From positions 1 through 64,000 of the forward strand of contig JAVXUO010000413.1 in NCBI GenBank assembly GCA_033065855.1: a stretch of 64,000 bases of DNA, written 5' to 3'. Shown here one piece after another: positions 1 to 64,000 of the stretch; within the stretch, counting starts at the first letter, position 1; each line of letters begins with the position of its first letter. The stretch is from Escallonia rubra. Its lineage: Eukaryota; Streptophyta; Magnoliopsida; Escalloniales; Escalloniaceae. The notes under the pieces are model-generated. The model saw nothing but the letters and a program-made list of their open reading frames with translations, searched no databases and was not told where the DNA came from. The translations under genes and the position numbers were made by a program.

Positions 1-767
1 AATCTCACTTTTCCCTGTAAATCAAATCAGTTCTTCAACTCAAGTACGCAGCAATCCTTAGTTCAAGTAAGTGTTACTCTTTAAACTTGTTTAACATTCT
101 GGGGTGAAAACGCTCAATGACGAAACACATTCTATGAATTGAAAAGGAACATTTCTAAGTCTAATATGACTAAAAACATCCTAATAATGTTTTGATTCTA
201 AATCATATGGCATTTACTTGGGAAAGAGAGACTCTTTTAAAAAAAATTTGTTTTGAAAAATGATTATGCTTACCACAGGTTTACCTAGATCTAAATCAAT
301 TATGCTTCTAAAACGAATTGCCAGAGTCTTCTTTAGGGGTTTGAAACAAAAGTGGGAGCGAGTCGTTCAGGGCTATTGCCGAGTGATGGCGTTGAAAGCC
401 CGCAGACTAACGCATGCCCTGAGTTTTTACCTTAAAAGAAAGCTTTGTCGGTTCAACCTAGCATCCTGAGATTTACTCTAGACTAGACCTACCAGGCATC
501 CTGAATTTTTGAAAAATAAAATCTTCCACAAAGACTCTCTCTCTCTCTAAGTTTTTGTCCTATCTTTTTGAATCTTTTCAATATTTCGCTGTGTTTTTAC
601 CTATATTATGCTTCGTCCTTAATGGATCACGGTCCAACCGGGGACTCTATCCCTTTTGAATGATTAATCTATGGATACCAGACGTCGGTATGCCTTTGGC
701 AGGTCCGCAAGGATTGACGATTGGTTTAACGAAGTAGACTAAATCAGAAAATCTTGGGATTTAATAT
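1..767 (+). other. Viral leader fragment, plus orientation
   Basis: This is the reverse complement of 17491-18257. It is a non-coding, ATG-rich leader with a (CT)n tract near 536-548, a short inverted pair TCAGGGC/GCCCTGA (367-373 and 416-422) that could close a stem, and a 69-codon basic reading frame at 260-469. In pararetroviruses a long structured leader precedes the first large ORF and is bypassed by ribosome shunting. Whether this leader folds that way is not shown here. Confidence 0.7.
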
Positions 768-850
768 AAAAGACGATAGTTATCATTACTAAATTATCAT
801 TACTAAATCTTAGATTTTCTTAGTCTATATTATCATTACTAAATCTTGGG
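768..850. other. Filler DNA at inversion junction (left copy)
   Basis: Between the leader (plus) and the transactivator 3' flank (minus) lies a patch built of repeated tatcatta/actaaat units. It also holds a short piece, around 764-782, that matches RT sequence found at 3366-3385. The same filler occurs inverted at 17405-17490, so both junctions descend from one event. Confidence 0.65.
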
Positions 851-952
851 ATTTTCTTTGCCTTTATCTTGTATTTGAAAAGGAGAGATGCTTGCTGTCG
901 GATTGAGGATGTCAGAAGTCTGTGACCTTGGTTATGTTGTCCATACAGCTGT

Positions 953-2245
953 CTATTTTTTATGGGGTCTTTCACTAGAGTCTTCTTGAGTCTGATCTTT
1001 GTCTGATGAATCACTAGAGGAAGCAATAATGCTAGGGCTCTGTCTCTGAGCGTCTTGAAAGATAGAGTCTTCAAAATTGCTCGTAGATGTCTCTGTCTTG
1101 CTTGTCAATGTCTTGTTAACGAGTTCTGCCAAAACTTTAGCTACTTGATTTTGAATTGCCATCGCTTGTCTTTTTGCCTTCTTACTTTTTAATTTCCTTA
1201 ATTCCATTTTTCCCAAATGGACAGGGGTCTCAGGATTTGATGAGTCTTTACCAGTCACCTATAGAACTGGACTAGGAATATATTCTCCCATATTCAAAGG
1301 ATTTTCAGTGTTTTTGAGTAAAACACCAACTGTATCAGGACTTGAGGAGTCTTTACCAGTAGCCTGTAATACTGGACTAGGTGTTTTTTCTCCCGAACAC
1401 ACGGGTTTTTCAGTAATTTTGAGTAAATTACCAACTGTAACAGGACCTGACTTGTCTTTACTGGATGCCTGTGAATCCAGACTAGGTGTTTCTTTAATAC
1501 CCGAAACACTGGGTTTTGTCTGTTGCCTGGTGGAAAGGAGAGTGGTATATCTCTGTTTCCAGTCATTTGTTTCTAATTCTAAAACTTGTATTTGTGCTTT
1601 AAGCTGAGCTACTTGTAGGTCAAAATGCGATTTTTCTAAAAGTAAATGGTCTAATCTAGATTTTAAAATATTATGATGTCTAATTAAAGTACAACAATTT
1701 TCACAGTCTGCTAAATTGTCTGAAAGAGATCTGTCTTGACAATCTGGGCTAATATAGTAATTGGGGCCATAATGTGTCTGCATAAGAGTGGTGGCTTCTT
1801 GAAATGTTATAGTTCCTTTATACCAAGGATCTTTTACATTCCCAACTCCGCCTACCATAGCCTCTGGGTAACTTTTGTAAATGCCTGGAATAGTGCCTTT
1901 AAAAACACAGTAAAAATTATATTTTTTAGAGTCTCTAATTTTATGAAAATAGTTTGCCAAAGCGTTAACAGTATTGACAAACCACCCATTGTCTTTTTTA
2001 ACAAAAGATTGCCATAAATTATCTAGGAGTGTTCTCTGATCAACAGGGAAAGGACCAATTTTGTGATCTTTAACCTGAAATCTAGAGCCAGCATGTAAAA
2101 CTTCTAAATTATTGCCGTTAAAATTAATCCTGTTTCTGCCAAGATTATCAACATAACTGATAAACTGGGTTGGAAAAACAGGGTTTGCCTGGTTTGCCTG
2201 ATTTTGTCTTGTTTGAGCGGATGAAGATGCTGAAGAAGATGCCAT
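953..2245 (-). pseudogene. Viroplasmin/transactivator gene copy with a nonsense codon
   Basis: This is an inverted copy of the transactivator gene at 16008-17303. The frame opens at 2245 and is cut at 1259-1261 by TAG, where the intact copy has CAG. The remaining C-terminal 101 codons continue in the same frame to 953. A 3 bp deletion near residue 242 removes one proline. The viroplasmin domain (about residues 110-158) is unchanged. The C-to-T change lies in a CHG context, which fits deamination of methylated cytosine in a silenced locus (inference). The 5' flank lacks about 37 bp seen before the other copies. Confidence 0.85.
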
Positions 2246-2289
2246 CTGTAAGATAAAAGTCTGTCTATTTGTCTGAAATTATCTTAAGA

Positions 2290-3380
2290 TAGAATTTTTC
2301 TAGAAAGTAAATCTGCAATAGAGTTATCAACTCCTTTAATGTGTTGCCATTCTATTTTATCTATTCTATAGTTACTTAAAGAGGTCATAAATTTTAACCA
2401 TCTATTAGTGTATCTGGTGTCTTTATTTTTGTTGTATCTAACTATAGCCTCACAGTCTGTCCTAATGCAAAACTCATATTTAGAAATTAATAGTGCTTTG
2501 AAATGTTCTAGTGCATAAACTATGGCCTATAATTCATAGTCTAAACTAGTCAAATATTGATTGCTTTCTTTGTATTTGCCACTAGCATATCTACATATTC
2601 TTTCTTTTTTCTTGTTGCTATATCTATTTGGTTTGCAGTATAAGACTGCTCCCCAACCGTCTTTGCATCCATCTGTCTGAACTATTAAATAATCTGTATC
2701 TAATGGTAGATGTAGATCTGGTAATTGTTTAACTTTCTCTTTTATAGTTTTGACTAATCTAATGTCTTCAGTATTGAAGTGTCTTTGCCCATTTTTTCTA
2801 GTTTTGTTGTATAAAGGACCTATTAATTTACTCAGGTCTTTAAAATACATTCTTGCTTGATTTACTAATCCTAAAAAAGCCTGAATCTGTTTTAAGCCTT
2901 CTAACTTGTCAGGAAAATCTAAAATTTTCTTAGCTATATGTTCTTGTAATTTTATCTTGCCATTTCCTATTTCCATTCCTAAGAATTTTATATTTGTCTT
3001 AAATAACTCTACTTTCTTTTTACTAAGGATTAAACCATGTTTGTCAAAAAGTTTAAAGACTAAGTCTAAATGGGACAAATGTTCACTCTCATTTCTGCTA
3101 CATACTAAAATGTCGTCTATGTATACTAAGATAAAATTATTATAAGGTCTAAAAATATCATCCATCTTGCGTTGGAAGATACTTGGTGCTGTCTTAAGAC
3201 CAAAGGGCATAACTAACCATTCATATAAGCCTTCTGGTGTAGTAAATGCTGTCCATTTAATGTCTTCGGGCCACATCTTAATCTGATAAAATCCTGATTT
3301 GCAATCAAATTTACTAAATATTTTCTTGCCTTGAATTTTGCTTAAAAGAAAAGTCTTGTTTGGAATATTATAACTATCGT
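2290..3380 (-). pseudogene. Viral reverse transcriptase-RNase H fragment
   Basis: Read on the minus strand, this keeps the part of RT that is missing from the long copy. From the 5' side it shows a core with KIFSKFDCKSGF, then MPFGLKTAPSIFQ, the catalytic YIDDILV box, a thumb/connection region, and the RNase H start with QTDGCKDGWGAVL. A stop codon at about 2527-2529 interrupts RNase H where other copies read a leucine codon. The fragment begins abruptly inside RT at about 3380, next to filler DNA, and ends at the RNase H stop followed by the transactivator leader. It has no protease or capsid part, so it cannot make a working polymerase. Confidence 0.88.
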
Positions 3381-3411
3381 CTTTTATATTATCATTAGTC
3401 TATAAATATGT

Positions 3412-3720
3412 AGATATGCTAGTGGCAAATACAAAGAAAGCAATCAATATTTGACTAGTTTAGACTATGAATTATTAGCCATAGTTTATGCACTAGAACA
3501 TTTCAAAGCACTATTAATTTCTAAATATGAGTTTTGCATTAGGACAGACTGTGAGGCTATAGTTAGATACAACAAAAATAAAGACACCAGATACACTAAT
3601 AGATGGTTAAAATTTATGACCTCTTTAAGGAACTATAGAATAGATAAAATAGAATGGCAACACATTAAAGGAGTTGATAACTCCATTGCAGATTTACTTT
3701 CTAGAAAAATTCTATCTTAA
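3412..3720 (+). pseudogene. Viral RNase H C-terminal fragment
   Basis: About 100 codons match the C-terminal end of the viral RNase H, including the late stretch IEWQHIKGVDNSIADLLSR that closes the polyprotein in the long copy. It lies in the opposite direction to the RT fragment on its left, with the filler tatattatcattagtcta at about 3384-3406 between them. It runs into a short spacer and then a transactivator fragment, as in the viral genome. Confidence 0.85.
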
Positions 3721-3790
3721 GATAATTTCAGACAAATAGACAGACTTTTATCTTATACAATTTTAAAATCAGACAATCTTTTTATTACAG

Positions 3791-4318
3791 ATGGCATCTT
3801 CTTCAGCATCTTCATCCGCTCAGACAAGACAAAATCAGGCAAACCAGGCAAACCCTGTTTTTCCAACCCAGTTTATCAGTTATGTTGATAATCTTGGCAG
3901 AAACAGGATTAATTTTAACGGCAATAATTTAGAAGTTTTACATGCTGGCTCTAGATTTCAGGTTAAAGATCACAAAATTGGTCCTTTCCCTGTTGATCAG
4001 AGAACACTCCTAGATAATTTATGGCAATCTTTTGTTAAAAAAGACAATGGGTGGTTTGTCAATACTGTTAACGCTTTGGCAAACTATTTTCATAAAATTA
4101 GAGACTCTAAAAAATATAATTTTTACTGTGTTTTTAAAGGCACTATTCCAGGCATTTACAAAAGTTACCCAGAGGCTATGGTAGGTGGAGTTGGGAATGT
4201 AAAAGATCCTTGGTATAAAGGAACTATAACATTTCAAGAAGCCACCACTCTTATGCAGACACATTATGGCCCCAATTACTATATTAGCCCAGATTGTCAA
4301 GACAGATCTCTTTCAGAA
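3791..4318 (+). pseudogene. Transactivator N-terminal fragment
   Basis: This holds the first 176 codons of the viroplasmin/transactivator, with the complete viroplasmin-like domain. The gene breaks at about 4318, where the sequence flips to the minus strand inside the C-terminal repeats of the same gene. The start is the ATG that follows the same spacer as in the full copy at 16008. Confidence 0.85.
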
Positions 4319-4413
4319 CTGGACTAGGAATATATTCTCCCATATTCAAAGGATTTTCAGTGTTTTTGAGTAAAACACCAACTGTATCAGGACTTGAGGA
4401 GTCTTTACCAGTA
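4316..4413 (-). pseudogene. Transactivator C-terminal repeat fragment
   Basis: About 98 bp equal 1262-1361 (minus orientation) and encode part of the Ser/Pro-rich tail repeats. It is fused directly to an RT fragment at 4414, so everything between these two genes is deleted. Confidence 0.75.
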
Positions 4414-5110
4414 GCTTGTTGCTATATCTATTTGGTTTGCAGTATAAGACTGCTCCCCAACCGTCTTTGCATCCATCTGTCTGAACTATTAAATAATCTG
4501 TATCTAATGGTAGATGTAGATCTGGTAATTGTTTAACTTTCTCTTTTATAGTTTTGACTAATCTAATGTCTTCAGTATTGAAGTGTCTTTGCCCATTTTT
4601 TCTAGTTTTGTTGTATAAAGGACCTATTAATTTACTCAGGTCTTTAAAATACATTCTTGCTTGATTTACTAATCCTAAAAAAAGCCTGAATCTGTTTTAA
4701 GCCTTCTAACTTGTCAGGAAAATCTAAAATTTTCTTAGCTATATGTTCTTGTAATTTTATCTTGCCATTTCCTATTTCCATTCCTAAGAATTTTATATTT
4801 GTCTTAAATAACTCTACTTTCTTTTTACTAAGGATTAAACCATGTTTGTCAAAAAGTTTAAAGACAAAGTCTAAATGGGACAAATGTTCAGTCTCATTTT
4901 TGCTACATACTAAAATGTCGTCTATGTATACTAAGATAAAATTATTATAAGGTCTAAAAATATCATCCATCTTGCGTTGGAAGATACTTGGTGCTGTCTT
5001 AAGACCAAAGGGCATAACTAACCATTCATATAAGCCTTCTGGTGTAGTAAATGCTGTCCATTTAATGTCTTCGGGCCACATCTTAATCTGATAAAATCCT
5101 GATTTGCAAT
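4414..5110 (-). pseudogene. Viral reverse transcriptase core fragment
   Basis: On the minus strand this repeats the RT core of 2612-3310, including the MPFGLKTAPSIFQ box and YIDDILV. One extra A in an A run near 4681 shifts the frame after the YIDD region. It differs from the other RT fragment by a few substitutions, such as Lys for Arg after the YIDD box. It ends abruptly at about 5110 against a capsid-gene fragment on the plus strand. Confidence 0.85.
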
Positions 5111-5508
5111 CAGCCAGAATACATTACAGAACCTAATCTAGATTTTACTATTCCAGACAGCTTAAAAGATTTAGATGTAAGCTTTAATCCTTCCCATATA
5201 GCTCCAAGCATAGACAAAATAGACCCTGAAATAGATTATAAAAAGATCTTAGATCAAAAAATTAATATAGCTATAAAAGAAATAACTAGAGTTAGAGAAG
5301 AACATAGAACTTTAGAAAATGACAATAATTTATTAATAGAAGAAATGGATAATATATTAGATTTATTAGACACGGAAAATCATGAAATAGAACTAAACAT
5401 AGATTTAGAAAATTTAGAAACTAGTTCTATAGATACCCAGATTACAACAAACAATATTAAATATAATTTAATGAATGAAGTACCTTATTTCCTTATGGAA
5501 GAAGGAGA
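5111..5508 (+). pseudogene. Capsid-polyprotein N-terminal fragment
   Basis: This matches 12779-13174, which is residues about 55-185 of the capsid-protease-RT polyprotein, including the predicted coiled coil. It starts and stops inside the gene. A 33 bp minus-strand piece of the leader end follows at 5510-5542. Confidence 0.8.
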
Positions 5509-5542
5509 AAGTGTGAACATTTCTTCGAAGCCAAGGAAGGTA

Positions 5543-6045
5543 TTCTGCTATTACTGAAGGCAATGAAGAATATGCTCTAGATATTTCGCAATTTAATACT
5601 TTCTTTTCTGCAATAGAAGAAATCAATACACTAAACACTAGTCTTAGATATTTCTTAGACACTGGCAGACATCCTATAGTTTTAGATCCTCTTACTTCCT
5701 TTTTAAATTACACAAACCAGTTAGATCATTTTACAAATAGACTAAATGATTACTTAGTTAGAATGATAAAACATTATATAGCCCGTAAAGACGTTTCTAA
5801 TAATCATAAGTACTTTACCAGGTATCAAGAACAGACTTTAAGGAGGCAATCTAACAACCAGACATCCACTAGTAGAAATAGAAATAATGGACATCAATAA
5901 TTTCACAATAGGACAAAGCAGCTCTTCTAGGCGTAGAAACCCCATTTACACTAGTATTACAGAAGAACGTTTTGAAGCAAATTAAGTACAATATCGCAAG
6001 TTTTATATAACCCTAAGAATCATAGACGATACAAATCATACTATC
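5543..6045 (+). pseudogene. Fragment of viral ORF1 and start of ORF2
   Basis: This matches 9614-10110 with a few changes, one of which gives ORF2 a stop codon early (near 5983). ORF1 lacks its first codons. It ends in repeated tatcatta filler at about 6040-6100. Confidence 0.8.
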
Positions 6046-6100
6046 ATACAAATCATATTATCATTAGTCATTAGTCTATCATTAGTTTATATTATCATTA
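6040..6100. other. Filler DNA at inversion junction
   Basis: This is an imperfect array of tcatta/agtctatcatta units joining plus-strand ORF2 sequence to minus-strand ORF1 sequence. The same unit occurs at the junctions near 790-840, 3384-3406 and 17420-17480. None of these units belongs to a viral ORF. Confidence 0.65.
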
Positions 6101-6348
6101 GTCTAAAACTATAGGATGTCTGCCAGTGTCTAAGAAATATCTAAGACTAGTGTTTAGTGTATTGATTTCTTCTATTGCAGAAAAGAAAGTATTAAATTGC
6201 GAAATATCTACAGCATATTCTTCATTGCCTTCAGTAATAGCAGAATAAAAAGTAGGATTAGCAGGTCTAGGTAAATTACTCATGGTAATTGATAAGAAGG
6301 GGTTACTTGCTCTTTGACTACTTAACATTCTCCTTTAATAAGTGAACA
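6098..6348 (-). pseudogene. Fragment of viral ORF1 5' end and leader end
   Basis: On the minus strand this holds the first part of ORF1 and the upstream 80 bp that lie between the primer site and ORF1 in the long copy. It shows the uninterrupted form of the site used by the TRIM at 8886, which supports the insertion call there. Confidence 0.8.
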
Positions 6349-7352
6349 TTTCTTATATTTCGCTGTGTTTTTACCTATATTATGCTTCGTCCTTAATGGA
6401 TCACGGTCCAACCGGGGACTCTATCCCTTTTGAATGATTAATCTACGGATACCAGACGTCGATATGCCACCGTTGTTGTTCATATCTACTTCTATGGCTC
6501 CTATTATTGCCTATATTAGTATATTCCCCACCACGCTTCCGAGCGTACTCTGATGGAGTGTCTATATTAATAGGAGTATGTGTAACATTCTGAGCTATTT
6601 GAATAAAGTCTTTAGTAATAGTTAAAGAAAAAGATAGGACAAAAACTTAGAGAGAGAGAGAGAGAGTCTTTGTGGAAGATTTTATTTTTCAAAACTTCAG
6701 GATGCCTGGTAGGTCTAGTCTAGAGTAAATCTCAGGATGCAATTAGAATCAGATTTAGACTATGAAGATTATTTAAATTACAACGAAGACGATAATGATT
6801 ATCCATGGGATGATGAAGCCCTGGCTAATCTAGACAACACTTATAGTGGAATATAGATGACTACAAACAAAATAGAATATTTAAATCTTCAAACAGACAA
6901 TAAAAGTTTAAAAATACTGTCTGGAAGAGATAAGGGGCAGATAATTCAACTTAAGTGGGTCCTATTGTCTTGATAATGCGTTTGGATGCCTGGTAGGTCT
7001 AGTCTAGAGTAAATCTCAGGATGCTAGGATGAACCGACAAAGCTTTCTTTTAAGGTAAAAACTCAGGGCATGCGTTAGTCTGCGGGCTTTCAACGCCATC
7101 ACTCGGCAATAGCCCTGAACGACTCGCTCCCACTTTTGTTTCAAACCCCTAAAGAAGACTCTGGCAATTCGTTTTAGAAGCATAATTGATTTAGATCTAG
7201 GTAAACCTGTGGTAAGCATAATCATTTTTCAAAACAAAATTTTTTTAAAAGAGTCTCTCTTTCCCAAGTAATTGCCATATGATTTAGAATCAAAACATTA
7301 TTAGGATGTTTTTAGTCATATTAGACCAAGACATTCAAGAAGAAGAGTAAAA
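6349..7352. other. Mosaic of short viral pieces
   Basis: In order: leader plus (6349-6467), movement-protein piece minus (about 6468-6515), protease piece minus (about 6515-6630), leader minus (about 6631-6737), ORF3 end and ORF4 start plus (about 6738-6915), promoter-side sequence (6916-6985, equal to 18541-18604), leader minus (about 6986-7324), and the last codons of the movement protein plus (about 7325-7352). No piece is long enough to encode a domain. The 69-codon leader frame is open again at 7016-7225 on the minus strand. Confidence 0.7.
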
Positions 7353-7588
7353 TTGTATTTGAAAAGGAGAGATGCTTGCTGTCGGATTGAGGATGTCAGA
7401 AGTCTGTGACCTTGGTTATGTTGTCCATACAGCTGTCTATTTTTTATGGGGTCTTTCACTAGAGTCTTCTTGAGTCTGATCTTTGTCTGATGAATCACTA
7501 GAGGAAGCAATAATGCTAGGGCTCTGTCTCTGAGCGTCTTGAAAGATAGAGTCTTCAAAATTGCTCGTAGATGTCTCTGTCTTGCTAC
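7353..7588 (-). pseudogene. Transactivator 3' end fragment
   Basis: This matches 17152-17390 in reverse and encodes the last approximately 45 residues of the transactivator plus its 3' flank. It joins a movement-protein fragment of the other strand at about 7589. Confidence 0.75.
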
Positions 7589-8420
7589 TAGAAGACGTAA
7601 TGAAAACAATTTACAAAATAGAGTTCTTAGACTTTTTAGAACACCTCAAGCCCCTATAGCATCTTTAGAACAGATAATAGATATTGACCGACAAATAGAA
7701 CAGTTTAGACAAAATAGATTAGATTTAATATCTCCTCAGATATTATACCAACATCATTCTCAAGTAAGTCAGACTAGATTATTTATGCATTATAGAGAAA
7801 CACAAAATAGATGTGTAGGAGAAGATGTAGCTAGTATAAATTTAATACACCCAGATTCTGAAACTGAATTAATTAGACCAAAATATAATAAGAAACCCCA
7901 TAGAAAATATAGACAACCTAGAAAGACATATTACTTAAGAAAAAGTAAAGCTAGAAAACCTTTCTTAAATCCTAAACATGTTAGGAAATATGACACTAGG
8001 AGAATATACAAAAATAAAATTACTTGTTACTTTTGTGGAGAACCAGACCATTTAAGTTCTAATTGCCCTAGAAGACATAACAATAATAATTTTAAAGCCA
8101 TGATAGTTAATAATACAAATGAAGACCTATTAGAAGTAGATGAAACACTTAGTGATACAGAAAGTATATATAGTATTAAATCGATAGAAGAATACATAGA
8201 AGACAACATTTCTATAAGTAGTGATGAAGAAGAAGACTTTCCAATAGAAACCACAGACCAAATAGATACTTTTATATCTTCCACAAAGACTCTCTCTCTC
8301 TCTCTAAGTTTTTGTCCTATCTTTTTGAATCTTTTCAATATTTCGCTGTGTTTTTACCTATATTATGCTTCGTCCTTAATGGATCACGGTCCAACCGGGG
8401 ACTCTATCCCTTTTGAATGA
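7539..8420 (+). pseudogene. Chimeric open frame: movement-protein N part joined to capsid C part
   Basis: The open frame of 293 codons is a recombination product. About 7589-7874 is movement-protein codons 28-123. From about 7875 it continues in frame with capsid codons from the basic stretch through the CCHC zinc knuckle (written CYFCGEPDH here, where the long copy has CYSC) into the acidic tail. Its ends read through leader and antisense transactivator sequence. The joint sits at a shared TAGA, so microhomology-mediated joining is likely. The open frame is probably chance. No promoter or viral context supports expression. Confidence 0.75.
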
Positions 8421-8495
8421 TTAATCTACGGATACCAGACGTCGGTATGCCTTTGGCAGGTCCGCAAGGATTGACGATTGGTTTAACGAAGTAGA
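8276..8495 (+). other. Viral leader fragment
   Basis: This is the leader segment containing the (CT)n tract and the stretch up to ggtttaacgaagtaga. It equals 530-740 and the reverse of 17520-17735. It is joined to a 27 bp reverse piece of the ORF1/ORF2 overlap at about 8496-8522. Confidence 0.7.
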
Positions 8496-8522
8496 TGTGA
8501 AATTATTGATGTCCATTATTTC

Positions 8523-8822
8523 TATAATATCTAGCTTACAGTATATTTGATTTAAATCCCATCGTTTAATAGGATCTTCTCCTATAAATGGGAGTCTGTC
8601 TATAGCTCTAAGAATATCATGTTTATTTGTAAAGTAGTTTATTAAATTATAACTTATTTTGTCTAAGCTATAAATATCTAGATCTATGTTATCATCTATG
8701 TTATCTTCGTCATCTGTTATCTCTTCTATTTTTAAACATTCATCTCCTATGTCTATATTAGTTAAGCAACAATTTGTCTTACCATTACTACAGTCTTCAC
8801 ATATTTTATTTTTGCCTTTAAG
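8523..8822 (-). pseudogene. Protease-to-RT linker fragment
   Basis: This is the reverse of about 15340-15640 of the polyprotein gene, covering the Cys-containing acidic linker between the protease and RT. It is bounded by breaks on both sides. Confidence 0.75.
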
Positions 8823-8885
8823 CAGGTCTAGGTAAATTACTCATGGTAATTGATAAGAAGGGGTTACTTGCTCTTTGACTACTTA

Positions 8886-9024
8886 TGTAACGACCCGGTC
8901 CACGGCCCCACCACAGGGCATTGCCTCCCTCAAAAGGGCTAGCCAAGTAGGTACTTATGAGTTCATAGGCAGGGTCTTATAAGGCCAATCGCAAACTCTC
9001 CCACAACCGATGTGGGATATTACA
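8886..9024 (-). repeat. TRIM LTR (3' LTR in element orientation)
   Basis: 139 bp, identical to 9247-9385, with TG...CA termini. It contains a TATA-like CTTATAAG in the middle. Confidence 0.93.
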
Positions 9025-9246
9025 ATCTCCCCACCTTATTTCTTAGCGTCCTCGCTAAGGCTCGATCACACATAGCCCAGAATCTTCCTCTCTAGCCAAT
9101 GTGGGATATACCTGGCTCACCCTTCGTTTCCCCCAACCATCCTCTTGATGTGGGATATACCGGGGCTTGCCTTCGTTTCCCCCAACCATTGGCAACCCGA
9201 CTGGACAGCCCAGCCCGAGCTTTCGAGAGTCGGCTCTAATACCATC

Positions 9247-9385
9247 TGTAACGACCCGGTCCACGGCCCCACCACAGGGCATTGCCTCCCTCAAAAGGGC
9301 TAGCCAAGTAGGTACTTATGAGTTCATAGGCAGGGTCTTATAAGGCCAATCGCAAACTCTCCCACAACCGATGTGGGATATTACA
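9247..9385 (-). repeat. TRIM LTR (5' LTR in element orientation)
   Basis: 139 bp, identical to 8886-9024. On the minus strand it is followed, after two bases, by the tRNA-Met-type primer site. Confidence 0.93.
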
Positions 9386-9434
9386 ACTTAACATTCTCCT
9401 TTAATAAGTGAACATTTCTTCAAAGCCAAGGAAG

Positions 9435-9451
9435 GTATGGCTCTGATACCA
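9435..9451 (-). promoter_or_regulatory. Mirror copy of the tRNA-Met primer-binding site
   Basis: This is an exact reverse complement of 9470-9486. It is the end of the minus-oriented viral fragment that meets the long copy head to head. Confidence 0.85.
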
Positions 9452-9469
9452 AGATGGGGGGGGGGGTTT

Positions 9470-9486
9470 TGGTATCAGAGCCATAC
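9470..9486 (+). promoter_or_regulatory. Viral tRNA-Met primer-binding site
   Basis: The sequence tggtatcagagccatac matches the 3' end complement of plant initiator tRNA-Met (TGGTATCAGAGC core). In Caulimoviridae this site primes minus-strand DNA synthesis and is taken as genome position 1. Here it is the first base block of the long viral copy, about 85 bp before ORF1. Confidence 0.92.
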
Positions 9487-9571
9487 CTTCTTTGGCTTTG
9501 AAGAAATGTTCACTTATTAAAGGAGAATGTTAAGTAGTCAAAGAGCAAGTAACCCCTTCTTATAAATTACC

Positions 9572-9967
9572 ATGAGTAATTTACCTAGACCTGCTAATCC
9601 TACTTTTTATTCTGCTATTACTGAAGGCAATGAAGAATATGCTGTAGATATTTCGCAATTTAATACTTTCTTTTCTGCAATAGAAGAAATCAATACACTA
9701 AACACTAGTCTTAGATATTTCTTAGACACTGGCATACATCCTATAGTTTTAGATCCTCTTACTTCCTTTTTAAATTACACAAACCAGTTAGATCATTTTA
9801 CAAATAGACTAAATGATTACTTAGTTAGAATGATAAAACATTATATAGCCCGTAAAGACGTTTCTAATAATCATAAGTACTTTACCAGGTATCAAGAACA
9901 GACTTTAAGGAGGCAATCTAACAACCAGACATCCACTAGTAGAAATAGAAATAATGGACATCAATAA
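9572..9967 (+). CDS. Viral ORF1, small protein of a three-member family
   Basis: 131 residues, first ORF after the primer site. I do not recognise the family. Residues 33-51 (FFSAIEEINTLNTSLRYFL) align with ORF2 residues 39-57 and ORF3 residues 41-59. The N-terminal NPTFYSAITEGNEE also resembles NPIYTSITEERFE in ORF2, and a later block with HYIARKD-NN-YF recurs in both. It ends in a Gln/Asn/Ser/Arg-rich tail. It overlaps ORF2 by 14 bases, which fits transactivator-dependent reinitiation. No membrane segment or signal peptide is visible. The ATG chosen is the first one after the leader; an upstream in-frame start is not seen in this copy. Confidence 0.8.
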   Translation: MSNLPRPANPTFYSAITEGNEEYAVDISQFNTFFSAIEEINTLNTSLRYFLDTGIHPIVLDPLTSFLNYTNQLDHFTNRLNDYLVRMIKHYIARKDVSNNHKYFTRYQEQTLRRQSNNQTSTSRNRNNGHQ

Positions 9968-10481
9968 TTTCACAATAGGACAAAGCAGCTCTTCTAGGCG
10001 TAGAAACCCCATTTACACTAGTATTACAGAAGAACGTTTTGAAGCAAATTACGTAGAATATCGCAAGTTTTATATAACCCTAAGAATCATAGACGATACA
10101 AATCATACTATCAAATACCGTATTTTAGACCATACACTTTCTTTAAAATACAATCCTTTAAGAACTTATATGAGTAGGTTTATGAATCTATCCGCCTTAA
10201 CATTAGATTTAAACCCTTATTTAAGACATTTAGTAGACTTCTATATATATTATCAAGATAATAAAAACAATAATTATTATAGAAATGAATATGATAGACT
10301 TAGAATCACTAGACCTAATTTTGATAGATTTAGAGCAATCATAGAAAGGCATGAACCAACAGCTTTAGAAAACATAACAAATCACATAAATTTTCTACAA
10401 ATAACTAGTGATTCACAAAGCACAGATTCAGATAGTTCTAGTAATAATGAAGAACCAAACAATTTAAACCTTCCAGATTAA
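9954..10481 (+). CDS. Viral ORF2, paralogue of ORF1 and ORF3
   Basis: 175 residues of unknown function. The core FYITLRIIDDTNHTIKYRI (39-57), a following YNPL-type turn, and FYIYYQDNKNNNYY (about 94-107) line up with the same places in ORF3 and more loosely in ORF1. The C-terminal 25 residues are Ser/Asp/Asn-rich and acidic. Its stop overlaps the ORF3 start as TAATG. A broken copy lies at 5886-6045. Confidence 0.8.
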   Translation: MDINNFTIGQSSSSRRRNPIYTSITEERFEANYVEYRKFYITLRIIDDTNHTIKYRILDHTLSLKYNPLRTYMSRFMNLSALTLDLNPYLRHLVDFYIYYQDNKNNNYYRNEYDRLRITRPNFDRFRAIIERHEPTALENITNHINFLQITSDSQSTDSDSSSNNEEPNNLNLPD

Positions 10482-11041
10482 TGACAGATAGAAATCTAAA
10501 CACAGAACCTTATCAAGAACCGTTTAGCTTTGAAGACATGATAGCTAATTTTAACATAGATCAACAAACTACTTCAGACATATTAGAAACCTTTCATAGA
10601 TTCTACTTAGCTTTAGAAACAATAGATCATACAAATGAAAGATTAAAACATTATATAGACACAGATTCCATAAACTTAGTATACAATCCCTTATCTTTTT
10701 ACATTAGATATTTTCTAAATTTAGACTTATTATTAGAAGATTTTGACATTTTCTTTCAGCACCTTATAGGTTTTTACATACAATTAAAAGACCACCAGAA
10801 TAATGCTTTATATTATACTGAGTTTCACAGAAGATTAGAACATATAGACCCAAGCACTCCCGCAGAAAACTTAAGAATTCCTGCAGATATAACAGCTCAA
10901 ATACAAAACAATTTAGACAGATTACAATTAGAATCAGATTTAGACTATGGAGATTATTTAAATTACAACGAAGACGATAATGATTATCCATGGGATGATG
11001 AAGCCCTGGCTAATCTAGACAACACTTATAGTGGAATATAG
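10481..11041 (+). CDS. Viral ORF3, paralogue of ORF1 and ORF2
   Basis: 186 residues of unknown function. The shared core is FYLALETIDHTNERLKHYI (41-59), then YNPLSFYIRYFLNLD and FYIQLKDHQNNALYY. The tail (about 145-186) is strongly acidic with several Tyr/Asp pairs. The gene starts on the ORF2 stop and is followed without a gap by ORF4 (TAG then ATG). Acidic tails of this kind could contact RNA-binding or capsid proteins, but that is a guess. Confidence 0.8.
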   Translation: MTDRNLNTEPYQEPFSFEDMIANFNIDQQTTSDILETFHRFYLALETIDHTNERLKHYIDTDSINLVYNPLSFYIRYFLNLDLLLEDFDIFFQHLIGFYIQLKDHQNNALYYTEFHRRLEHIDPSTPAENLRIPADITAQIQNNLDRLQLESDLDYGDYLNYNEDDNDYPWDDEALANLDNTYSGI

Positions 11042-11323
11042 ATGACTACAAACAAAATAGAATATTTAAATCTTCAAACAGACAATAAAAGTTTAAAAAT
11101 AATTAGAGAAAACTTAGATTATATGAAAGAAGTTTATATGCAATCTTCAGACAAGTCTAAACAGAGTGAGGCTAAAATAGAAACAATATTAGACAAACTT
11201 AGCAAAATAACTATTGAGTTAGAAAAAATTATAATTACTATAAATAGACTTGAAAAACAAATTAGTAAAATAGAAGATAATATAAGACAATATTTTAATA
11301 TACAAGGACTTGATTATAAATGA
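11042..11323 (+). CDS. Viral ORF4, small coiled-coil protein
   Basis: 93 residues. Residues about 43-85 show heptad-like Ile/Leu spacing with Lys and Glu between (KIETILDKLSKI, IITINRLEKQISKIEDNI), which predicts a parallel coiled coil. Caulimovirus virion-associated proteins and badnavirus P2 proteins are small coiled-coil or nucleic-acid-binding proteins at a similar genome position, so a virion-associated role is plausible. No catalytic motif is seen. The stop overlaps the ORF5 start by four bases (ATGA). Confidence 0.7.
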   Translation: MTTNKIEYLNLQTDNKSLKIIRENLDYMKEVYMQSSDKSKQSEAKIETILDKLSKITIELEKIIITINRLEKQISKIEDNIRQYFNIQGLDYK

Positions 11324-11667
11324 CTAGTTCCAGAAATTATGAAATTTATTCAGACTATAAACAAGCTATGTTAGATGAAAATGATTACTTATTTCCAGCA
11401 GAAGGTATATCTAAAAACGCACTAGGAACTCCAAACGATCTTTCTAATAGAAAACAAAATAATGTTATTATAATGTTACTAATAAAATGTTTAGAAAGAC
11501 TAGACACCCTAGCATTAAAGGTAGAGTTGTATCTTGATAGACCTAAAATAGAGAATAGCCTAGATATAGATGTTTTATGCAAAAAATTAGAGAAAATAAC
11601 CATAGATAAACCTAAAAGGAAAACAAAAACACAAGACTTAAAATTTTTGACATATGACAAGCAATAA
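11320..11667 (+). CDS. Viral ORF5, small protein with a badnavirus P1-like layout
   Basis: 115 residues. The N-terminal part (NYEIYSDYKQAMLDENDYL) followed by a helical segment NVIIMLLIKCLERLDTLALK and a Lys-rich end resembles in layout the badnavirus ORF1 product (DUF1319), which also lies upstream of the main polyprotein. The resemblance is by eye and weak. It overlaps ORF4 by 4 and the movement protein by 14 bases. Confidence 0.65.
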   Translation: MTSSRNYEIYSDYKQAMLDENDYLFPAEGISKNALGTPNDLSNRKQNNVIIMLLIKCLERLDTLALKVELYLDRPKIENSLDIDVLCKKLEKITIDKPKRKTKTQDLKFLTYDKQ

Positions 11668-12613
11668 TAGTCAAATTTTAGGAAGAGGCAATATAGAAGA
11701 TAGAAGTAGAACAGAAGTTCTAGCCACAGAAACTAGAAGACGTAATGAAAACAATTTACAAAATAGAGTTCTTAGACTTTTTAGAACACCTCAAGCCCCT
11801 ATAGCATCTTTAGAACAGATAATAGATATTGACCGACAAATAGAACAGTTTAGACAAAATAGATTAGATTTAATATCTCCTCAGATATTATACCAACATC
11901 ATTCTCAAGTAAGTCAGACTAGATTATTTATGCATTATAGAGAAACACAAAATAGATGTGTAGGAGAAGATGTAGCTAGTATAAATTTAATACACCCAGA
12001 TTCTGAAACTGAATTAATTAGAGGAAATTTCAATTTAACTCATATAGGCTTAATAGTTATAGGCGTAAAAGGATTAACTAGAAGAGATACAGGAGCTAAA
12101 GTATTCTTAGCTATAATAGACGATAGATTTTCTAGTGAACAGGCAATAATAGGAGCCATAGAAGTAGATATGAACAACAACGGTGGCATATTTTATTGTG
12201 CACCAGATTTCTGTATAAACACTAGAGATTTTGCAAAAAATATTAAAGTTAAAATAATGACTAAAGGTTATGAAGACTTTCAACAAGGCAAAAATCTTTT
12301 AATATGCACTACTTTTATAGGAAAGTTAACACAAAACAGTCAAGTAGGATATAAATTAACCATAGATGACACTGCAAAGTTTATAATTAATAGAGGAATT
12401 AGACTATTACCACCTTATAGAATAGATGCTTTAGAAAATTCAGGACAAGAATGGCAAGTAGATAAACTATTAGAAACAAGCTCAAACAATAGTATTATAC
12501 CCACAGACAACTTTTGGTATAAAAATGCTTCAGGAAGAATGTCAGTTAGATTTACTAATTATATAGAATCAAATACACACCTAGGAGACCAAGACATTCA
12601 AGAAGAAGAGTAA
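11654..12613 (+). CDS. Viral movement protein (30K superfamily)
   Basis: 319 residues. The 30K core lies at about 125-245, with IGLIVIGVKGLTRRDTGAK and the FLAIIDDRF strand carrying the conserved Asp, then GAIEVDMNNNGGIFYCAPDF and ICTTFIGKL. In this family the protein forms tubules through plasmodesmata for cell-to-cell spread. Unlike badnaviruses and tungroviruses, where this domain is fused to the capsid polyprotein, it is a separate ORF here. The N-terminal 120 residues are basic and helical. It overlaps ORF5 by 14 bases and ends 3 bases before the polyprotein. Partial copies lie at 7589-7874 and 19003-19298. Confidence 0.9.
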   Translation: MTSNNSQILGRGNIEDRSRTEVLATETRRRNENNLQNRVLRLFRTPQAPIASLEQIIDIDRQIEQFRQNRLDLISPQILYQHHSQVSQTRLFMHYRETQNRCVGEDVASINLIHPDSETELIRGNFNLTHIGLIVIGVKGLTRRDTGAKVFLAIIDDRFSSEQAIIGAIEVDMNNNGGIFYCAPDFCINTRDFAKNIKVKIMTKGYEDFQQGKNLLICTTFIGKLTQNSQVGYKLTIDDTAKFIINRGIRLLPPYRIDALENSGQEWQVDKLLETSSNNSIIPTDNFWYKNASGRMSVRFTNYIESNTHLGDQDIQEEE

Positions 12614-12616
12614 AAT

Positions 12617-15600
12617 ATGTATAGTTATAAAGACTTTGATATCTTAAAAAACTTAGACATAAAAATCCTAAATCAATCCATAGGAACAACTTTTGTAGGA
12701 AAAGGCTTAAATGTAGAACAATTACAAAAATTCTTAAGTATTACAGAAAGGGAAGACAACTTAGATATATTTAATCAGCCAGAATACATTATAGAACCTA
12801 ATCTAGATTTTACTATTCCAGACAGCTTAAAAGATTTAGATGTAAGCTTTAATCCTTCCCATATAGCTCCAAGCATAGACAAAATAGACCCTGAAATAGA
12901 TTATAAAAAGATCTTAGATCAAAAAATTAATATAGCTATAAAAGAAATAACTAGAGTTAGAGAAGAACATAGAACTTTAGAAAATGACAATAATTTATTA
13001 ATAGAAGAAATGGATAATATATTAGATTTATTAGACACGGAAAATCATGAAATAGAACTAAACATAGATTTAGAAAATTTAGAAACTAGTTCTATAGATA
13101 CCCAGATTACAACAAACAATATTAAATATAATTTAATGAATGAAGTACCTTATTTCCTTATGGAAGAAGGAGAAACTTCAGGCACTACTAATAATAGAAA
13201 TGATGATGGAGGTAGATTTTATACCTCACAACCACATTCAAGGCCACGTTATCCATATGGCAACTTACCTAGACATAGTGCAAACATAGATAATAATAGA
13301 GCTGAAAGACCTAATTATAGACCAAAAGGTAAAAGACATCCTTTAGAACAAAACTTTAAAATCCAAAAGGCAGCAGAACCTTTTATTTTAAATATAACAG
13401 CAGTAGATCCTCAACAAAGAAACAATTATATACAAGTATGGAAAGATGCAGTTGTAGCAAATTTTATAACCAAACAATCAGACAATTTAGAAACAGGAGA
13501 AGAAATGATAAGATATATGATACAATTTTTAGGTCCTATAGCTAAAGCTAATTTTGAAGAATGGCAAAAGACATATCCAGATGATTTAAAGCAAATGGCG
13601 GATTTAGGACCAAACCCTTATAATTTCGTTAATACCATACAATTAATTTTAACAGGTAGAAATCCTAATACAGGAGATACTATAATACAAACAGAAGCAG
13701 CTAGAAAATTAGAACAAGTACATTTATATAGTTGGCATAACATAAAACCTTTTATGCAAGAATATTATTACTTTGCTTCACAAAGTGGAAATATTTATAA
13801 ACCAGCTGTTATAGACAAATTTCTAAACAAATTACCAGGCGCTTTAGGAAGAGAAATATATGAGACAATTAAAAAACTTTATCCAAGCCCTACTTGGACA
13901 CCTTCTTTAGGCAATGTTTTTGAACATGTTATAGAAATATTAGTTTCTAAATGCACTAATATACAAATAGCTAGACAATTAAAGAATGAAACTAGTTTTT
14001 GTAAAGAAATATATACACCTCAACATTATGGTCAAGAAGAATCTAGACCAAAATATAATAAGAAACCCCATAGAAAATATAGACAACCTAGAAAGACATA
14101 TTACTTAAGAAAAAGTAAAGCTAGAAAACATTTCTTAAATCCTAAACATGTTAGGAAATATGACACTAGGAGAATATACAAAAATAAAATTACTTGTTAC
14201 TCTTGTGGAGAACCAGACCATTTAAGTTCTAATTGCCCTAGAAGACATAACAATAATAATTTTAAAGCCATGATAGTTAATAATACAAATGAAGACCTAT
14301 TAGAAGTAGATGAAACACTTAGTGATACAGAAAGTATATATAGTATTAAATCGATAGAAGAATACATAGAAGACAACATTTCTATAAGTAGTGATGAAGA
14401 AGAAGACTTTCCAATAGAAACCACAGACCAAATAGATACTTTTATAAACTCTCTAAAGAATACAGAAATATACAATTTCATGTTTAAACCCTTAGCTGAC
14501 AAACTAGCATTAGAAGAAGACTGTATACATCAATGGCAAATAGGTAAAGGTATAGACACAACACCTTGCTATATATGTAATTGGTTTCCTGCAATTAGAG
14601 TTAGATGCAAATGTGATATATGTCATATAGAAGCATGCATAAAATGCATAAAACAGAAATATAACATAGAAATTACTAAAGCAATAGAACATAAGACTTA
14701 TACAGACACTTATTATGATAAGAATGTTAATAGAAGATTAGAATTCTTAGAACAAAAGGTGATTCAAATAGAAGAAACCTTAAAGCAAAGACATGAAGAT
14801 GAACTAATCATAGGTAATAATAAGCAGTTAATTCAACAAATACAAAACGACTTTAAAATAGAAAAATTCTGTACTAAGGCAAGATTTAATAATCTTATAA
14901 CTACTAGAGTACAAATCAGACACTATAATAAGTTAATAGAAACCAATGCAATAATAGACACAGGTTGCACTATAACTGTTATAGATCCAGGCTTAGTCGA
15001 TAAATCTCATATCAAGACATTTGAAGAACCCTTAATTGGAATAGGATTTACAGGCAACCCAATTAAATATTCTGAATATATTACAAATGCAGCTATTACT
15101 TTTCTTACACCATGCAATACACAAAGTAAACCCTATTTTCTTAAACAAGCTTTTTGTGCTACTGTTGCACACTCTGAAGGCAAAATTATTTTAGGAATAA
15201 ATTTTTTAATAAATGACAACAATACTTTAACTATTACTAAAGACTTTATTCAAATAGCTCAGAATGTTACACATACTCCTATTAATATAGACACTCCATC
15301 AGAGTACGCTCGGAAGCGTGGTGGGGAATATGCTAATATTAAAGGCAAAAATAAAATATGTGAAGACTGTAGTAATGGTAAGACAAATTGTTGCTTAACT
15401 AATATAGACATAGGAGATGAATGTTTAAAAATAGAAGAGATAACAGAAGACGAAGATAACATAGATGATAACATAGATCTAGATATTTATAGCTTAGACA
15501 AAATAAGTTATAATTTAATAAACTACTTTACAAATAAACATGATATTCTTAGAGCTATAGACAGACTCCCATTTATAGGAGAAGATCCTATTAAACGATG

Positions 15601-15937
15601 GGATTTAAATCAAATATACTGTAAGCTAGATATTATAAATCCAGACTATATTGTTAAAACTGCTAATATAGAAGCAAGTAGTTTAGATACAGAAGACTTT
15701 AAAATGCACATTAAAGATTTAACAGAATTAAAGGTAATAAGACCAAGCAATAGTCCTCATAGATCCGCAGCTTTTATAGTTAGATACAACAAAAATAAAG
15801 ACACCAGATACACTAATAGATGGTTAAAATTTATGACCTCTTTAAGTAACTATAGAATAGATAAAATAGAATGGCAACACATTAAAGGAGTTGATAACTC
15901 CATTGCAGATTTACTTTCTAGAAAAATTCTATCTTAA
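12617..15937 (+). pseudogene. Capsid-protease-RT polyprotein with an in-frame RT deletion
   Basis: The frame is open for 1106 codons. In order: N-terminal region with a coiled coil (95-140), capsid core (about 255-470), Arg/Lys-rich stretch (475-525), CCHC knuckle CYSCGEPDHLSSNC (527-540), acidic tail, a second cysteine cluster CX2CX11CX2CX4CX2C (651-677), aspartic protease with IDTGCT (Asp781), a linker, and the first RT residues SPHRSAAFIV (1046-1055). At about 15775-15785 the frame jumps directly to the RNase H end. RT fingers, the YIDD box and most of RNase H, about 1 kb, are gone, while the reading frame is kept. Flanking sequence suggests a short tatagttaga homology at the joint. This product could not reverse transcribe. 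Capsid and protease parts look intact. Confidence 0.9.
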
Positions 15938-16007
15938 GATAATTTCAGACAAATAGACAGACTTTTATCTTATACAATTTTAAAATCAGACAATCTTTTT
16001 ATTACAG
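15938..16007 (+). promoter_or_regulatory. Spacer before the transactivator gene
   Basis: 70 bp between the polyprotein stop and the transactivator ATG are present in the copy at 3721-3790 as well. It holds direct repeats of cagacaa/cagaca. About 37 bp of it is deleted in the inverted copy near 2246. No TATA box is clear. In CaMV a separate promoter serves this gene, but I cannot show one here. Confidence 0.4.
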
Positions 16008-17303
16008 ATGGCATCTTCTTCGGCATCTTCATCCGCTCAGATAAGACAAAATCAGGCAAACCAGGCAAACCCTGTTTTTCCAACCCAGTTTATCAGTTAT
16101 GTTGATAATCTTGGCAGAAACAGGATTAATTTTAACGGCAATAATTTAGAAGTTTTACATGTTGGCTCTAGATTTCAGGTTAAAGATCACAAAATTGGTC
16201 CTCTCCCTGTTGATCAGAGAACACTCCTAGATAATTTATGGCAATCTTTTGTTAAAAAAGACAATGGGTGGTTTGTCAATACTGTTAACGCTTTGGCAAA
16301 CTATTTTCATAAAATTAGAGACTCTAAAAAATATAATTTTTACTGTGTTTTTAAAGGCACTATTCCAGGCATTTACAAAAGTTACCCAGAGGCTATGGTA
16401 GGCGGAGTTGGGAATGTAAAAGATCCTTGGTATAAAGGAACTATAACATTTCAAGAAGCCACCACTCTTATGCAGACACATTATGGCCCCAATTACTATA
16501 TTAGCCCAGATTGTCAAGACGGATCTCTTTCAGACAATTTAGCAGACTGTGAAAATTGTTGTACTTTAATTAGACATCATAATATTTTAAAATCTAGATT
16601 AGACCATTTACTTTTAGAAAAATCGCATTTTGACCTACAAGTAGCTCAGCTTAAAGCACAAATACAAGTTTTAGAATTAGAAACAAATGACTGGAAACAG
16701 AGATATACCACTCTCCTTTCCACCAGGCAACAGACACCAAAACCCAGTGTTTCGGGTAATAAAGAAACACCTAGTCTGGATTCACAGGCATCCAGTAAAG
16801 ACAAGTCAGGTCCTGTTACAGTTGGTAATTTACTCAAAATTACTGAAAAACCCGTGTGTTCGGGAGAAAAAACACCTAGTCCAGTATTACAGGCTACTGG
16901 TAAAGACTTCTCAAGTCCTGATACAGTTGGTGTTTTACTCAAAAACACTGAAAATCCTTTGAATATGGGAGAATATATTCCTAGTCCAGTTCTACAGGTG
17001 ACTGGTAAAGACTCATCAAATCCTGAGACCCCTGTCCATTTGGGAAAAATGGAATTAAGGAAATTAAAAAGTAAGAAGGCAAAAAGACAAGCGATGGCAA
17101 TTCAAAATCAAGTAGCTAAAGTTTTGGCAGAACTCGTTAACAAGACATTGACAAGCAAGACAGAGACATCTACGAGCAATTTTGAAGACTCTATCTTTCA
17201 AGACGCTCAGAGACAGAGCCCTAGCATTATTGCTTCCTCTAGTGATTCATCAGACAAAGATCAGACTCAAGAAGACTCTAGTGAAAGACCCCATAAAAAA
17301 TAG
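16008..17303 (+). CDS. Viroplasmin / translational transactivator
   Basis: 431 residues. The viroplasmin-like fold lies at about 110-158 (FYCVFKGTIPGIYKSYPEA and a Trp/Tyr/Gly pattern after it), a domain related to the N-terminal hybrid-binding domain of RNase H1. A coiled coil with a CENCC start follows at about 180-235. Then three imperfect repeats of about 36 residues (245-350) each carry a S-P-V-L-Q/TGKD/TVG-LLK-TE-P pattern. The tail is Ser-rich with a basic patch near 360-375. Proteins of this type form inclusion bodies and allow reinitiation on polycistronic viral RNA, which suits the tightly packed ORFs upstream. This is the only complete copy; four partial copies lie in the cluster. 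Confidence 0.9.
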   Translation: MASSSASSSAQIRQNQANQANPVFPTQFISYVDNLGRNRINFNGNNLEVLHVGSRFQVKDHKIGPLPVDQRTLLDNLWQSFVKKDNGWFVNTVNALANYFHKIRDSKKYNFYCVFKGTIPGIYKSYPEAMVGGVGNVKDPWYKGTITFQEATTLMQTHYGPNYYISPDCQDGSLSDNLADCENCCTLIRHHNILKSRLDHLLLEKSHFDLQVAQLKAQIQVLELETNDWKQRYTTLLSTRQQTPKPSVSGNKETPSLDSQASSKDKSGPVTVGNLLKITEKPVCSGEKTPSPVLQATGKDFSSPDTVGVLLKNTENPLNMGEYIPSPVLQVTGKDSSNPETPVHLGKMELRKLKSKKAKRQAMAIQNQVAKVLAELVNKTLTSKTETSTSNFEDSIFQDAQRQSPSIIASSSDSSDKDQTQEDSSERPHKK

Positions 17304-17520
17304 ACAGCTGTATGGACAACATAACCAAGGTCACAGACTTCTGACATCCTCAATCCGACAGCAAGCATCTCTCCTTTTCAAATACAAGATAAAGGCAAAG
17401 AAAATCCCAAGATTTAGTAATGATAATATAGACTAAGAAAATCTAAGATTTAGTAATGATAATTTAGTAATGATAACTATCGTCTTTTATATTAAATCCC
17501 AAGATTTTCTGATTTAGTCT
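17304..17520. other. Transactivator 3' flank and filler junction
   Basis: After the stop comes about 100 bp of viral 3' flank, then about 110 bp of repeated agatttagtaatgata units with inverted partners, containing a short patch aactatcgtctttta that matches RT sequence at 3366-3382. From about 17517 the leader runs in the reverse direction. The same structure is present, inverted, at 768-950. Confidence 0.65.
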
Positions 17521-18257
17521 ACTTCGTTAAACCAATCGTCAATCCTTGCGGACCTGCCAAAGGCATACCGACGTCTGGTATCCATAGATTAATCATTCAA
17601 AAGGGATAGAGTCCCCGGTTGGACCGTGATCCATTAAGGACGAAGCATAATATAGGTAAAAACACAGCGAAATATTGAAAAGATTCAAAAAGATAGGACA
17701 AAAACTTAGAGAGAGAGAGAGAGTCTTTGTGGAAGATTTTATTTTTCAAAACTTCAGGATGCCTGGTAGGTCTAGTCTAGAGTAAATCTCAAGATGCTAG
17801 GTTGAACCGACAAAGCTTTCTTTTAAGGTAAAAACTCAGGGCATGCGTTAGTCTGCGGGCTTTCAACGCCATCACTCGGCAATAGCCCTGAACGACTCGC
17901 TCCCACTTTTGTTTCAAACCCCTAAAGAAGACTCTGGCAATTCGTTTTAGAAGCATAATTGATTTAGATCTAGGTAAACCTGTGGTAAGCATAATCATTT
18001 TTCAAAACAAAAATTTTTTAAAAGAGGCTCTCTTTCCCAAGTAAATGCCATATGATTTAGAATCAAAACATTATTAGGATGTTTTTAGTCATATTAGACT
18101 TAGAAATGTTCCTTTTCAATTCATAGAATGTGTTTCGTCATTGAGCGTTTTCACCCCAGAATGTTAAACAAGTTTAAAGAGTAACACTTACTTGAACTAA
18201 GGATTGCTGCGTACTTGAGTTGAAGAACTGATTTGATTTACAGGGAAAAGTGAGATT
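17517..18257 (-). other. Viral leader, minus orientation
   Basis: On the minus strand this follows the candidate promoter at 18258-18667 and has many short ATG frames. It is colinear with 1-740. The orientation is opposite to the ORFs next to it, so it was inverted during or before integration. Confidence 0.7.
17789..17998 (-). CDS. Leader reading frame, 69 codons, basic
   Basis: A strongly basic short frame (many Arg and Lys) is open in three leader copies: here, at 260-469 and at 7016-7225, with one substitution (Asn to Ile) near the end. It may simply be a leader uORF that stays open because the copies are young. No homologue is recognised. Confidence 0.25.
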   Translation of the reverse strand: MIMLTTGLPRSKSIMLLKRIARVFFRGLKQKWERVVQGYCRVMALKARRLTHALSFYLKRKLCRFNLAS

Positions 18258-18667
18258 GCATGAAGCAGAGAAGTTTCAAAGAGAAAATTGTATTGCTCTT
18301 CAAAAGATTACTTCGCATTCGCACTTGTATTCACACACTTACAAAATGGACTCTGCCTTAGTTTATATAGGCAGGGAAAAGCTAACTACAGGACCCTAAA
18401 GGACTAATGCTTTACATCTGTACAAAATGACAAGAAAACTTTCTAGACTACATTATGACGAACTTTAATTAAAGGTAGCCTAAGAATCTAAGAGATGCTG
18501 AGCTGCTAAGTTTACATTGTCTTCTTCTGCCTATTTTAACTGTCTGGAAGAGATAAGGGGCAGATAATTCAACTTAAGTGGGTCCTATTGTCTTGATAAT
18601 GCGTTTTAAAAGTAGATGCCTTGCGTTGTAGATCAATAATGCAGTCTTCACCCTGAAATTAATGGTG
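18258..18667 (-). promoter_or_regulatory. Candidate pararetroviral promoter region
   Basis: On the minus strand a TATATAA box (18369-18363) sits in a GC-richer context, with a TGACG motif (plus strand 18456-18460) about 90 bp upstream, similar to the as-1 element of known pararetrovirus promoters. Transcription would start near 18335 and run into the leader at 18257. A 64 bp part (18541-18604) recurs at 6916-6982, which supports viral rather than host origin. The exact start is not shown by the sequence. Confidence 0.5.
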
Positions 18668-19003
18668 GAGTCATGTCTTGTCTTTGAAACAAAAGTGGGA
18701 GCGAGTCGTTCAGGGCTATTGCCGAGTGATGGCGTTGAAAGCCCGCAGACTAACGCATGCCCTGAGTTTTTACCTTAAAAGAAAGCTTTGTCGGTTCAAC
18801 CTAGCATCCTGAGATTTACTCTAGACTAGACCTACCAGGCATCCTGAAGTTTTGAAAAATAAAATCTTCCACAAAGACTCTCTCTCTCTCTCTAAGTTTT
18901 TGTCCTATCTTTTTGAATCTTTTCAATATTTCGCTGTGTTTTTACCTATATTATGCTTCGTCCTTAATGGATCACGGTCCAACCGGGGACTCTATCCCTT
19001 TTT
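18668..19003 (+). other. Viral leader fragment, plus orientation
   Basis: This equals 340-655. It meets the promoter fragment head to head at about 18668 and is cut at 19003, where a movement-protein fragment begins. Confidence 0.7.
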
Positions 19004-19500
19004 AGGAAAGTTAACACAAAACAGTCAAGTAGGATATAAATTAACCATAGATGACACTGCAAAGTTTATAATTAATAGAGGAATTAGACTATTACCACCT
19101 TATAGAATAGATGCTTTAGAAAATTCAGGACAAGAATGGCAAGTAGATAAACTATTAGAAACAAGCTCAAACAATAGTATTATACCCACAGACAACTTTT
19201 GGTATAAAAATGCTTCAGGAAGAATGTCAGTTAGATTTACTAATTATATAGAATCAAATACACACCTAGGAGACCAAGACATTCAAGAAGAAGAGTAAAA
19301 TATGTATAGTTATAAAGACTTTGATATCTTAAAAAACTTAGATATAAAAATCCTTAATCAATCCATAGGAACAACTTTTGTAGGAAAAGGATTAAATGTA
19401 GAACAACTACAAAAATTCTCAAGTATTACAAAAAGGGAAGACAACTTAGATATATTTAATCAGCCAGAATACATTACAGAACCTAATCTAGATTTTACTA
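19003..19500 (+). pseudogene. Fragment: movement-protein C part and polyprotein N part
   Basis: 19003-19298 encodes the last approximately 98 residues of the movement protein, and 19302-19500 the first approximately 67 of the polyprotein, with the same 3 bp spacing as in the long copy and a few substitutions. It breaks at about 19500 into minus-strand capsid sequence. Confidence 0.85.
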
Positions 19501-20577
19501 GTGTCTGTATAAGTCTTATGTTCTATTGCTTTAGTAATTTCTATGTTATATTTCTGTTTTATGCATTTTATGCATGCTTCTATATGACATATATCACATT
19601 TGCATCTAACTCTAATTGCAGGAAACCAATTACATATATAGCAAGGTGTTGTGTCTATACCTTTACCTATTTGCCATTGATGTATACAGTCTTCTTCTAA
19701 TGCTAGTTTGTCAGCTAAGGGTTTAAACATGAAATTGTATATTTCTGTATTCTTTAGAGAGTTTATAAAAGTATCTATTTGGTCTGTGGTTTCTATTGGA
19801 AAGTCTTCTTCTTCATCACTACTTATAGAAATGTTGTCTTCTATGTATTCTTCTATCGATTTAATACTATATATACTTTCTGTATCACTAAGTGTTTCAT
19901 CTACTTCTAATAGGTCTTCATTTGTATTATTAACTATCATGGCTTTAAAATTATTATTGTTATGTCTTCTAGGGCAATTAGAACTTAAATGGTCTGGTTC
20001 TCCACAAGAGGAACAAGTAATTTTATTTTTGTATATTCTCCTAGTGTCATATTTCCTAACATGTTTAGGATTTAAGAAAGGTTTTCTAGCTTTACTTTTT
20101 CTTAAGTAATATGTCTTTCTAGGTTGTCTATATTTTCTATGGGGTTTCTTATTATATTTTGGTCTAGATTCTTCTTGACCATAATGTTGAGGTGTATATA
20201 TTTCTTTACAAAAACTAGTTTCATTCTTTAATTGTCTAGCTATTTGTATATTAGTGCATTTAGAAACTAATATTTCTATAACATGTTCAAAAACATTGCC
20301 TAAAGAAGGTGTCCAAGTAGGGCTTGGATAAAGTTTTTTAATTGTCTCATATATTTCTCTTCCTAAAGCGCCTGGTAATTTGTTTAGAAATTTGTCTATA
20401 ACAGCTGGTTTATAAATATTTCCACTTTGTGAAGCAAAGTAATAATATTCTTGCATAAAAGGTTTTATGTTATGCCAACTATATAAATGTACTTGTTCTA
20501 ATTTTCTAGCTGCTTCTGTTTGTATTATAGTATCTCCTGTATTAGGATTTCTACCTGTTAAAATTAATTGTATGGTC
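19488..20577 (-). pseudogene. Capsid fragment with both cysteine motifs
   Basis: This is the reverse of about 13635-14713. On the minus strand it encodes the second half of the capsid core, the basic stretch, the CCHC knuckle (CSSCGEPDH here) and the CX2CX11CX2CX4CX2C cluster. It is uninterrupted but lacks both ends. Confidence 0.85.
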
Positions 20578-20654
20578 TATAATTAGGTCTTTCAGCTCTA
20601 TTATTATCTATGTTTGCACTCCTAGATAATTTATGGCAATCTTTTGTTAAAAAA

Positions 20655-20658
<4 letters not shown>
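20578..20658. other. Two short viral scraps at the cluster edge
   Basis: 20578-20616 is the reverse of about 13285-13325 (polyprotein), and 20617-20658 equals 4008-4049 (transactivator, plus). They end directly at the TA repeat. Confidence 0.7.
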
Positions 20659-20701
<43 letters not shown>

Positions 20702-20722
20702 GTATATATATGTATACATATG

Positions 20723-20755
<33 letters not shown>

Positions 20756-20870
20756 ATACATACATACATATGTATACATACATACATATGTATACATATA
20801 TACATATGTATACATATGTATGTATATACATATGTATACATACATATATATATACATATGTATACATATG

Positions 20871-20915
<45 letters not shown>

Positions 20916-21013
20916 GTACATACATATATACATAGATACATATGTATATATATGTATACATATGTATATATATACATATGTATACATATGTATCTATGTA
21001 TATATGTATGTAC

Positions 21014-21046
<33 letters not shown>

Positions 21047-21109
21047 CATATATATACATGTATATATATACATATGTATACATATGTATCTATGTATATA
21101 TGTATGTAC

Positions 21110-21164
<55 letters not shown>

Positions 21165-21193
21165 CACACTCATATATATATATATATATATAT
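20659..21193. repeat. (TA)n / (TATACA)n microsatellite
   Basis: 535 bp of TA units interspersed with tatacatatgta, self-complementary throughout, ending with a (CA)n stretch at 21157-21170. Long Tyr-Ile frames here are repeat artefacts. It separates the virus cluster from DNA element I. Confidence 0.95.
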
Positions 21194-23224
21194 GGGAGCT
21201 GATTCGTTGAGAGCGCTAGCAAAATGAGTTAAGTTGCTAGCGCGATCTGGCCGTCCACGCACGATCTGTGGACGGTCCAGATCTTTTTTTTGCGTTTTTT
21301 TAAGTACATCCGCTACATTATGTAGCGGACAATTTTTGGACAAAAATACCCTCCAGCACCATCCGCTACATTAGGTAGCGGATGGAGGCAGTACTTTTTT
21401 TCTGACTCTTTGTTTCTCCTTTGTCTGATTAATTTTCTGACATGTTTGATGTCCGCTACATTATGTAACAGACAATTTTTTGACATAAATACCCTCCAGC
21501 TCTATTCGCTACATTATGTAGGGGACGGAGGCAGTACTTTTTTTCTCTCCTTTGTTTGATTAAATTTCTGACATGTTTGATGTTTCTCTCTCTCTCTCTC
21601 ATCAATGTCCAACTCTTTCTCTCCCACTTTTTTGTTCCTTTCTTCTTCTTCTTCTTCTTCTTCTTCTCTCTTTCTCTCTCTCATCTCAATCCTCCTTGCA
21701 GCAATGACAACAGCCCACAACACGGCCGAGCTCGACTCAGGCGCCGCCGCAGCAGACGCATTCGCCTCCTCCCCGAGCTTCGACCACCACAACAAACGCA
21801 CCCACGAAGACGTGCCCCCGCTTCATGCGATGAGGATGCCGCCATTGATCGACTGCTGAGTCGCTTCACTCGCTCGGGTGACCGCCGCCAAACTCGTCTT
21901 GCCGTTGACCACCACCAAACTCCCCAAAACCACCACCATCAGCCACCAATCTCACCACCGACTCTATCAGCCTATTTCACCCACAACCATCTCTGCACTA
22001 CCAAGTTTCCCCAACCTTCTTCCTTCACCGGCAGTCCCACCCGAAAAGTGTCTTGTTTATATCAATTCCAAGAATCACAAATTAGTAAAAGCGCATGCAA
22101 ATTAGAATAAACCCAGGAAGTGCTACGGGCATCATATTGACACCGCCATTAGTACAACCATCATATACGCGCACACAACCACGACCACGTTCTACCACCA
22201 TCATGTACCCACCACCATCATACCCATTGATGTGAAATTGCCTAATACCACCGCCCCTCACCGTTATAAGGATTGTTGTGGAATCGTTACTGTCATCACA
22301 CCCAAACTGCCGTCAGTACCACCATCGGGCAACCAAAACATCCAAAATGCATAACCACCACAGCCACCGTCACTACCACCATTATTCCTGCACCACCACC
22401 TTCATCATACCCATTGTCGTGAAATGGCCGAGCATCACCGCTCCTCACATCAGATCGACCACCGTCAGATACCATAACCCATTTCACCGTCAAATCGCCG
22501 AGCACAATCTTGCCGTAAAATCACCAGCACCATCTTAACACCACCCTAGTCTTTGGATCTGCCGACCTTAACCGTGAAATTATTAGGTAACACCACCCTA
22601 GTCTTTGGATATACCGACCTTAACCGTGAAATCATTGAGTAACACCACCCTAGTAGTTGGATCTGCCGACCACCATCGCCTTCTACCGCCACCACATGTA
22701 ACATCGGCCAAAGCACCATCATTTTCCCATTGCTGCCGTCAGATCACACGATCTCTTTGGTGGCACTGGAACGGTGGTAGCCTGGTTGATGGCCTCAGTG
22801 ATGACATCATGGGTATGGAGGGGGAAGAGAGAGACATAGAGAATAAAGTGGAGCGATTGAGCGAAAACTGTTAAAAAAGTACTGCCTCCGTCGTTCGCTA
22901 CATAATGTAGCGGATGGAGCTGGAGGGTATTTATGTTAAAAAATTGTCCGCTACATAATGTAGCGGACATCAAACATTTCAGAATATTAATCAGTCAAAA
23001 GAGAAAGAAAGAGTCAGAAAAAAGTACTGCCTCCATCCGCAACATAATGTAGTGGATGGAGCTGGAGGGTATTTTTGTCCAAAAATTGTCCGCTACATAA
23101 TGTAGCGGACGTACTTAAAAAAATGCAAAAAAAAGATCTGGACCGTCCATAGATCGCGCGTGGACGGCCAGATTGCGCTAGCAACCTAACCCATTTTGCT
23201 AGCGCTCTCAACGGATCAGCTCAC
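21194..23224. mobile_element. TIR element I, non-autonomous MULE-like
   Basis: Terminal inverted repeats of about 350 bp (21194-21546 and 22871-23224) begin GGGAGCTGATTCG and GTGAGCTGATCCG. Inside each TIR the motif CCGCTACATTATGTAGCGG, a perfect hairpin, occurs twice or more. No transposase is present. TA repeats flank both sides, so the target duplication cannot be read. Long TIRs and captured internal DNA suggest a Mutator-like superfamily, as does the FAR1-like gene in related element III. Confidence 0.8.
21605..22105 (+). pseudogene. Captured GC-rich gene-like fragment in element I
   Basis: 21605-21859 encodes 84 codons with a Ser-rich start (from a TTC repeat) and an Ala/Asp-rich part. 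From 21878 another frame encodes Thr/Pro/His-rich sequence. The base composition (GC-rich, then CAC/ACC-rich to about 22740) is unlike the surrounding AT-rich DNA. This could be a captured host exon, but I recognise no protein family. Confidence 0.35.
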
Positions 23225-23240
23225 TATATATATATATATA
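23225..23240. repeat. (TA)n between elements I and II
   Basis: A short TA tract of 16 bp remains between the ends of two TIR elements. Confidence 0.9.
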
Positions 23241-23634
23241 GGGAGCCGATCCCTGTGTACTGAAAAATTTCTCCACCATAAATCTAGTCGTCCACGTGTA
23301 CTCGTGGATGGGTCAGATGTGTTTTTTTTCTTGAAAAAGTTGCAACCGCCGCTCTTTCATGCTGTTGCAAAATTTGACAATAATGCCATGCGAAGCTGAA
23401 AAAACCCCAACCGCAAGAAAGACTAGTGGTTGGGGGCCCACATGAGCACACCCAACCGCAAGAAAGTGTAGCTGTTGGCCATCACCCCCAACCGCAACAC
23501 TTTGTTGCGGTTGGTCATCATTGCAAAATTTTTTTAAGCATTCTCCATTTCGTAGCATGGCCCACATTTTTTTAATGCCAACCGCCACTAAGTGTAGCGG
23601 TTGGTATTTTTTTTTTTTTTTGCTCTTCTCTTCT

Positions 23635-23638
23635 TGGT

Positions 23639-23672
<34 letters not shown>
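23635..23672. repeat. (TA)n microsatellite inside element II TIR
   Basis: A TA tract within the left TIR; the right TIR has none at the matching place. Confidence 0.8.
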
Positions 23673-23674
<2 letters not shown>

Positions 23675-24145
23675 AAACCCCCCAACCGCCACACTTAGTG
23701 GCGGTTGGCATCATGCATTTTTTTGTCCTGTTTTGCCTTGTCCTGTTTTGGCCTTTGCCTTGTCCTGTCGCATGATGTCATTTTTTCCCCCGTGATGTCC
23801 TTTTTCCAGAAATGCCATGTCGATGCAACTCATAGCTCGGCTGGACAGTCCTCTGCAATTTTTTCTTTGACAGCCTTTGACTACACTCATCTCACTGCTC
23901 ACTCACGAATCTATTTTTTTCTTTGTCTTCTTTCTTCTCTCTCCCTCACTTTTCTCTCTTATAATCCATTCTCCCCGACTCGTTCTCGACAGAGCCCTTT
24001 CTTCCACTCTCCATCATCTTTACCAACTCTCTTCATACTTCATATCTCACCTACATAATCTCCACGACAATATAAACAAAAAAAATTTACGCTAGAAGAT
24101 CGATGGATAACCGCTAGAAGATTAGTGGATTTTTCTTTAAATATA

Positions 24146-25306
24146 GGGAAAATTACACCTATGTCCCTGAGGTTTGGGGGTAATTACACGCGAGGACACA
24201 AAGTTTCAAAATGTAACACTTATGTCCATTGACAAACGGAATACAAAAATACTTAACGGTTTTGACAAAAAGACTTGATTGCCCCTGACTTTAAAATAAA
24301 TTACCCACTTAATTTACTGTTTATTCTTCCTCTCCCCACACCCAGCACCCACACACCCCCCCGTGTCCCCGCGCCCTCACCCCACCGCCGCCCCCACGCC
24401 GTCTGCCTCCCCATTCCCCGTCACCCGCCTACCCCGTCATGCCCACAACCCCCTTCCCCGGCGGCAACCGAGTCAATGCCGTCACCAAACCCGAGGCAAT
24501 CCATCTGCGCCACCCAGCGTCAGGAGGCCCGATCACTGTCAGCGCAGTAGCAGGCCCTTTGGCGTGGCACCGGCGCTCGTGGTCTCACTCCCGATCTGCC
24601 TGTCGTGGGGCAAGTGCTGCGGTCGTGGGGCGAGGGAAGGTGCTGCCGTCATGGGGCGAGGAAAGGGGCTGGCGTAGTGGGGCAAGGGCAAGCACGAGCT
24701 GGCGTCATGGGGCGAAGGAAGGCGCTGCCGGTGTGGGCCGAGGGAAGGGGCTGCCGCGGGGAGGGTGAGGTGACCGGCGATGGAGGCGACGCCGGCAGGA
24801 GATTGGTCGCCAGCAATGGGAGAGAGAACAGATGGAAGGGGAAGGGTGACGTCGCCGGCGATGGAGGCGACGCCGGCAGGAGATTGGTCACCGGCAATGG
24901 GACAGAGAACATATCAAAATTTGCAAATTAGGTTTTCAAGAAAACCCTAATTTGCAAATTAGGGTTCCAAGAAAACCCTAATTTGCAAATTAGGGTTTCA
25001 ACAATATCCTAATTTGCAAATTAGGGTTTCAATAAAATCCTAATTGTGACTTTAAATTAAGGCTTGAAATTTTAATTTAAAATTTTTAACAATATTCAGT
25101 ATATACAGTACAATGGGTAGTATCGTCATTTTAAAAATACATATTGATGACATCATACAAAAAGTACAATTTTTGGACGGAACCCTAACGGATGGACACG
25201 GCTGATACATTTTAAAAGTGTTTGGTCACAGTATGTTACATTTTGAAACTTTGTGTCATCGCGTGAAATTACCCCCAAACCTCAGGGACATAAGTGTAAT
25301 TTGCCC
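24146..25306. mobile_element. Nested Pack-MULE-like element with 9 bp TSD
   Basis: The ends GGGAAAATTACACCT and GGGCAAATTACACTT are inverted. The TIRs run about 100 bp and contain gtccctgaggtttgggggt. The flanks carry the 9 bp duplication TTAAATATA (24137-24145, 25307-25315), typical of Mutator-like elements. The interior (about 24320-24910) is very GC-rich, with frames full of Pro, Arg and Gly and a repeated 60 bp block ggcgatggaggcgacgccgg, suggesting a captured gene piece or CpG-rich host DNA. No transposase. Confidence 0.88.
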
Positions 25307-25315
25307 TTAAATATA

Positions 25316-27281
25316 TCAAGTTAAAACAAGTAAGTATTTTGAATTTTCTTATAATTCAATGTTAATTTCAAATTGTTCTTACCAATGGATTGTTTAAATT
25401 GTGTTATGCTTAAATTGTTCTTACCATAGTCTCAAATTCGTGTTTTTTGATAGTTTAAAATTAGGGATTGAACTAGCGTTTATTAGCGAATATTCATTCG
25501 AAATCCAAAAATAGTCATGGTAGACTCAAATCGAAGAGAACAAAAATACAAATTGAACGAAACAAAAATTAGATCAATCAGAGATCGGATGAACGGTTTT
25601 TTAGGGCGTCAAAATTAGGTTTATACAAATCGAGGTATTACATTTATAGATTCCAAAATAGCAGTTTTTTAGGGCGTCAAAATTAGGATTTTTAATTATT
25701 TTGAAAATTAGATTTTATTAGGGCTTTGAAATTGGTGGTTTATTCGGGCTTCGAAATTAGGATTTTAGGATTACGTGTTCTCATTTAGTTTGGGAATGTT
25801 AATATTATGGACGCTAATAGCACGAAAATCGAAAAAACTTTTTAAAAGAAATAGTCACCCGGAAGTGACACGTGGCATGTCCTTTCTCTATAAATTCTGA
25901 AACGAATCCCTCACGAACGACAACTTATAAATTTAAGATAAAAAATGACAACTGTCCTTTTCTTTAGAGAAAAGGCGGCCACTGTTCTTAAAAAAAAAAA
26001 CGACAGCTCGACTCGATTGTTCGTAAGGATTATATATATATTTTTTAAAAAGTCAAAGACCGATTGGCCTATTGGTTGAAGGAAGAAGATACTGTGTGTT
26101 CCTAAGGTGTAACACTATCTGTGTTTAATGTGAATACGAAACGAAATTGCCGCTAAAGGTGAAAACTTAATTAGACAGTTTTTCACGAATTATTAAAAAT
26201 AGCTAGAGCTAGATTTTGCCAAAGTACAAAAAAGAGACCCTAGTTATTTTTAAAAGATCTATATCAGGGAAAAATTTCATAGTTTTCCAAAGACTCGAAA
26301 AGGGTTAACTGATACGGGGAACCTTGTAACTTTGCAGTGTAATTTAAAATATCAAGCTAGTGCGATTTCACGCGAAACTTTTATGAGAACCCTAGAGTGT
26401 TGGGGAGTTCCATTTCCCAGGACTTCGGGCCATTCCGAAGTTGTTAGCTATTTTTTAGGCCGAACGTGCTTTTAAGCGCTCGATCCAGACACCAGTTCGG
26501 GATTTTTGGGCGAAAATTTTGTAAAATACTTTTTAGATCAAGAATAAATTCAGGAAGCTTAAAATAGCATTTTAAAGCACTTTTGAGATTTTCTGATGCC
26601 AGGGGACATTTTGGTAATTTGCCACCCGAAGAGGGGTATTTTGGTAATTTTCCTGGTAAAGTTTTTCAAATGACTTTTTAGTCCAGAAATGATTGTAAAA
26701 CACCTGAAAGGTTGTTTTGAAGCTGATTTGGGGCGTTAGGGTGATAATGAACCCCCGGGGGAATTTCGATAATTTGCCGCTCAGCGGGGGTATTTTGGTA
26801 ATTTTTCCTATAAAATTTTCCGAATGACTTTTAGTTCGGGAAGGGTTGTAAGACACCCGAAAAGTTATTTTAAAGTTGTTCTAAGATGTTTGTTGGGGCG
26901 ATGGCTGCCAGGAGGTATTTTGCATAAGTTGGGGGTGTTTTGGTAACTTTCCCCTTTAAAAATTTCTAAGGAAATATTTGGTATATAATTGATGAAATAC
27001 ATTTAAAAAGTAGTTTTATAGCAGTTTTGAGGTGTTGGTGGTGTAGCGGCCATCAGGGGGTATATTGGTAAATTGCCACGTTGGCGCTAAATTTTAGGGA
27101 ACGCGCGTAATTAAGCGTTCGGAGTGGTGGGAAGTGAGGAATGGTGTTAATACATTGAAATAATGAGATAATGACTATTGCTAATGCGTTGGTAAGCTAG
27201 GTTAAAGATCCAGTTATAGTTTTGGAATGTAAATATTATGGACGCTAAGTTGGTTTACGATTATATTTTGTTCTTAGAGAT
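25316..27281. other. Non-coding interior of element II, left
   Basis: It holds the inner end of the left TIR (to about 25475), AT-rich DNA with the gggcgtcaaaattagg motif repeated (25600-25690), and from about 26560 to 27080 three loose tandem repeats of about 180 bp built around gggtattttggtaatttgcc. No gene is seen. The stretch just before 27282 may hold the promoter of the PMD gene. Confidence 0.6.
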
Positions 27282-29417
27282 ATGGATTTCAACCCCGGAC
27301 CTCATGATACATCAATCCTATACGATGATGATGACCACGTCGCGAGGCACGTATTTGACGGTGTCGATAGGGGTGTTTTGGAAACAATTTAAAGCACAAG
27401 TCACCTCGAAGAGTGGGTACTAAACGAGGAACAAATACTAATATTACACCGTCAAAATTTATCTATGTTCACCGATCTTCATCATTGGTCTCGGAACGAC
27501 GATTGCCTTATATCCGCTCTAGTTGAACGATGGAGGAGCAAGACGAACTCATTTCACTTCCGGTTTGGTGAAATGATTATTACATTAGAGGACGTCGGAT
27601 TTATACTTAGAATCCCATGTCACGGCAGACCCATTACTTTGAGCAAAACGTCTGCATCCATAGCGAAGATGGCTAGGCAGTATTTTCCGGGAATTCCGAG
27701 GGAAGCTCTTACAACAAACGGCATCAAACTTAAAAGGTTGAGAGAGCAGTATGGTGTGCTACCGGATGAATACACTCATCACGATTTGGTGACGTATACG
27801 AAGGCATTCTTTCTGTATATTATTGGAGCTATATTACTTCCGACACATTCAAAAAACACGGTGCATCCGAAGTATATGGTGTTCTTGGAGGATCTTGAGG
27901 AGCTATACTCGTATTCGTGGGGTTCAGCTATCCTTGCGCACCTATATCGAGCACTGCACAGAGCTACAAAAAAGGGTGCCAAGTCCATTGCCGCCTGCCT
28001 CACTCTATTACAGGTTTGAGCATTTATATTCTTGGTTAACATGTCAATATATTCGTGATTAATTACTAATTCCATATAATGTTTGCATTCACAGGTCTGG
28101 TCTTACGAGAGGTTACCCACTGGTCGTCCACATCCTGTAGATGATTCTGATGAGACGTGGCCTAGGGTGTGCGCCTGGGGGCCTACGACTAACCAGAGGA
28201 GACGGGTAGACCCTCACCACCATCTAAAGTTCTATCGGGGGGAACTATAGATACTGGATGCATCCCAGGTGACGTGGCAGCCATATGGCAAGGTGATGCA
28301 TCGGTTGGATGAGTGGTGTTGGCAACTTCCAGTGTCGTACGTGCTGGCAAGTTTGGTTCAGGTGCCGCTTATTCACTTCGAAGTATGTGAGTTTCAGATG
28401 CCCGATCGAGCTATGAGGCAAGCTGGCTGTCTACAAGGGATACCAAAACCCGCTGTAGACATGTGGCCGTACAGGAGTGGTCGAGGGCCGAACTTTGAGG
28501 TGCCTGATGCCTTGAATTTGTTGAGCGACGAGGTACAACAGTGGAATACTTGGCAAGAAACGTATGATAGCCTTGTATCGCTGAAGGACGACGACATCAG
28601 TATTGAGGAGTACCTGCAATGGTTTCTCAAGGTGACGTGCACGAGGGTGAATTGCCCTTCCCAGGCGAGGAAGACATCGTATGCGCCACGTGAGATCTAT
28701 GACCAGTTATGGGCATTGAACATTGTAAGTCATGCTAGTGTTGTTTCAATTTTTATTTGTGCACCTTATCGACCATGCCTGAAATGATTAGCCATATTTT
28801 CTATAAATATTTTTTTGGTTGACCAGGGCACTGAGGTGTTCAAGCAGCTGGAGGGGTTTGATTGGTTTGTCGCGCAGGCTCCTGACAATCTCAAGAGGTC
28901 CATTGAGAGGTACAAGACTGAAATTCACAACTTTAGTCTTGCGTACCGGGGTTACCAAGGGGAGCCGTCTAGTCGCTTGCCTCCTGACGCGTACGACTCT
29001 CAGCCCCAGAGTCAGGTGTGGGAGCCATCTAGTCGCTTGCCTCCTGACGCGTACGACTCTCAGCGCCAGAGTCAGGTGAACCAAGTAGGAATCCAGGCCT
29101 CGCTCCCAAGCATCCGGTTGGATAAAGGACAAGCGACAAAGCCATTGAGGCCGGACAAGCGGGATTGGATCGACCGGCACTACTTCGGGCCTCAGCCCGT
29201 CGATACAACAGATTTTCCTCTTTCAACATTCCTAGGTCATGCGGATATGAGAACGTTGGCGCCGAAGACAGATATTTCAAATTTTGTCATGAACGCTTAT
29301 ATAGATCTGCTCCGGATTAGAGACCTACGTTTTAGCCACTGCGAAGATTTGAAGCTTAAGATGTATCCCACTTATTTTGTGGGATTAATGGTGATCAGCA
29401 TGAGGGATTTCACATAA
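27282..29417 (+). pseudogene. PMD gene running into a ULP-like N-terminus
   Basis: Three exons are proposed: 27282-28013, 28095-28724 and 28827-29417, all with GT-AG ends in phase 0. The start MDFNPGPHDTSILYD is shared with element III. The plant mobile domain (aminotransferase-like PMD, as in MAIN/MAIL proteins) covers exons 1-2: WSRNDDCLISALVERWR, FHFRFGEMIITLEDVGFIL, GRPI, KAFFLYIIGAILLPT, then VWSYERLP and WNTWQETYDSL. Exon 3 has two 20-residue repeats (EPSSRLPPDAYDSQ) and ends with DMRTLAP-SNFVMNAYIDLLR, which resembles the start of a ULP1/C48 protease. The catalytic part is absent. In-frame stops at 27390 (TAA) and about 28247 (TAG) mark it as decayed. Confidence 0.75.
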
Positions 29418-30060
29418 TGGAGGAGGCGAGGGGCAGGCAGGGGTAAGTGGAAACCATCTAGAAACGTGTTAGGCATGTTAAACTCGGACTATCAATGTCA
29501 CGCTCCTCATGCGAACCTTATCATGATACATTGTCATCATGCAAACCACTTCTTCCTATTAGTTCTCCATCCTGCGAATAGAGCGGATTTGCTTCTGAGC
29601 CTATTGTTGTTCATCACGCCTTTTGTAACATTATTAATTAAGATGTTTTACTGTCTTGTAAGTTGCGTTAAAGACAGTTCTCATGTGATTTATAAAATTA
29701 TGTGTTCATTTTATCATAAAAAGTTCTTCGGACCCTTGGGTTCGGAGCGTTAAAATTAAAAACCCCCAATTTTAAAAATAAAAAACCCTAATTTTGACGC
29801 CCTGAAAAGCTTCCAATTTTGAAGTCCTAATAAACTCTAATTTCAAGAATCATAAAAAACTCTAATTTTGACGCCCTAAAAAACCGCCCATTTTGAATTC
29901 ATAAAAAACACCCAATTTTGAAGCCCTAAAAACCCTAACGTTTTAAAAAATCGCCAATTTTGAATCCATAAAAAATCCCTAATTTTGGAGCCCTAAAAAA
30001 ACCCCAATCTTGAAAGATAAAAAAAACCCTAATTTCGAATCTCAAGCAAACCTCTAATTT
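29418..30060. other. Non-coding interior of element II, right
   Basis: After the gene, AT-rich DNA is followed (29760-30060) by a degenerate array of about 35 bp units like aaaccctaattttgaagccct. The units resemble, in reverse, the gggcgtcaaaattagg motif on the left side, so the repeats flank the gene in inverted orientation. No gene seen. Confidence 0.6.
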
Positions 30061-31275
30061 CATAACCTAAACGCTAGTCCAATCCCTAATTTAAGAACAA
30101 TTTGAAATTAACATTGAATTATAAGAAAATTCGAAATACTTACTTGCTTTAAACTTGATATATTTAAAAAAAAAATCCCACTAATCTTCTAGCGGTTATC
30201 CACCGATCTTCTAGCGTAGAATTTTTTTGTTTATGTTATCGTGGAGATTATGTATAGGTAAGATTTGGAGTATGAAGAAGATGGAAGAAAGAGTTGGGAA
30301 AGATGATGGAGAGTGGAAGAAAGGGCTCTGTGGAGAAAGAGTTGGGGATAATGGATTATAAAGAGAGAAAAGTGAGGGAGAGAGAAGAAAGAAGACCCGT
30401 GAGAGAGAGAAAAATAAGACCCGTGAGTGAGCAGTGATATGAACAAAGGCCGGAAAGGCTAGAAACATAGTCGTACACTTACAAGTTTTGATCAACTTGG
30501 ATCAGTTGGAGTGAAATGAGTTGTCAAGTCAATTCTCTTGTCCGTGTTAGGAGTATGAGAACCAATGTTTAACTGCTTCATTGCTCAAGCATATGCTTGA
30601 CTGGTCATGTTCAACTGCTACCATCTTGTCACACGAAAGCTAGAAGATAGTTTCACTGAGTCCATGTCTTTGTTGGAAACATATACACATTACCTTTGTC
30701 GTGAAAAAGCCTTGTCATTTCAAGAAAGATGGAAAGGCTTCGGGATTGGGGTGGGGCCACGACAAGACAAGACTTAGGGTGGGGCCACCATCTCACAAAA
30801 AAAAATATTGGATGATGCCAACCGCTACACTTAGTAGCGGTTGGGTAGTGAGTGATGGGGCCATGTCCTTGTATCACACGAAACAACTGCATTAAAAAAA
30901 AAAGTGGAAAGATGCCAACCGCTACATTTAGTAGCGGTTGGGCTCGTGGTGGGGCCGGTGCTTTGGTTTCACGAAAGAAGGCTTAATTTATTTTTTTTGC
31001 AATGATGCCAACAGCTACAAAGTGTAGTGATTGGGTGTGCTCCCAATTGCTACACTTTATAGCGGTTGGGAGGATATTAGTGGGCCCTCAACCGCTAGTC
31101 TTTCTAGCGGTTGGGATTTTTTCAACTTTCCGGGGTATTTTTGTCCATTTTTGCAACCGCTTGAAAGAGTGGCGGTTGCTATTTTTCAAAAAAGAAATCT
31201 GGGTCATCCATGAGTACACGTGGACGGGTAGATTTATGGTGGAGAAATTTCTCTACCGGTAGACAAGGATCGGCT

Positions 31276-31278
<3 letters not shown>

Positions 31279-31333
<55 letters not shown>
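31279..31333. repeat. (TA)n between elements II and III
   Basis: About 55 bp of pure TA units between two transposon ends. Confidence 0.95.
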
Positions 31334-31334
<1 letters not shown>

Positions 31335-32101
31335 AGCTGATCCGTTGACCGCGTGGGTAACTTCGGCTAAGTTGCCCTGCACGATCTGGCGTCCATCCTT
31401 AAAGGACGGATAACCCAGATCTAGTTTAAAAAAAAAAGCATCCGCTACACTGTGTAGCGAACGATTATTTTGTCCAAAATGCCCCGCGATATGGGGCAGT
31501 GCCCATCCGCTACACTGTGTAACGAACGACTTTCAGCTTGACAAATATTAGGCTAAAGTCGTCCGCTATAGCGGACTACTTTTTGGCTGACAAATGTCAC
31601 ATTTTTTCCCTCTCCGTCCGCTACACTATCTGACATACGGTGGGGCAGATTTCCGTTATCCAACCTCTTATCATCCGCTATATTATCTAGCAGACGGTGA
31701 GGTAATTTATCCTTATCCAACTTATACTCATCCGCTAGATACTATAGCGAACGGTGTATTTAAATAGCCCAAACCCCTAATTTCGAAAGTCTTCTTCCTT
31801 CTTTCTTCTTCCATATCTTTCCATCGACACTAGCAAGTAGATCTGTGCATAATCTTCCTAAGAATTCCTTAAATCATCCAATTAATCATGTAAGTTCACA
31901 GAACAATGCTTTATTTATGTATAATCTAGAGTTTGTGAGTATTGTGCATGATTTTGATTATGTATTATGTATGTGTAGATGTGAATGTGTGTGTGTGTGT
32001 ACACATATATGTATATACATACATGTGCTAGCGTTGGTAATTTGCCAACGTTTAATAGAAACTTCATAACTTGATGTCTTGCATAATTTCAGTCGCAAAA
32101 A

Positions 32102-33460
32102 ATGGCCTTTAACGCCGGACCAGAAGATCCCTCCATATTGTACGACCAAGAAAACCATATTGGTACATCCATCTGGAATGGACAAGTAAGATACTTATTT
32201 TTTGTTTATTTTTTTAGTTTCATGAACATTGCATACCCTTTGCTTTCCTTAAATAGACCTAGTGAATTCGTAGGAAAGAGCAACACTTGTCACAGTAAAA
32301 ATAAACAAACAATTTGGAGAGTGGAGGTTGAACAAAATACAGAAAAAATTGATGCGTGGAATGGGTTTTGAATTTTTTATTTATAGCAATATTTTTCAGC
32401 AACTTGATCGGCCTTAATAGGTGCCCTTGTTGAACGGTGGAGAATTGAAACAAATACGTTTCACTTCCCTCTTGGAGTGATGACAATAACCTTAGACGAT
32501 TTATGGTACATCTTAGGGTTACCCGTGACGGGACGGCCGATTATTTCTGCTAAGGTTTCCTCAACAAATAAGAGAGTTGCTAGGGAATTCTTCGGTTTGA
32601 TACCCGAGAACGAATTTGGGCATGGTGGAATAAAGTTAAGGTGGTTGGTAGAAAGGTTCAAGGTTTTACCGGAAGACTACACGGATGAGGTGCTTGTAAA
32701 GTACACAAAGGCTTTCCTGCTGTTGGTGATGAGGGCAATTCTATTCTCAACAACGACAAAGAACACAGTTCACCATAAATATTTAGCTCTGTTGGGTAAC
32801 GTGCAAAAGGCTGGGGAGTATGATTGAGGTGCAGCCACACTTGTATACTTGTATCCTGCATTGCACAAGGCAACGATGCCCGATTGCAAAGCTATATGTG
32901 CATGTCTCTCATTGTTGAAAGTTTATCATATAACTCTTTTTAATTTCTTTTTTGATAATTTTTTATTAGTCAGTGCACAATAATTTTTTACCATACAACC
33001 CTAATTTGTCTTTGTTCTCAGGTGTGGTCTTATGAACACTTTAGTGTTGGCATACCCAACTGTAGGGAGGGAACCAATAATTTGTGGCCTCAGTTGCAAG
33101 CTTGGGAGTACAATTGAAGGGAGAGCCACTACTCGAGGAGACATGATTCCCATCACAACATTGTATTATATTGGGGGGAGTTTGACTCGTTGTCTCTGGG
33201 CTAAATGTGTTGGGTGCCGTACAAACATTTGGAGGGATGGGTGGCAATGTTTACACTCTCTGGGTTGCAACGCACTCCATTGATCCATTGAGAGATCGCA
33301 GAATGGAAACTACCAAATCGTGCCATGCACCATTTTGAGTGTCTACAGGGGTTGCCAGCTGATTCGGGCAGGTGAATGCACCCGAATTGTGCCCTGCCAA
33401 ACTTGAACTGTGGGATTCTTGGCAAGACACACTGGTAGCCATTGTATTGGAGCTAGACTA
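32102..33460 (+). pseudogene. PMD gene of element III, 5' part
   Basis: Exon 1 (32102 to about 32186) encodes MAFNAGPEDPSILYD, matching the element II start. After an intron-like gap, 32405-32925 encodes the domain core: LVERWRIETNTFHFPLGVM, LDDLWYILGLPVTGRP, KAFLLLVMRAILFST. An in-frame stop lies at about 32824. A third block from about 33022 (VWSYEH) decays by frameshifts into DSWQDTLVAIV. Coding similarity stops near 33456, where about 3.1 kb of unrelated DNA begins, and resumes near 36560 with SIEQYYHITRKRIN. Confidence 0.75.
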
Positions 33461-33465
33461 TCACA

Positions 33466-35219
33466 CCCCAAAAAGCGGTAACACATACACTAACACGCTA
33501 ACCTTCTTCCGAAGGTAATCAGAGTGCGCTAGTTTGTATTTGAAATGAAAAAAAAAAACTAACCATGAAGTTCTTAAGACATATGTTACATTTATCCATC
33601 CTTACAAATCCAAACTTATAAGCACATAAACACACCACACTTCTCACTAACGCATAAAAAATTATACATAACTACATAACACTCCTGTCTCTTATTTACA
33701 AGTGGATAAGGACTTAATATCCCTAATTCTCGAGCACAAAGGGGTACTCAATGTTTTCCTCGCCAACGCCCTCACCTTTCTCTTCTTGATTTTCTCCATT
33801 ATCTAAAAGGTAGAGATGGAAAAGGGGGTTAGCAACAGCTAAGTAGAGCAACATATGACCAACATAAACATTATCTTAATCATAACGAGCCTGCATAAGC
33901 CAAACAAAACATGATCATCTTTAACTCATGCATGGCATATGATAAAATGCAGCGAACGAGCAATAATTAACTCGAGCATAATACATATCATAATGACTTT
34001 AAGGAGCCTAAAACATGAGCTGAATGCTCGTTCACCTACCATCCTTTCTTGGTAAGACCCTAAATCGATCACTCAAAAGCCGAGCAGAACAAATTCAGTT
34101 TATGAGTGATAAATTTAGACCTTACACAAGACTTCACACATATTGACATCATATGTGGTGCAACGTAATGCCCCTGAGAGGTTAACCCCCTGCTGAGCAA
34201 GCTCAACATATATCCCGTTTCCATATAACTCGATTTGTCGGCCTTCGACCCCCGACCACTACTTCAGAAGACTCACATGATTTATAGCATTATATAATGC
34301 ATAGAGAATATTAAACACACCAAGTATCATATAAAACATTTATATGCATTTCTTAACTCAAAACAGTTTCAGTAAAAGCAGACCAGTTCCAAATCTAAAC
34401 AATTTAGGGTAACATACACTTCAAATTTGAGAGTGGTATACAGTAAAATGTTAAAGCACACATCTTAAGCTTAACAGAAAGTTAGAGAATACTCAAATCT
34501 GACAAGTATTAAATGAGATATGCTTGTTTAAAGATCAACCTAGATTCTGTCCAGATTTCTCTAATCCAGTTCTAACACTCCATAAGCACATAACACGCCA
34601 TAAACAAACACCAACCATGATTAAAACCATGCTCAAGGCTACTCATATGTAAAACCCTACCTTTGACAAGATTAGGGTGTTGAACTCACCAAGATCTCCC
34701 TCTTTTGTCAAGAAGAGAACGTCCAAACATCAATGGTTACTAATATGAAATTATCACAGCAAATTCTCCTTTTCTCTTCCTTTTTCAAGCTCCCAAACCT
34801 CTTCTATAGTTTTCTCTAAAACTAGGCAGCTCCCTTCTCTCTTTTCTTCTTGTTTTTACTTTAAAAAATAGAAGACACAAGTCACTAAAGTTTAAAAAAA
34901 TCTGCTGAGATTTCTCTCTAGAGAAACATGTGTTTCAATGTTATTGGACCCCTTCCAAGTCTTACCAATAACAGCATGACAACACAAATCAATTTTTAGA
35001 CCTAATAAGCTTAATTAATATTAGTTAACCTAGATTAGTAACTAAGTAATCATAATTCGCTTAATTAAGATTAGGGCAAACTAATCAAACTTAGTCACTA
35101 ACTAATCACAATTAACCTTGACTAATCCAGAATAGCATAATCACGATAGGGCTCAACCAATCATGCTTAGGGATAACTAATCATGCTTAAAACCAACTAA
35201 TCAGGATTAAGAATAAGCC
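33466..35219. other. Insertion in element III gene, unassigned LTR-like DNA
   Basis: AT-rich DNA without a long frame interrupts the PMD gene. It starts tatcacaccccaaaaagc, which resembles the end of many gypsy LTRs, and contains short AATCA/TTAG-rich direct repeats at 35000-35200. No matching second LTR was found. Part of a solo LTR is the likeliest reading. Confidence 0.4.
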
Positions 35220-35227
35220 AATCCACC

Positions 35228-36363
35228 CATAGTTATGAATACCGTACCGGAGCACGTACTGTTTTTTTTATGAAATGGTATGTCACAATACCGGTATCGT
35301 CTCGGATTTTACATTAACTATATGTATATAACAGTATGTATTACGAAATAAGAAAATTGCTTGGCATTTAACTGTGGTCCAATAAATTTCATATCGCAAA
35401 AACTTGCATAATGGTAGTCCTTAATGACAACAAATCTAGAGGGGGATTACAAGCAGTAGATATAACAAAAGAACTCTGTATTGGGTCTTAATTCACCAAA
35501 AAAGAAAAAAAAACACTAGAAACAATTAAATTAAAGAAACCACACATACATGTTCAGGAGCCCTTATTTTAGCCCTTATTTCGTCAAGCCATGTTAGACG
35601 AACCAGACATGACAAAATAAAGCAAACCAGGGACAAATAAAGTGGCACATTTGATCTACACAACACTAGAAACAAATCCCATGTTGACAAACATTGACAC
35701 ATGTCCATGACAACCCATTGTTTCTCTCCTTCACCCCTTCTTATATATGATTTCAGTGCCTTGACCAGTGAACACACATTGATATAGACAAAAATTATGC
35801 TCTGTATGTGCGAGTTCAAAGATATTATTGCCCTGTGTGTGTGTGTGTGTGTGTGTAATTCACCACGAAAGTCACCAGTTGAATATCCCTCTTGACTTAG
35901 AGATCTTACTTTATCTCTCTCGTGTGTGTGTGTGTGTGTATAGGTACACCATATGAACAAGCATCTGAGATGCGGTGTCTCACCATTCAAGCCTGAACAC
36001 ACCAAATAGTACAGACATGAACTAATAGTGTGGGTGAGTTTAAAAATTCCAATCGGCAAAAGAGTGATGCACGTTACCTAGGTATAAGGTTCTCCAATCT
36101 CCATTCTTTTTTTTTGTGCGCGTGCGTGCGCGCTTGGTTACATGCTTGTCACATCCTGTGAGTGAATTCAATTTGTGTTAGGCCGGTACAAAGGGATGGT
36201 TTCGGACGAAACATCGGCCTGTACCGGCTGTATCGGCCGGTACAACCGGTATAGGCCGGTATTGACACTGGTACGAAGCTTGAAATCTTACCGTACCAGT
36301 AGAGGTCCAAAACGGTACGTACCGACCGGTATTTCCGGTACCTGTACGGTATTTACAACATTG
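35228..36363. mobile_element. hAT-type non-autonomous element with 8 bp TSD
   Basis: The termini CATAGTTATGAATACCGTAC and, inverted, CAATGTTGTAAATACCGTAC are flanked by the 8 bp duplication AATCCACC (35220-35227, 36364-36371). The inner side of the right end is a GC-rich array of ccggta/taccgg units. Two (GT)n tracts (35836-35856, 35922-35940) lie inside. No transposase. Confidence 0.85.
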
Positions 36364-36569
36364 AATCCACCAACTTGAGGTGCTTCTATACCAACACAGG
36401 CATACAACTTGTTCTACATAAATAGGTCAGGAAGACCACTCATATAATGCATAAGATCTTCAATTAAGAAAGGTATCACGCTACGTGCATAATAACAAGC
36501 ATGAAATGAAGTTTACTGTTAGGTTAAACTAAGATCCTCACATGGACCCTGTGTTCAGCATCGAGCAGT

Positions 36570-38215
36570 ACTATCACATCACTCGGAAGAGAATAAACCC
36601 AGTGCAGTGGACAAGAGGCAAAAAATACCATCATAGGTGTCAGATTGATGAGCGTAGAGCATTCGAGCTCGTAAGTTTCCTAATGACTTTCAATTAAATT
36701 TGATCTCGTAAGTTTTGCATTCAATCTCGTTCATCTTTAAAGTTACTTATGATCTAGTTGGATGTAGGTTGATGCCTCGATTGCCTTCTTCTAAAAATTG
36801 AGTGAGCAAAAAGATCTGCTAGATGCCATGGGAGCGAATCTTCGCTCCCATGCTGAGATCTTGGCGCATGGCTGCGGAGAGTTTGTGAGCCACTATATAG
36901 GACAACATTTGGACGTGAGCCCAGGAATGGATTATCCCTCGTGGCAGCCTTCCCATGTGAGCGAAGGAATGGGTGATCCCTCGGGGCGAACTTTGGGGGT
37001 AAATGAAGGAGTCAGTGGTCCCTCCGGAGCTGGAATGGGTAATCCTTGGGGGCTGTCTTTGGGTATGGGAATGGCTCCTTGGGACGAGTAAAGTCAGCCC
37101 TCATTTGCTTTGCTTAGGGATTCGAAGGTTATTTCAAGCCCTCGGAGTCAAGTCACACAAGAGTTCAACTTCGCGAACTTCAACCTCTCCGAGTCACTGT
37201 AACTCGTCCCGTGGGCGGGACCTTCCACTTTTGGCTTTGGGATACTAAAGAGCCTCAAGGAGGACAATATCCCCCTGTCGATTTCCTCTTCAATCCTTCT
37301 TATCCCAAAGTTCATCCGTTGAAGCCTCTGAAGCCTACAAAACGTGCCCTAGTCCACCAATGATACTTTAGCAAGCCCTCCTAGCTACGCTCAAAAAGTG
37401 GTGTGGACTATCGTGCCGTAGATTACTATGTCTCGTGGGACGGAATGTCCACCCTCAGGACGAGTCATTGGGTGGAAACTACGATGATGACTGCATACAT
37501 CAAGCTTCTGATGCGTCGAGAGAGGGATAGGGCAAATACATATCCCCGTGTGTTTTATGTTGGATGCGTTTTTTCATAGAATGCTCTATGGAGAATGGGA
37601 ACGATGGAAACTGGTGAGGGGGAAGAAAACATTGATCCATTGGCATCAGCCTAGTTCACTCATTGCATTTTTTACAAATACTGAGCATGCAGTGAGCTTC
37701 CGTGAGGCGAATATGTTTCTAGTACCCTCCTTAGAACACTCCCACCGATATTTACATTGCTATGAACCACGGGCTGTGGTAATTTCAATCCATAATGAAG
37801 TCCCCTTGATGCCTCTGAAGGACCTTTTCGGAGAACAATTGGCGGCTATGGTAATCTTTGCATTCTTGTTACAGTTTTCTATTTCTTAATTTGCTCATTG
37901 CAGTTCAACTCTCGTAGCTTATGCCGTTTTTATTCATTCGCAAGATATGTTTTGTGCCATGCTTCACTTTCTCAGTGGGCAAAAAGTACTGTCAAGGCCG
38001 AATCTTGAAGTTCAAGTGAAGAAACGTAGGCCCATGCAAGATAATCAGTCGGACTGCAACGTCCTTGTCTTAATGTACATGGACTATATTGCATCAAGAA
38101 GGCCATCTAGAGCCAAGAAGACATAGAAAACTTTAGATATATGATAGCTGGCAAATTGATCAAGGACGGCCTAGTTAGAGATATTGTAAATCCGGCTACA
38201 AGTGATGCCGGATAA
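36570..38215 (+). pseudogene. PMD C-terminal part and ULP1-like protease remnant
   Basis: The PMD end resumes (SIEQYYHITRKRIN to about 36670), followed by an intron and 36798-37091, a Gly/Ser/Pro-rich stretch with three short repeats (SEGMGDPSG-like). From about 37430 ULP1/C48 features appear: RTSHWVETTMMTAYIKLL, CFMLDAFFHRMLYGEWERW, SHRYLHCYEPR with the putative catalytic His, LKDLFGEQLAAM, and after an intron DNQSDCNVLVLMYMDYI with the putative catalytic Cys at 38055-38057. Several frameshifts and stops make it non-functional. Together with element II this indicates an ancestral PMD-ULP fusion gene. Confidence 0.65.
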
Positions 38216-38459
38216 CATTGGAAATTTTATGTGTTTATGTAAAAAATATGCATTTCAGTATTTCATGTGTTTATGAAATTTTATGTGTTTATGATTTTTC
38301 TATTGAGAATGTTGTGTGTTGTGGTTGAGCATTTCTTTTGAGAATTTTGTATGTTGTGGTTGTTGGTGGTGGGTAAGAAAATGAAGAAACAAAGATTTTA
38401 ATTAGTTTGCTCAACCGTCTACCACATAGTGTTAGCGGCCGGTTGAGCAGATTGATTTT

Positions 38460-39425
38460 TACTGCCAAACCGTCCTAATGGGCAAAACTTTTCTAAGTGT
38501 TGGAGGCAATGTTTCTTCTTGGTTGTCCGTTACATTATCTAGTGGACGGTGAAAATGGGCAAAATTTTTCTAAGTATTGGAGGCCAATGTTTCTGCTACG
38601 CCGTCCGCTACATTATCTAGCGGACGGTGAAAATGGGCAAAATTTTTCTAAGTTTTGGAGGCAATGTTTCTGCTTGGCCATCCACTACATTATAAGTGTT
38701 GGTGGCCAATGTTTTTGCTAGGCTGTTTGCTACATTATCTAGCAGACGGTGAAAATGGGCGAAATTTTTCTAAATGTTGGAGGCCAATGTTTCTGCTAGG
38801 TCATCCGTTATATTATCTAGTAGACAATGAAAATGGTCGAATTTTTTCTTAGCGTTGGAGGCAATGTTTCTATTTAACCGTCCGCTACATTATTCAGCGA
38901 ACAGTGAAAATGGGCGAAATTTTTTTAAGTGTTGGAGGTAATGTTTCTACTTGGCTATCTGCTACATTATCTAGCAAACGGTGAAAATAGGCAAAATTTT
39001 TCTAAATATTAGAGGTAATGTTTCTGCTTGGTTGTCTACTACATTATCTAGTGGACGGTGAAATGGGCAAAATTTTTCGAAGTGTTGGAGGCCAATGTTT
39101 CTGCTAGGTCGTCCGCTACATTATCTAGTAGACGGTGAAAATGGCCTAGATTTTTCGAAGTGTTAAGGGCTAATGTTTCTGCCCAACCGTCTGATATACT
39201 ATCTGGCTAACGGTGAAAAAGGCCACATTTTTTCTAAATGTTGGGGGCCAATGTTTCGGCCCAACCGTCCGCTATAATATCTGGGGAACAATGAAAAAGG
39301 CCAAATTTTTTCTAAGAGTTGCATATCGATGTTTCTGCCCAACCATCTGCTTAACTATCTAGCGGACAATGAAAAAGGTCAATTTTTTTCTAAGTGTTGG
39401 ATGTCAATGTTTCTGCTAAGCTGAA
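38460..39425. repeat. Minisatellite of about 85 bp units built from the TIR hairpin
   Basis: About 11-12 units read cgtccgctacattatctagcggacggtgaaaatgggcaaaatttttctaagtgttggaggccaatgtttctgct with drift. Each contains the CCGCTACATTATCTAGCGG near-palindrome that also marks the element's TIRs. Units diverge toward the right end. Confidence 0.85.
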
Positions 39426-39943
39426 TTGGTCACTGTAAGAGTACATTACAATTCAGATGGTAAAGAAACACAGTTCATGAATAATCCAATGGTAAATCAT
39501 TTGAGTATGAATAAACATCTAGGATTATTACAAAGTCTATAATTCAAATACAACGTCCACAGACTTGATGGCTCATGTCACTAATCTCTTCAATGAAAAT
39601 TTTCATATTAACCCCAAGATTTTGTATGATTACTTATAAGACAAAGTCCGTAGACTAAAGGTCCACTTCATCTTCTTTGGCATCATCTTCTCTTTTGTCT
39701 TGCAAACCCCCTCCTGGACTTATCTCCAGTTCCTTGTAATGGTTCCGCTTGTCATGGTTGGTCATTTTGATGCACAATGGGTTGCTAGTTCAAGAGAGCT
39801 CTTCATCCGTGTAGATCTCTTGCGGCCTTTCGTTTGCGATATAATTGGATCCAAAGGCCGGATATCACTGTCTTCTTCCTCAACCGGCTCATCATCTTTT
39901 GATCCCTGTGTAGGCTCAGTGTCAACCGCATTGCTGACTGAGG
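39426..39943. other. Spacer between minisatellite and transposase
   Basis: AT-rich, no supported gene. It probably represents the 3' flank of the minus-strand transposase gene. Confidence 0.5.
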
Positions 39944-41959
39944 CTACTTCAAACTGGTCGACAATGGGGTCTTGCTGCTCCGTAGATCGGGAAGATATTT
40001 ATATCCGGCCATTATAACAGAACCTTTTACGGACAAACGTGTGAACATTGTCACAAGATGATTATACCGCAACATCTCTGATTCTTCAAAATCAGTATAC
40101 AGATGCTCCGAAAAGGCAATGATACCGTGCAACCTATTTGCAACCTTAGTCCACCGTAGCAAGATGTATTTATCGGGGATTGCCTTGATATTCTTTTGAG
40201 TGAAAAACTGCAAAATGTATCGACATAGCATGCCATGGAACTCAAACTTCTTGCAAACACATGTCACCGTATCTGTCTTTATATCATGGCTCACCGTATA
40301 CAGTCTACGCACCTTCTCAGGGAAGAGGTCGTTCGTTAACGTATAAACCTTGTATTCACATGTAGACTTTTCCGCCACCTTGTTTATACTATATCGCCCC
40401 TATGTTGCAGCTCTGCTTGTTATTGCATGAATATCTCCTTCTTATAGACTTTTTCACTATTCACCTCCAACGGTGTCTCAAGCAAACTTCTTCTTTATTT
40501 GTACATGCTTGTAAAGTCTGCAGCTCTTTCTTTCACGAATATTTGTGCAACCGCTTTTTAGGCACTTATGACGAAACTCTTCAAATTCATGGATGTACCT
40601 ACATAGCTATCGAACAGGACATTCATAGATTCACCACTCATGCCCCTCATTTTCATGCCATAGAAAAACACCTTATCGTATAAATGCCAATCCATTGCTC
40701 TTTGAGCTCATACAAGTGTTGGAGCTACTCATGGTCTTGCAATGAGTAAATAAGTTTTTCCTACCTCTCTTCAAATTCCTCAATCGTTAACGACTTGTTA
40801 GCGCACATGTCAAAATCTTGTTTAGAGTCTGAATACTTTGCAGACATTCAGAGTATTTGTTTCTTATGTGCCAAGTGCACAAGTTGTGTTGAGTATTTGG
40901 GAAGACGGTAGCAATAGCCTTCTTCATTGCCAAATTCTAATCGGTGATGATAACTTTAGATGCTTTGTTGTTCATGGCTTCCAGCCACGTCTTAAACAAC
41001 CATACAAAATAACTCTTGCTCTCATCCGTTAACAATGCAAACCCAAATAGGATGGAGTGATAATGATGATTAACGCATGTGAAAGGAGCGAAAGGCATCG
41101 AGTACTTGTTGGTACGGTCAGTGGAGTCAAAAGTCACCACATCCCCAAAATGTTGATAAGAAAGTCTCGAACGATCGTCGACCTAAAAAATTGTGATAAC
41201 TCGGTGCTCGTCGTCAAGATTTTACTCGTAAGCAAACTGCGTGTCCTCCATTTGCATCCGCTTCAATAGGCTCATTGTGGATTGGGCATCATTGATGTCA
41301 TATGCGACTCGTCTTTGGGTTCGGACCTCGTTACGAACGTCTGTCGTGTTGAAATTCAGATTCTAAATTTCCCCAGCTTGTTCAACAAGAACATTAACAA
41401 TGTTGGTAGGTCCTATCCATGCGTTACTCATTGTGTGAATCAGACTCTTTGCAACAGTACCCATCTTCTTGTGTTGATGCATCTGATTCACCTTCAAAGC
41501 CGTTACTAACGGGTGATTGTGCGCCAATTCCAAGCTAGTAATAAGTCAATGATCATGTTTGGGTTTATGGCTTACGAACATCTTGACCTTGTAATTCATG
41601 GGCGCAAAGAAGTCCCATATTCGCGGCGCATATCCTATTTTGTCATCACTATCATCATTACTGATGTGTTTCTCAATTTGCAATTCGTGTCTACTCTTAT
41701 CACTCATAAAACCGTGAGCATATTTTTTTGTTTTGTTACTTGTTCTAGTTGTTTTGATTCTAATGCCAAAATCAACACTCAATGTATACGCTTGAAAACA
41801 TTTTTCGGCTTCTTCCAATATTCGAATTGTTCGCCCTAGATAAGGATCACTAGCATCTACTGGTGTGTTCGAGCCTGACACGTAATTAGACATTGTGAAA
41901 CAAGACCTATGTACAAATAAATTACGTTTAAGTATCAAGCTGTAACATTTTTTAGGCAT
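39944..41959 (-). pseudogene. FAR1-like MULE transposase pseudogene
   Basis: On the minus strand, in order: FAR1-type DNA-binding zinc-finger region (from about 41890; YTLSVDFGIRIKTTRTSNKT), the transposase core with VTFDSTDRTNKY (first catalytic Asp at about 41127), then VIITD (second Asp at 40940-40942) followed by a TAG where a Gln codon is expected, VFPNTQHNLCTWHI, and a SWIM finger CVCKKFEFHGMLCRYIL (about 40211-40261) in which the final His is Tyr. Several stops and frameshifts break it. FAR1/FHY3 transcription factors derive from such transposases; the TIR context marks this one as a transposon gene. Confidence 0.85.
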
Positions 41960-42489
41960 GAAAATTAATTAAAAAAATATAATTTCTTGAACATAACAAA
42001 TAAAAATTACTTTGATGAATAGACTAATTTAGCATGCCAAATACAATAAACATAATTTCAAAAAACAATTATATAAACATCCAAAAAAAAACTTCACCAC
42101 TCTACCCATAAGCTTTTGAGATACAAACTTACCTTAATTAAGTGAAGCTTGGAGTTGGGACTTTTTGAAGGTGGAGCTCAAGAGATTGAAGAAGGAAGAA
42201 GAGCTGACAATTAGGACATTTTTTGATATATCTGCCCCACCGTCTGCCAGATAGTATAGCGGACGACTTTTAGCCTGACAAATGTCAGGGTCAAAAAGCC
42301 GTCCGCTACATAGTGTAAGGACATGCACTGTCCCACATCGTTGGGGCATTTTGGACAAAACAACCGTTTGCTATAGTGTAGCGAACGACTAGTTTTTTTT
42401 TACAAAAAAAAATAGATCTCGGACGTCCATCCTTTCAAGATGAACGGTCAGATTGTGCGGGCAACTTAGCCGCGGTCAATGGATCAGCT

Positions 42490-42505
42490 ATATATATATA
42501 TATAT

Positions 42506-42541
<36 letters not shown>
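42490..42541. repeat. (TA)n right of element III
   Basis: A TA tract with one GAGA interruption closes the run of three TIR elements and cuts into a gypsy-type LTR. Confidence 0.95.
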
Positions 42542-42547
<6 letters not shown>

Positions 42548-42868
42548 GTCTTTCAAGTCACCCCCTCACTGGCATTATCATTAATCTACAGTCATATTTA
42601 TTTTGAAAATGTCGCCAAAAGTTTCTAAAAATATTGCTTATATATTTTCTTTTATTTACATAACAACCCCTAAATAGATTTTATCTTTCAAGTTACCCCC
42701 CTCACTGGCATTATCATTAATCTACAACTCATGTTTATTTTTCAAATGTCGCTGAAAGTTTTAAAAAATATCGTTTATGCCAATCGATGTTAAATATTGT
42801 TTAATAAATACATTACCGCTAAAGAAGTAAAATATCCGGCTAAAAATATCAAGGTTCGGGGTATTACA
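42542..42868 (-). repeat. Truncated LTR of a gypsy-like element (3' LTR, minus)
   Basis: On the minus strand the LTR starts TGTAATACCCCGAACC at 42868, preceded by the polypurine tract aagttggagagaa (42869-42881 on plus). It contains a 120 bp internal tandem duplication (tcaagttaccccctcactggcattatc type). It is cut by the TA tract at 42541. Confidence 0.65.
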
Positions 42869-44434
42869 TTCTCTCCAACTTAAAAAAATTTCGTCCTCAA
42901 ACTTTGGTGCTCTTTAGATTGCTGATCTTAATCAAAACTAATGTCGAATATTCACTGTCATATACCTCGAGTCCTTATATAACTGAATCCATTTAAACTG
43001 TTGGCAAACATCTCAAATACAATTTCAAGCGACTTACAAAGTATTTTTGCTACAAACCTCAAAGTACAGGTTGCCCGGTGTGTGTTTAACACACTTTAAT
43101 TTACTGATAGATATTGCCTCAAATAATCTTAAATCACAAGCTCCACTACACTGTAAACGTTATCTCTACAATTTAATAGTTCAAGTAAATTTATCATAGT
43201 TATCTACCCAAAACATGAGTCAAAAATGCAAAATTGCAATTCAGCAACTTCAAATGTTTCACTATACTATAGGATTCTGATTATAACTTAGGTCTTCAGA
43301 ACCCAATTAGTCAGATCATTACTTAAGCTTTAAGTACTACGGGACCTAACCTTATCACGTACGTCCTCAAAATAGAAGCCGTGATTGCTATCAAAGTTCT
43401 TAAAATGAAAAGTCTATGTATTAGAAAGAGCTCATTCTCTTAATAATCCCCTTCAGAAGAAAAACTCAAACATAACAGTTAAAACAATTACACAAACCCA
43501 ATCTAATCAAGTTACCCATATCCAGGTAAAGTTCTCAAAAATAAAAATATAAAGTTCAATTAATTATAAAGAACTCTCAGAACTCAAATGCTGCCTCAAT
43601 AATATGCTGCCTGAATAACATGCTTAACTCTAAGTTGAAGGCGTACCAGAGTACTAAGCAATTTCCTCATCACATGAGACTTATACTCTACAGGATCCAA
43701 ACCTTGAGTTCTAACTTTCATTCTCGTCACCTCCCCAGTCTCATACTAGAATGTAGATGATCGAAATATACGCCTATATGAAGCCACAATTGGAGTCATC
43801 TCAACACTCTCTTAATGACATTTCGCTGACTGCTGAGTTTAACTAGTAACTAAAGTTGCTACATTATTGACACGCTCTCAGCCCAATGCATTACCCATCA
43901 TGTTGCCAACATCAAATTCTAGAGTCATATACTCTATGGCCATAAACGTCTTAATCCTTCAAAGACTCGATTACTCAACACATAATCAAACTCAATCTTT
44001 CTATCTGTATTCCATTGACTGCTAAGACCATAACTCAATGTCTAAGGTCTAACTAAAATTGTAATAATGCTATGTCTATGAAGTTCACTGATGAAAACCA
44101 TGTGATCACTTGAAGAGAAACATGTTGCCCATATCTTTTTATTAATCTGTCACCAAAATCGATACCATCGAATAACCTCTGAAGTATACCGCTTTGACTT
44201 TGCCAATACAGATATCCAATTCTATAAGCACCTACGCGCCAAGACTGCCATGCGCATTCTGATGTCAAGCCAAACCAGTTATACCTTCATCGAACGAATT
44301 CACATATATGAGCTATCCTATCGTTCAACTAAAAGCATTAAGGTTTTCCCCCTAGTCCTCCCGTCAAACATATAAGCGTCCTAGTATACATTTCTAAAGT
44401 TTATAGAATCATAAACATATGCTCTGATACCAAC
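42869..44434 (-). mobile_element. Decayed interior of the gypsy-like element
   Basis: About 1.57 kb separates the polypurine tract from the primer site. No gag or pol domain is recognisable, only short frames. The primer site TGGTATCAGAGC lies on the minus strand at 44432-44421, two bases inside the other LTR. It is either a deletion derivative or a LARD-like element. Confidence 0.6.
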
Positions 44435-44716
44435 TGTAACACTCCAAAAATTTGGAGCTTTAACACACCGAACTCCGTAAGCGTAAAAAAAACAACCACT
44501 ACTTAATGACATAAAAACCTCGATTCAAATAACCAACGTTCAAAATTCATATCAGAGCTTTTAACCAATACATTCCTTCAAATTCATTAATACAGATGGT
44601 GATAAACAAAAAAGAGACTCAAGTTCTCTACAGAGAAAGTTAAATAGAATTTACCCACGCAGGGGTTCTAATGAGAAATACTAAAACTTAAATCAACTCG
44701 ATCGCTCGGTTCTAAT
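44435..44716 (-). repeat. Inner end of the second gypsy-like LTR
   Basis: Read on the minus strand, the LTR ends ...GGAGTGTTACA at 44435, directly before the primer site. It continues to the right beyond the hAT insertions (from 47528). Its outer end was not found. Confidence 0.55.
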
Positions 44717-47519
44717 TAGGGGTGGCAAGGTGGGTGAGTGGGTTTGGGTGCAAGTTAAATGGGTTGGGTATAAATGGGTAACTGACCCATTTGTCCCATT
44801 TATTAATGAGTTAATTGGATTATCTCATTAAATGGGTTGGGTTTGGGTGTAAGTTAAATGGGTTGGGTATAAATGGGTAACTGACCCATTTATTAATGAG
44901 TTAATTGGATTATCTCATTAAATGGGTTGGTTTCACCCAGTGTTATAAAAAGGGCGCCTAGGCGCCAGGCGCAGCTAGGCTCACTGATTGCGCCTAGCCT
45001 AGGCCTAAGCGCAACGCGTTCAAGAAGGCGCGCGCCTCTTGCGCCTAGGCCCCAGGCGCGCCTAGTGAAGCGGCGGTGGAGGCGCAAGGCTGGGCGCATG
45101 CCTGTAGCTGTTTGATTTTCTTCACATGGGCTGTTGATTTTCTTTTTCCTTTTTGTCTTTACTCTTTACCAAATCAAAACCCCCAAAATCAGTTCCTGAT
45201 TCACGGGTCACGACTCACGACCCAAGCTCTCTGTCTCTCACAGTCACCGCAAGAGACCCAAGCTCTCAGTCTCTCACAGTCACCTCGCTCGTCGCTCGCG
45301 ACCTTCCATCGCCATCGCATCTCCTTCCTACGCTCGCTGTCGCATCTCCCATATCCTCCGGCCGTTTGCTCTTCAGTTACCGGCGCTGCTTCAGCCGCCA
45401 TTGTTGGTCGGCTGGTCCTCTTCGCAGCTGCTGCTCCTCTTCGCAGCTGCTGCTCCATTGGTCAATTGAAGCAGCTTCTCAGTTGCGGGCCTTGCAGCAG
45501 ATTCCTTTCTCTCCCTCTCTTTCTCTCTCTCTCTCGGGTGAGCTTTCTCACAATTGATAAAAGGAGAATCGAAAGCAACAACTGGCTCGATTCGAATCAA
45601 AGAGGAAACTTATGTGGTCAGTTAATAGTTAAGAAGACATTTGATAAGTTATAAAACTGGATGTCTTGTGTTCAGCTTTAACTAGATGCATTTTGAATTT
45701 AGCCATCTATCATCAACAATGTCGTCACACATGTGTGCAACGGAAGTACCACATGTGATAGACCCTGAAAAGTTGTTTAAAGATAAGGTGGTTATGCTAT
45801 ATCAACTTAGATCAGTCAGGTCTATGGCTTACAACCATCAAATAAATCAAATAGAGCAAAGAAAAAAAATGTGTTTTTTACACAAGTATTGCTTTTGAAA
45901 AACTTACATGAATATCGCATTTTTCAACTTACTAACCCAAATACAGCAATTTAGGAAACTTGATTTTCGAACCACGTTTTCTAAGCTAAAAAGCAAAAGT
46001 GCAAATTGCATTTTTCCCCCTTCAATGACAAAGCCAGCTATGGTTTGCTGTGAACCTGTGAGAATGATTTACTGCAATTGTTAATAGGTTGTTCATTGTT
46101 GGCTGAAACTTGAAACGGGCTTGGTTTATTAATGTAGTTTAGTCTTTCCACCCGGGTGAGCTGCAATTGTTAATAGGTTGTTTTTGTAGCAGATGTTCTT
46201 GTATTGAAACTTGGAATGGGCTTTTTTTTATACATAATTTATTGTTTTAGTATATTATTATTTATTTATTTTAATTATTTTAATATTGCGCCTCGCTTCG
46301 AAAAGGCGCGCGCCTGCAACTTGCGCCTTGCGCCTAGGCTCCAAGGACCTTTTGCGCCTTAAGTGCGCCTGCGCCTTTAACAACACTAGTTTCACCCATT
46401 AATCTCAAAGTGACACATTAATTTTTCAACACCTCCATTAAAGCCGATCACCGGAGCACCACCTGCCCTCAGGCTTCTGAGATCTGTAAATTCTTTGCCA
46501 TTGTTCTTCTGGTTATATTCTGAGACGGCGCCACAACGCATCATTGCACATGTTCTAGCACTAAAGTCTGGCAATGGGTCTCCCCCAGCGAGTTTTGCGG
46601 CGTCATCAGTTCCTTCATCCGCTACTCCGGCGAGCCTCACGTGTCCTCTTCGAAGTCTCCGGCTGCTATGCAGCCTGCAGCAGCCACTTCGTCAGTTTAA
46701 CCGGTAGCGTAAGTTTTTTTGTCGGCCAGCCTGTCTGTTCGCCGGCCCAGTCTCCTGTGGCTATGTCCCCGCAGCTGTTACTTTGGCGGCCATTCTGCTG
46801 TCCAGTGAGGCTTTTCATGTTCCATCTCCGGCGACTCCTTCTCCGTCTGCTAAAATGCCGGTGAGCAGCCCGACGAAGTCTTCGGCCGAGGTTCCTGCTA
46901 CTGTTGCGACTCTGGCAGTAAAGTGACCCATTAATTTTTTTTTCTATTACCTAGGACACAATTCAATCTTCCGTTCATCCACCAAATCCACGACGGTAGT
47001 GCGGTGTTGGGTTCTGGTTGGAGATGTTGCTGCAATGGTGTGGTGTTTGTTGGTAGGTGTGTGGGTGGTGCTATGATTATTATAAAAGTTTTTATAGGTT
47101 CGTCAATGATGGTTGTTGGTTTCTGGGTAGTGGTGAGATGGTTAGGGAGGTGGTTATTTGATGGTCAACGGTCATATGGGTGGTGGTCGGCGGTCGTTGG
47201 CTGGTGCTCGACAGTCGTTGGCTGGTCTCTAGTTGGTGGTTCAACAGGTGTTGTGGCATTAGTTGGGTTTTTAGAGACTTTTTAAATACCAAAAACAAAT
47301 ATAGGCAGTCATTTATAACTCAATTATTAACTCATATTACGTATATGATTAAATGGGCACCCATTTATAACTCACTTAAATTCACGGGTTATTGGATTTT
47401 AAAATGAGTGACCAATTTAAGACTCATTATTAAATAGGTGGGTTTGGGTGGGTTTGGGTGAGTTTTAAGTGGGTGGATTTGGGCGGGTAAATGGGTTTGG
47501 GTCTTAATTACCACCTCTA
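44717..47519. mobile_element. hAT-type element with 8 bp TSD, host of a second hAT
   Basis: The termini TAGGGGTGGCAAGG and, inverted, TAGAGGTGGTAATT are flanked by the duplication GTTCTAAT (44709-44716, 47520-47527). The subterminal DNA is full of aaatgggttgggt/gggtttgggtg repeats in inverted arrangement. About 1.1 kb of its interior (46400-47390) is GT-rich, with frames coding Trp/Val/Gly-rich low-complexity peptide and no recognised gene. Confidence 0.87.
44938..46388. mobile_element. Nested hAT-type element with 8 bp TSD
   Basis: The termini CAGTGTTATAAA and, inverted, TAGTGTTGTTAAA are flanked by the duplication GTTTCACC (44930-44937, 46389-46396). Subterminal parts hold repeated gcgcctaggcgc palindromes on both sides. 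The interior (45150-45560) carries a CT/Ser-rich frame (MSLLFTKSK...) on GC-richer DNA, possibly captured. No transposase. Confidence 0.88.
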
Positions 47520-47527
47520 GTTCTAAT

Positions 47528-48669
47528 CCTTACTCAGGTAACCTATAGCTAGTTATTACCTGCAAAAGGCAAGTCAAACGAGAGTGTGAACTTTTGAGAG
47601 CCCAGTAAGGCCGATCAAGGATTAAAACAATGTGATTCGAACAATTTTTCAAATGCAGTCAAATGAAAATTTTAAAAAAAATATTAAATAAAACCACAAC
47701 ATTTCGATATATACATAGGGAAGAGTATCAACTCAATCCCTCAAAGTCAATACACATTTGAAACCATTTCAGATAGAATAAAACAGAACATATGACATTG
47801 AACATGAGCAATACAGATTAGTAAAGCCACCCCGACAGTGCTCAGATACGCTCTGCATATGCCTATGTACACTATCTAGTCAATGTAGGTACTAGTTTCA
47901 ACCCAAACAGAACAGACCATCCTTATAACACCAACAACAAACCATTCTTATAACGCCTAAGATTTACTATCTCATGTCAATGTTTAGAAAAAATAAACAC
48001 AATTCAAAAAGTTATACAATGATCGAATTAATAAAATAGATAAGCATTAAAAGGATTTCAAACTATAAAATTTAAGGTTCAAGATAGGGTTTCATGGGCA
48101 GTTCCAAAATATTTTTATGACAATCATAAAATCGAAGTTCGATAAAATTTGATAATAAATCAGAATAAAACATATGAGGCAATCTGATGAAGTGGGGTTT
48201 CGGATAAAATCCCTTTCATTGATCCAAGCTATGTGCGATGCAAAGCAATCCTCGTTCAAATCCTTTGATTTAACCTATATTCGCAAACTATTTATCAGAA
48301 CAAAAATCTAGTCTCATAAACTATGAACGCAATGCTAATTTTTCAAACATTGCTCACTCCGATACTCTCAACTCAACCTAACCCAAATCGAAACGGATCC
48401 ATCAAATTGCCAAACCTAACTAGGAACCCCACACATTCCTTAAGGCATTATAATACATCAAAATTCATAATAAATCTTTATAAAATACTTTTACAACTTA
48501 AAATAGCATAAAAAGTTAAAATATGAATTTTTACGTATTTTTGAAATAAATAATTTCTTTAAATATAAGAAAAGCACAAAAATAGCCATTAATTTTTATA
48601 ATATCTTTGAAATTCATAAGGAAATACATAAACTGAAATTAGAATTTTAAAGGCATTGAAACCATTTTC
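47528..48669. other. Continuation of gypsy-like LTR DNA
   Basis: AT-rich sequence continues after the hAT element. It fits the rest of a long LTR. No supported gene. Confidence 0.4.
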
Positions 48670-49312
48670 AAATCATCCATTTTACTAAGATACAGATAAA
48701 GGTACGAATTCAACTCTAAAATTTGTGAAACTTAAATTGAGACTTCTTTGTATCATAAAAACATTATTGTAATTCTTTTCGAATTTAATAAGAAATTTAA
48801 AGACTTAAAACAAATTTTAGAAAAACTGAACTTGCAAAAAATATTAAGAAATACTAAACGATATAAAGGTACCAAATTTCAAATCATCCATTTTACTAAG
48901 ATATAGATAAAGGTTCTAATTCAACTCTAAAATTTGTGAAACTTAAATTGAGACTTCTTTGTATCATAAAAACATTATTGTAATTCTTTTAGAATTTAAT
49001 AAGAAATTTAAAGACTTAAAACGAATTTTAGAAAAACTGAACTTGCAAAAAATATTAAGAAATACTAAACGATTCCAAAAAAAAAAAATTACGGATAAAG
49101 GTACCAATTTTGAAATCATCCATTTTACTAAGATACGGATAAAGGTACCAATTCAACTCTAAAATTTGTGAAACTTAAATTCAGACTTCTTTGTATCATA
49201 AAAATATTATTGTAATTCTTTTAGATTTTAATAAGAAATGTAAAGACTTAAAACGAATTTTAGAAAAACTGAACTTACAAAAAATATTAGAAAATACAAA
49301 ACGATTCCAAAA
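48670..49312. repeat. Tandem repeat of about 211-232 bp, three copies
   Basis: The unit starting aaatcatccattttactaag begins at 48670, 48881 and 49113 and includes cttctttgtatcataaaaa and ttagaaaaactgaactt. The third copy is partial. Copies are very similar, differing mostly by A-run length. Confidence 0.88.
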
Positions 49313-50055
49313 AAATCTGAAATATTACTAGTAATTCTAATATTACCCTAAGAAACTTTCTGTAAATTTTCAGTGATTTACAACAATGAGAAATGTAAAG
49401 ACTTCACTGCACAAACCCATTTCTTCTTGACTCGTCTTCTTCTTCCCTCTACCTTTTGTCCAAATCCATAACTCCTTGCACACAGACCCCTCACGGCAGC
49501 CCCTCTCTTTCTCCTAAAACACATCCATAACACTCATTATACACATATATACACACACGTCAAAACGCACATTACATACACACGCTACACCTCCTTCACG
49601 GTTGTTGTGCAGCCTTTCCTTCTCTCTCATTACACACACACACACAACTACATAATACACAAACTGGTGTGCATCCTCCCTCCTCCCTCATTAGACATAC
49701 ACAAACAGACATACAATATATACATATACATCCATTAACACACACACACACACACACACAGAGAGATGTAAATGGGGCTGTTTTGGCAGCCCATCCTTCA
49801 CCTCACACACACACCACGCACACATACACACTTTGAAACTACAAACTCATGGTAGCATGGTTGTTCTCCCTTCATAGAACAGCTCCTTTTCCCATCCCTT
49901 CTCACAAACCCACTTCACACACACATTTCCCATAGTGTGCACACATTCCAGACATTATTACACACACTATCACACATACTACACACACACACACACACAC
50001 ACACAAACAAAGTACACGACTGTAAATACACAGCCCAAAATTATACCAACACTCA
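49313..50055. repeat. CA-rich low-complexity stretch
   Basis: Contains (CA)n tracts near 49738-49760 and 49981-50004 and many cacaca islands. No gene. It separates the gypsy-like LTR from the copia element. Confidence 0.7.
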
Positions 50056-50478
50056 TGTGTCGAAATTAGTGCAACTTACTTTAGAGGTAGTTAGTTGTAT
50101 TTACTTGTTTTCCTAGTCTTTTGCTTAGTTGGATTATTTCATGTTCAGTTATCAATTTTATAGCTAAATGTGAGGCTTGTTCACATAGTGGGCTTTGGTT
50201 GTTTGTTAGTAGTAAACATGGAGTAAGTAGTGGGTTGCTTGTTAGTGGTAAACATGGAGTGAGTAGTGGGTTATTTGTTAGTGGTAAACATGGAGTGAGT
50301 AGTGGAGATATATGTGGAGAGTGGTTTAGTGGAACCTAGTCTTTAAATAGAGGTTCAATAAGCTTATTGAATCATCAATCCATTTTGCAAGTTTCTCTCA
50401 AATACAAGTAATATTTTATTCCAGCTTTCTTCCTTTTGTTACTCCCTGGAGTCTTTGTATTTTTCCTCTTTTGTTTTA
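50056..50478 (+). repeat. Copia 5' LTR
   Basis: It begins TGTGTCGAAA and contains three tandem units of about 36 bp (tagtggtaaacatggagtgag type, about 50196-50305) and a TTTAAATAGAGG TATA-like box near 50343. The primer site tggtatcaagagcc (50479-50492) follows directly, with one extra A compared with the usual tRNA-Met site. The 3' end has lost the expected CA. Confidence 0.65.
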
Positions 50479-50578
50479 TGGTATCAAGAGCCAGCTGAAG
50501 GTTCTTTTGTTGTTCAAATCTTCTTGTCTATCAAATTTATTTGTTGGAGAAGTTTGAACGTGTGAGAGGGAGCTTTCG

Positions 50579-52518
50579 TTGACTGCTGCAATAGAGGTCT
50601 CAAATGGAGGAAATGTTCACAACGGGATGGAGAAACTTGTAGGCAAAAACTACAAGTATTGGAGGATGTGTATGGAGGCATACCTTCAAGGTCAGGACTT
50701 ATGGGAATTGATTGCCGGTACTGATGCAATCCCTTCCGATGTTCCTGAGAATGCCGAGTCACGACGGAAGTGGAAGATCAAGTGTGGGAAGGCTCTCTTT
50801 GCTTTGAGGACATCTATTAGCAAAGAGTTCGTTGATCATGTTCGTGACGTTTGTTCTCCAAAGGAAGTTTGGGAAACGCTCGAAAGGCTGTTTACCAAGA
50901 AGAATACAACAAGGCTACAGGTGTTGGAGAACGAGTTAGCAATGTTAAAGCAAGGAGGTATGTCAATTTCAGAATACTTTTACGAGTTAAAAGTATTTGT
51001 GCTGAGATTTCAGAGATAGATACAGATGAGAAGATTAGCGAAGCTCGTTTACGTCGCTATCTTGTTCGCGGTTTGAAGAAGGAATATGGGCCTTTTGTCA
51101 CCTCTATACAAGGGTGGTCGACACAGCCTTCTGTCGAAGAATTAGAGAATTTGCTCTCTAATCAAGAAGCCTTGGCGAAACAGATGGCGAAGAGCTTTGA
51201 AACCGATGACGTTCTCTTTTCGAAGGGAAAGTCGGACAAGAAGAATACGTTCAGGAGTAAGAACAAAGAAGAAGATTCAAGTGCAGAAAAAGGTTGCAAT
51301 TCACACACTAAGAAGCCTATCACATGCTTCAGATGCGGGAAGACTGGGCATATAAAGAGAAATTGCCCGGTGAAGCTTTCAAAGGCCAACGTCGCATACA
51401 CAAGCGAAGGAGATGATCAACTCAAATTGGATCATTGCTTTACTGTTGAGGCTATTGAACAAAAGTCAACCCAAGCTTTTGTCAATTATGCTGACAACAA
51501 GAAAGAAGAGTGGATCATTGATTCAGGTTGTTCTCACCATGTAACCGGGAATGATACTTTGTTCTCGGAAGTGCATGAACACTATGGAGATCGAGTTATT
51601 GTCACTGCTGATAACTCTACTCATCCTGTAGCAAAAGAAGGCGTTGTGACGATCGATGTGGCCAACGATACAAGCAGTGTCAAGTTGCATGATGTTTATC
51701 ATGTTCCAGGTTTGACAAAAAATCTAGTTTCAGTTCCTCAAATTACTGATTCTGGAAAATATGTCTTATTTGGCCCAAAGGATGTGAAGGTGCTTGATAA
51801 TGTGAAAGAAATATCTGCTAATGTTATTTTTTCTGGTGAGAAGAAAGGTTCTTTGTTCGTTATGTCAGCAGGTGAAGCTTATGTGAAGAAGACAAGCCAA
51901 ACCGATAATGCTGCTATTTGGCATGCTCGGTTGGGTCATGTAGGCTACCAATTGCTGCAACAGATTTCTTCTAAAAAGTTGGTAGATGGTATGCCAACTT
52001 TGAAGAATGTCCGAGAAGATGTGATTTGCCAAGGTTGCCAATATGGCAAATCTTATCGTCTTCCTTTCAAAAGGTCATCAAATCAAAGATCCACGTTGTT
52101 TGAATTGGTTCATACAGACTTGATGGGACCAACGAGAACACCAAGCTATAGCGGACATCGCTATGTTATGGTGTTGGTGGATGATCACTCGAGGTTCACT
52201 TGGGTGAAATTTTTGAAGGAGAAGAGTGAAGCACTATCCAAGTTTATGGAGTTCAAGGATGCCATTGGAAAAGAGTTTGGGAAGAAGATAAAATGCCTCC
52301 GGAGTGACAATGGTGGGGAATACATGTCAGATGACTTCTTCAAATATTGTGATGACAACAGTATTCTTCGTCAAATGACCTGTCCAGACACGCCTCAGCA
52401 AAATGGAGTTGCAGAAATGAAGCTTGGTATCTTTCTTCCATTTGTCTTTCATGGCTGCATGACAAGAATCATCCTCGGGAGCTCTGGGCAGAAGCTATTC
52501 AATGTGCATGCCATGTGA
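50579..52518 (+). pseudogene. Copia gag, protease and integrase with frameshifts
   Basis: Gag (UBN2-type: LVGKNYKYWRMCMEAYLQG) is followed by a frameshift near 51010, then the CCHC knuckle CFRCGKTGHIKRNC, protease WIIDSGCSHHVTGN, the integrase zinc region HARLGHVGY...CQGCQYGK, and the DDE core with HTDLMGP and RSDNGGEY. A second frameshift near 52420 falls just after NGVAE, the third acidic residue of the integrase. Family length would be about 1300 codons in a single frame. Confidence 0.88.
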
Positions 52519-54432
52519 CAAACAGGTTGCCTCCTTGGCCAGGTACACAAAAATCTCCCTTTGAGATTTTGTATAGTGAAAAGCCAAATGTGAATTATTT
52601 TCGGGTATTTGGTTCTATTTGCTACGTTCATGTTCCTAAATCTAATAGAACCAAACTTGACCCGAAAGCAAAGAAGTGCGTATTTGTTGGCTATGACTCT
52701 CATAGGAAAGGTTGGAGGTGCATGGATCCAGATACAAAGAAGTTTACTACTTCTAGAGATGTGGTGTTTGATGAGGTGTCCTCGCCATTTTCTGCTCCAA
52801 AGTTCATTGCTATTGGTGATGATCAAGATAATTTGGAGCTTCTATTTCCTGAAGCAAATGTGCAAGCACCTAGTAATGTAGAGGCAGAAAATGAGACCCA
52901 ACTCAGAACATTGCAAGAAGAGAAGATGAGCAACAAGCCGTGAGAAGGTCAACAAGGGAAACAAAGCAGCCAGACTACCTTAAAGATTATGAGGTAAAAC
53001 TAAATAGTTGTTCGGTGACTTCATGTTTCTTTACAGGAGCATTAACTGCAGAAGAACCAACAAGTTATGAGGAAGCGAGGGGCTGTCCAAATTGGGAGAG
53101 AGCAATGCAAGAAGAGATTGATGCTTTAGACAAAAATGAGACATGGGAGTTGGTACCGAAACCAGAAAAGTGTGAGCCAGTCACTTGCAAATGGGTGTTT
53201 CGCTTGAAGAAAAATTCTGATGGTACCATTGATAGGTTTAAAGCTCGTTTAGTTGCTCGTGGTTTCTCTCAAAACTATGGATTGGACTATGAGGAGACAT
53301 TTAGCCCGGTGGCGAAGATGGTGACAATTAGATCAATTATCTCGCTTGCTGCTTTTAAAGGTTGGAAATTATGGCAGCTTGATGTCACGAAAGCATTTCT
53401 TTATGGAGAGTTGGATCGTGAAGTATTTATGGAGCAACCTTCTGGCTTTGTCTCTAAGCAATTTCCAAATCATGTTTGCCGATTGAAGAAAGCACTTTAT
53501 GGCCTAAAGCAAGCTCCTCGAGCTTGGTATGGTAAAGTTGCTCAATACCTCATCTTCTGTGGATTTATAGTTTCTGATTCAGATTCTAGTTTATTTACAA
53601 AATTAGAATCAAATGTGCATCTCCTGGTATTATTATATGATGATGATATGATAATAACCGGGGATAATGAATCAGAAATTTCTAATTTGAGAAATGACTT
53701 GTCTGTTCGTTTTGATATGAAAATTTTGGGGGAGATTGGATGTTTTCTTGGTCTAGAAATTGAAAAATCAGACCAAGGGTATTTTGGGTCTCAAAGAGCT
53801 TATGCAAAAAGTCTCTTAGAGCGTTTCAGCATGGGGGATTCGAAAGAAAAGGCCACTCCAATGGAGCCAAATCTTAAGCTGAAGAAAGATAAAGGGAAGC
53901 CATTGAAGGATGCCAGGAAGTTCCGACAACTTGTTGGAAGTTTGATTTATCTAACCATCACAAGGCCAGAAATTTCATACTCTGTTAGTGTTGTTTCTCA
54001 GTTTATGCAAAATCCAAGAACCCCTCATTTGGAAGCGGCAAGAAGAATTTTACGTTATGTAAAAGGAACTCTTGATTATGGTCTTCTGTACAAGAGATGT
54101 GATAACTTTGTGTTGAGTGGATTTACTGATGCAGATTGGGCCGGAGATACAAATGATCGTCACTCAACTTCAGGATATTGTTTCAACACTGGTTCAGCAA
54201 CAGTTTCTTGGTGTAGCAAGAAGCAGAATATTGTTGTTTTGTCTAGCACCGAAGCTGAGTATGTGGCAGCAACTATGGCTACACAAGAATGCGTTTGGTT
54301 AAAAAGGCTAATTGAAGACATGTTCTGCGAAGTTGACTATGCTGTGCAAATTAAGTGTGATAATGAAAGTGCCATTAAGCTTGCATCAAATCCAATTTTC
54401 ATGCGAGAACAAAACATATAGAGGTGCGTTAC
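52515..54432 (+). pseudogene. Copia integrase C-terminus, RT and RNase H
   Basis: The frame resumes at 52515 (FRVFGSICYVHVP), shifts again near 52930, and then gives the copia RT: VTCKWVFRLK, FKARLVARGFSQ, WQLDVTKAFLYGEL, LKKALYGLKQAPRAW and a YDDDMIITG box where YVDD is usual (Val to Asp). RNase H shows GFTDADWAGD, STSGY, SSTEAEYVA and CDNESAIKLASNP, ending with a one-base deletion at FMREQNI. Confidence 0.9.
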
Positions 54433-54442
54433 AACCAAATCC

Positions 54443-55253
54443 ATTTACTTAAAGGCTCTTCAATCCATACTGTCCAAAGCATGGAATCCATCGAAAGGGA
54501 TGAAAATCCAACAAATTCAGGGAAACATCTTCAGCATAGTCTTCAATCACGAATGGGACCGCAAGAGGATTCTGGACTCACGACCTTGGTCAATCATGAG
54601 CTCTCACCTGGTAGTGCGTGATTGGCCTACAAATCTTGCAATCGAGGATATTTCACTCGACTACTCTCCTTTTCTGGATTCGTATAGTTGGTTTACCCCC
54701 CAATCAAATGACCAAGAACAATGCTGAAAAAATTGGGTCAAAAATAGGAAAGATGCTAGATATTGATTTTACTTCAGATGGGAAGATATCCTGGAATAAA
54801 TACCTGAGGATTCAAGTGGGGATCAATATCACACAACCTTTACACGTTGGATTCCACAGCTCCAAGGAAGCAAACTCAAACTCATGGATGCATATGAGGT
54901 ACGAAAGATTACCCGATTTCTGTTTTAATTGTGGCAGATTAGGCCATGTCCAGAGAGGTTGTATCTACCAACCTTTAAATGTCCAAGATCAGAAATTTTG
55001 CCCTTATGGACCTTGGCTCCGAGCAGAACATGAAGGGAAATGCCCCAAAAATGCTGAGTGGAACCCGCCGTTGAATGGTGAAATCTCTGCACCGGCAATT
55101 TTGCTACATGACCGGCGACTACTACCGCAGATTCCGGTTGGTGATACACCCAAGGTAAGATCTCAGTACAATGCCCCATCTCCTGCAAATCCTACATCCC
55201 CTCACCTCACTTCACAGCACCAACCCACTGACAAACCACACAATCCCACGTAA
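54443..55253 (+). pseudogene. LINE ORF1 (DUF4283/CCHC type)
   Basis: It begins inside the DUF4283-like domain (MKIQQIQGNIFSIVFNHEW, SRPWSIMSSHLVVRDW). One frameshift lies near 54665. IRIVGLPPNQMT follows, then the knuckle CFNCGRLGHVQRGC at about 54919-54960. The Pro/Thr-rich tail ends at 55253. The N-terminus is missing. It binds RNA in intact elements. Confidence 0.8.
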
Positions 55254-55777
55254 AACACCTCTCCTTTTTTCCCCAACTTTAAGCCTATCCCCTCTCTAGT
55301 CCTTCTGCCTAATCCTCCTACCATAACCATACCTTCCCCTAAAGACAAGGAATTTATTTTGGACCAGACTCCATCCGAATCCTCACTCAAGCCCAAACCC
55401 GATCTATTGGTCCCAAAAGGAAAAACCCTTTCTCCCAAGCCCACAAAAAAAAAAAAAATACCCAAAATGAACCAAGTATTTATATCCCTTCCTTCTCACG
55501 CCAAAAGCCCAACCAAAATCTCTGAGACTACTCTGCTCACCTTCCAACATGAAACAAAAATAAACAACCATCTTCCATCCACAAAACTAATGAATTCCAG
55601 AGCTTCTCAACTTAGAAAAATCAAGCACAAAGCTCGCAACAACCATTCCACCCATCAAAACTTCCTCTTGTCTCCTTCTGTACATGCTCCTCCTCACATA
55701 ACTCAATCATCCCTCCCCCCACCAACAGAACAATTGGAACCTCAGGTGACAAGTCCAAGCTTGTCACCCAATCCCTC
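55254..55777 (+). other. LINE inter-ORF or ORF1 tail region
   Basis: A Pro/Ser/Lys-rich open stretch (55359-55781) overlaps the start of ORF2 by 4 bases. It probably continues the ORF1 tail after a stop at 55251-55253. Confidence 0.5.
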
Positions 55778-56622
55778 ATGATTATTCATGCATGGAATGT
55801 TCGAGGGCTTGGGCGCATCTCTCGCGTCAGGGCCCTCAAAAAGGATGTCCGAATGCTCAATACAGACATCTTCTTCCTTTCTGAAACTCTCATTTCTTCT
55901 TCTAAACTCATTCCCCTTCTAAACTCTCTTAGTTTCTACAACCATTGCTTAGTGGAACCTACTGGGGAAAAAAACCTTCTAGAGGTTTATGTCTTGCTTG
56001 GAAAGAAGGTGTTGATATTGAAATTACTCTGCATAGCAAGAACATCATCAATGCCCTGGTGTTTTCGGACCCCCCTTCTACCCCTTGGATGTTATCTGCT
56101 ATTTATGGGCCTCCTCATTGGTGTTATAAACAACAATTTTGGGAAGACATGGATTGTTTAGCAAACTCTTTCTCAGGTCTTTGGATGTGCATTGGGGACT
56201 TTAATGCAGTGCTGAATCAATCAGAAAAAAGAGGTGGCAGACCTTTTTCGAATTCATCTACTGGTGGGCTTGGTCAATTTGTCTCAAAAAATCATCTCAT
56301 TGATCTTGGTTTCTCTGGTAATCCATTTACTTGGACTAATAATAGACCTTTTGCCGCAAACATCAAGGAAAGACTCGATAAAGCTTACTCTTCCACTTGT
56401 TGGCGTTCTCTCTTTCCAAATGCCTCTGTGACTCACCTCCTTGGCAAAGCTTCGGATCATCTTCCTATAATTCTCAGAACTCACCAAACAAACAAGGATG
56501 ATCCTAAGCCCTTCAGATTCTTAGCAGCTTGGACAAGAGACCCTACTGCTCAATTTGTCATTCAATCGGCTTGGCGACGACATGTTCAAGGTTCAGCTGA
56601 ATTTGTTTATACAGGAAAATAG
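55778..56622 (+). pseudogene. LINE ORF2, endonuclease domain
   Basis: An APE-type endonuclease: HAWNVRGLG at the start, LSETLI, a frameshift in an A run near 55970, then LSAIYGPP, CIGDFNAVLNQ, FTWTNNR and SDHLPI. These are the motifs around the metal-binding and catalytic residues. A second frameshift near 56615 separates it from RT. Confidence 0.87.
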
Positions 56623-59600
56623 ACTCCACTTGCAAGGCTCTTCAGAGATGGAACTTCTCTCATTTCGGGCACATTCAATCTAGAATCCAATATCTCACAA
56701 ATTGCCTGGATAATATCCAAAGAAGTGCTCCCACCGTCAGGAACTTGGAATTTGAGAAGAACTTAAAGTTAGAACTTGCTGAGCAGTGCCGTCGAGAAGA
56801 GTCTTTATGGCACCAAAAATCCAAAATTTCTTGGAGAACCGAAGGTGATCTCAACACAAAATTCTTCCACTTGAGCACCATTGTTCGCAGGAGAAAAAAC
56901 TCCATTGACTTCCTTAAAGATGACAACGGCACTTGGCTTTCCAATAGAAATGAGATTGGTGATTGCATCAATGCTCACTTCCAGGAAACTTTCCAAACTT
57001 CGAATCCAAAGATACCTCCTGATTTGGGAGGTCTCATCAAACCCAGCCTCTCTGACACAGATATTGCCTTCTTATGTGAGAAACCTTTGGAATCTGAAGT
57101 CTTCAGTACCTTGAAACAACTAGGTAGCCTAAAGGCACCCGATCCGAATGGCATGCAAACTTTGTTCTATACGTCTTATTGGGCCACGGTTAAAGCTGAA
57201 GTTTGCAAAGCAGTGATTGATTTCTTCAAGGGAGAGCCTCTTCGCGAGATTAATCACACACACATTGCCCTGATCCCCAAACTCGATGCTCCCACCAAAG
57301 CGGGGAATTATCGTCCCATAAGCCTTTGCAATGTGGTGTACAAAGTGATCTCCAAAATTCTAGCAAACAAACTCAAGCCTTTACTGCACAAAATCATCTC
57401 CCCAATGCAAGCTACGTTTGTTCCTGGAAGATTAATCAATGACAATAGTATCATTGTACAAGAGATTTGGCACACGATGAGGAAGAAGAGAGGTAAAGGC
57501 CTGATGGCAATAAAAATCGACATGGAAAAAGCTTATGACAAGGTTGAATGGAATTTCATTTTAACAGTCCTAAGAAACTTTGGTTTCCCGGAGACTTGGA
57601 TAAGTTGGGTCGAGCAATGCATCACCACTACCAGCTTCTCTACCTTGGTCAATGGTGTTCCTCACGGATATTTCAAACCTCAGAGGGGACTCCGGCAAGG
57701 AGACCCAATTTCACCCTTCCTCTTCATCATCACATCTGAAATCCTAACTAGACTCATCCTAAGGGAAGAAGAGGCGGATTTTATCCATGGTATCAAAGCG
57801 AGTAGGGGAAGCCCTGCTATCTCACATCGTTTGTTTGCAGATGACCTGTTTATTTTCTGTAGGGCAAATGATAAAGAAGCAAAGCACATACAATTTTGCT
57901 TGGAAACCTACAACTCTTGGTCTGGACAATGCATCAACAAGTTGAAATCCCAAATCCACTTCAGCAAAAGTGTTAGCAATAGCTCTGAAAGGTCGATTTG
58001 CAGAACCTTCGATTTCAAAAAAGCGCCAAAGGACTCAAAATACTTGGGCCTTCCTCTGTTCACCAACCAAGTGAAGAAAACAGCCTTTGCAGACTTGATA
58101 GATAGGGTTGAAAGAAGACTAGCGAGCTGGAAATCCAAAGTTCTTTCTTTTGCTGGACGAGCTACGCTAATAAAGTCAACAACCATGACAATTCCTACCT
58201 ATTCAATGTCCACCTTTCTACTTCTGAAGAATTTAACGGATCTCCTGGACAAAAAAATCAGAAATTTCTGGTGGGGTTTGAAAGAAAATGGGAACTTACA
58301 TTTCTTCCCAAAAGCTTGGAATGCAGTCTGCACGCCCAAGTCAGTAGGTGGACTCGGTTTCAAGCAAATGTTCGACGTTAATATGGCCCTAATTGCAAAG
58401 TTGGGATGGACCATATTGACTAAGCCGGATGTTCTATGGGTACAAATAATGGCTTCAAAATACCTTAGAGGTATACCCTTCTTAGAACATCAACCAAAGA
58501 GGACTTCTTCTTGGCTTTGGAAAGGCATTTGCAAGACTCAAAATACTTTAGTGGGAGGTTTGGGGTATATTATCGGAAATGGCTGAACAACTAACATCTG
58601 GAAGGATCCCTGGATTCCTTCCCCTGAAGGTTTCAAGAAGGCAACCACATCTTATCCTTTTCATGGCATCAACATGGTTGCAGACCTTATGCTTGGCACC
58701 ACAAATGCTTGGAATATACCCAAACTTCAAGAGCTTTTTGACAATGAATCTGTGGAAAACATCAAGACTATTCTGCTTCCATCTCATCAATCCCAAGATT
58801 TCATAGCTTGGACCCCAAATCGATCAGGAAAATTCACCACAAAATCAGCCTATTGGGAAGCAAACAAGCACAGATTCACTCACAACTATGCCTTCCCCCT
58901 TCTTTTCTGGAAGAAGCTTTGGAAAGTAAAAATTCGGGAAAGGCATAAAATCCTCATTTGGAGAATTGCTTGGCAGATCCTTCCTATTCAACCAACTCAT
59001 GCCACTAACTTCTCTGGTGAAGGTAACTTATGTTCACTTTGTGGAGATCTCCCAGAATCTGCCTCCCATCTGTTCATAGAATGTAGTACAACGAGGCTCC
59101 TTTGGCTTCAGTCACGGCTGGGTTTCAGACCACCTCAAACATCTATACATCAAAGTGATTGGTTGTCAACCATGTTAGAATGCCCGGGCCTCACTTTGGA
59201 TGATCAGAAGGAGTATGCCATCTTTGTTGCTACCCTTATGGATCTTGTTTGGTTCTCTCGCAACAAGGTAATTCACGAGAAGATCCCTATCAACTTGACA
59301 AAATTGGCTAATACCATCAATCTGGAAACTCAAGCTGTTGTAAAATCCTTTAACCTCTCCAAGACTCAGAGAACTGGACCAACTCGCTGGATTCCTCCTC
59401 CTTTTGGTTGGTACAAGCTCAATTTTGATGCCGCAATTAGGGGTTCTGAGGCAAGTTTAGCTGTGATCTGTCGTAATGATGAAGGAAATTGCATTTTTGG
59501 TTTTACAATGAAAATCGCCTCTGGAAATGTTGAAGAAGCAGAGGCCATGGCAACTGTGTTAGCTATTCGGAAAGCTGTGGAATACCAGATTGATTATGTT

Positions 59601-59873
59601 CTTTTGGAAGGGGATGTTGAAGTCATTATCAACAACATAATAGAACCTTTTTCTAGTCCAAGCTGGAGAAGCAGAAATGCCATTCAAGAATTAAAGGTGC
59701 TGTTGACAAAGATTTCCTGCTGGGAGGCGATTCACACTCCTAGAGAGGCGAATATGGCAGCACATAATCTTGCCGCTGATGCTTTTGTTTACAACCTTTT
59801 TGGCTTTGTTCCACCTTCATCCAGCTTGTTTGCAAATTTGGACGAAGATAGGAACATGGTTGTAATTGCATGA
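56623..59873 (+). pseudogene. LINE ORF2, RT, zf-RVT and RNase H
   Basis: A single frame is broken only by TGA at 58584-58586. RT shows NYRPISLCNVVYKVISKILA, IDMEKAYDKVEW, LRQGDPISPFLFI and the catalytic LFADDLFIF. After the stop, zf-RVT (WKVKIRERHKILIWR, CSLCGDLPESASHLFIEC) is followed by an RVT_3 RNase H (59396-59830; LNFDAAIRG, EAEAMATVLAIRKAV, REANMAAHNLAADA). The Asp-Glu-Asp-Asp set of RNase H can be placed. Confidence 0.9.
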
Positions 59874-59909
59874 TGTTAATACAAAGTTTGTCTTCTTACC
59901 AAAAAAAAA

Positions 59910-61080
59910 CAATTGATTATTAACTCATCACCTTCACCCATTACTTCACCGGTACAGCAATTCATGATGATCCACTTTATGCCACCCACAACTTGCTCCG
60001 TATATCAATGCATACATGCCTGAAGTTATATTAGCATAACGATATCTAGATGCACATTCATTGCACCTGAATTTCAAGGAAAAATAGCCTCTGTCCCCAC
60101 TCTAAACCTGTCACTACATCGTTTGTTACAACGAATATGATCACATAAAGTTTTTGGCAGGACAAATTCATCATGAAAAAATTTGAGGAAACAAACTTGC
60201 TAGGATCTCGAAGTCTCATGGACCATGGGAAAAAGTGTAAGGGAGGAGGGGGTGGTAAATTTGATAGATTTGTGGAATCTTTAGAGATGATAGCGAATTA
60301 CTTTGAAGGTTGCGGAACCAGTGTAGTATCCCCCACTTTGTGAACTTATTCTATGACCAAATTTGTCGTAACAAATGATGGTGGTAATAGGTTCGGAGTG
60401 ATGATGGAAACTATTTTTCCCTGACATTGGGCTTGGGTTCATTGCGTGTGCATATGGATGGTTATGCTAATTTAAATTCATGTATATATGCATTGATATT
60501 GGGAGCAGGTTAGTGGGTGACATCATGTAGATCATGAATTGTAGTAATCTATATATATATATATATATATAAAAAGTTGAAGACGTCTCTTAAAATTTTG
60601 ACACGTAAGCTTTTCAGACATCTTATATTTACGACACATCAGCTTTTTAAAGTCTTCTCCTTCTGCCAAATCAGCCACAACTTTCATTCTGATAGTCCCC
60701 CAGTTTGGTTGGACTCTTCTTTTAACACTTCCTCTGTGTGACTTTAATTTAGTGTCCTAATCAATGACAAAAACCTCATGAATCAATGGTATATATCAAC
60801 TACAAAACCATGGTCTATCCTTTCTTTCTCCTGCTTTCTCTCCATCTTCCAGATGAGACGTCACACTCGGCAGACCACCATTCAAGGTAAACTCAAATCT
60901 TTTTCTCTTTTTTTTTTCTTTTATTGCCACAAGCCTTGCACATCTCAGGTTATTATGCAAGGGAAAATAAATGTTCGCAACTCTAGGTAGAAACTGCTGG
61001 TCGTGCCTTGACAATATGCAAGGGGTGAATATCTTTGTTTATGTCTATTTCGGCCAAGCTTTGGGCAGGGCCTTAATGTT
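59910..61080. other. Unassigned flank right of the LINE
   Basis: AT-rich, with a short (TA)n at 60550-60572. A small frame (60778-60990) includes ATGAGACGTCACACTCGG followed by a GT-like donor near 60887 and could be a first exon, but there is no similarity to support it. Confidence 0.4.
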
Positions 61081-61665
61081 TCGCACATTTGTGGTTGTAT
61101 GCTTCATCCTTCACACTTCTGCATAGCTTTGTCAAGATGTAAAACTATCTTCACTCTTTACCCAGTGGATCTTTAATACTATATTTACTGTCTGTTTCAT
61201 CTGATAGGGATGTTAATGTACCTGTTTCACTCATCAGAGAGTGTACGAAATCTGGATCTTAACAGGGAAGACAACGTAACTTGATCTTTTTACTTCATGA
61301 TTGAAAACTGCTTTTATATGGCCTAAACAAGTTTTTGAGATGGGTGTTTGTGGTTGTATGCTTCATCCTTCACACTGGGTATGCTTAATGGTTCGCACAT
61401 TTGTGGTTGTATGCTTCATCCTTCACACTTCTGCATAGCTTTGTCAAGATGTAAAACTATCTTCACTCTTTACCCAGTGGATCTTTAATACTATATTTAC
61501 CGTCTGTTTCATCTGATAGGGATGTTAATGTACCTGTTTCACTCATCAGAGAGTGTACGAAATCTGGATATTAACAGGGAAGACAAGGTAACTTGATCTT
61601 TTTACTTCATGATTGAAAACTGCTTTTATATGGCCTAAACAAGTTTTCGAGATGGGTGTTTGTGC
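61081..61665. repeat. Tandem duplication, 312 bp period
   Basis: 61081-61392 is repeated at 61393-61665 (second copy partial, ending after gagatgggtgtttgtg). Only about four to six substitutions separate the copies. Both begin tcgcacatttgtggttg. It is non-coding. Confidence 0.9.
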
Positions 61666-64000
61666 AACTTTTTTCCTTCAGGTTATTGCTAATATAAAAC
61701 TTTTCTTAGGCACCTCTTTTTCTTTAGGATACTGACTATAAGATACTTTTACTATGCAGTGGATTCTACTTCCTCTCTTTTATATGCTTTTTCATTCATC
61801 TTTCTTGCAACACTGTCAGCATTCTAACAACAAATAAGGACCTGAAATGGCATATTGGGGGTGGAAACATCCTCCCTTCATTATTATACTAACCCATTCT
61901 TAAGAGATAACATTGATCATGTGCTACGAGGTTTAATGCTCATGAAGGTCAAGCTAGAACATGCCAAACTTCGAGATAGTCTTGGGGATATTTTTTCAAG
62001 AAAGAATCATCGGTTAATTTGAAAGTTATGTAACGTGGGTTTGAAAGTAAAAAGACTATACTTACCAACAAATGCTTCATAAAAGCGTGTGCAGATAAAA
62101 TAAGGAGTGTCTTACTCGAAAGGGGTGCACATACCTATGCAAATAGGAGAGTGAATGTCTTCTTGCCTCAAAAGATATCTCATTGTCAACGTAACTTACT
62201 ACAATTTGACGTGTAGGTTAACAAAAATTATGAGTTTATAACAACCATTATATTACATAAATATGCAAATAGGAGAGCGAATGTCGTCTTGCCTCAAAAA
62301 ATATTATGCTTCTCTGCTCTCCATTTGTTGCTTTAAAACCATCACAATTCATTGTTGATATTTTGATTTACTGTGGATTAAGTCAGATGTTGGGTTCACA
62401 AAACACACTAATCTGGATTGCTTAAAGGAAAGAAAATGATAAACTCCATCGTCAAAAGAAGTGAGAAGGTGTATAGAGGGCTTATGTATAGTATCAATTG
62501 GTTGCAACATTTGAAAAGTAAACTTATTGACACCTTGATCAATATTCTACATGTGGTCCATAATTTCAATTATGTTCTAGCTAATTTTTGAGGAAGATAA
62601 TGTAAACTATGTTCCAGACATGATCAAGTTTTATGAAACTCCGGAGGCTATTTGTCTATTTTACTTGGTTACTCATCGTGACATTAATCATTGATCAATT
62701 TTTGTATACTTAACTACAGTGTTTGTCATATATTTCATTCTAGAATAATAAAAGAAGGTTTAGAAACTCCAAGAGATTTGAAGTAGAGTAGCATTTGCTC
62801 TATATTGAGACTGCTAAAAGTAACTTTGGAGAAAACCTTATTATGTTTTCGTAAGTTTTTTGTGAGTTTGTGGTCTCCTACACTAATCTTTTAAGTTTAA
62901 GATGTTACACTTGATTTAGAACCAATTCCTTTTGAAACTAAATTACAAGGGATAATTGAATTTGATTGAGAAATAAGTAGTTTCGATTGGAAAAAAATTG
63001 GAGAATAAAGAGTAATGTAAGATAAATGAGATCTAAGACAACTTCCAACTCAATCAAAAACCATACAACTTTTAGCGCTAACAAAAAATAGAGGTAGACG
63101 TGTCATTGGCAGTAAAGGTCCAATTGATCTTGCACATGTGATTGATATTAAATTCTTGGTAATGGTGGTGGTTGTGCATGAGCTGGTAGTAGTTGACTGC
63201 GATATGTTGTACAATGGAAGTAGCGGTGGTAGTGGTAGTAATGGCCTAAAGATGTTAACAGCTATAATGGTTGGTGACAATAATAGAGGTTATCTAACAA
63301 AAATGGTAGCACTAAGGTGCTGGTGTGTTAGTATAAAATAGTGGGACAATTAATGTTGAGAACACTAATCAGACAAATTGTAAATCAGATTAACCAATGA
63401 CGATTGTACGTTTAGTTCTTCGACAAAACTTGCACATTTTATAAAATTTATCCCAGGACTAGGAACTCTTAATGTTTTCACTAGAGGAGCTTCTTTGTTC
63501 GATCATGTTTTGATACCCATGTACAATTATAAAACTTTGTCTAGAGTTTTCTTTGAAGTTTGAACAATTTCTCAATAGTACGAATTGGTCTAAAAAGCAC
63601 ATGTAATAACTTACTTCTCATGAAAGAATATAAACGGTATGACTTTAGGATTATATGTGGATTTATTAATATTTTACACAAAAGAAAGAGAAAAAGTGGA
63701 ACTAAAATATACACCATTTTGCGCTGAGCTACACCTTTTTGTCACTAAAAGAGGCAAATAGGTCTATCATTATATAAAACATGCAAGCATTTTTTATTAG
63801 ATTCTGGTACACAAAACACGTAATGAGGACAAAAGGACTACAAAACCAACATGTTTGTGAAATTTGTTATACATCGTATTTCTTAACTAACAGTAAGTTT
63901 GAAGTTTGAACGACTTCTTAAATATATGAACCGATCTAAGAAGCATATGTAATACTGTACTTATCACGGAGGAATCTATCAGGCATGACCATATATATAT
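61666..64000. other. AT-rich DNA, no gene seen
   Basis: No supported coding region. A 40 bp repeat (atgcaaataggagag-gaatgt-tcttgcctcaaaa) occurs at about 62138 and 62264. A short Val/Gly-rich frame at 63138-63341 comes from a GGT-rich stretch. Confidence 0.6.

What the first reader, a model, noticed from the sequence alone, without database searches (positions are those of the whole stretch)
9470..17303. Unusual pararetrovirus genome plan: five small ORFs, separate movement protein, fused capsid-polymerase, transactivator
Seen: eight consecutive ORFs with 4-14 base overlaps or near-zero gaps after a tRNA-Met primer site. Known: badnaviruses and tungroviruses fuse movement protein, capsid and polymerase; caulimoviruses and soymoviruses keep capsid and polymerase apart and have a transactivator. 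Here capsid and polymerase are fused, movement protein is separate, and a transactivator is present. Inference: this may be an undescribed genus, or an endogenous relative of Rosadnavirus or Vaccinivirus, which should be compared first.
Basis: partly seen in the sequence, partly recalled or inferred. Interest (0 to 1): 0.88.

Follow-up and report, generated by a model that had tools for sequence, protein, structure and literature searches.

The report
Fossil plant virus with tripled gene
A shattered copy of a plant DNA virus, stitched into a plant chromosome, keeps an eight-gene order in which the first three small genes are copies of one another, an arrangement we did not find described for this virus family.

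Summary
In detail: eight plus-strand ORFs follow an exact tRNA-Met primer site (9470) and run to 17303. Five small ORFs precede a movement protein (ORF6), a capsid-protease-RT/RNase H polyprotein (ORF7) and a transactivator-like ORF8.

Three findings change the reading. (1) ORFs 1-3 are tandem paralogues (z 9.5, 13.6, 16.2; 0/300 shuffles each); a word-based search of 5.8 billion proteins found no homologue at E <= 1. (2) The 'separate' movement protein is one in-frame stop, present in three of three copies; the closest relatives found have both parts in one protein. (3) This is no intact virus: about 29 viral pieces on both strands fill most of 1-20658, up to an (AT)n tract. Copies differ by 0.68%, as under neutral decay. 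ORF7 lacks the RT core, which lies elsewhere in pieces.

RT identity is 56% to the nearest protein found and 48% to cauliflower mosaic virus. No other named reference could be compared, so the genus stays open; Rosadnavirus (eight or nine ORFs) should be compared first. A transactivator domain beside a badnavirus-like plan is already known in Dioscorea nummularia-associated virus. Rated a new variant of a known kind.

The parts
1..20658 (.). cluster of rearranged endogenous caulimovirid fragments (runs off the left end of the window)
   Evidence: 62 mismatches in 9161 aligned columns (rows above 95% identity)
9470..9481 (+). tRNA-Met primer binding site; head-to-head with an inverted copy at 9440-9451
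   Evidence: 9386-9451 matches 9535-9470
9572..9967 (+). ORF1, 131 aa, member of the triplicated family
9954..10481 (+). ORF2, 175 aa, member of the triplicated family
10481..11041 (+). ORF3, 186 aa, member of the triplicated family, acidic (net charge -26)
11042..11323 (+). ORF4, 93 aa, coiled-coil-like; candidate virion-associated protein by position and heptads only
11320..11667 (+). ORF5, 115 aa, no Pfam match
11654..12613 (+). ORF6, 319 aa, viral movement protein
   Evidence: PF01107 5.6e-8; 40% identity to P0006
12611..12613 (+). single in-frame stop separating ORF6 from ORF7 (same frame); same stop at 19296-19298 and in the fragment 7323-7358
12617..15937 (+). ORF7: capsid, CCHC, second Cys cluster, aspartic protease, RT N-terminal part and RNase H C-terminal part; RT core deleted in this copy
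2284..3399 (-). fragment with RT core and RNase H (open frames 2527-3399 and 2284-2526)
   Evidence: PF00078 4.3e-36, PF17917 7.4e-6
4346..5123 (-). second fragment with RT core pieces
   Evidence: PF00078 1.5e-32, PF17919 2.3e-5
16008..17303 (+). ORF8, 431 aa, transactivator-like; contains a 105-nt tandem repeat 16739-17026
   Evidence: PF01693 17.3 bits, two further copies 17.8 and 19.0 bits, cut-off 21
17304..18606 (+). non-coding region of the viral unit; 18258-18538 seen once only
18998..19500 (+). second copy of the ORF6/ORF7 border
   Evidence: 98.4% to 12312-12815
8886..9385 (-). TRIM-like terminal-repeat element inserted into a viral fragment
   Evidence: 139-bp terminal repeats with 0 mismatches, TG..CA ends, primer site with one mismatch, duplicated ACTTA
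20658..21193 (.). (AT)n tract at the right end of the viral cluster

Best explanation
This is the fossil of a caulimovirid of uncertain genus. Its gene order was: primer site, three tandem copies of one accessory gene (ORF1-3), a coiled-coil protein (ORF4), ORF5, movement protein, a capsid-protease-RT-RNase H polyprotein, and a transactivator-like protein. Shown: gene order, domains, paralogy, stop/start spacing, loss of the RT core from ORF7. Inferred working: one pregenomic RNA translated by termination-reinitiation along ORFs 1-7, helped by ORF8, with ORF7 cut by its own protease. ORF1-3 most likely arose by two tandem duplications and are most likely virion-associated or accessory proteins, by position only. 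Many viral DNA pieces, some ending at the tRNA-Met site, were joined end to end beside an (AT)n tract in one or a few events, then decayed neutrally. A TRIM-like element inserted into one piece, most likely after integration.
For: ORF chain far above chance. Family domains; RT fragment 134/280 identical to the CaMV RT 8R0S (entry identified in PMC11363490). ORF1-3 paralogy z 9.5/13.6/16.2, 0/300 shuffles each, 13 invariant columns. Second copies at four of seven borders. ORF1-5 hold 24 out-of-frame ATGs, three of them the next ORF's start, which speaks for reinitiation rather than leaky scanning. Near-blunt joins: 14 of 20 tested joins measurable, 0-4 nt shared, mean 1.36 against 0.82 by chance. 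Forty coding differences between copies: 10 synonymous, 28 non-synonymous, 2 stop, against 26/70/4% in a neutral simulation that assumes 67% transitions. (AT)n neighbour fits the (TA)n bias in PMC4241990.
Against: The transactivator domain is below its curated cut-off in all three copies scanned. No stable leader stem was found in 17304-18682 (8 windows, z -1.55 to +2.20), so the shunt leader described for the family is not shown. ORF1-3 have no detected homologue, so their function is a guess from position. All copies in the window appear to come from one viral clone, so a defect of that clone cannot be told from a species feature. Four of 14 measurable joins share 3 or more bases (7.5% expected), so some homology at joins is possible.
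Confidence: 0.8

Rival explanations
1. It is an endogenous member of Rosadnavirus or its direct sister; the eight-ORF plan is then that genus's plan. (Odds raised from 0.20 to 0.25 on re-checking: PMC5902531 is not consistent about a TAV in Rosadnavirus.)
For: ICTV gives eight ORFs for rosadnaviruses (PMC7660458), another paper nine (PMC9719215). PMC5902531 expects reinitiation there and once lists Rosadnavirus among genera with TAV-encoding ORFs.
Against: The same passage says no TAV homologue is recognisable by protein BLAST in Rosadnavirus, whereas a weak TAV domain is present here. PMC9794742 found no rosadnavirus among 11,527 endogenous RTs of 202 species. No rose yellow vein virus sequence could be compared.
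Confidence: 0.25
2. The MP/capsid split is a nonsense mutation of the one viral clone that integrated; the species had a fused MP-capsid-polymerase ORF like its relatives.
For: ORF6 and ORF7 are in the same frame with one stop between them. P0006 and the Solanum verrucosum proteins P0007/P0008 carry movement-protein and capsid regions in one chain.
Against: An ATG follows 3 nt after the stop, as tight as the other borders between ORF1 and ORF7. The stop is in three of three copies, the ATG in the two that reach it. The movement protein ends just after its last conserved block. The copies are one clone, so their agreement is weak evidence.
Confidence: 0.2
3. The eight-ORF order is an artefact of the rearrangement of the locus.
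For: The cluster is heavily rearranged and ORF7 itself carries a deletion.
Against: Four of seven borders occur in second fragments; an ORF chain like this did not arise in shuffles.
Confidence: 0.03

Closest known systems
P0006 (unnamed ENA protein, 1011 aa) and Solanum verrucosum proteins P0007, P0008
   Same: capsid, CCHC and second Cys cluster, 36-41% identity
   Different: movement-protein region and capsid in one chain; upstream ORFs unknown
P0009 (unnamed ENA protein, 632 aa)
   Same: protease-RT-RNase H; RT 162/289 (56%) identical
   Different: host, genus and neighbouring genes unknown
Dioscorea nummularia-associated virus, PMC6135502 (placing it in Dioscovirus is recalled)
   Same: transactivator-domain ORF downstream of a polyprotein with MP, capsid and RT features; small ORFs upstream
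   Different: four ORFs, MP fused; two upstream ORFs instead of five
Rose yellow vein virus (Rosadnavirus)
   Same: many ORFs (eight in PMC7660458, nine in PMC9719215)
   Different: TAV not recognisable by BLAST according to one statement of PMC5902531; sequence and ORF layout could not be compared here
Water chestnut soymovirus-1 (PMC6482551)
   Same: nine predicted ORFs, several unmatched small ones near the primer site, TAV ORF
   Different: capsid and polymerase in separate ORFs; no paralogy among the small ORFs mentioned in the passages seen

Membership tests
Caulimoviridae | tRNA-Met primer site before the coding block | tested here: met
   exact at 9470
Caulimoviridae | movement protein, caulimovirid capsid domain, aspartic protease, RT and RNase H | tested here: met
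   RT core only in separate fragments
Caulimoviridae | encapsidated circular dsDNA genome | not testable with these tools
   only an integrated copy is at hand
Caulimoviridae | structured leader (ribosome shunt) | tested here: inconclusive
   no window of 17304-18682 folds better than shuffles beyond z -1.55; the leader may be incomplete here
Rosadnavirus | eight or nine ORFs | tested here: met
   eight ORFs
Rosadnavirus | presence or absence of a TAV (PMC5902531 states both) | tested here: inconclusive
   TAV domain 17.3-19.0 bits, cut-off 21
Rosadnavirus | RT clusters with rose yellow vein virus | not testable with these tools
   no reference sequence reachable; protein searches and viral-contig scans gave none
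Badnavirus / Tungrovirus | movement protein, capsid and polymerase in one ORF | tested here: not met
   stop at 12611-12613, in three of three copies
Badnavirus / Tungrovirus | second Cys cluster CX2CX11CX2CX4CX2C after the CCHC finger (link to this group is recalled, no call) | tested here: met
   ORF7 residue 652; a paper search for the motif found none
Badnavirus / Tungrovirus | ORFs before the polyprotein free of internal ATGs (leaky scanning; PMC5902531, which notes exceptions) | tested here: not met
   24 out-of-frame ATGs in ORF1-5, three of them the next ORF's start
Dioscovirus | TAV-domain ORF together with a fused MP-CP-RT ORF (PMC6135502) | tested here: not met
   TAV weak but present, MP separate
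Vaccinivirus | one ORF (PMC7660458) or, for its member virus, a badnavirus-like MP-CP-RT ORF (PMC5902531) | tested here: not met
   eight ORFs, MP separate
Yendovirus / Orendovirus / Wendovirus (endogenous groups) | RT clusters with the group | not testable with these tools

The most novel reading that the evidence does not exclude
A genus-level caulimovirid lineage in which one accessory gene was duplicated twice in tandem, and in which gaining a transactivator let a badnavirus-like fused polyprotein split by a single stop/restart into a separate movement protein. The unit may also exceed the 9.8 kb upper size given for the family: 9.1 kb from the primer site to 18606, without an RT core of at least 0.9 kb.
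Probability: 0.4. Interest if true: 0.62.

Novelty: new variant of a known kind. Interest (0 to 1): 0.47.

Why it matters
Tandem gene duplication kept as three diverged, separately encoded genes would be unusual in a compact reverse-transcribing virus. I found no report of it for this family, but only one paper search was aimed at duplication; some searches were broader, and the library holds open-licence papers only. The single stop between movement protein and capsid shows how small the step is between the fused and split plans used to tell genera apart. PMC5902531 proposes that acquiring a transactivator allowed such splits, and this element looks like that step. A new genus-level group as such is not rare: PMC13308828 reports 35.

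Tried and rejected
Rfam scan of the window: nothing at gathering score. Viral-contig scans with the RT fragment, MP, P0006, the RT alignment, the ORF7 alignment and P0009 and one scan of bacterial and archaeal contigs: no confirmed relative. Protein search with the ORF1-3 alignment: 747 candidates, none at E <= 1; that search sees only proteins sharing short exact words and of similar length. PDB profile search with ORF1-3: best E 0.035, taken as chance. PDB hits of the movement protein to filovirus glycoproteins (E >= 0.12) taken as chance. ORF4 matches in Pfam (best 0.006) and PHROGs (best 7.9e-5) are taken as coiled-coil noise. Leader structure search negative. I first took overlaps of BLAST ends at fragment joins as microhomology (22 joins, -2 to 11 nt); an exact recount of 20 joins gave 0-4 nt at 14 of them, the other 6 not measurable because of nearby differences. 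Structure prediction of the RT fragment with three sequences came back at mean pLDDT 47 and was not used. Considered and dropped: LTR retrotransposon (no integrase matched; movement protein present) and assembly artefact (copies differ in a neutral pattern; a transposon with target duplication sits inside). The host could not be named; seven ORFs scanned beyond 27 kb show plant transposon genes and a plant mobile domain.
Full report
Observation. An exact tRNA-Met primer site lies at 9470-9481. Eight plus-strand ORFs follow, with steps of -14, -1, 0, -4, -14, +3 and +70 nt. Six ORFs of 90 aa or more in 9470-12613 compare with a mean of 0.004 and a maximum of 1 in 1000 dinucleotide shuffles. Over 9470-17303 there are nine such ORFs (the eight plus one inside ORF8) against a mean of 0.04 in 300 shuffles; the longest ORF in any shuffle had 152 aa. 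GC at the third codon position is the lowest of the three in all eight ORFs, narrowly in ORF3.

Domains. ORF6 matches the viral movement protein family (5.6e-8). ORF7 matches the caulimovirid capsid domain (3.3e-24), a CCHC finger (3.8e-5) and peptidase A3B (5.3e-9). ORF8 matches PF01693 (Cauli_VI) at 17.3 bits against a cut-off of 21. Two further copies of ORF8 score 17.8 and 19.0 bits. I therefore call ORF8 transactivator-like, supported also by its place after the polymerase. ORF7 carries a second cysteine cluster, CX2CX11CX2CX4CX2C, at residue 652, also present in P0006-P0008. I recall this spacing as typical of badnaviruses; no call confirmed it (a paper search found none).

The polymerase. 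ORF7 holds the N-terminal part of the RT (residues 1002-1062 match the CaMV RT chain) and runs in frame into the C-terminal part of RNase H, but has no YIDD. The RT core lies elsewhere in the cluster on the minus strand: 2527-3399 (RVT_1 4.3e-36), 2284-2526 (RNase H) and 4644-5123 (RVT_1 1.5e-32). Thus 'fused capsid and polymerase' is right for the gene, and this copy is deleted. I describe the pieces only and did not join them.

Paralogues. ORF1, ORF2 and ORF3 are related to one another. Smith-Waterman scores of 107 (1/2), 118 (1/3) and 173 (2/3) give z 9.5, 13.6 and 16.2, with 0 of 300 shuffles reaching each. Of the other 25 pairs tested (ORF7 by its first 334 residues only) none exceeds z 3.7 (ORF4/ORF8, both with heptad stretches). 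The three align with 13 invariant columns. Their alignment found nothing at E <= 1 in a word-based search of 5.8 billion proteins (747 candidates), nothing convincing in Pfam, nothing in PHROGs at E <= 0.1, and nothing better than E 0.035 in the PDB. The simplest history is two tandem duplications followed by divergence. By position (between the primer site and a coiled-coil ORF4) they stand where badnavirus ORF I stands, whose product is virion-associated in ComYMV (PMC4926197, passages). That is a lead, not a test.

The separate movement protein. ORF6 and ORF7 are in the same frame, separated by one TAA; the next ATG is 3 nt on. The second copy of this border has the same stop and ATG; a third fragment (7323-7358) has the stop and ends before the ATG. 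In P0006 movement protein and capsid are one chain, and in P0007/P0008 the C-terminal block of the movement protein runs into the capsid. So the feature that looked genus-defining is one stop codon. I favour a real gene border, because spacing and restart match the other borders, but one clone cannot prove it.

Translation. ORF1-5 contain 24 out-of-frame ATGs, three of which are the start of the next ORF. The leaky scanning of badnaviruses goes with few internal ATGs, and CaMV uses short stop-start spacings with TAV-supported reinitiation (PMC5902531, passages). Reinitiation is therefore the likelier mode here. A structured leader was looked for and not found: eight windows over 17304-18682 gave z from -1.55 to +2.20.

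The locus. Compared with the stretch 9470-18682, the rest of 1-20658 breaks into fragments of about 30 bp to 3.4 kb on both strands. I count about 29 pieces, the long stretch included and tandem-repeat rows left out. Unexplained within it are 6047-6101 and the short spacer 9452-9469. Rows above 95% identity hold 62 mismatches in 9161 aligned columns (0.68%); rows below that were left out of this figure. Second copies bridge the ORF1/2, 3/4, 6/7 and 7/8 borders, so the gene order is not made by the rearrangement there. Of 20 joins tested, 14 could be measured exactly: 0-4 shared bases, mean 1.36 against 0.82 expected, with 4 of 14 sharing 3 or more against 7.5% expected. That is end joining with little homology. 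At 9386-9481 two pieces that both end at the primer site face each other; priming sites are where virion DNA has its discontinuities (PMC7660458). The right end touches an (AT)n tract at 20658-21193, in keeping with the (TA)n bias reported for florendoviruses and rice tungro-like elements (PMC4241990, passages).

Age and decay. Forty coding differences between copies fall 10/17/13 on codon positions 1/2/3 and are 10 synonymous, 28 non-synonymous and 2 stops. A neutral simulation assuming 67% transitions expects 26/70/4%. The copies were thus nearly identical when they integrated and decayed without visible selection. With plant mutation rates from memory this suggests a few hundred thousand years. 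A small terminal-repeat element (8886-9385) sits in a viral piece: 139-bp terminal repeats without a mismatch, TG..CA ends, a primer site with one mismatch, and a duplicated ACTTA on both sides. Insertion after integration is the likely order, not shown.

Placement. RT identity is 162/289 (56%) to the unnamed P0009 and 134/280 (47.9%) to the CaMV RT, PDB 8R0S (entry identified in PMC11363490). A further hit, Tanacetum P0010, overlaps the RT fragment by 51 residues only (47%). PMC13308828 separates genus-level groups at 62%; PMC10377300 cites 55%, which P0009 just passes. Identities of the longer pol region between type members are given as 27-48% in PMC6135502 and are not directly comparable. 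These numbers allow a new genus but do not show one, because no named reference other than CaMV could be compared: six scans of viral contigs and one of genome contigs confirmed no relative. Rosadnavirus is the first comparison to make. PMC5902531 says that no TAV is recognisable there by BLAST and, in the same passage, lists it among genera with TAV-encoding ORFs; on re-checking this I raised that rival from 0.20 to 0.25. Dioscorea nummularia-associated virus (PMC6135502) already combines a TAV domain with a badnavirus-like plan, and water chestnut soymovirus-1 has nine predicted ORFs with several unmatched small ones (PMC6482551). So many small ORFs plus TAV is not by itself new; the triplication is the part for which I found no precedent (listings).

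Size. From the primer site to 18606 the unit spans 9.1 kb without the RT core, of which 920 nt (2447-3366) have no match in it. If 18258-18538, seen once, is viral, the intact genome would be about 10 kb, above the 7.1-9.8 kb given for the family (PMC7660458).

Papers: whole text seen for PMC7660458, PMC11556137 and PMC6256638. Outline, first of four parts of the Results, and passages for PMC13308828. Passages only for PMC5902531, PMC5766536, PMC10377300, PMC9794742, PMC6135502, PMC4241990, PMC4926197, PMC9693529, PMC6482551, PMC9719215 and PMC11363490. The rose yellow vein virus genome paper was seen only as a reference entry.

Verdict. A real, rearranged endogenous caulimovirid with open genes; plan confirmed; genus open; new variant of a known kind by virtue of the triplicated gene and the single-stop gene split.

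Noticed in passing
8886-9385: TRIM-like element: two 139-bp terminal repeats without mismatch, primer site just inside, 5-bp target duplication ACTTA in a viral fragment.
   Followed up: yes
16739-17026: 105-nt tandem repeat (2.7 units) inside ORF8, also in the copy at 1230-1517.
   Followed up: no
17398-17476: short AT-rich repeats of 36 and 14 nt in the non-coding region, possible promoter or enhancer elements.
   Followed up: no
9452-9469: spacer with a run of G between the two facing primer sites; origin unknown.
   Followed up: no
6047-6101: 55 nt in the viral cluster that match nothing in 9470-18682.
   Followed up: no
50848-54418: Copia-type retrotransposon remnants: integrase (PF00665) and RVT_2.
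   Followed up: partly
54615-59870: LINE-type remnants: DUF4283, RVT_1, zf-RVT, RVT_3.
   Followed up: partly
27393-28016: Plant mobile domain protein fragment (PF10536, 9.3e-40).
   Followed up: no
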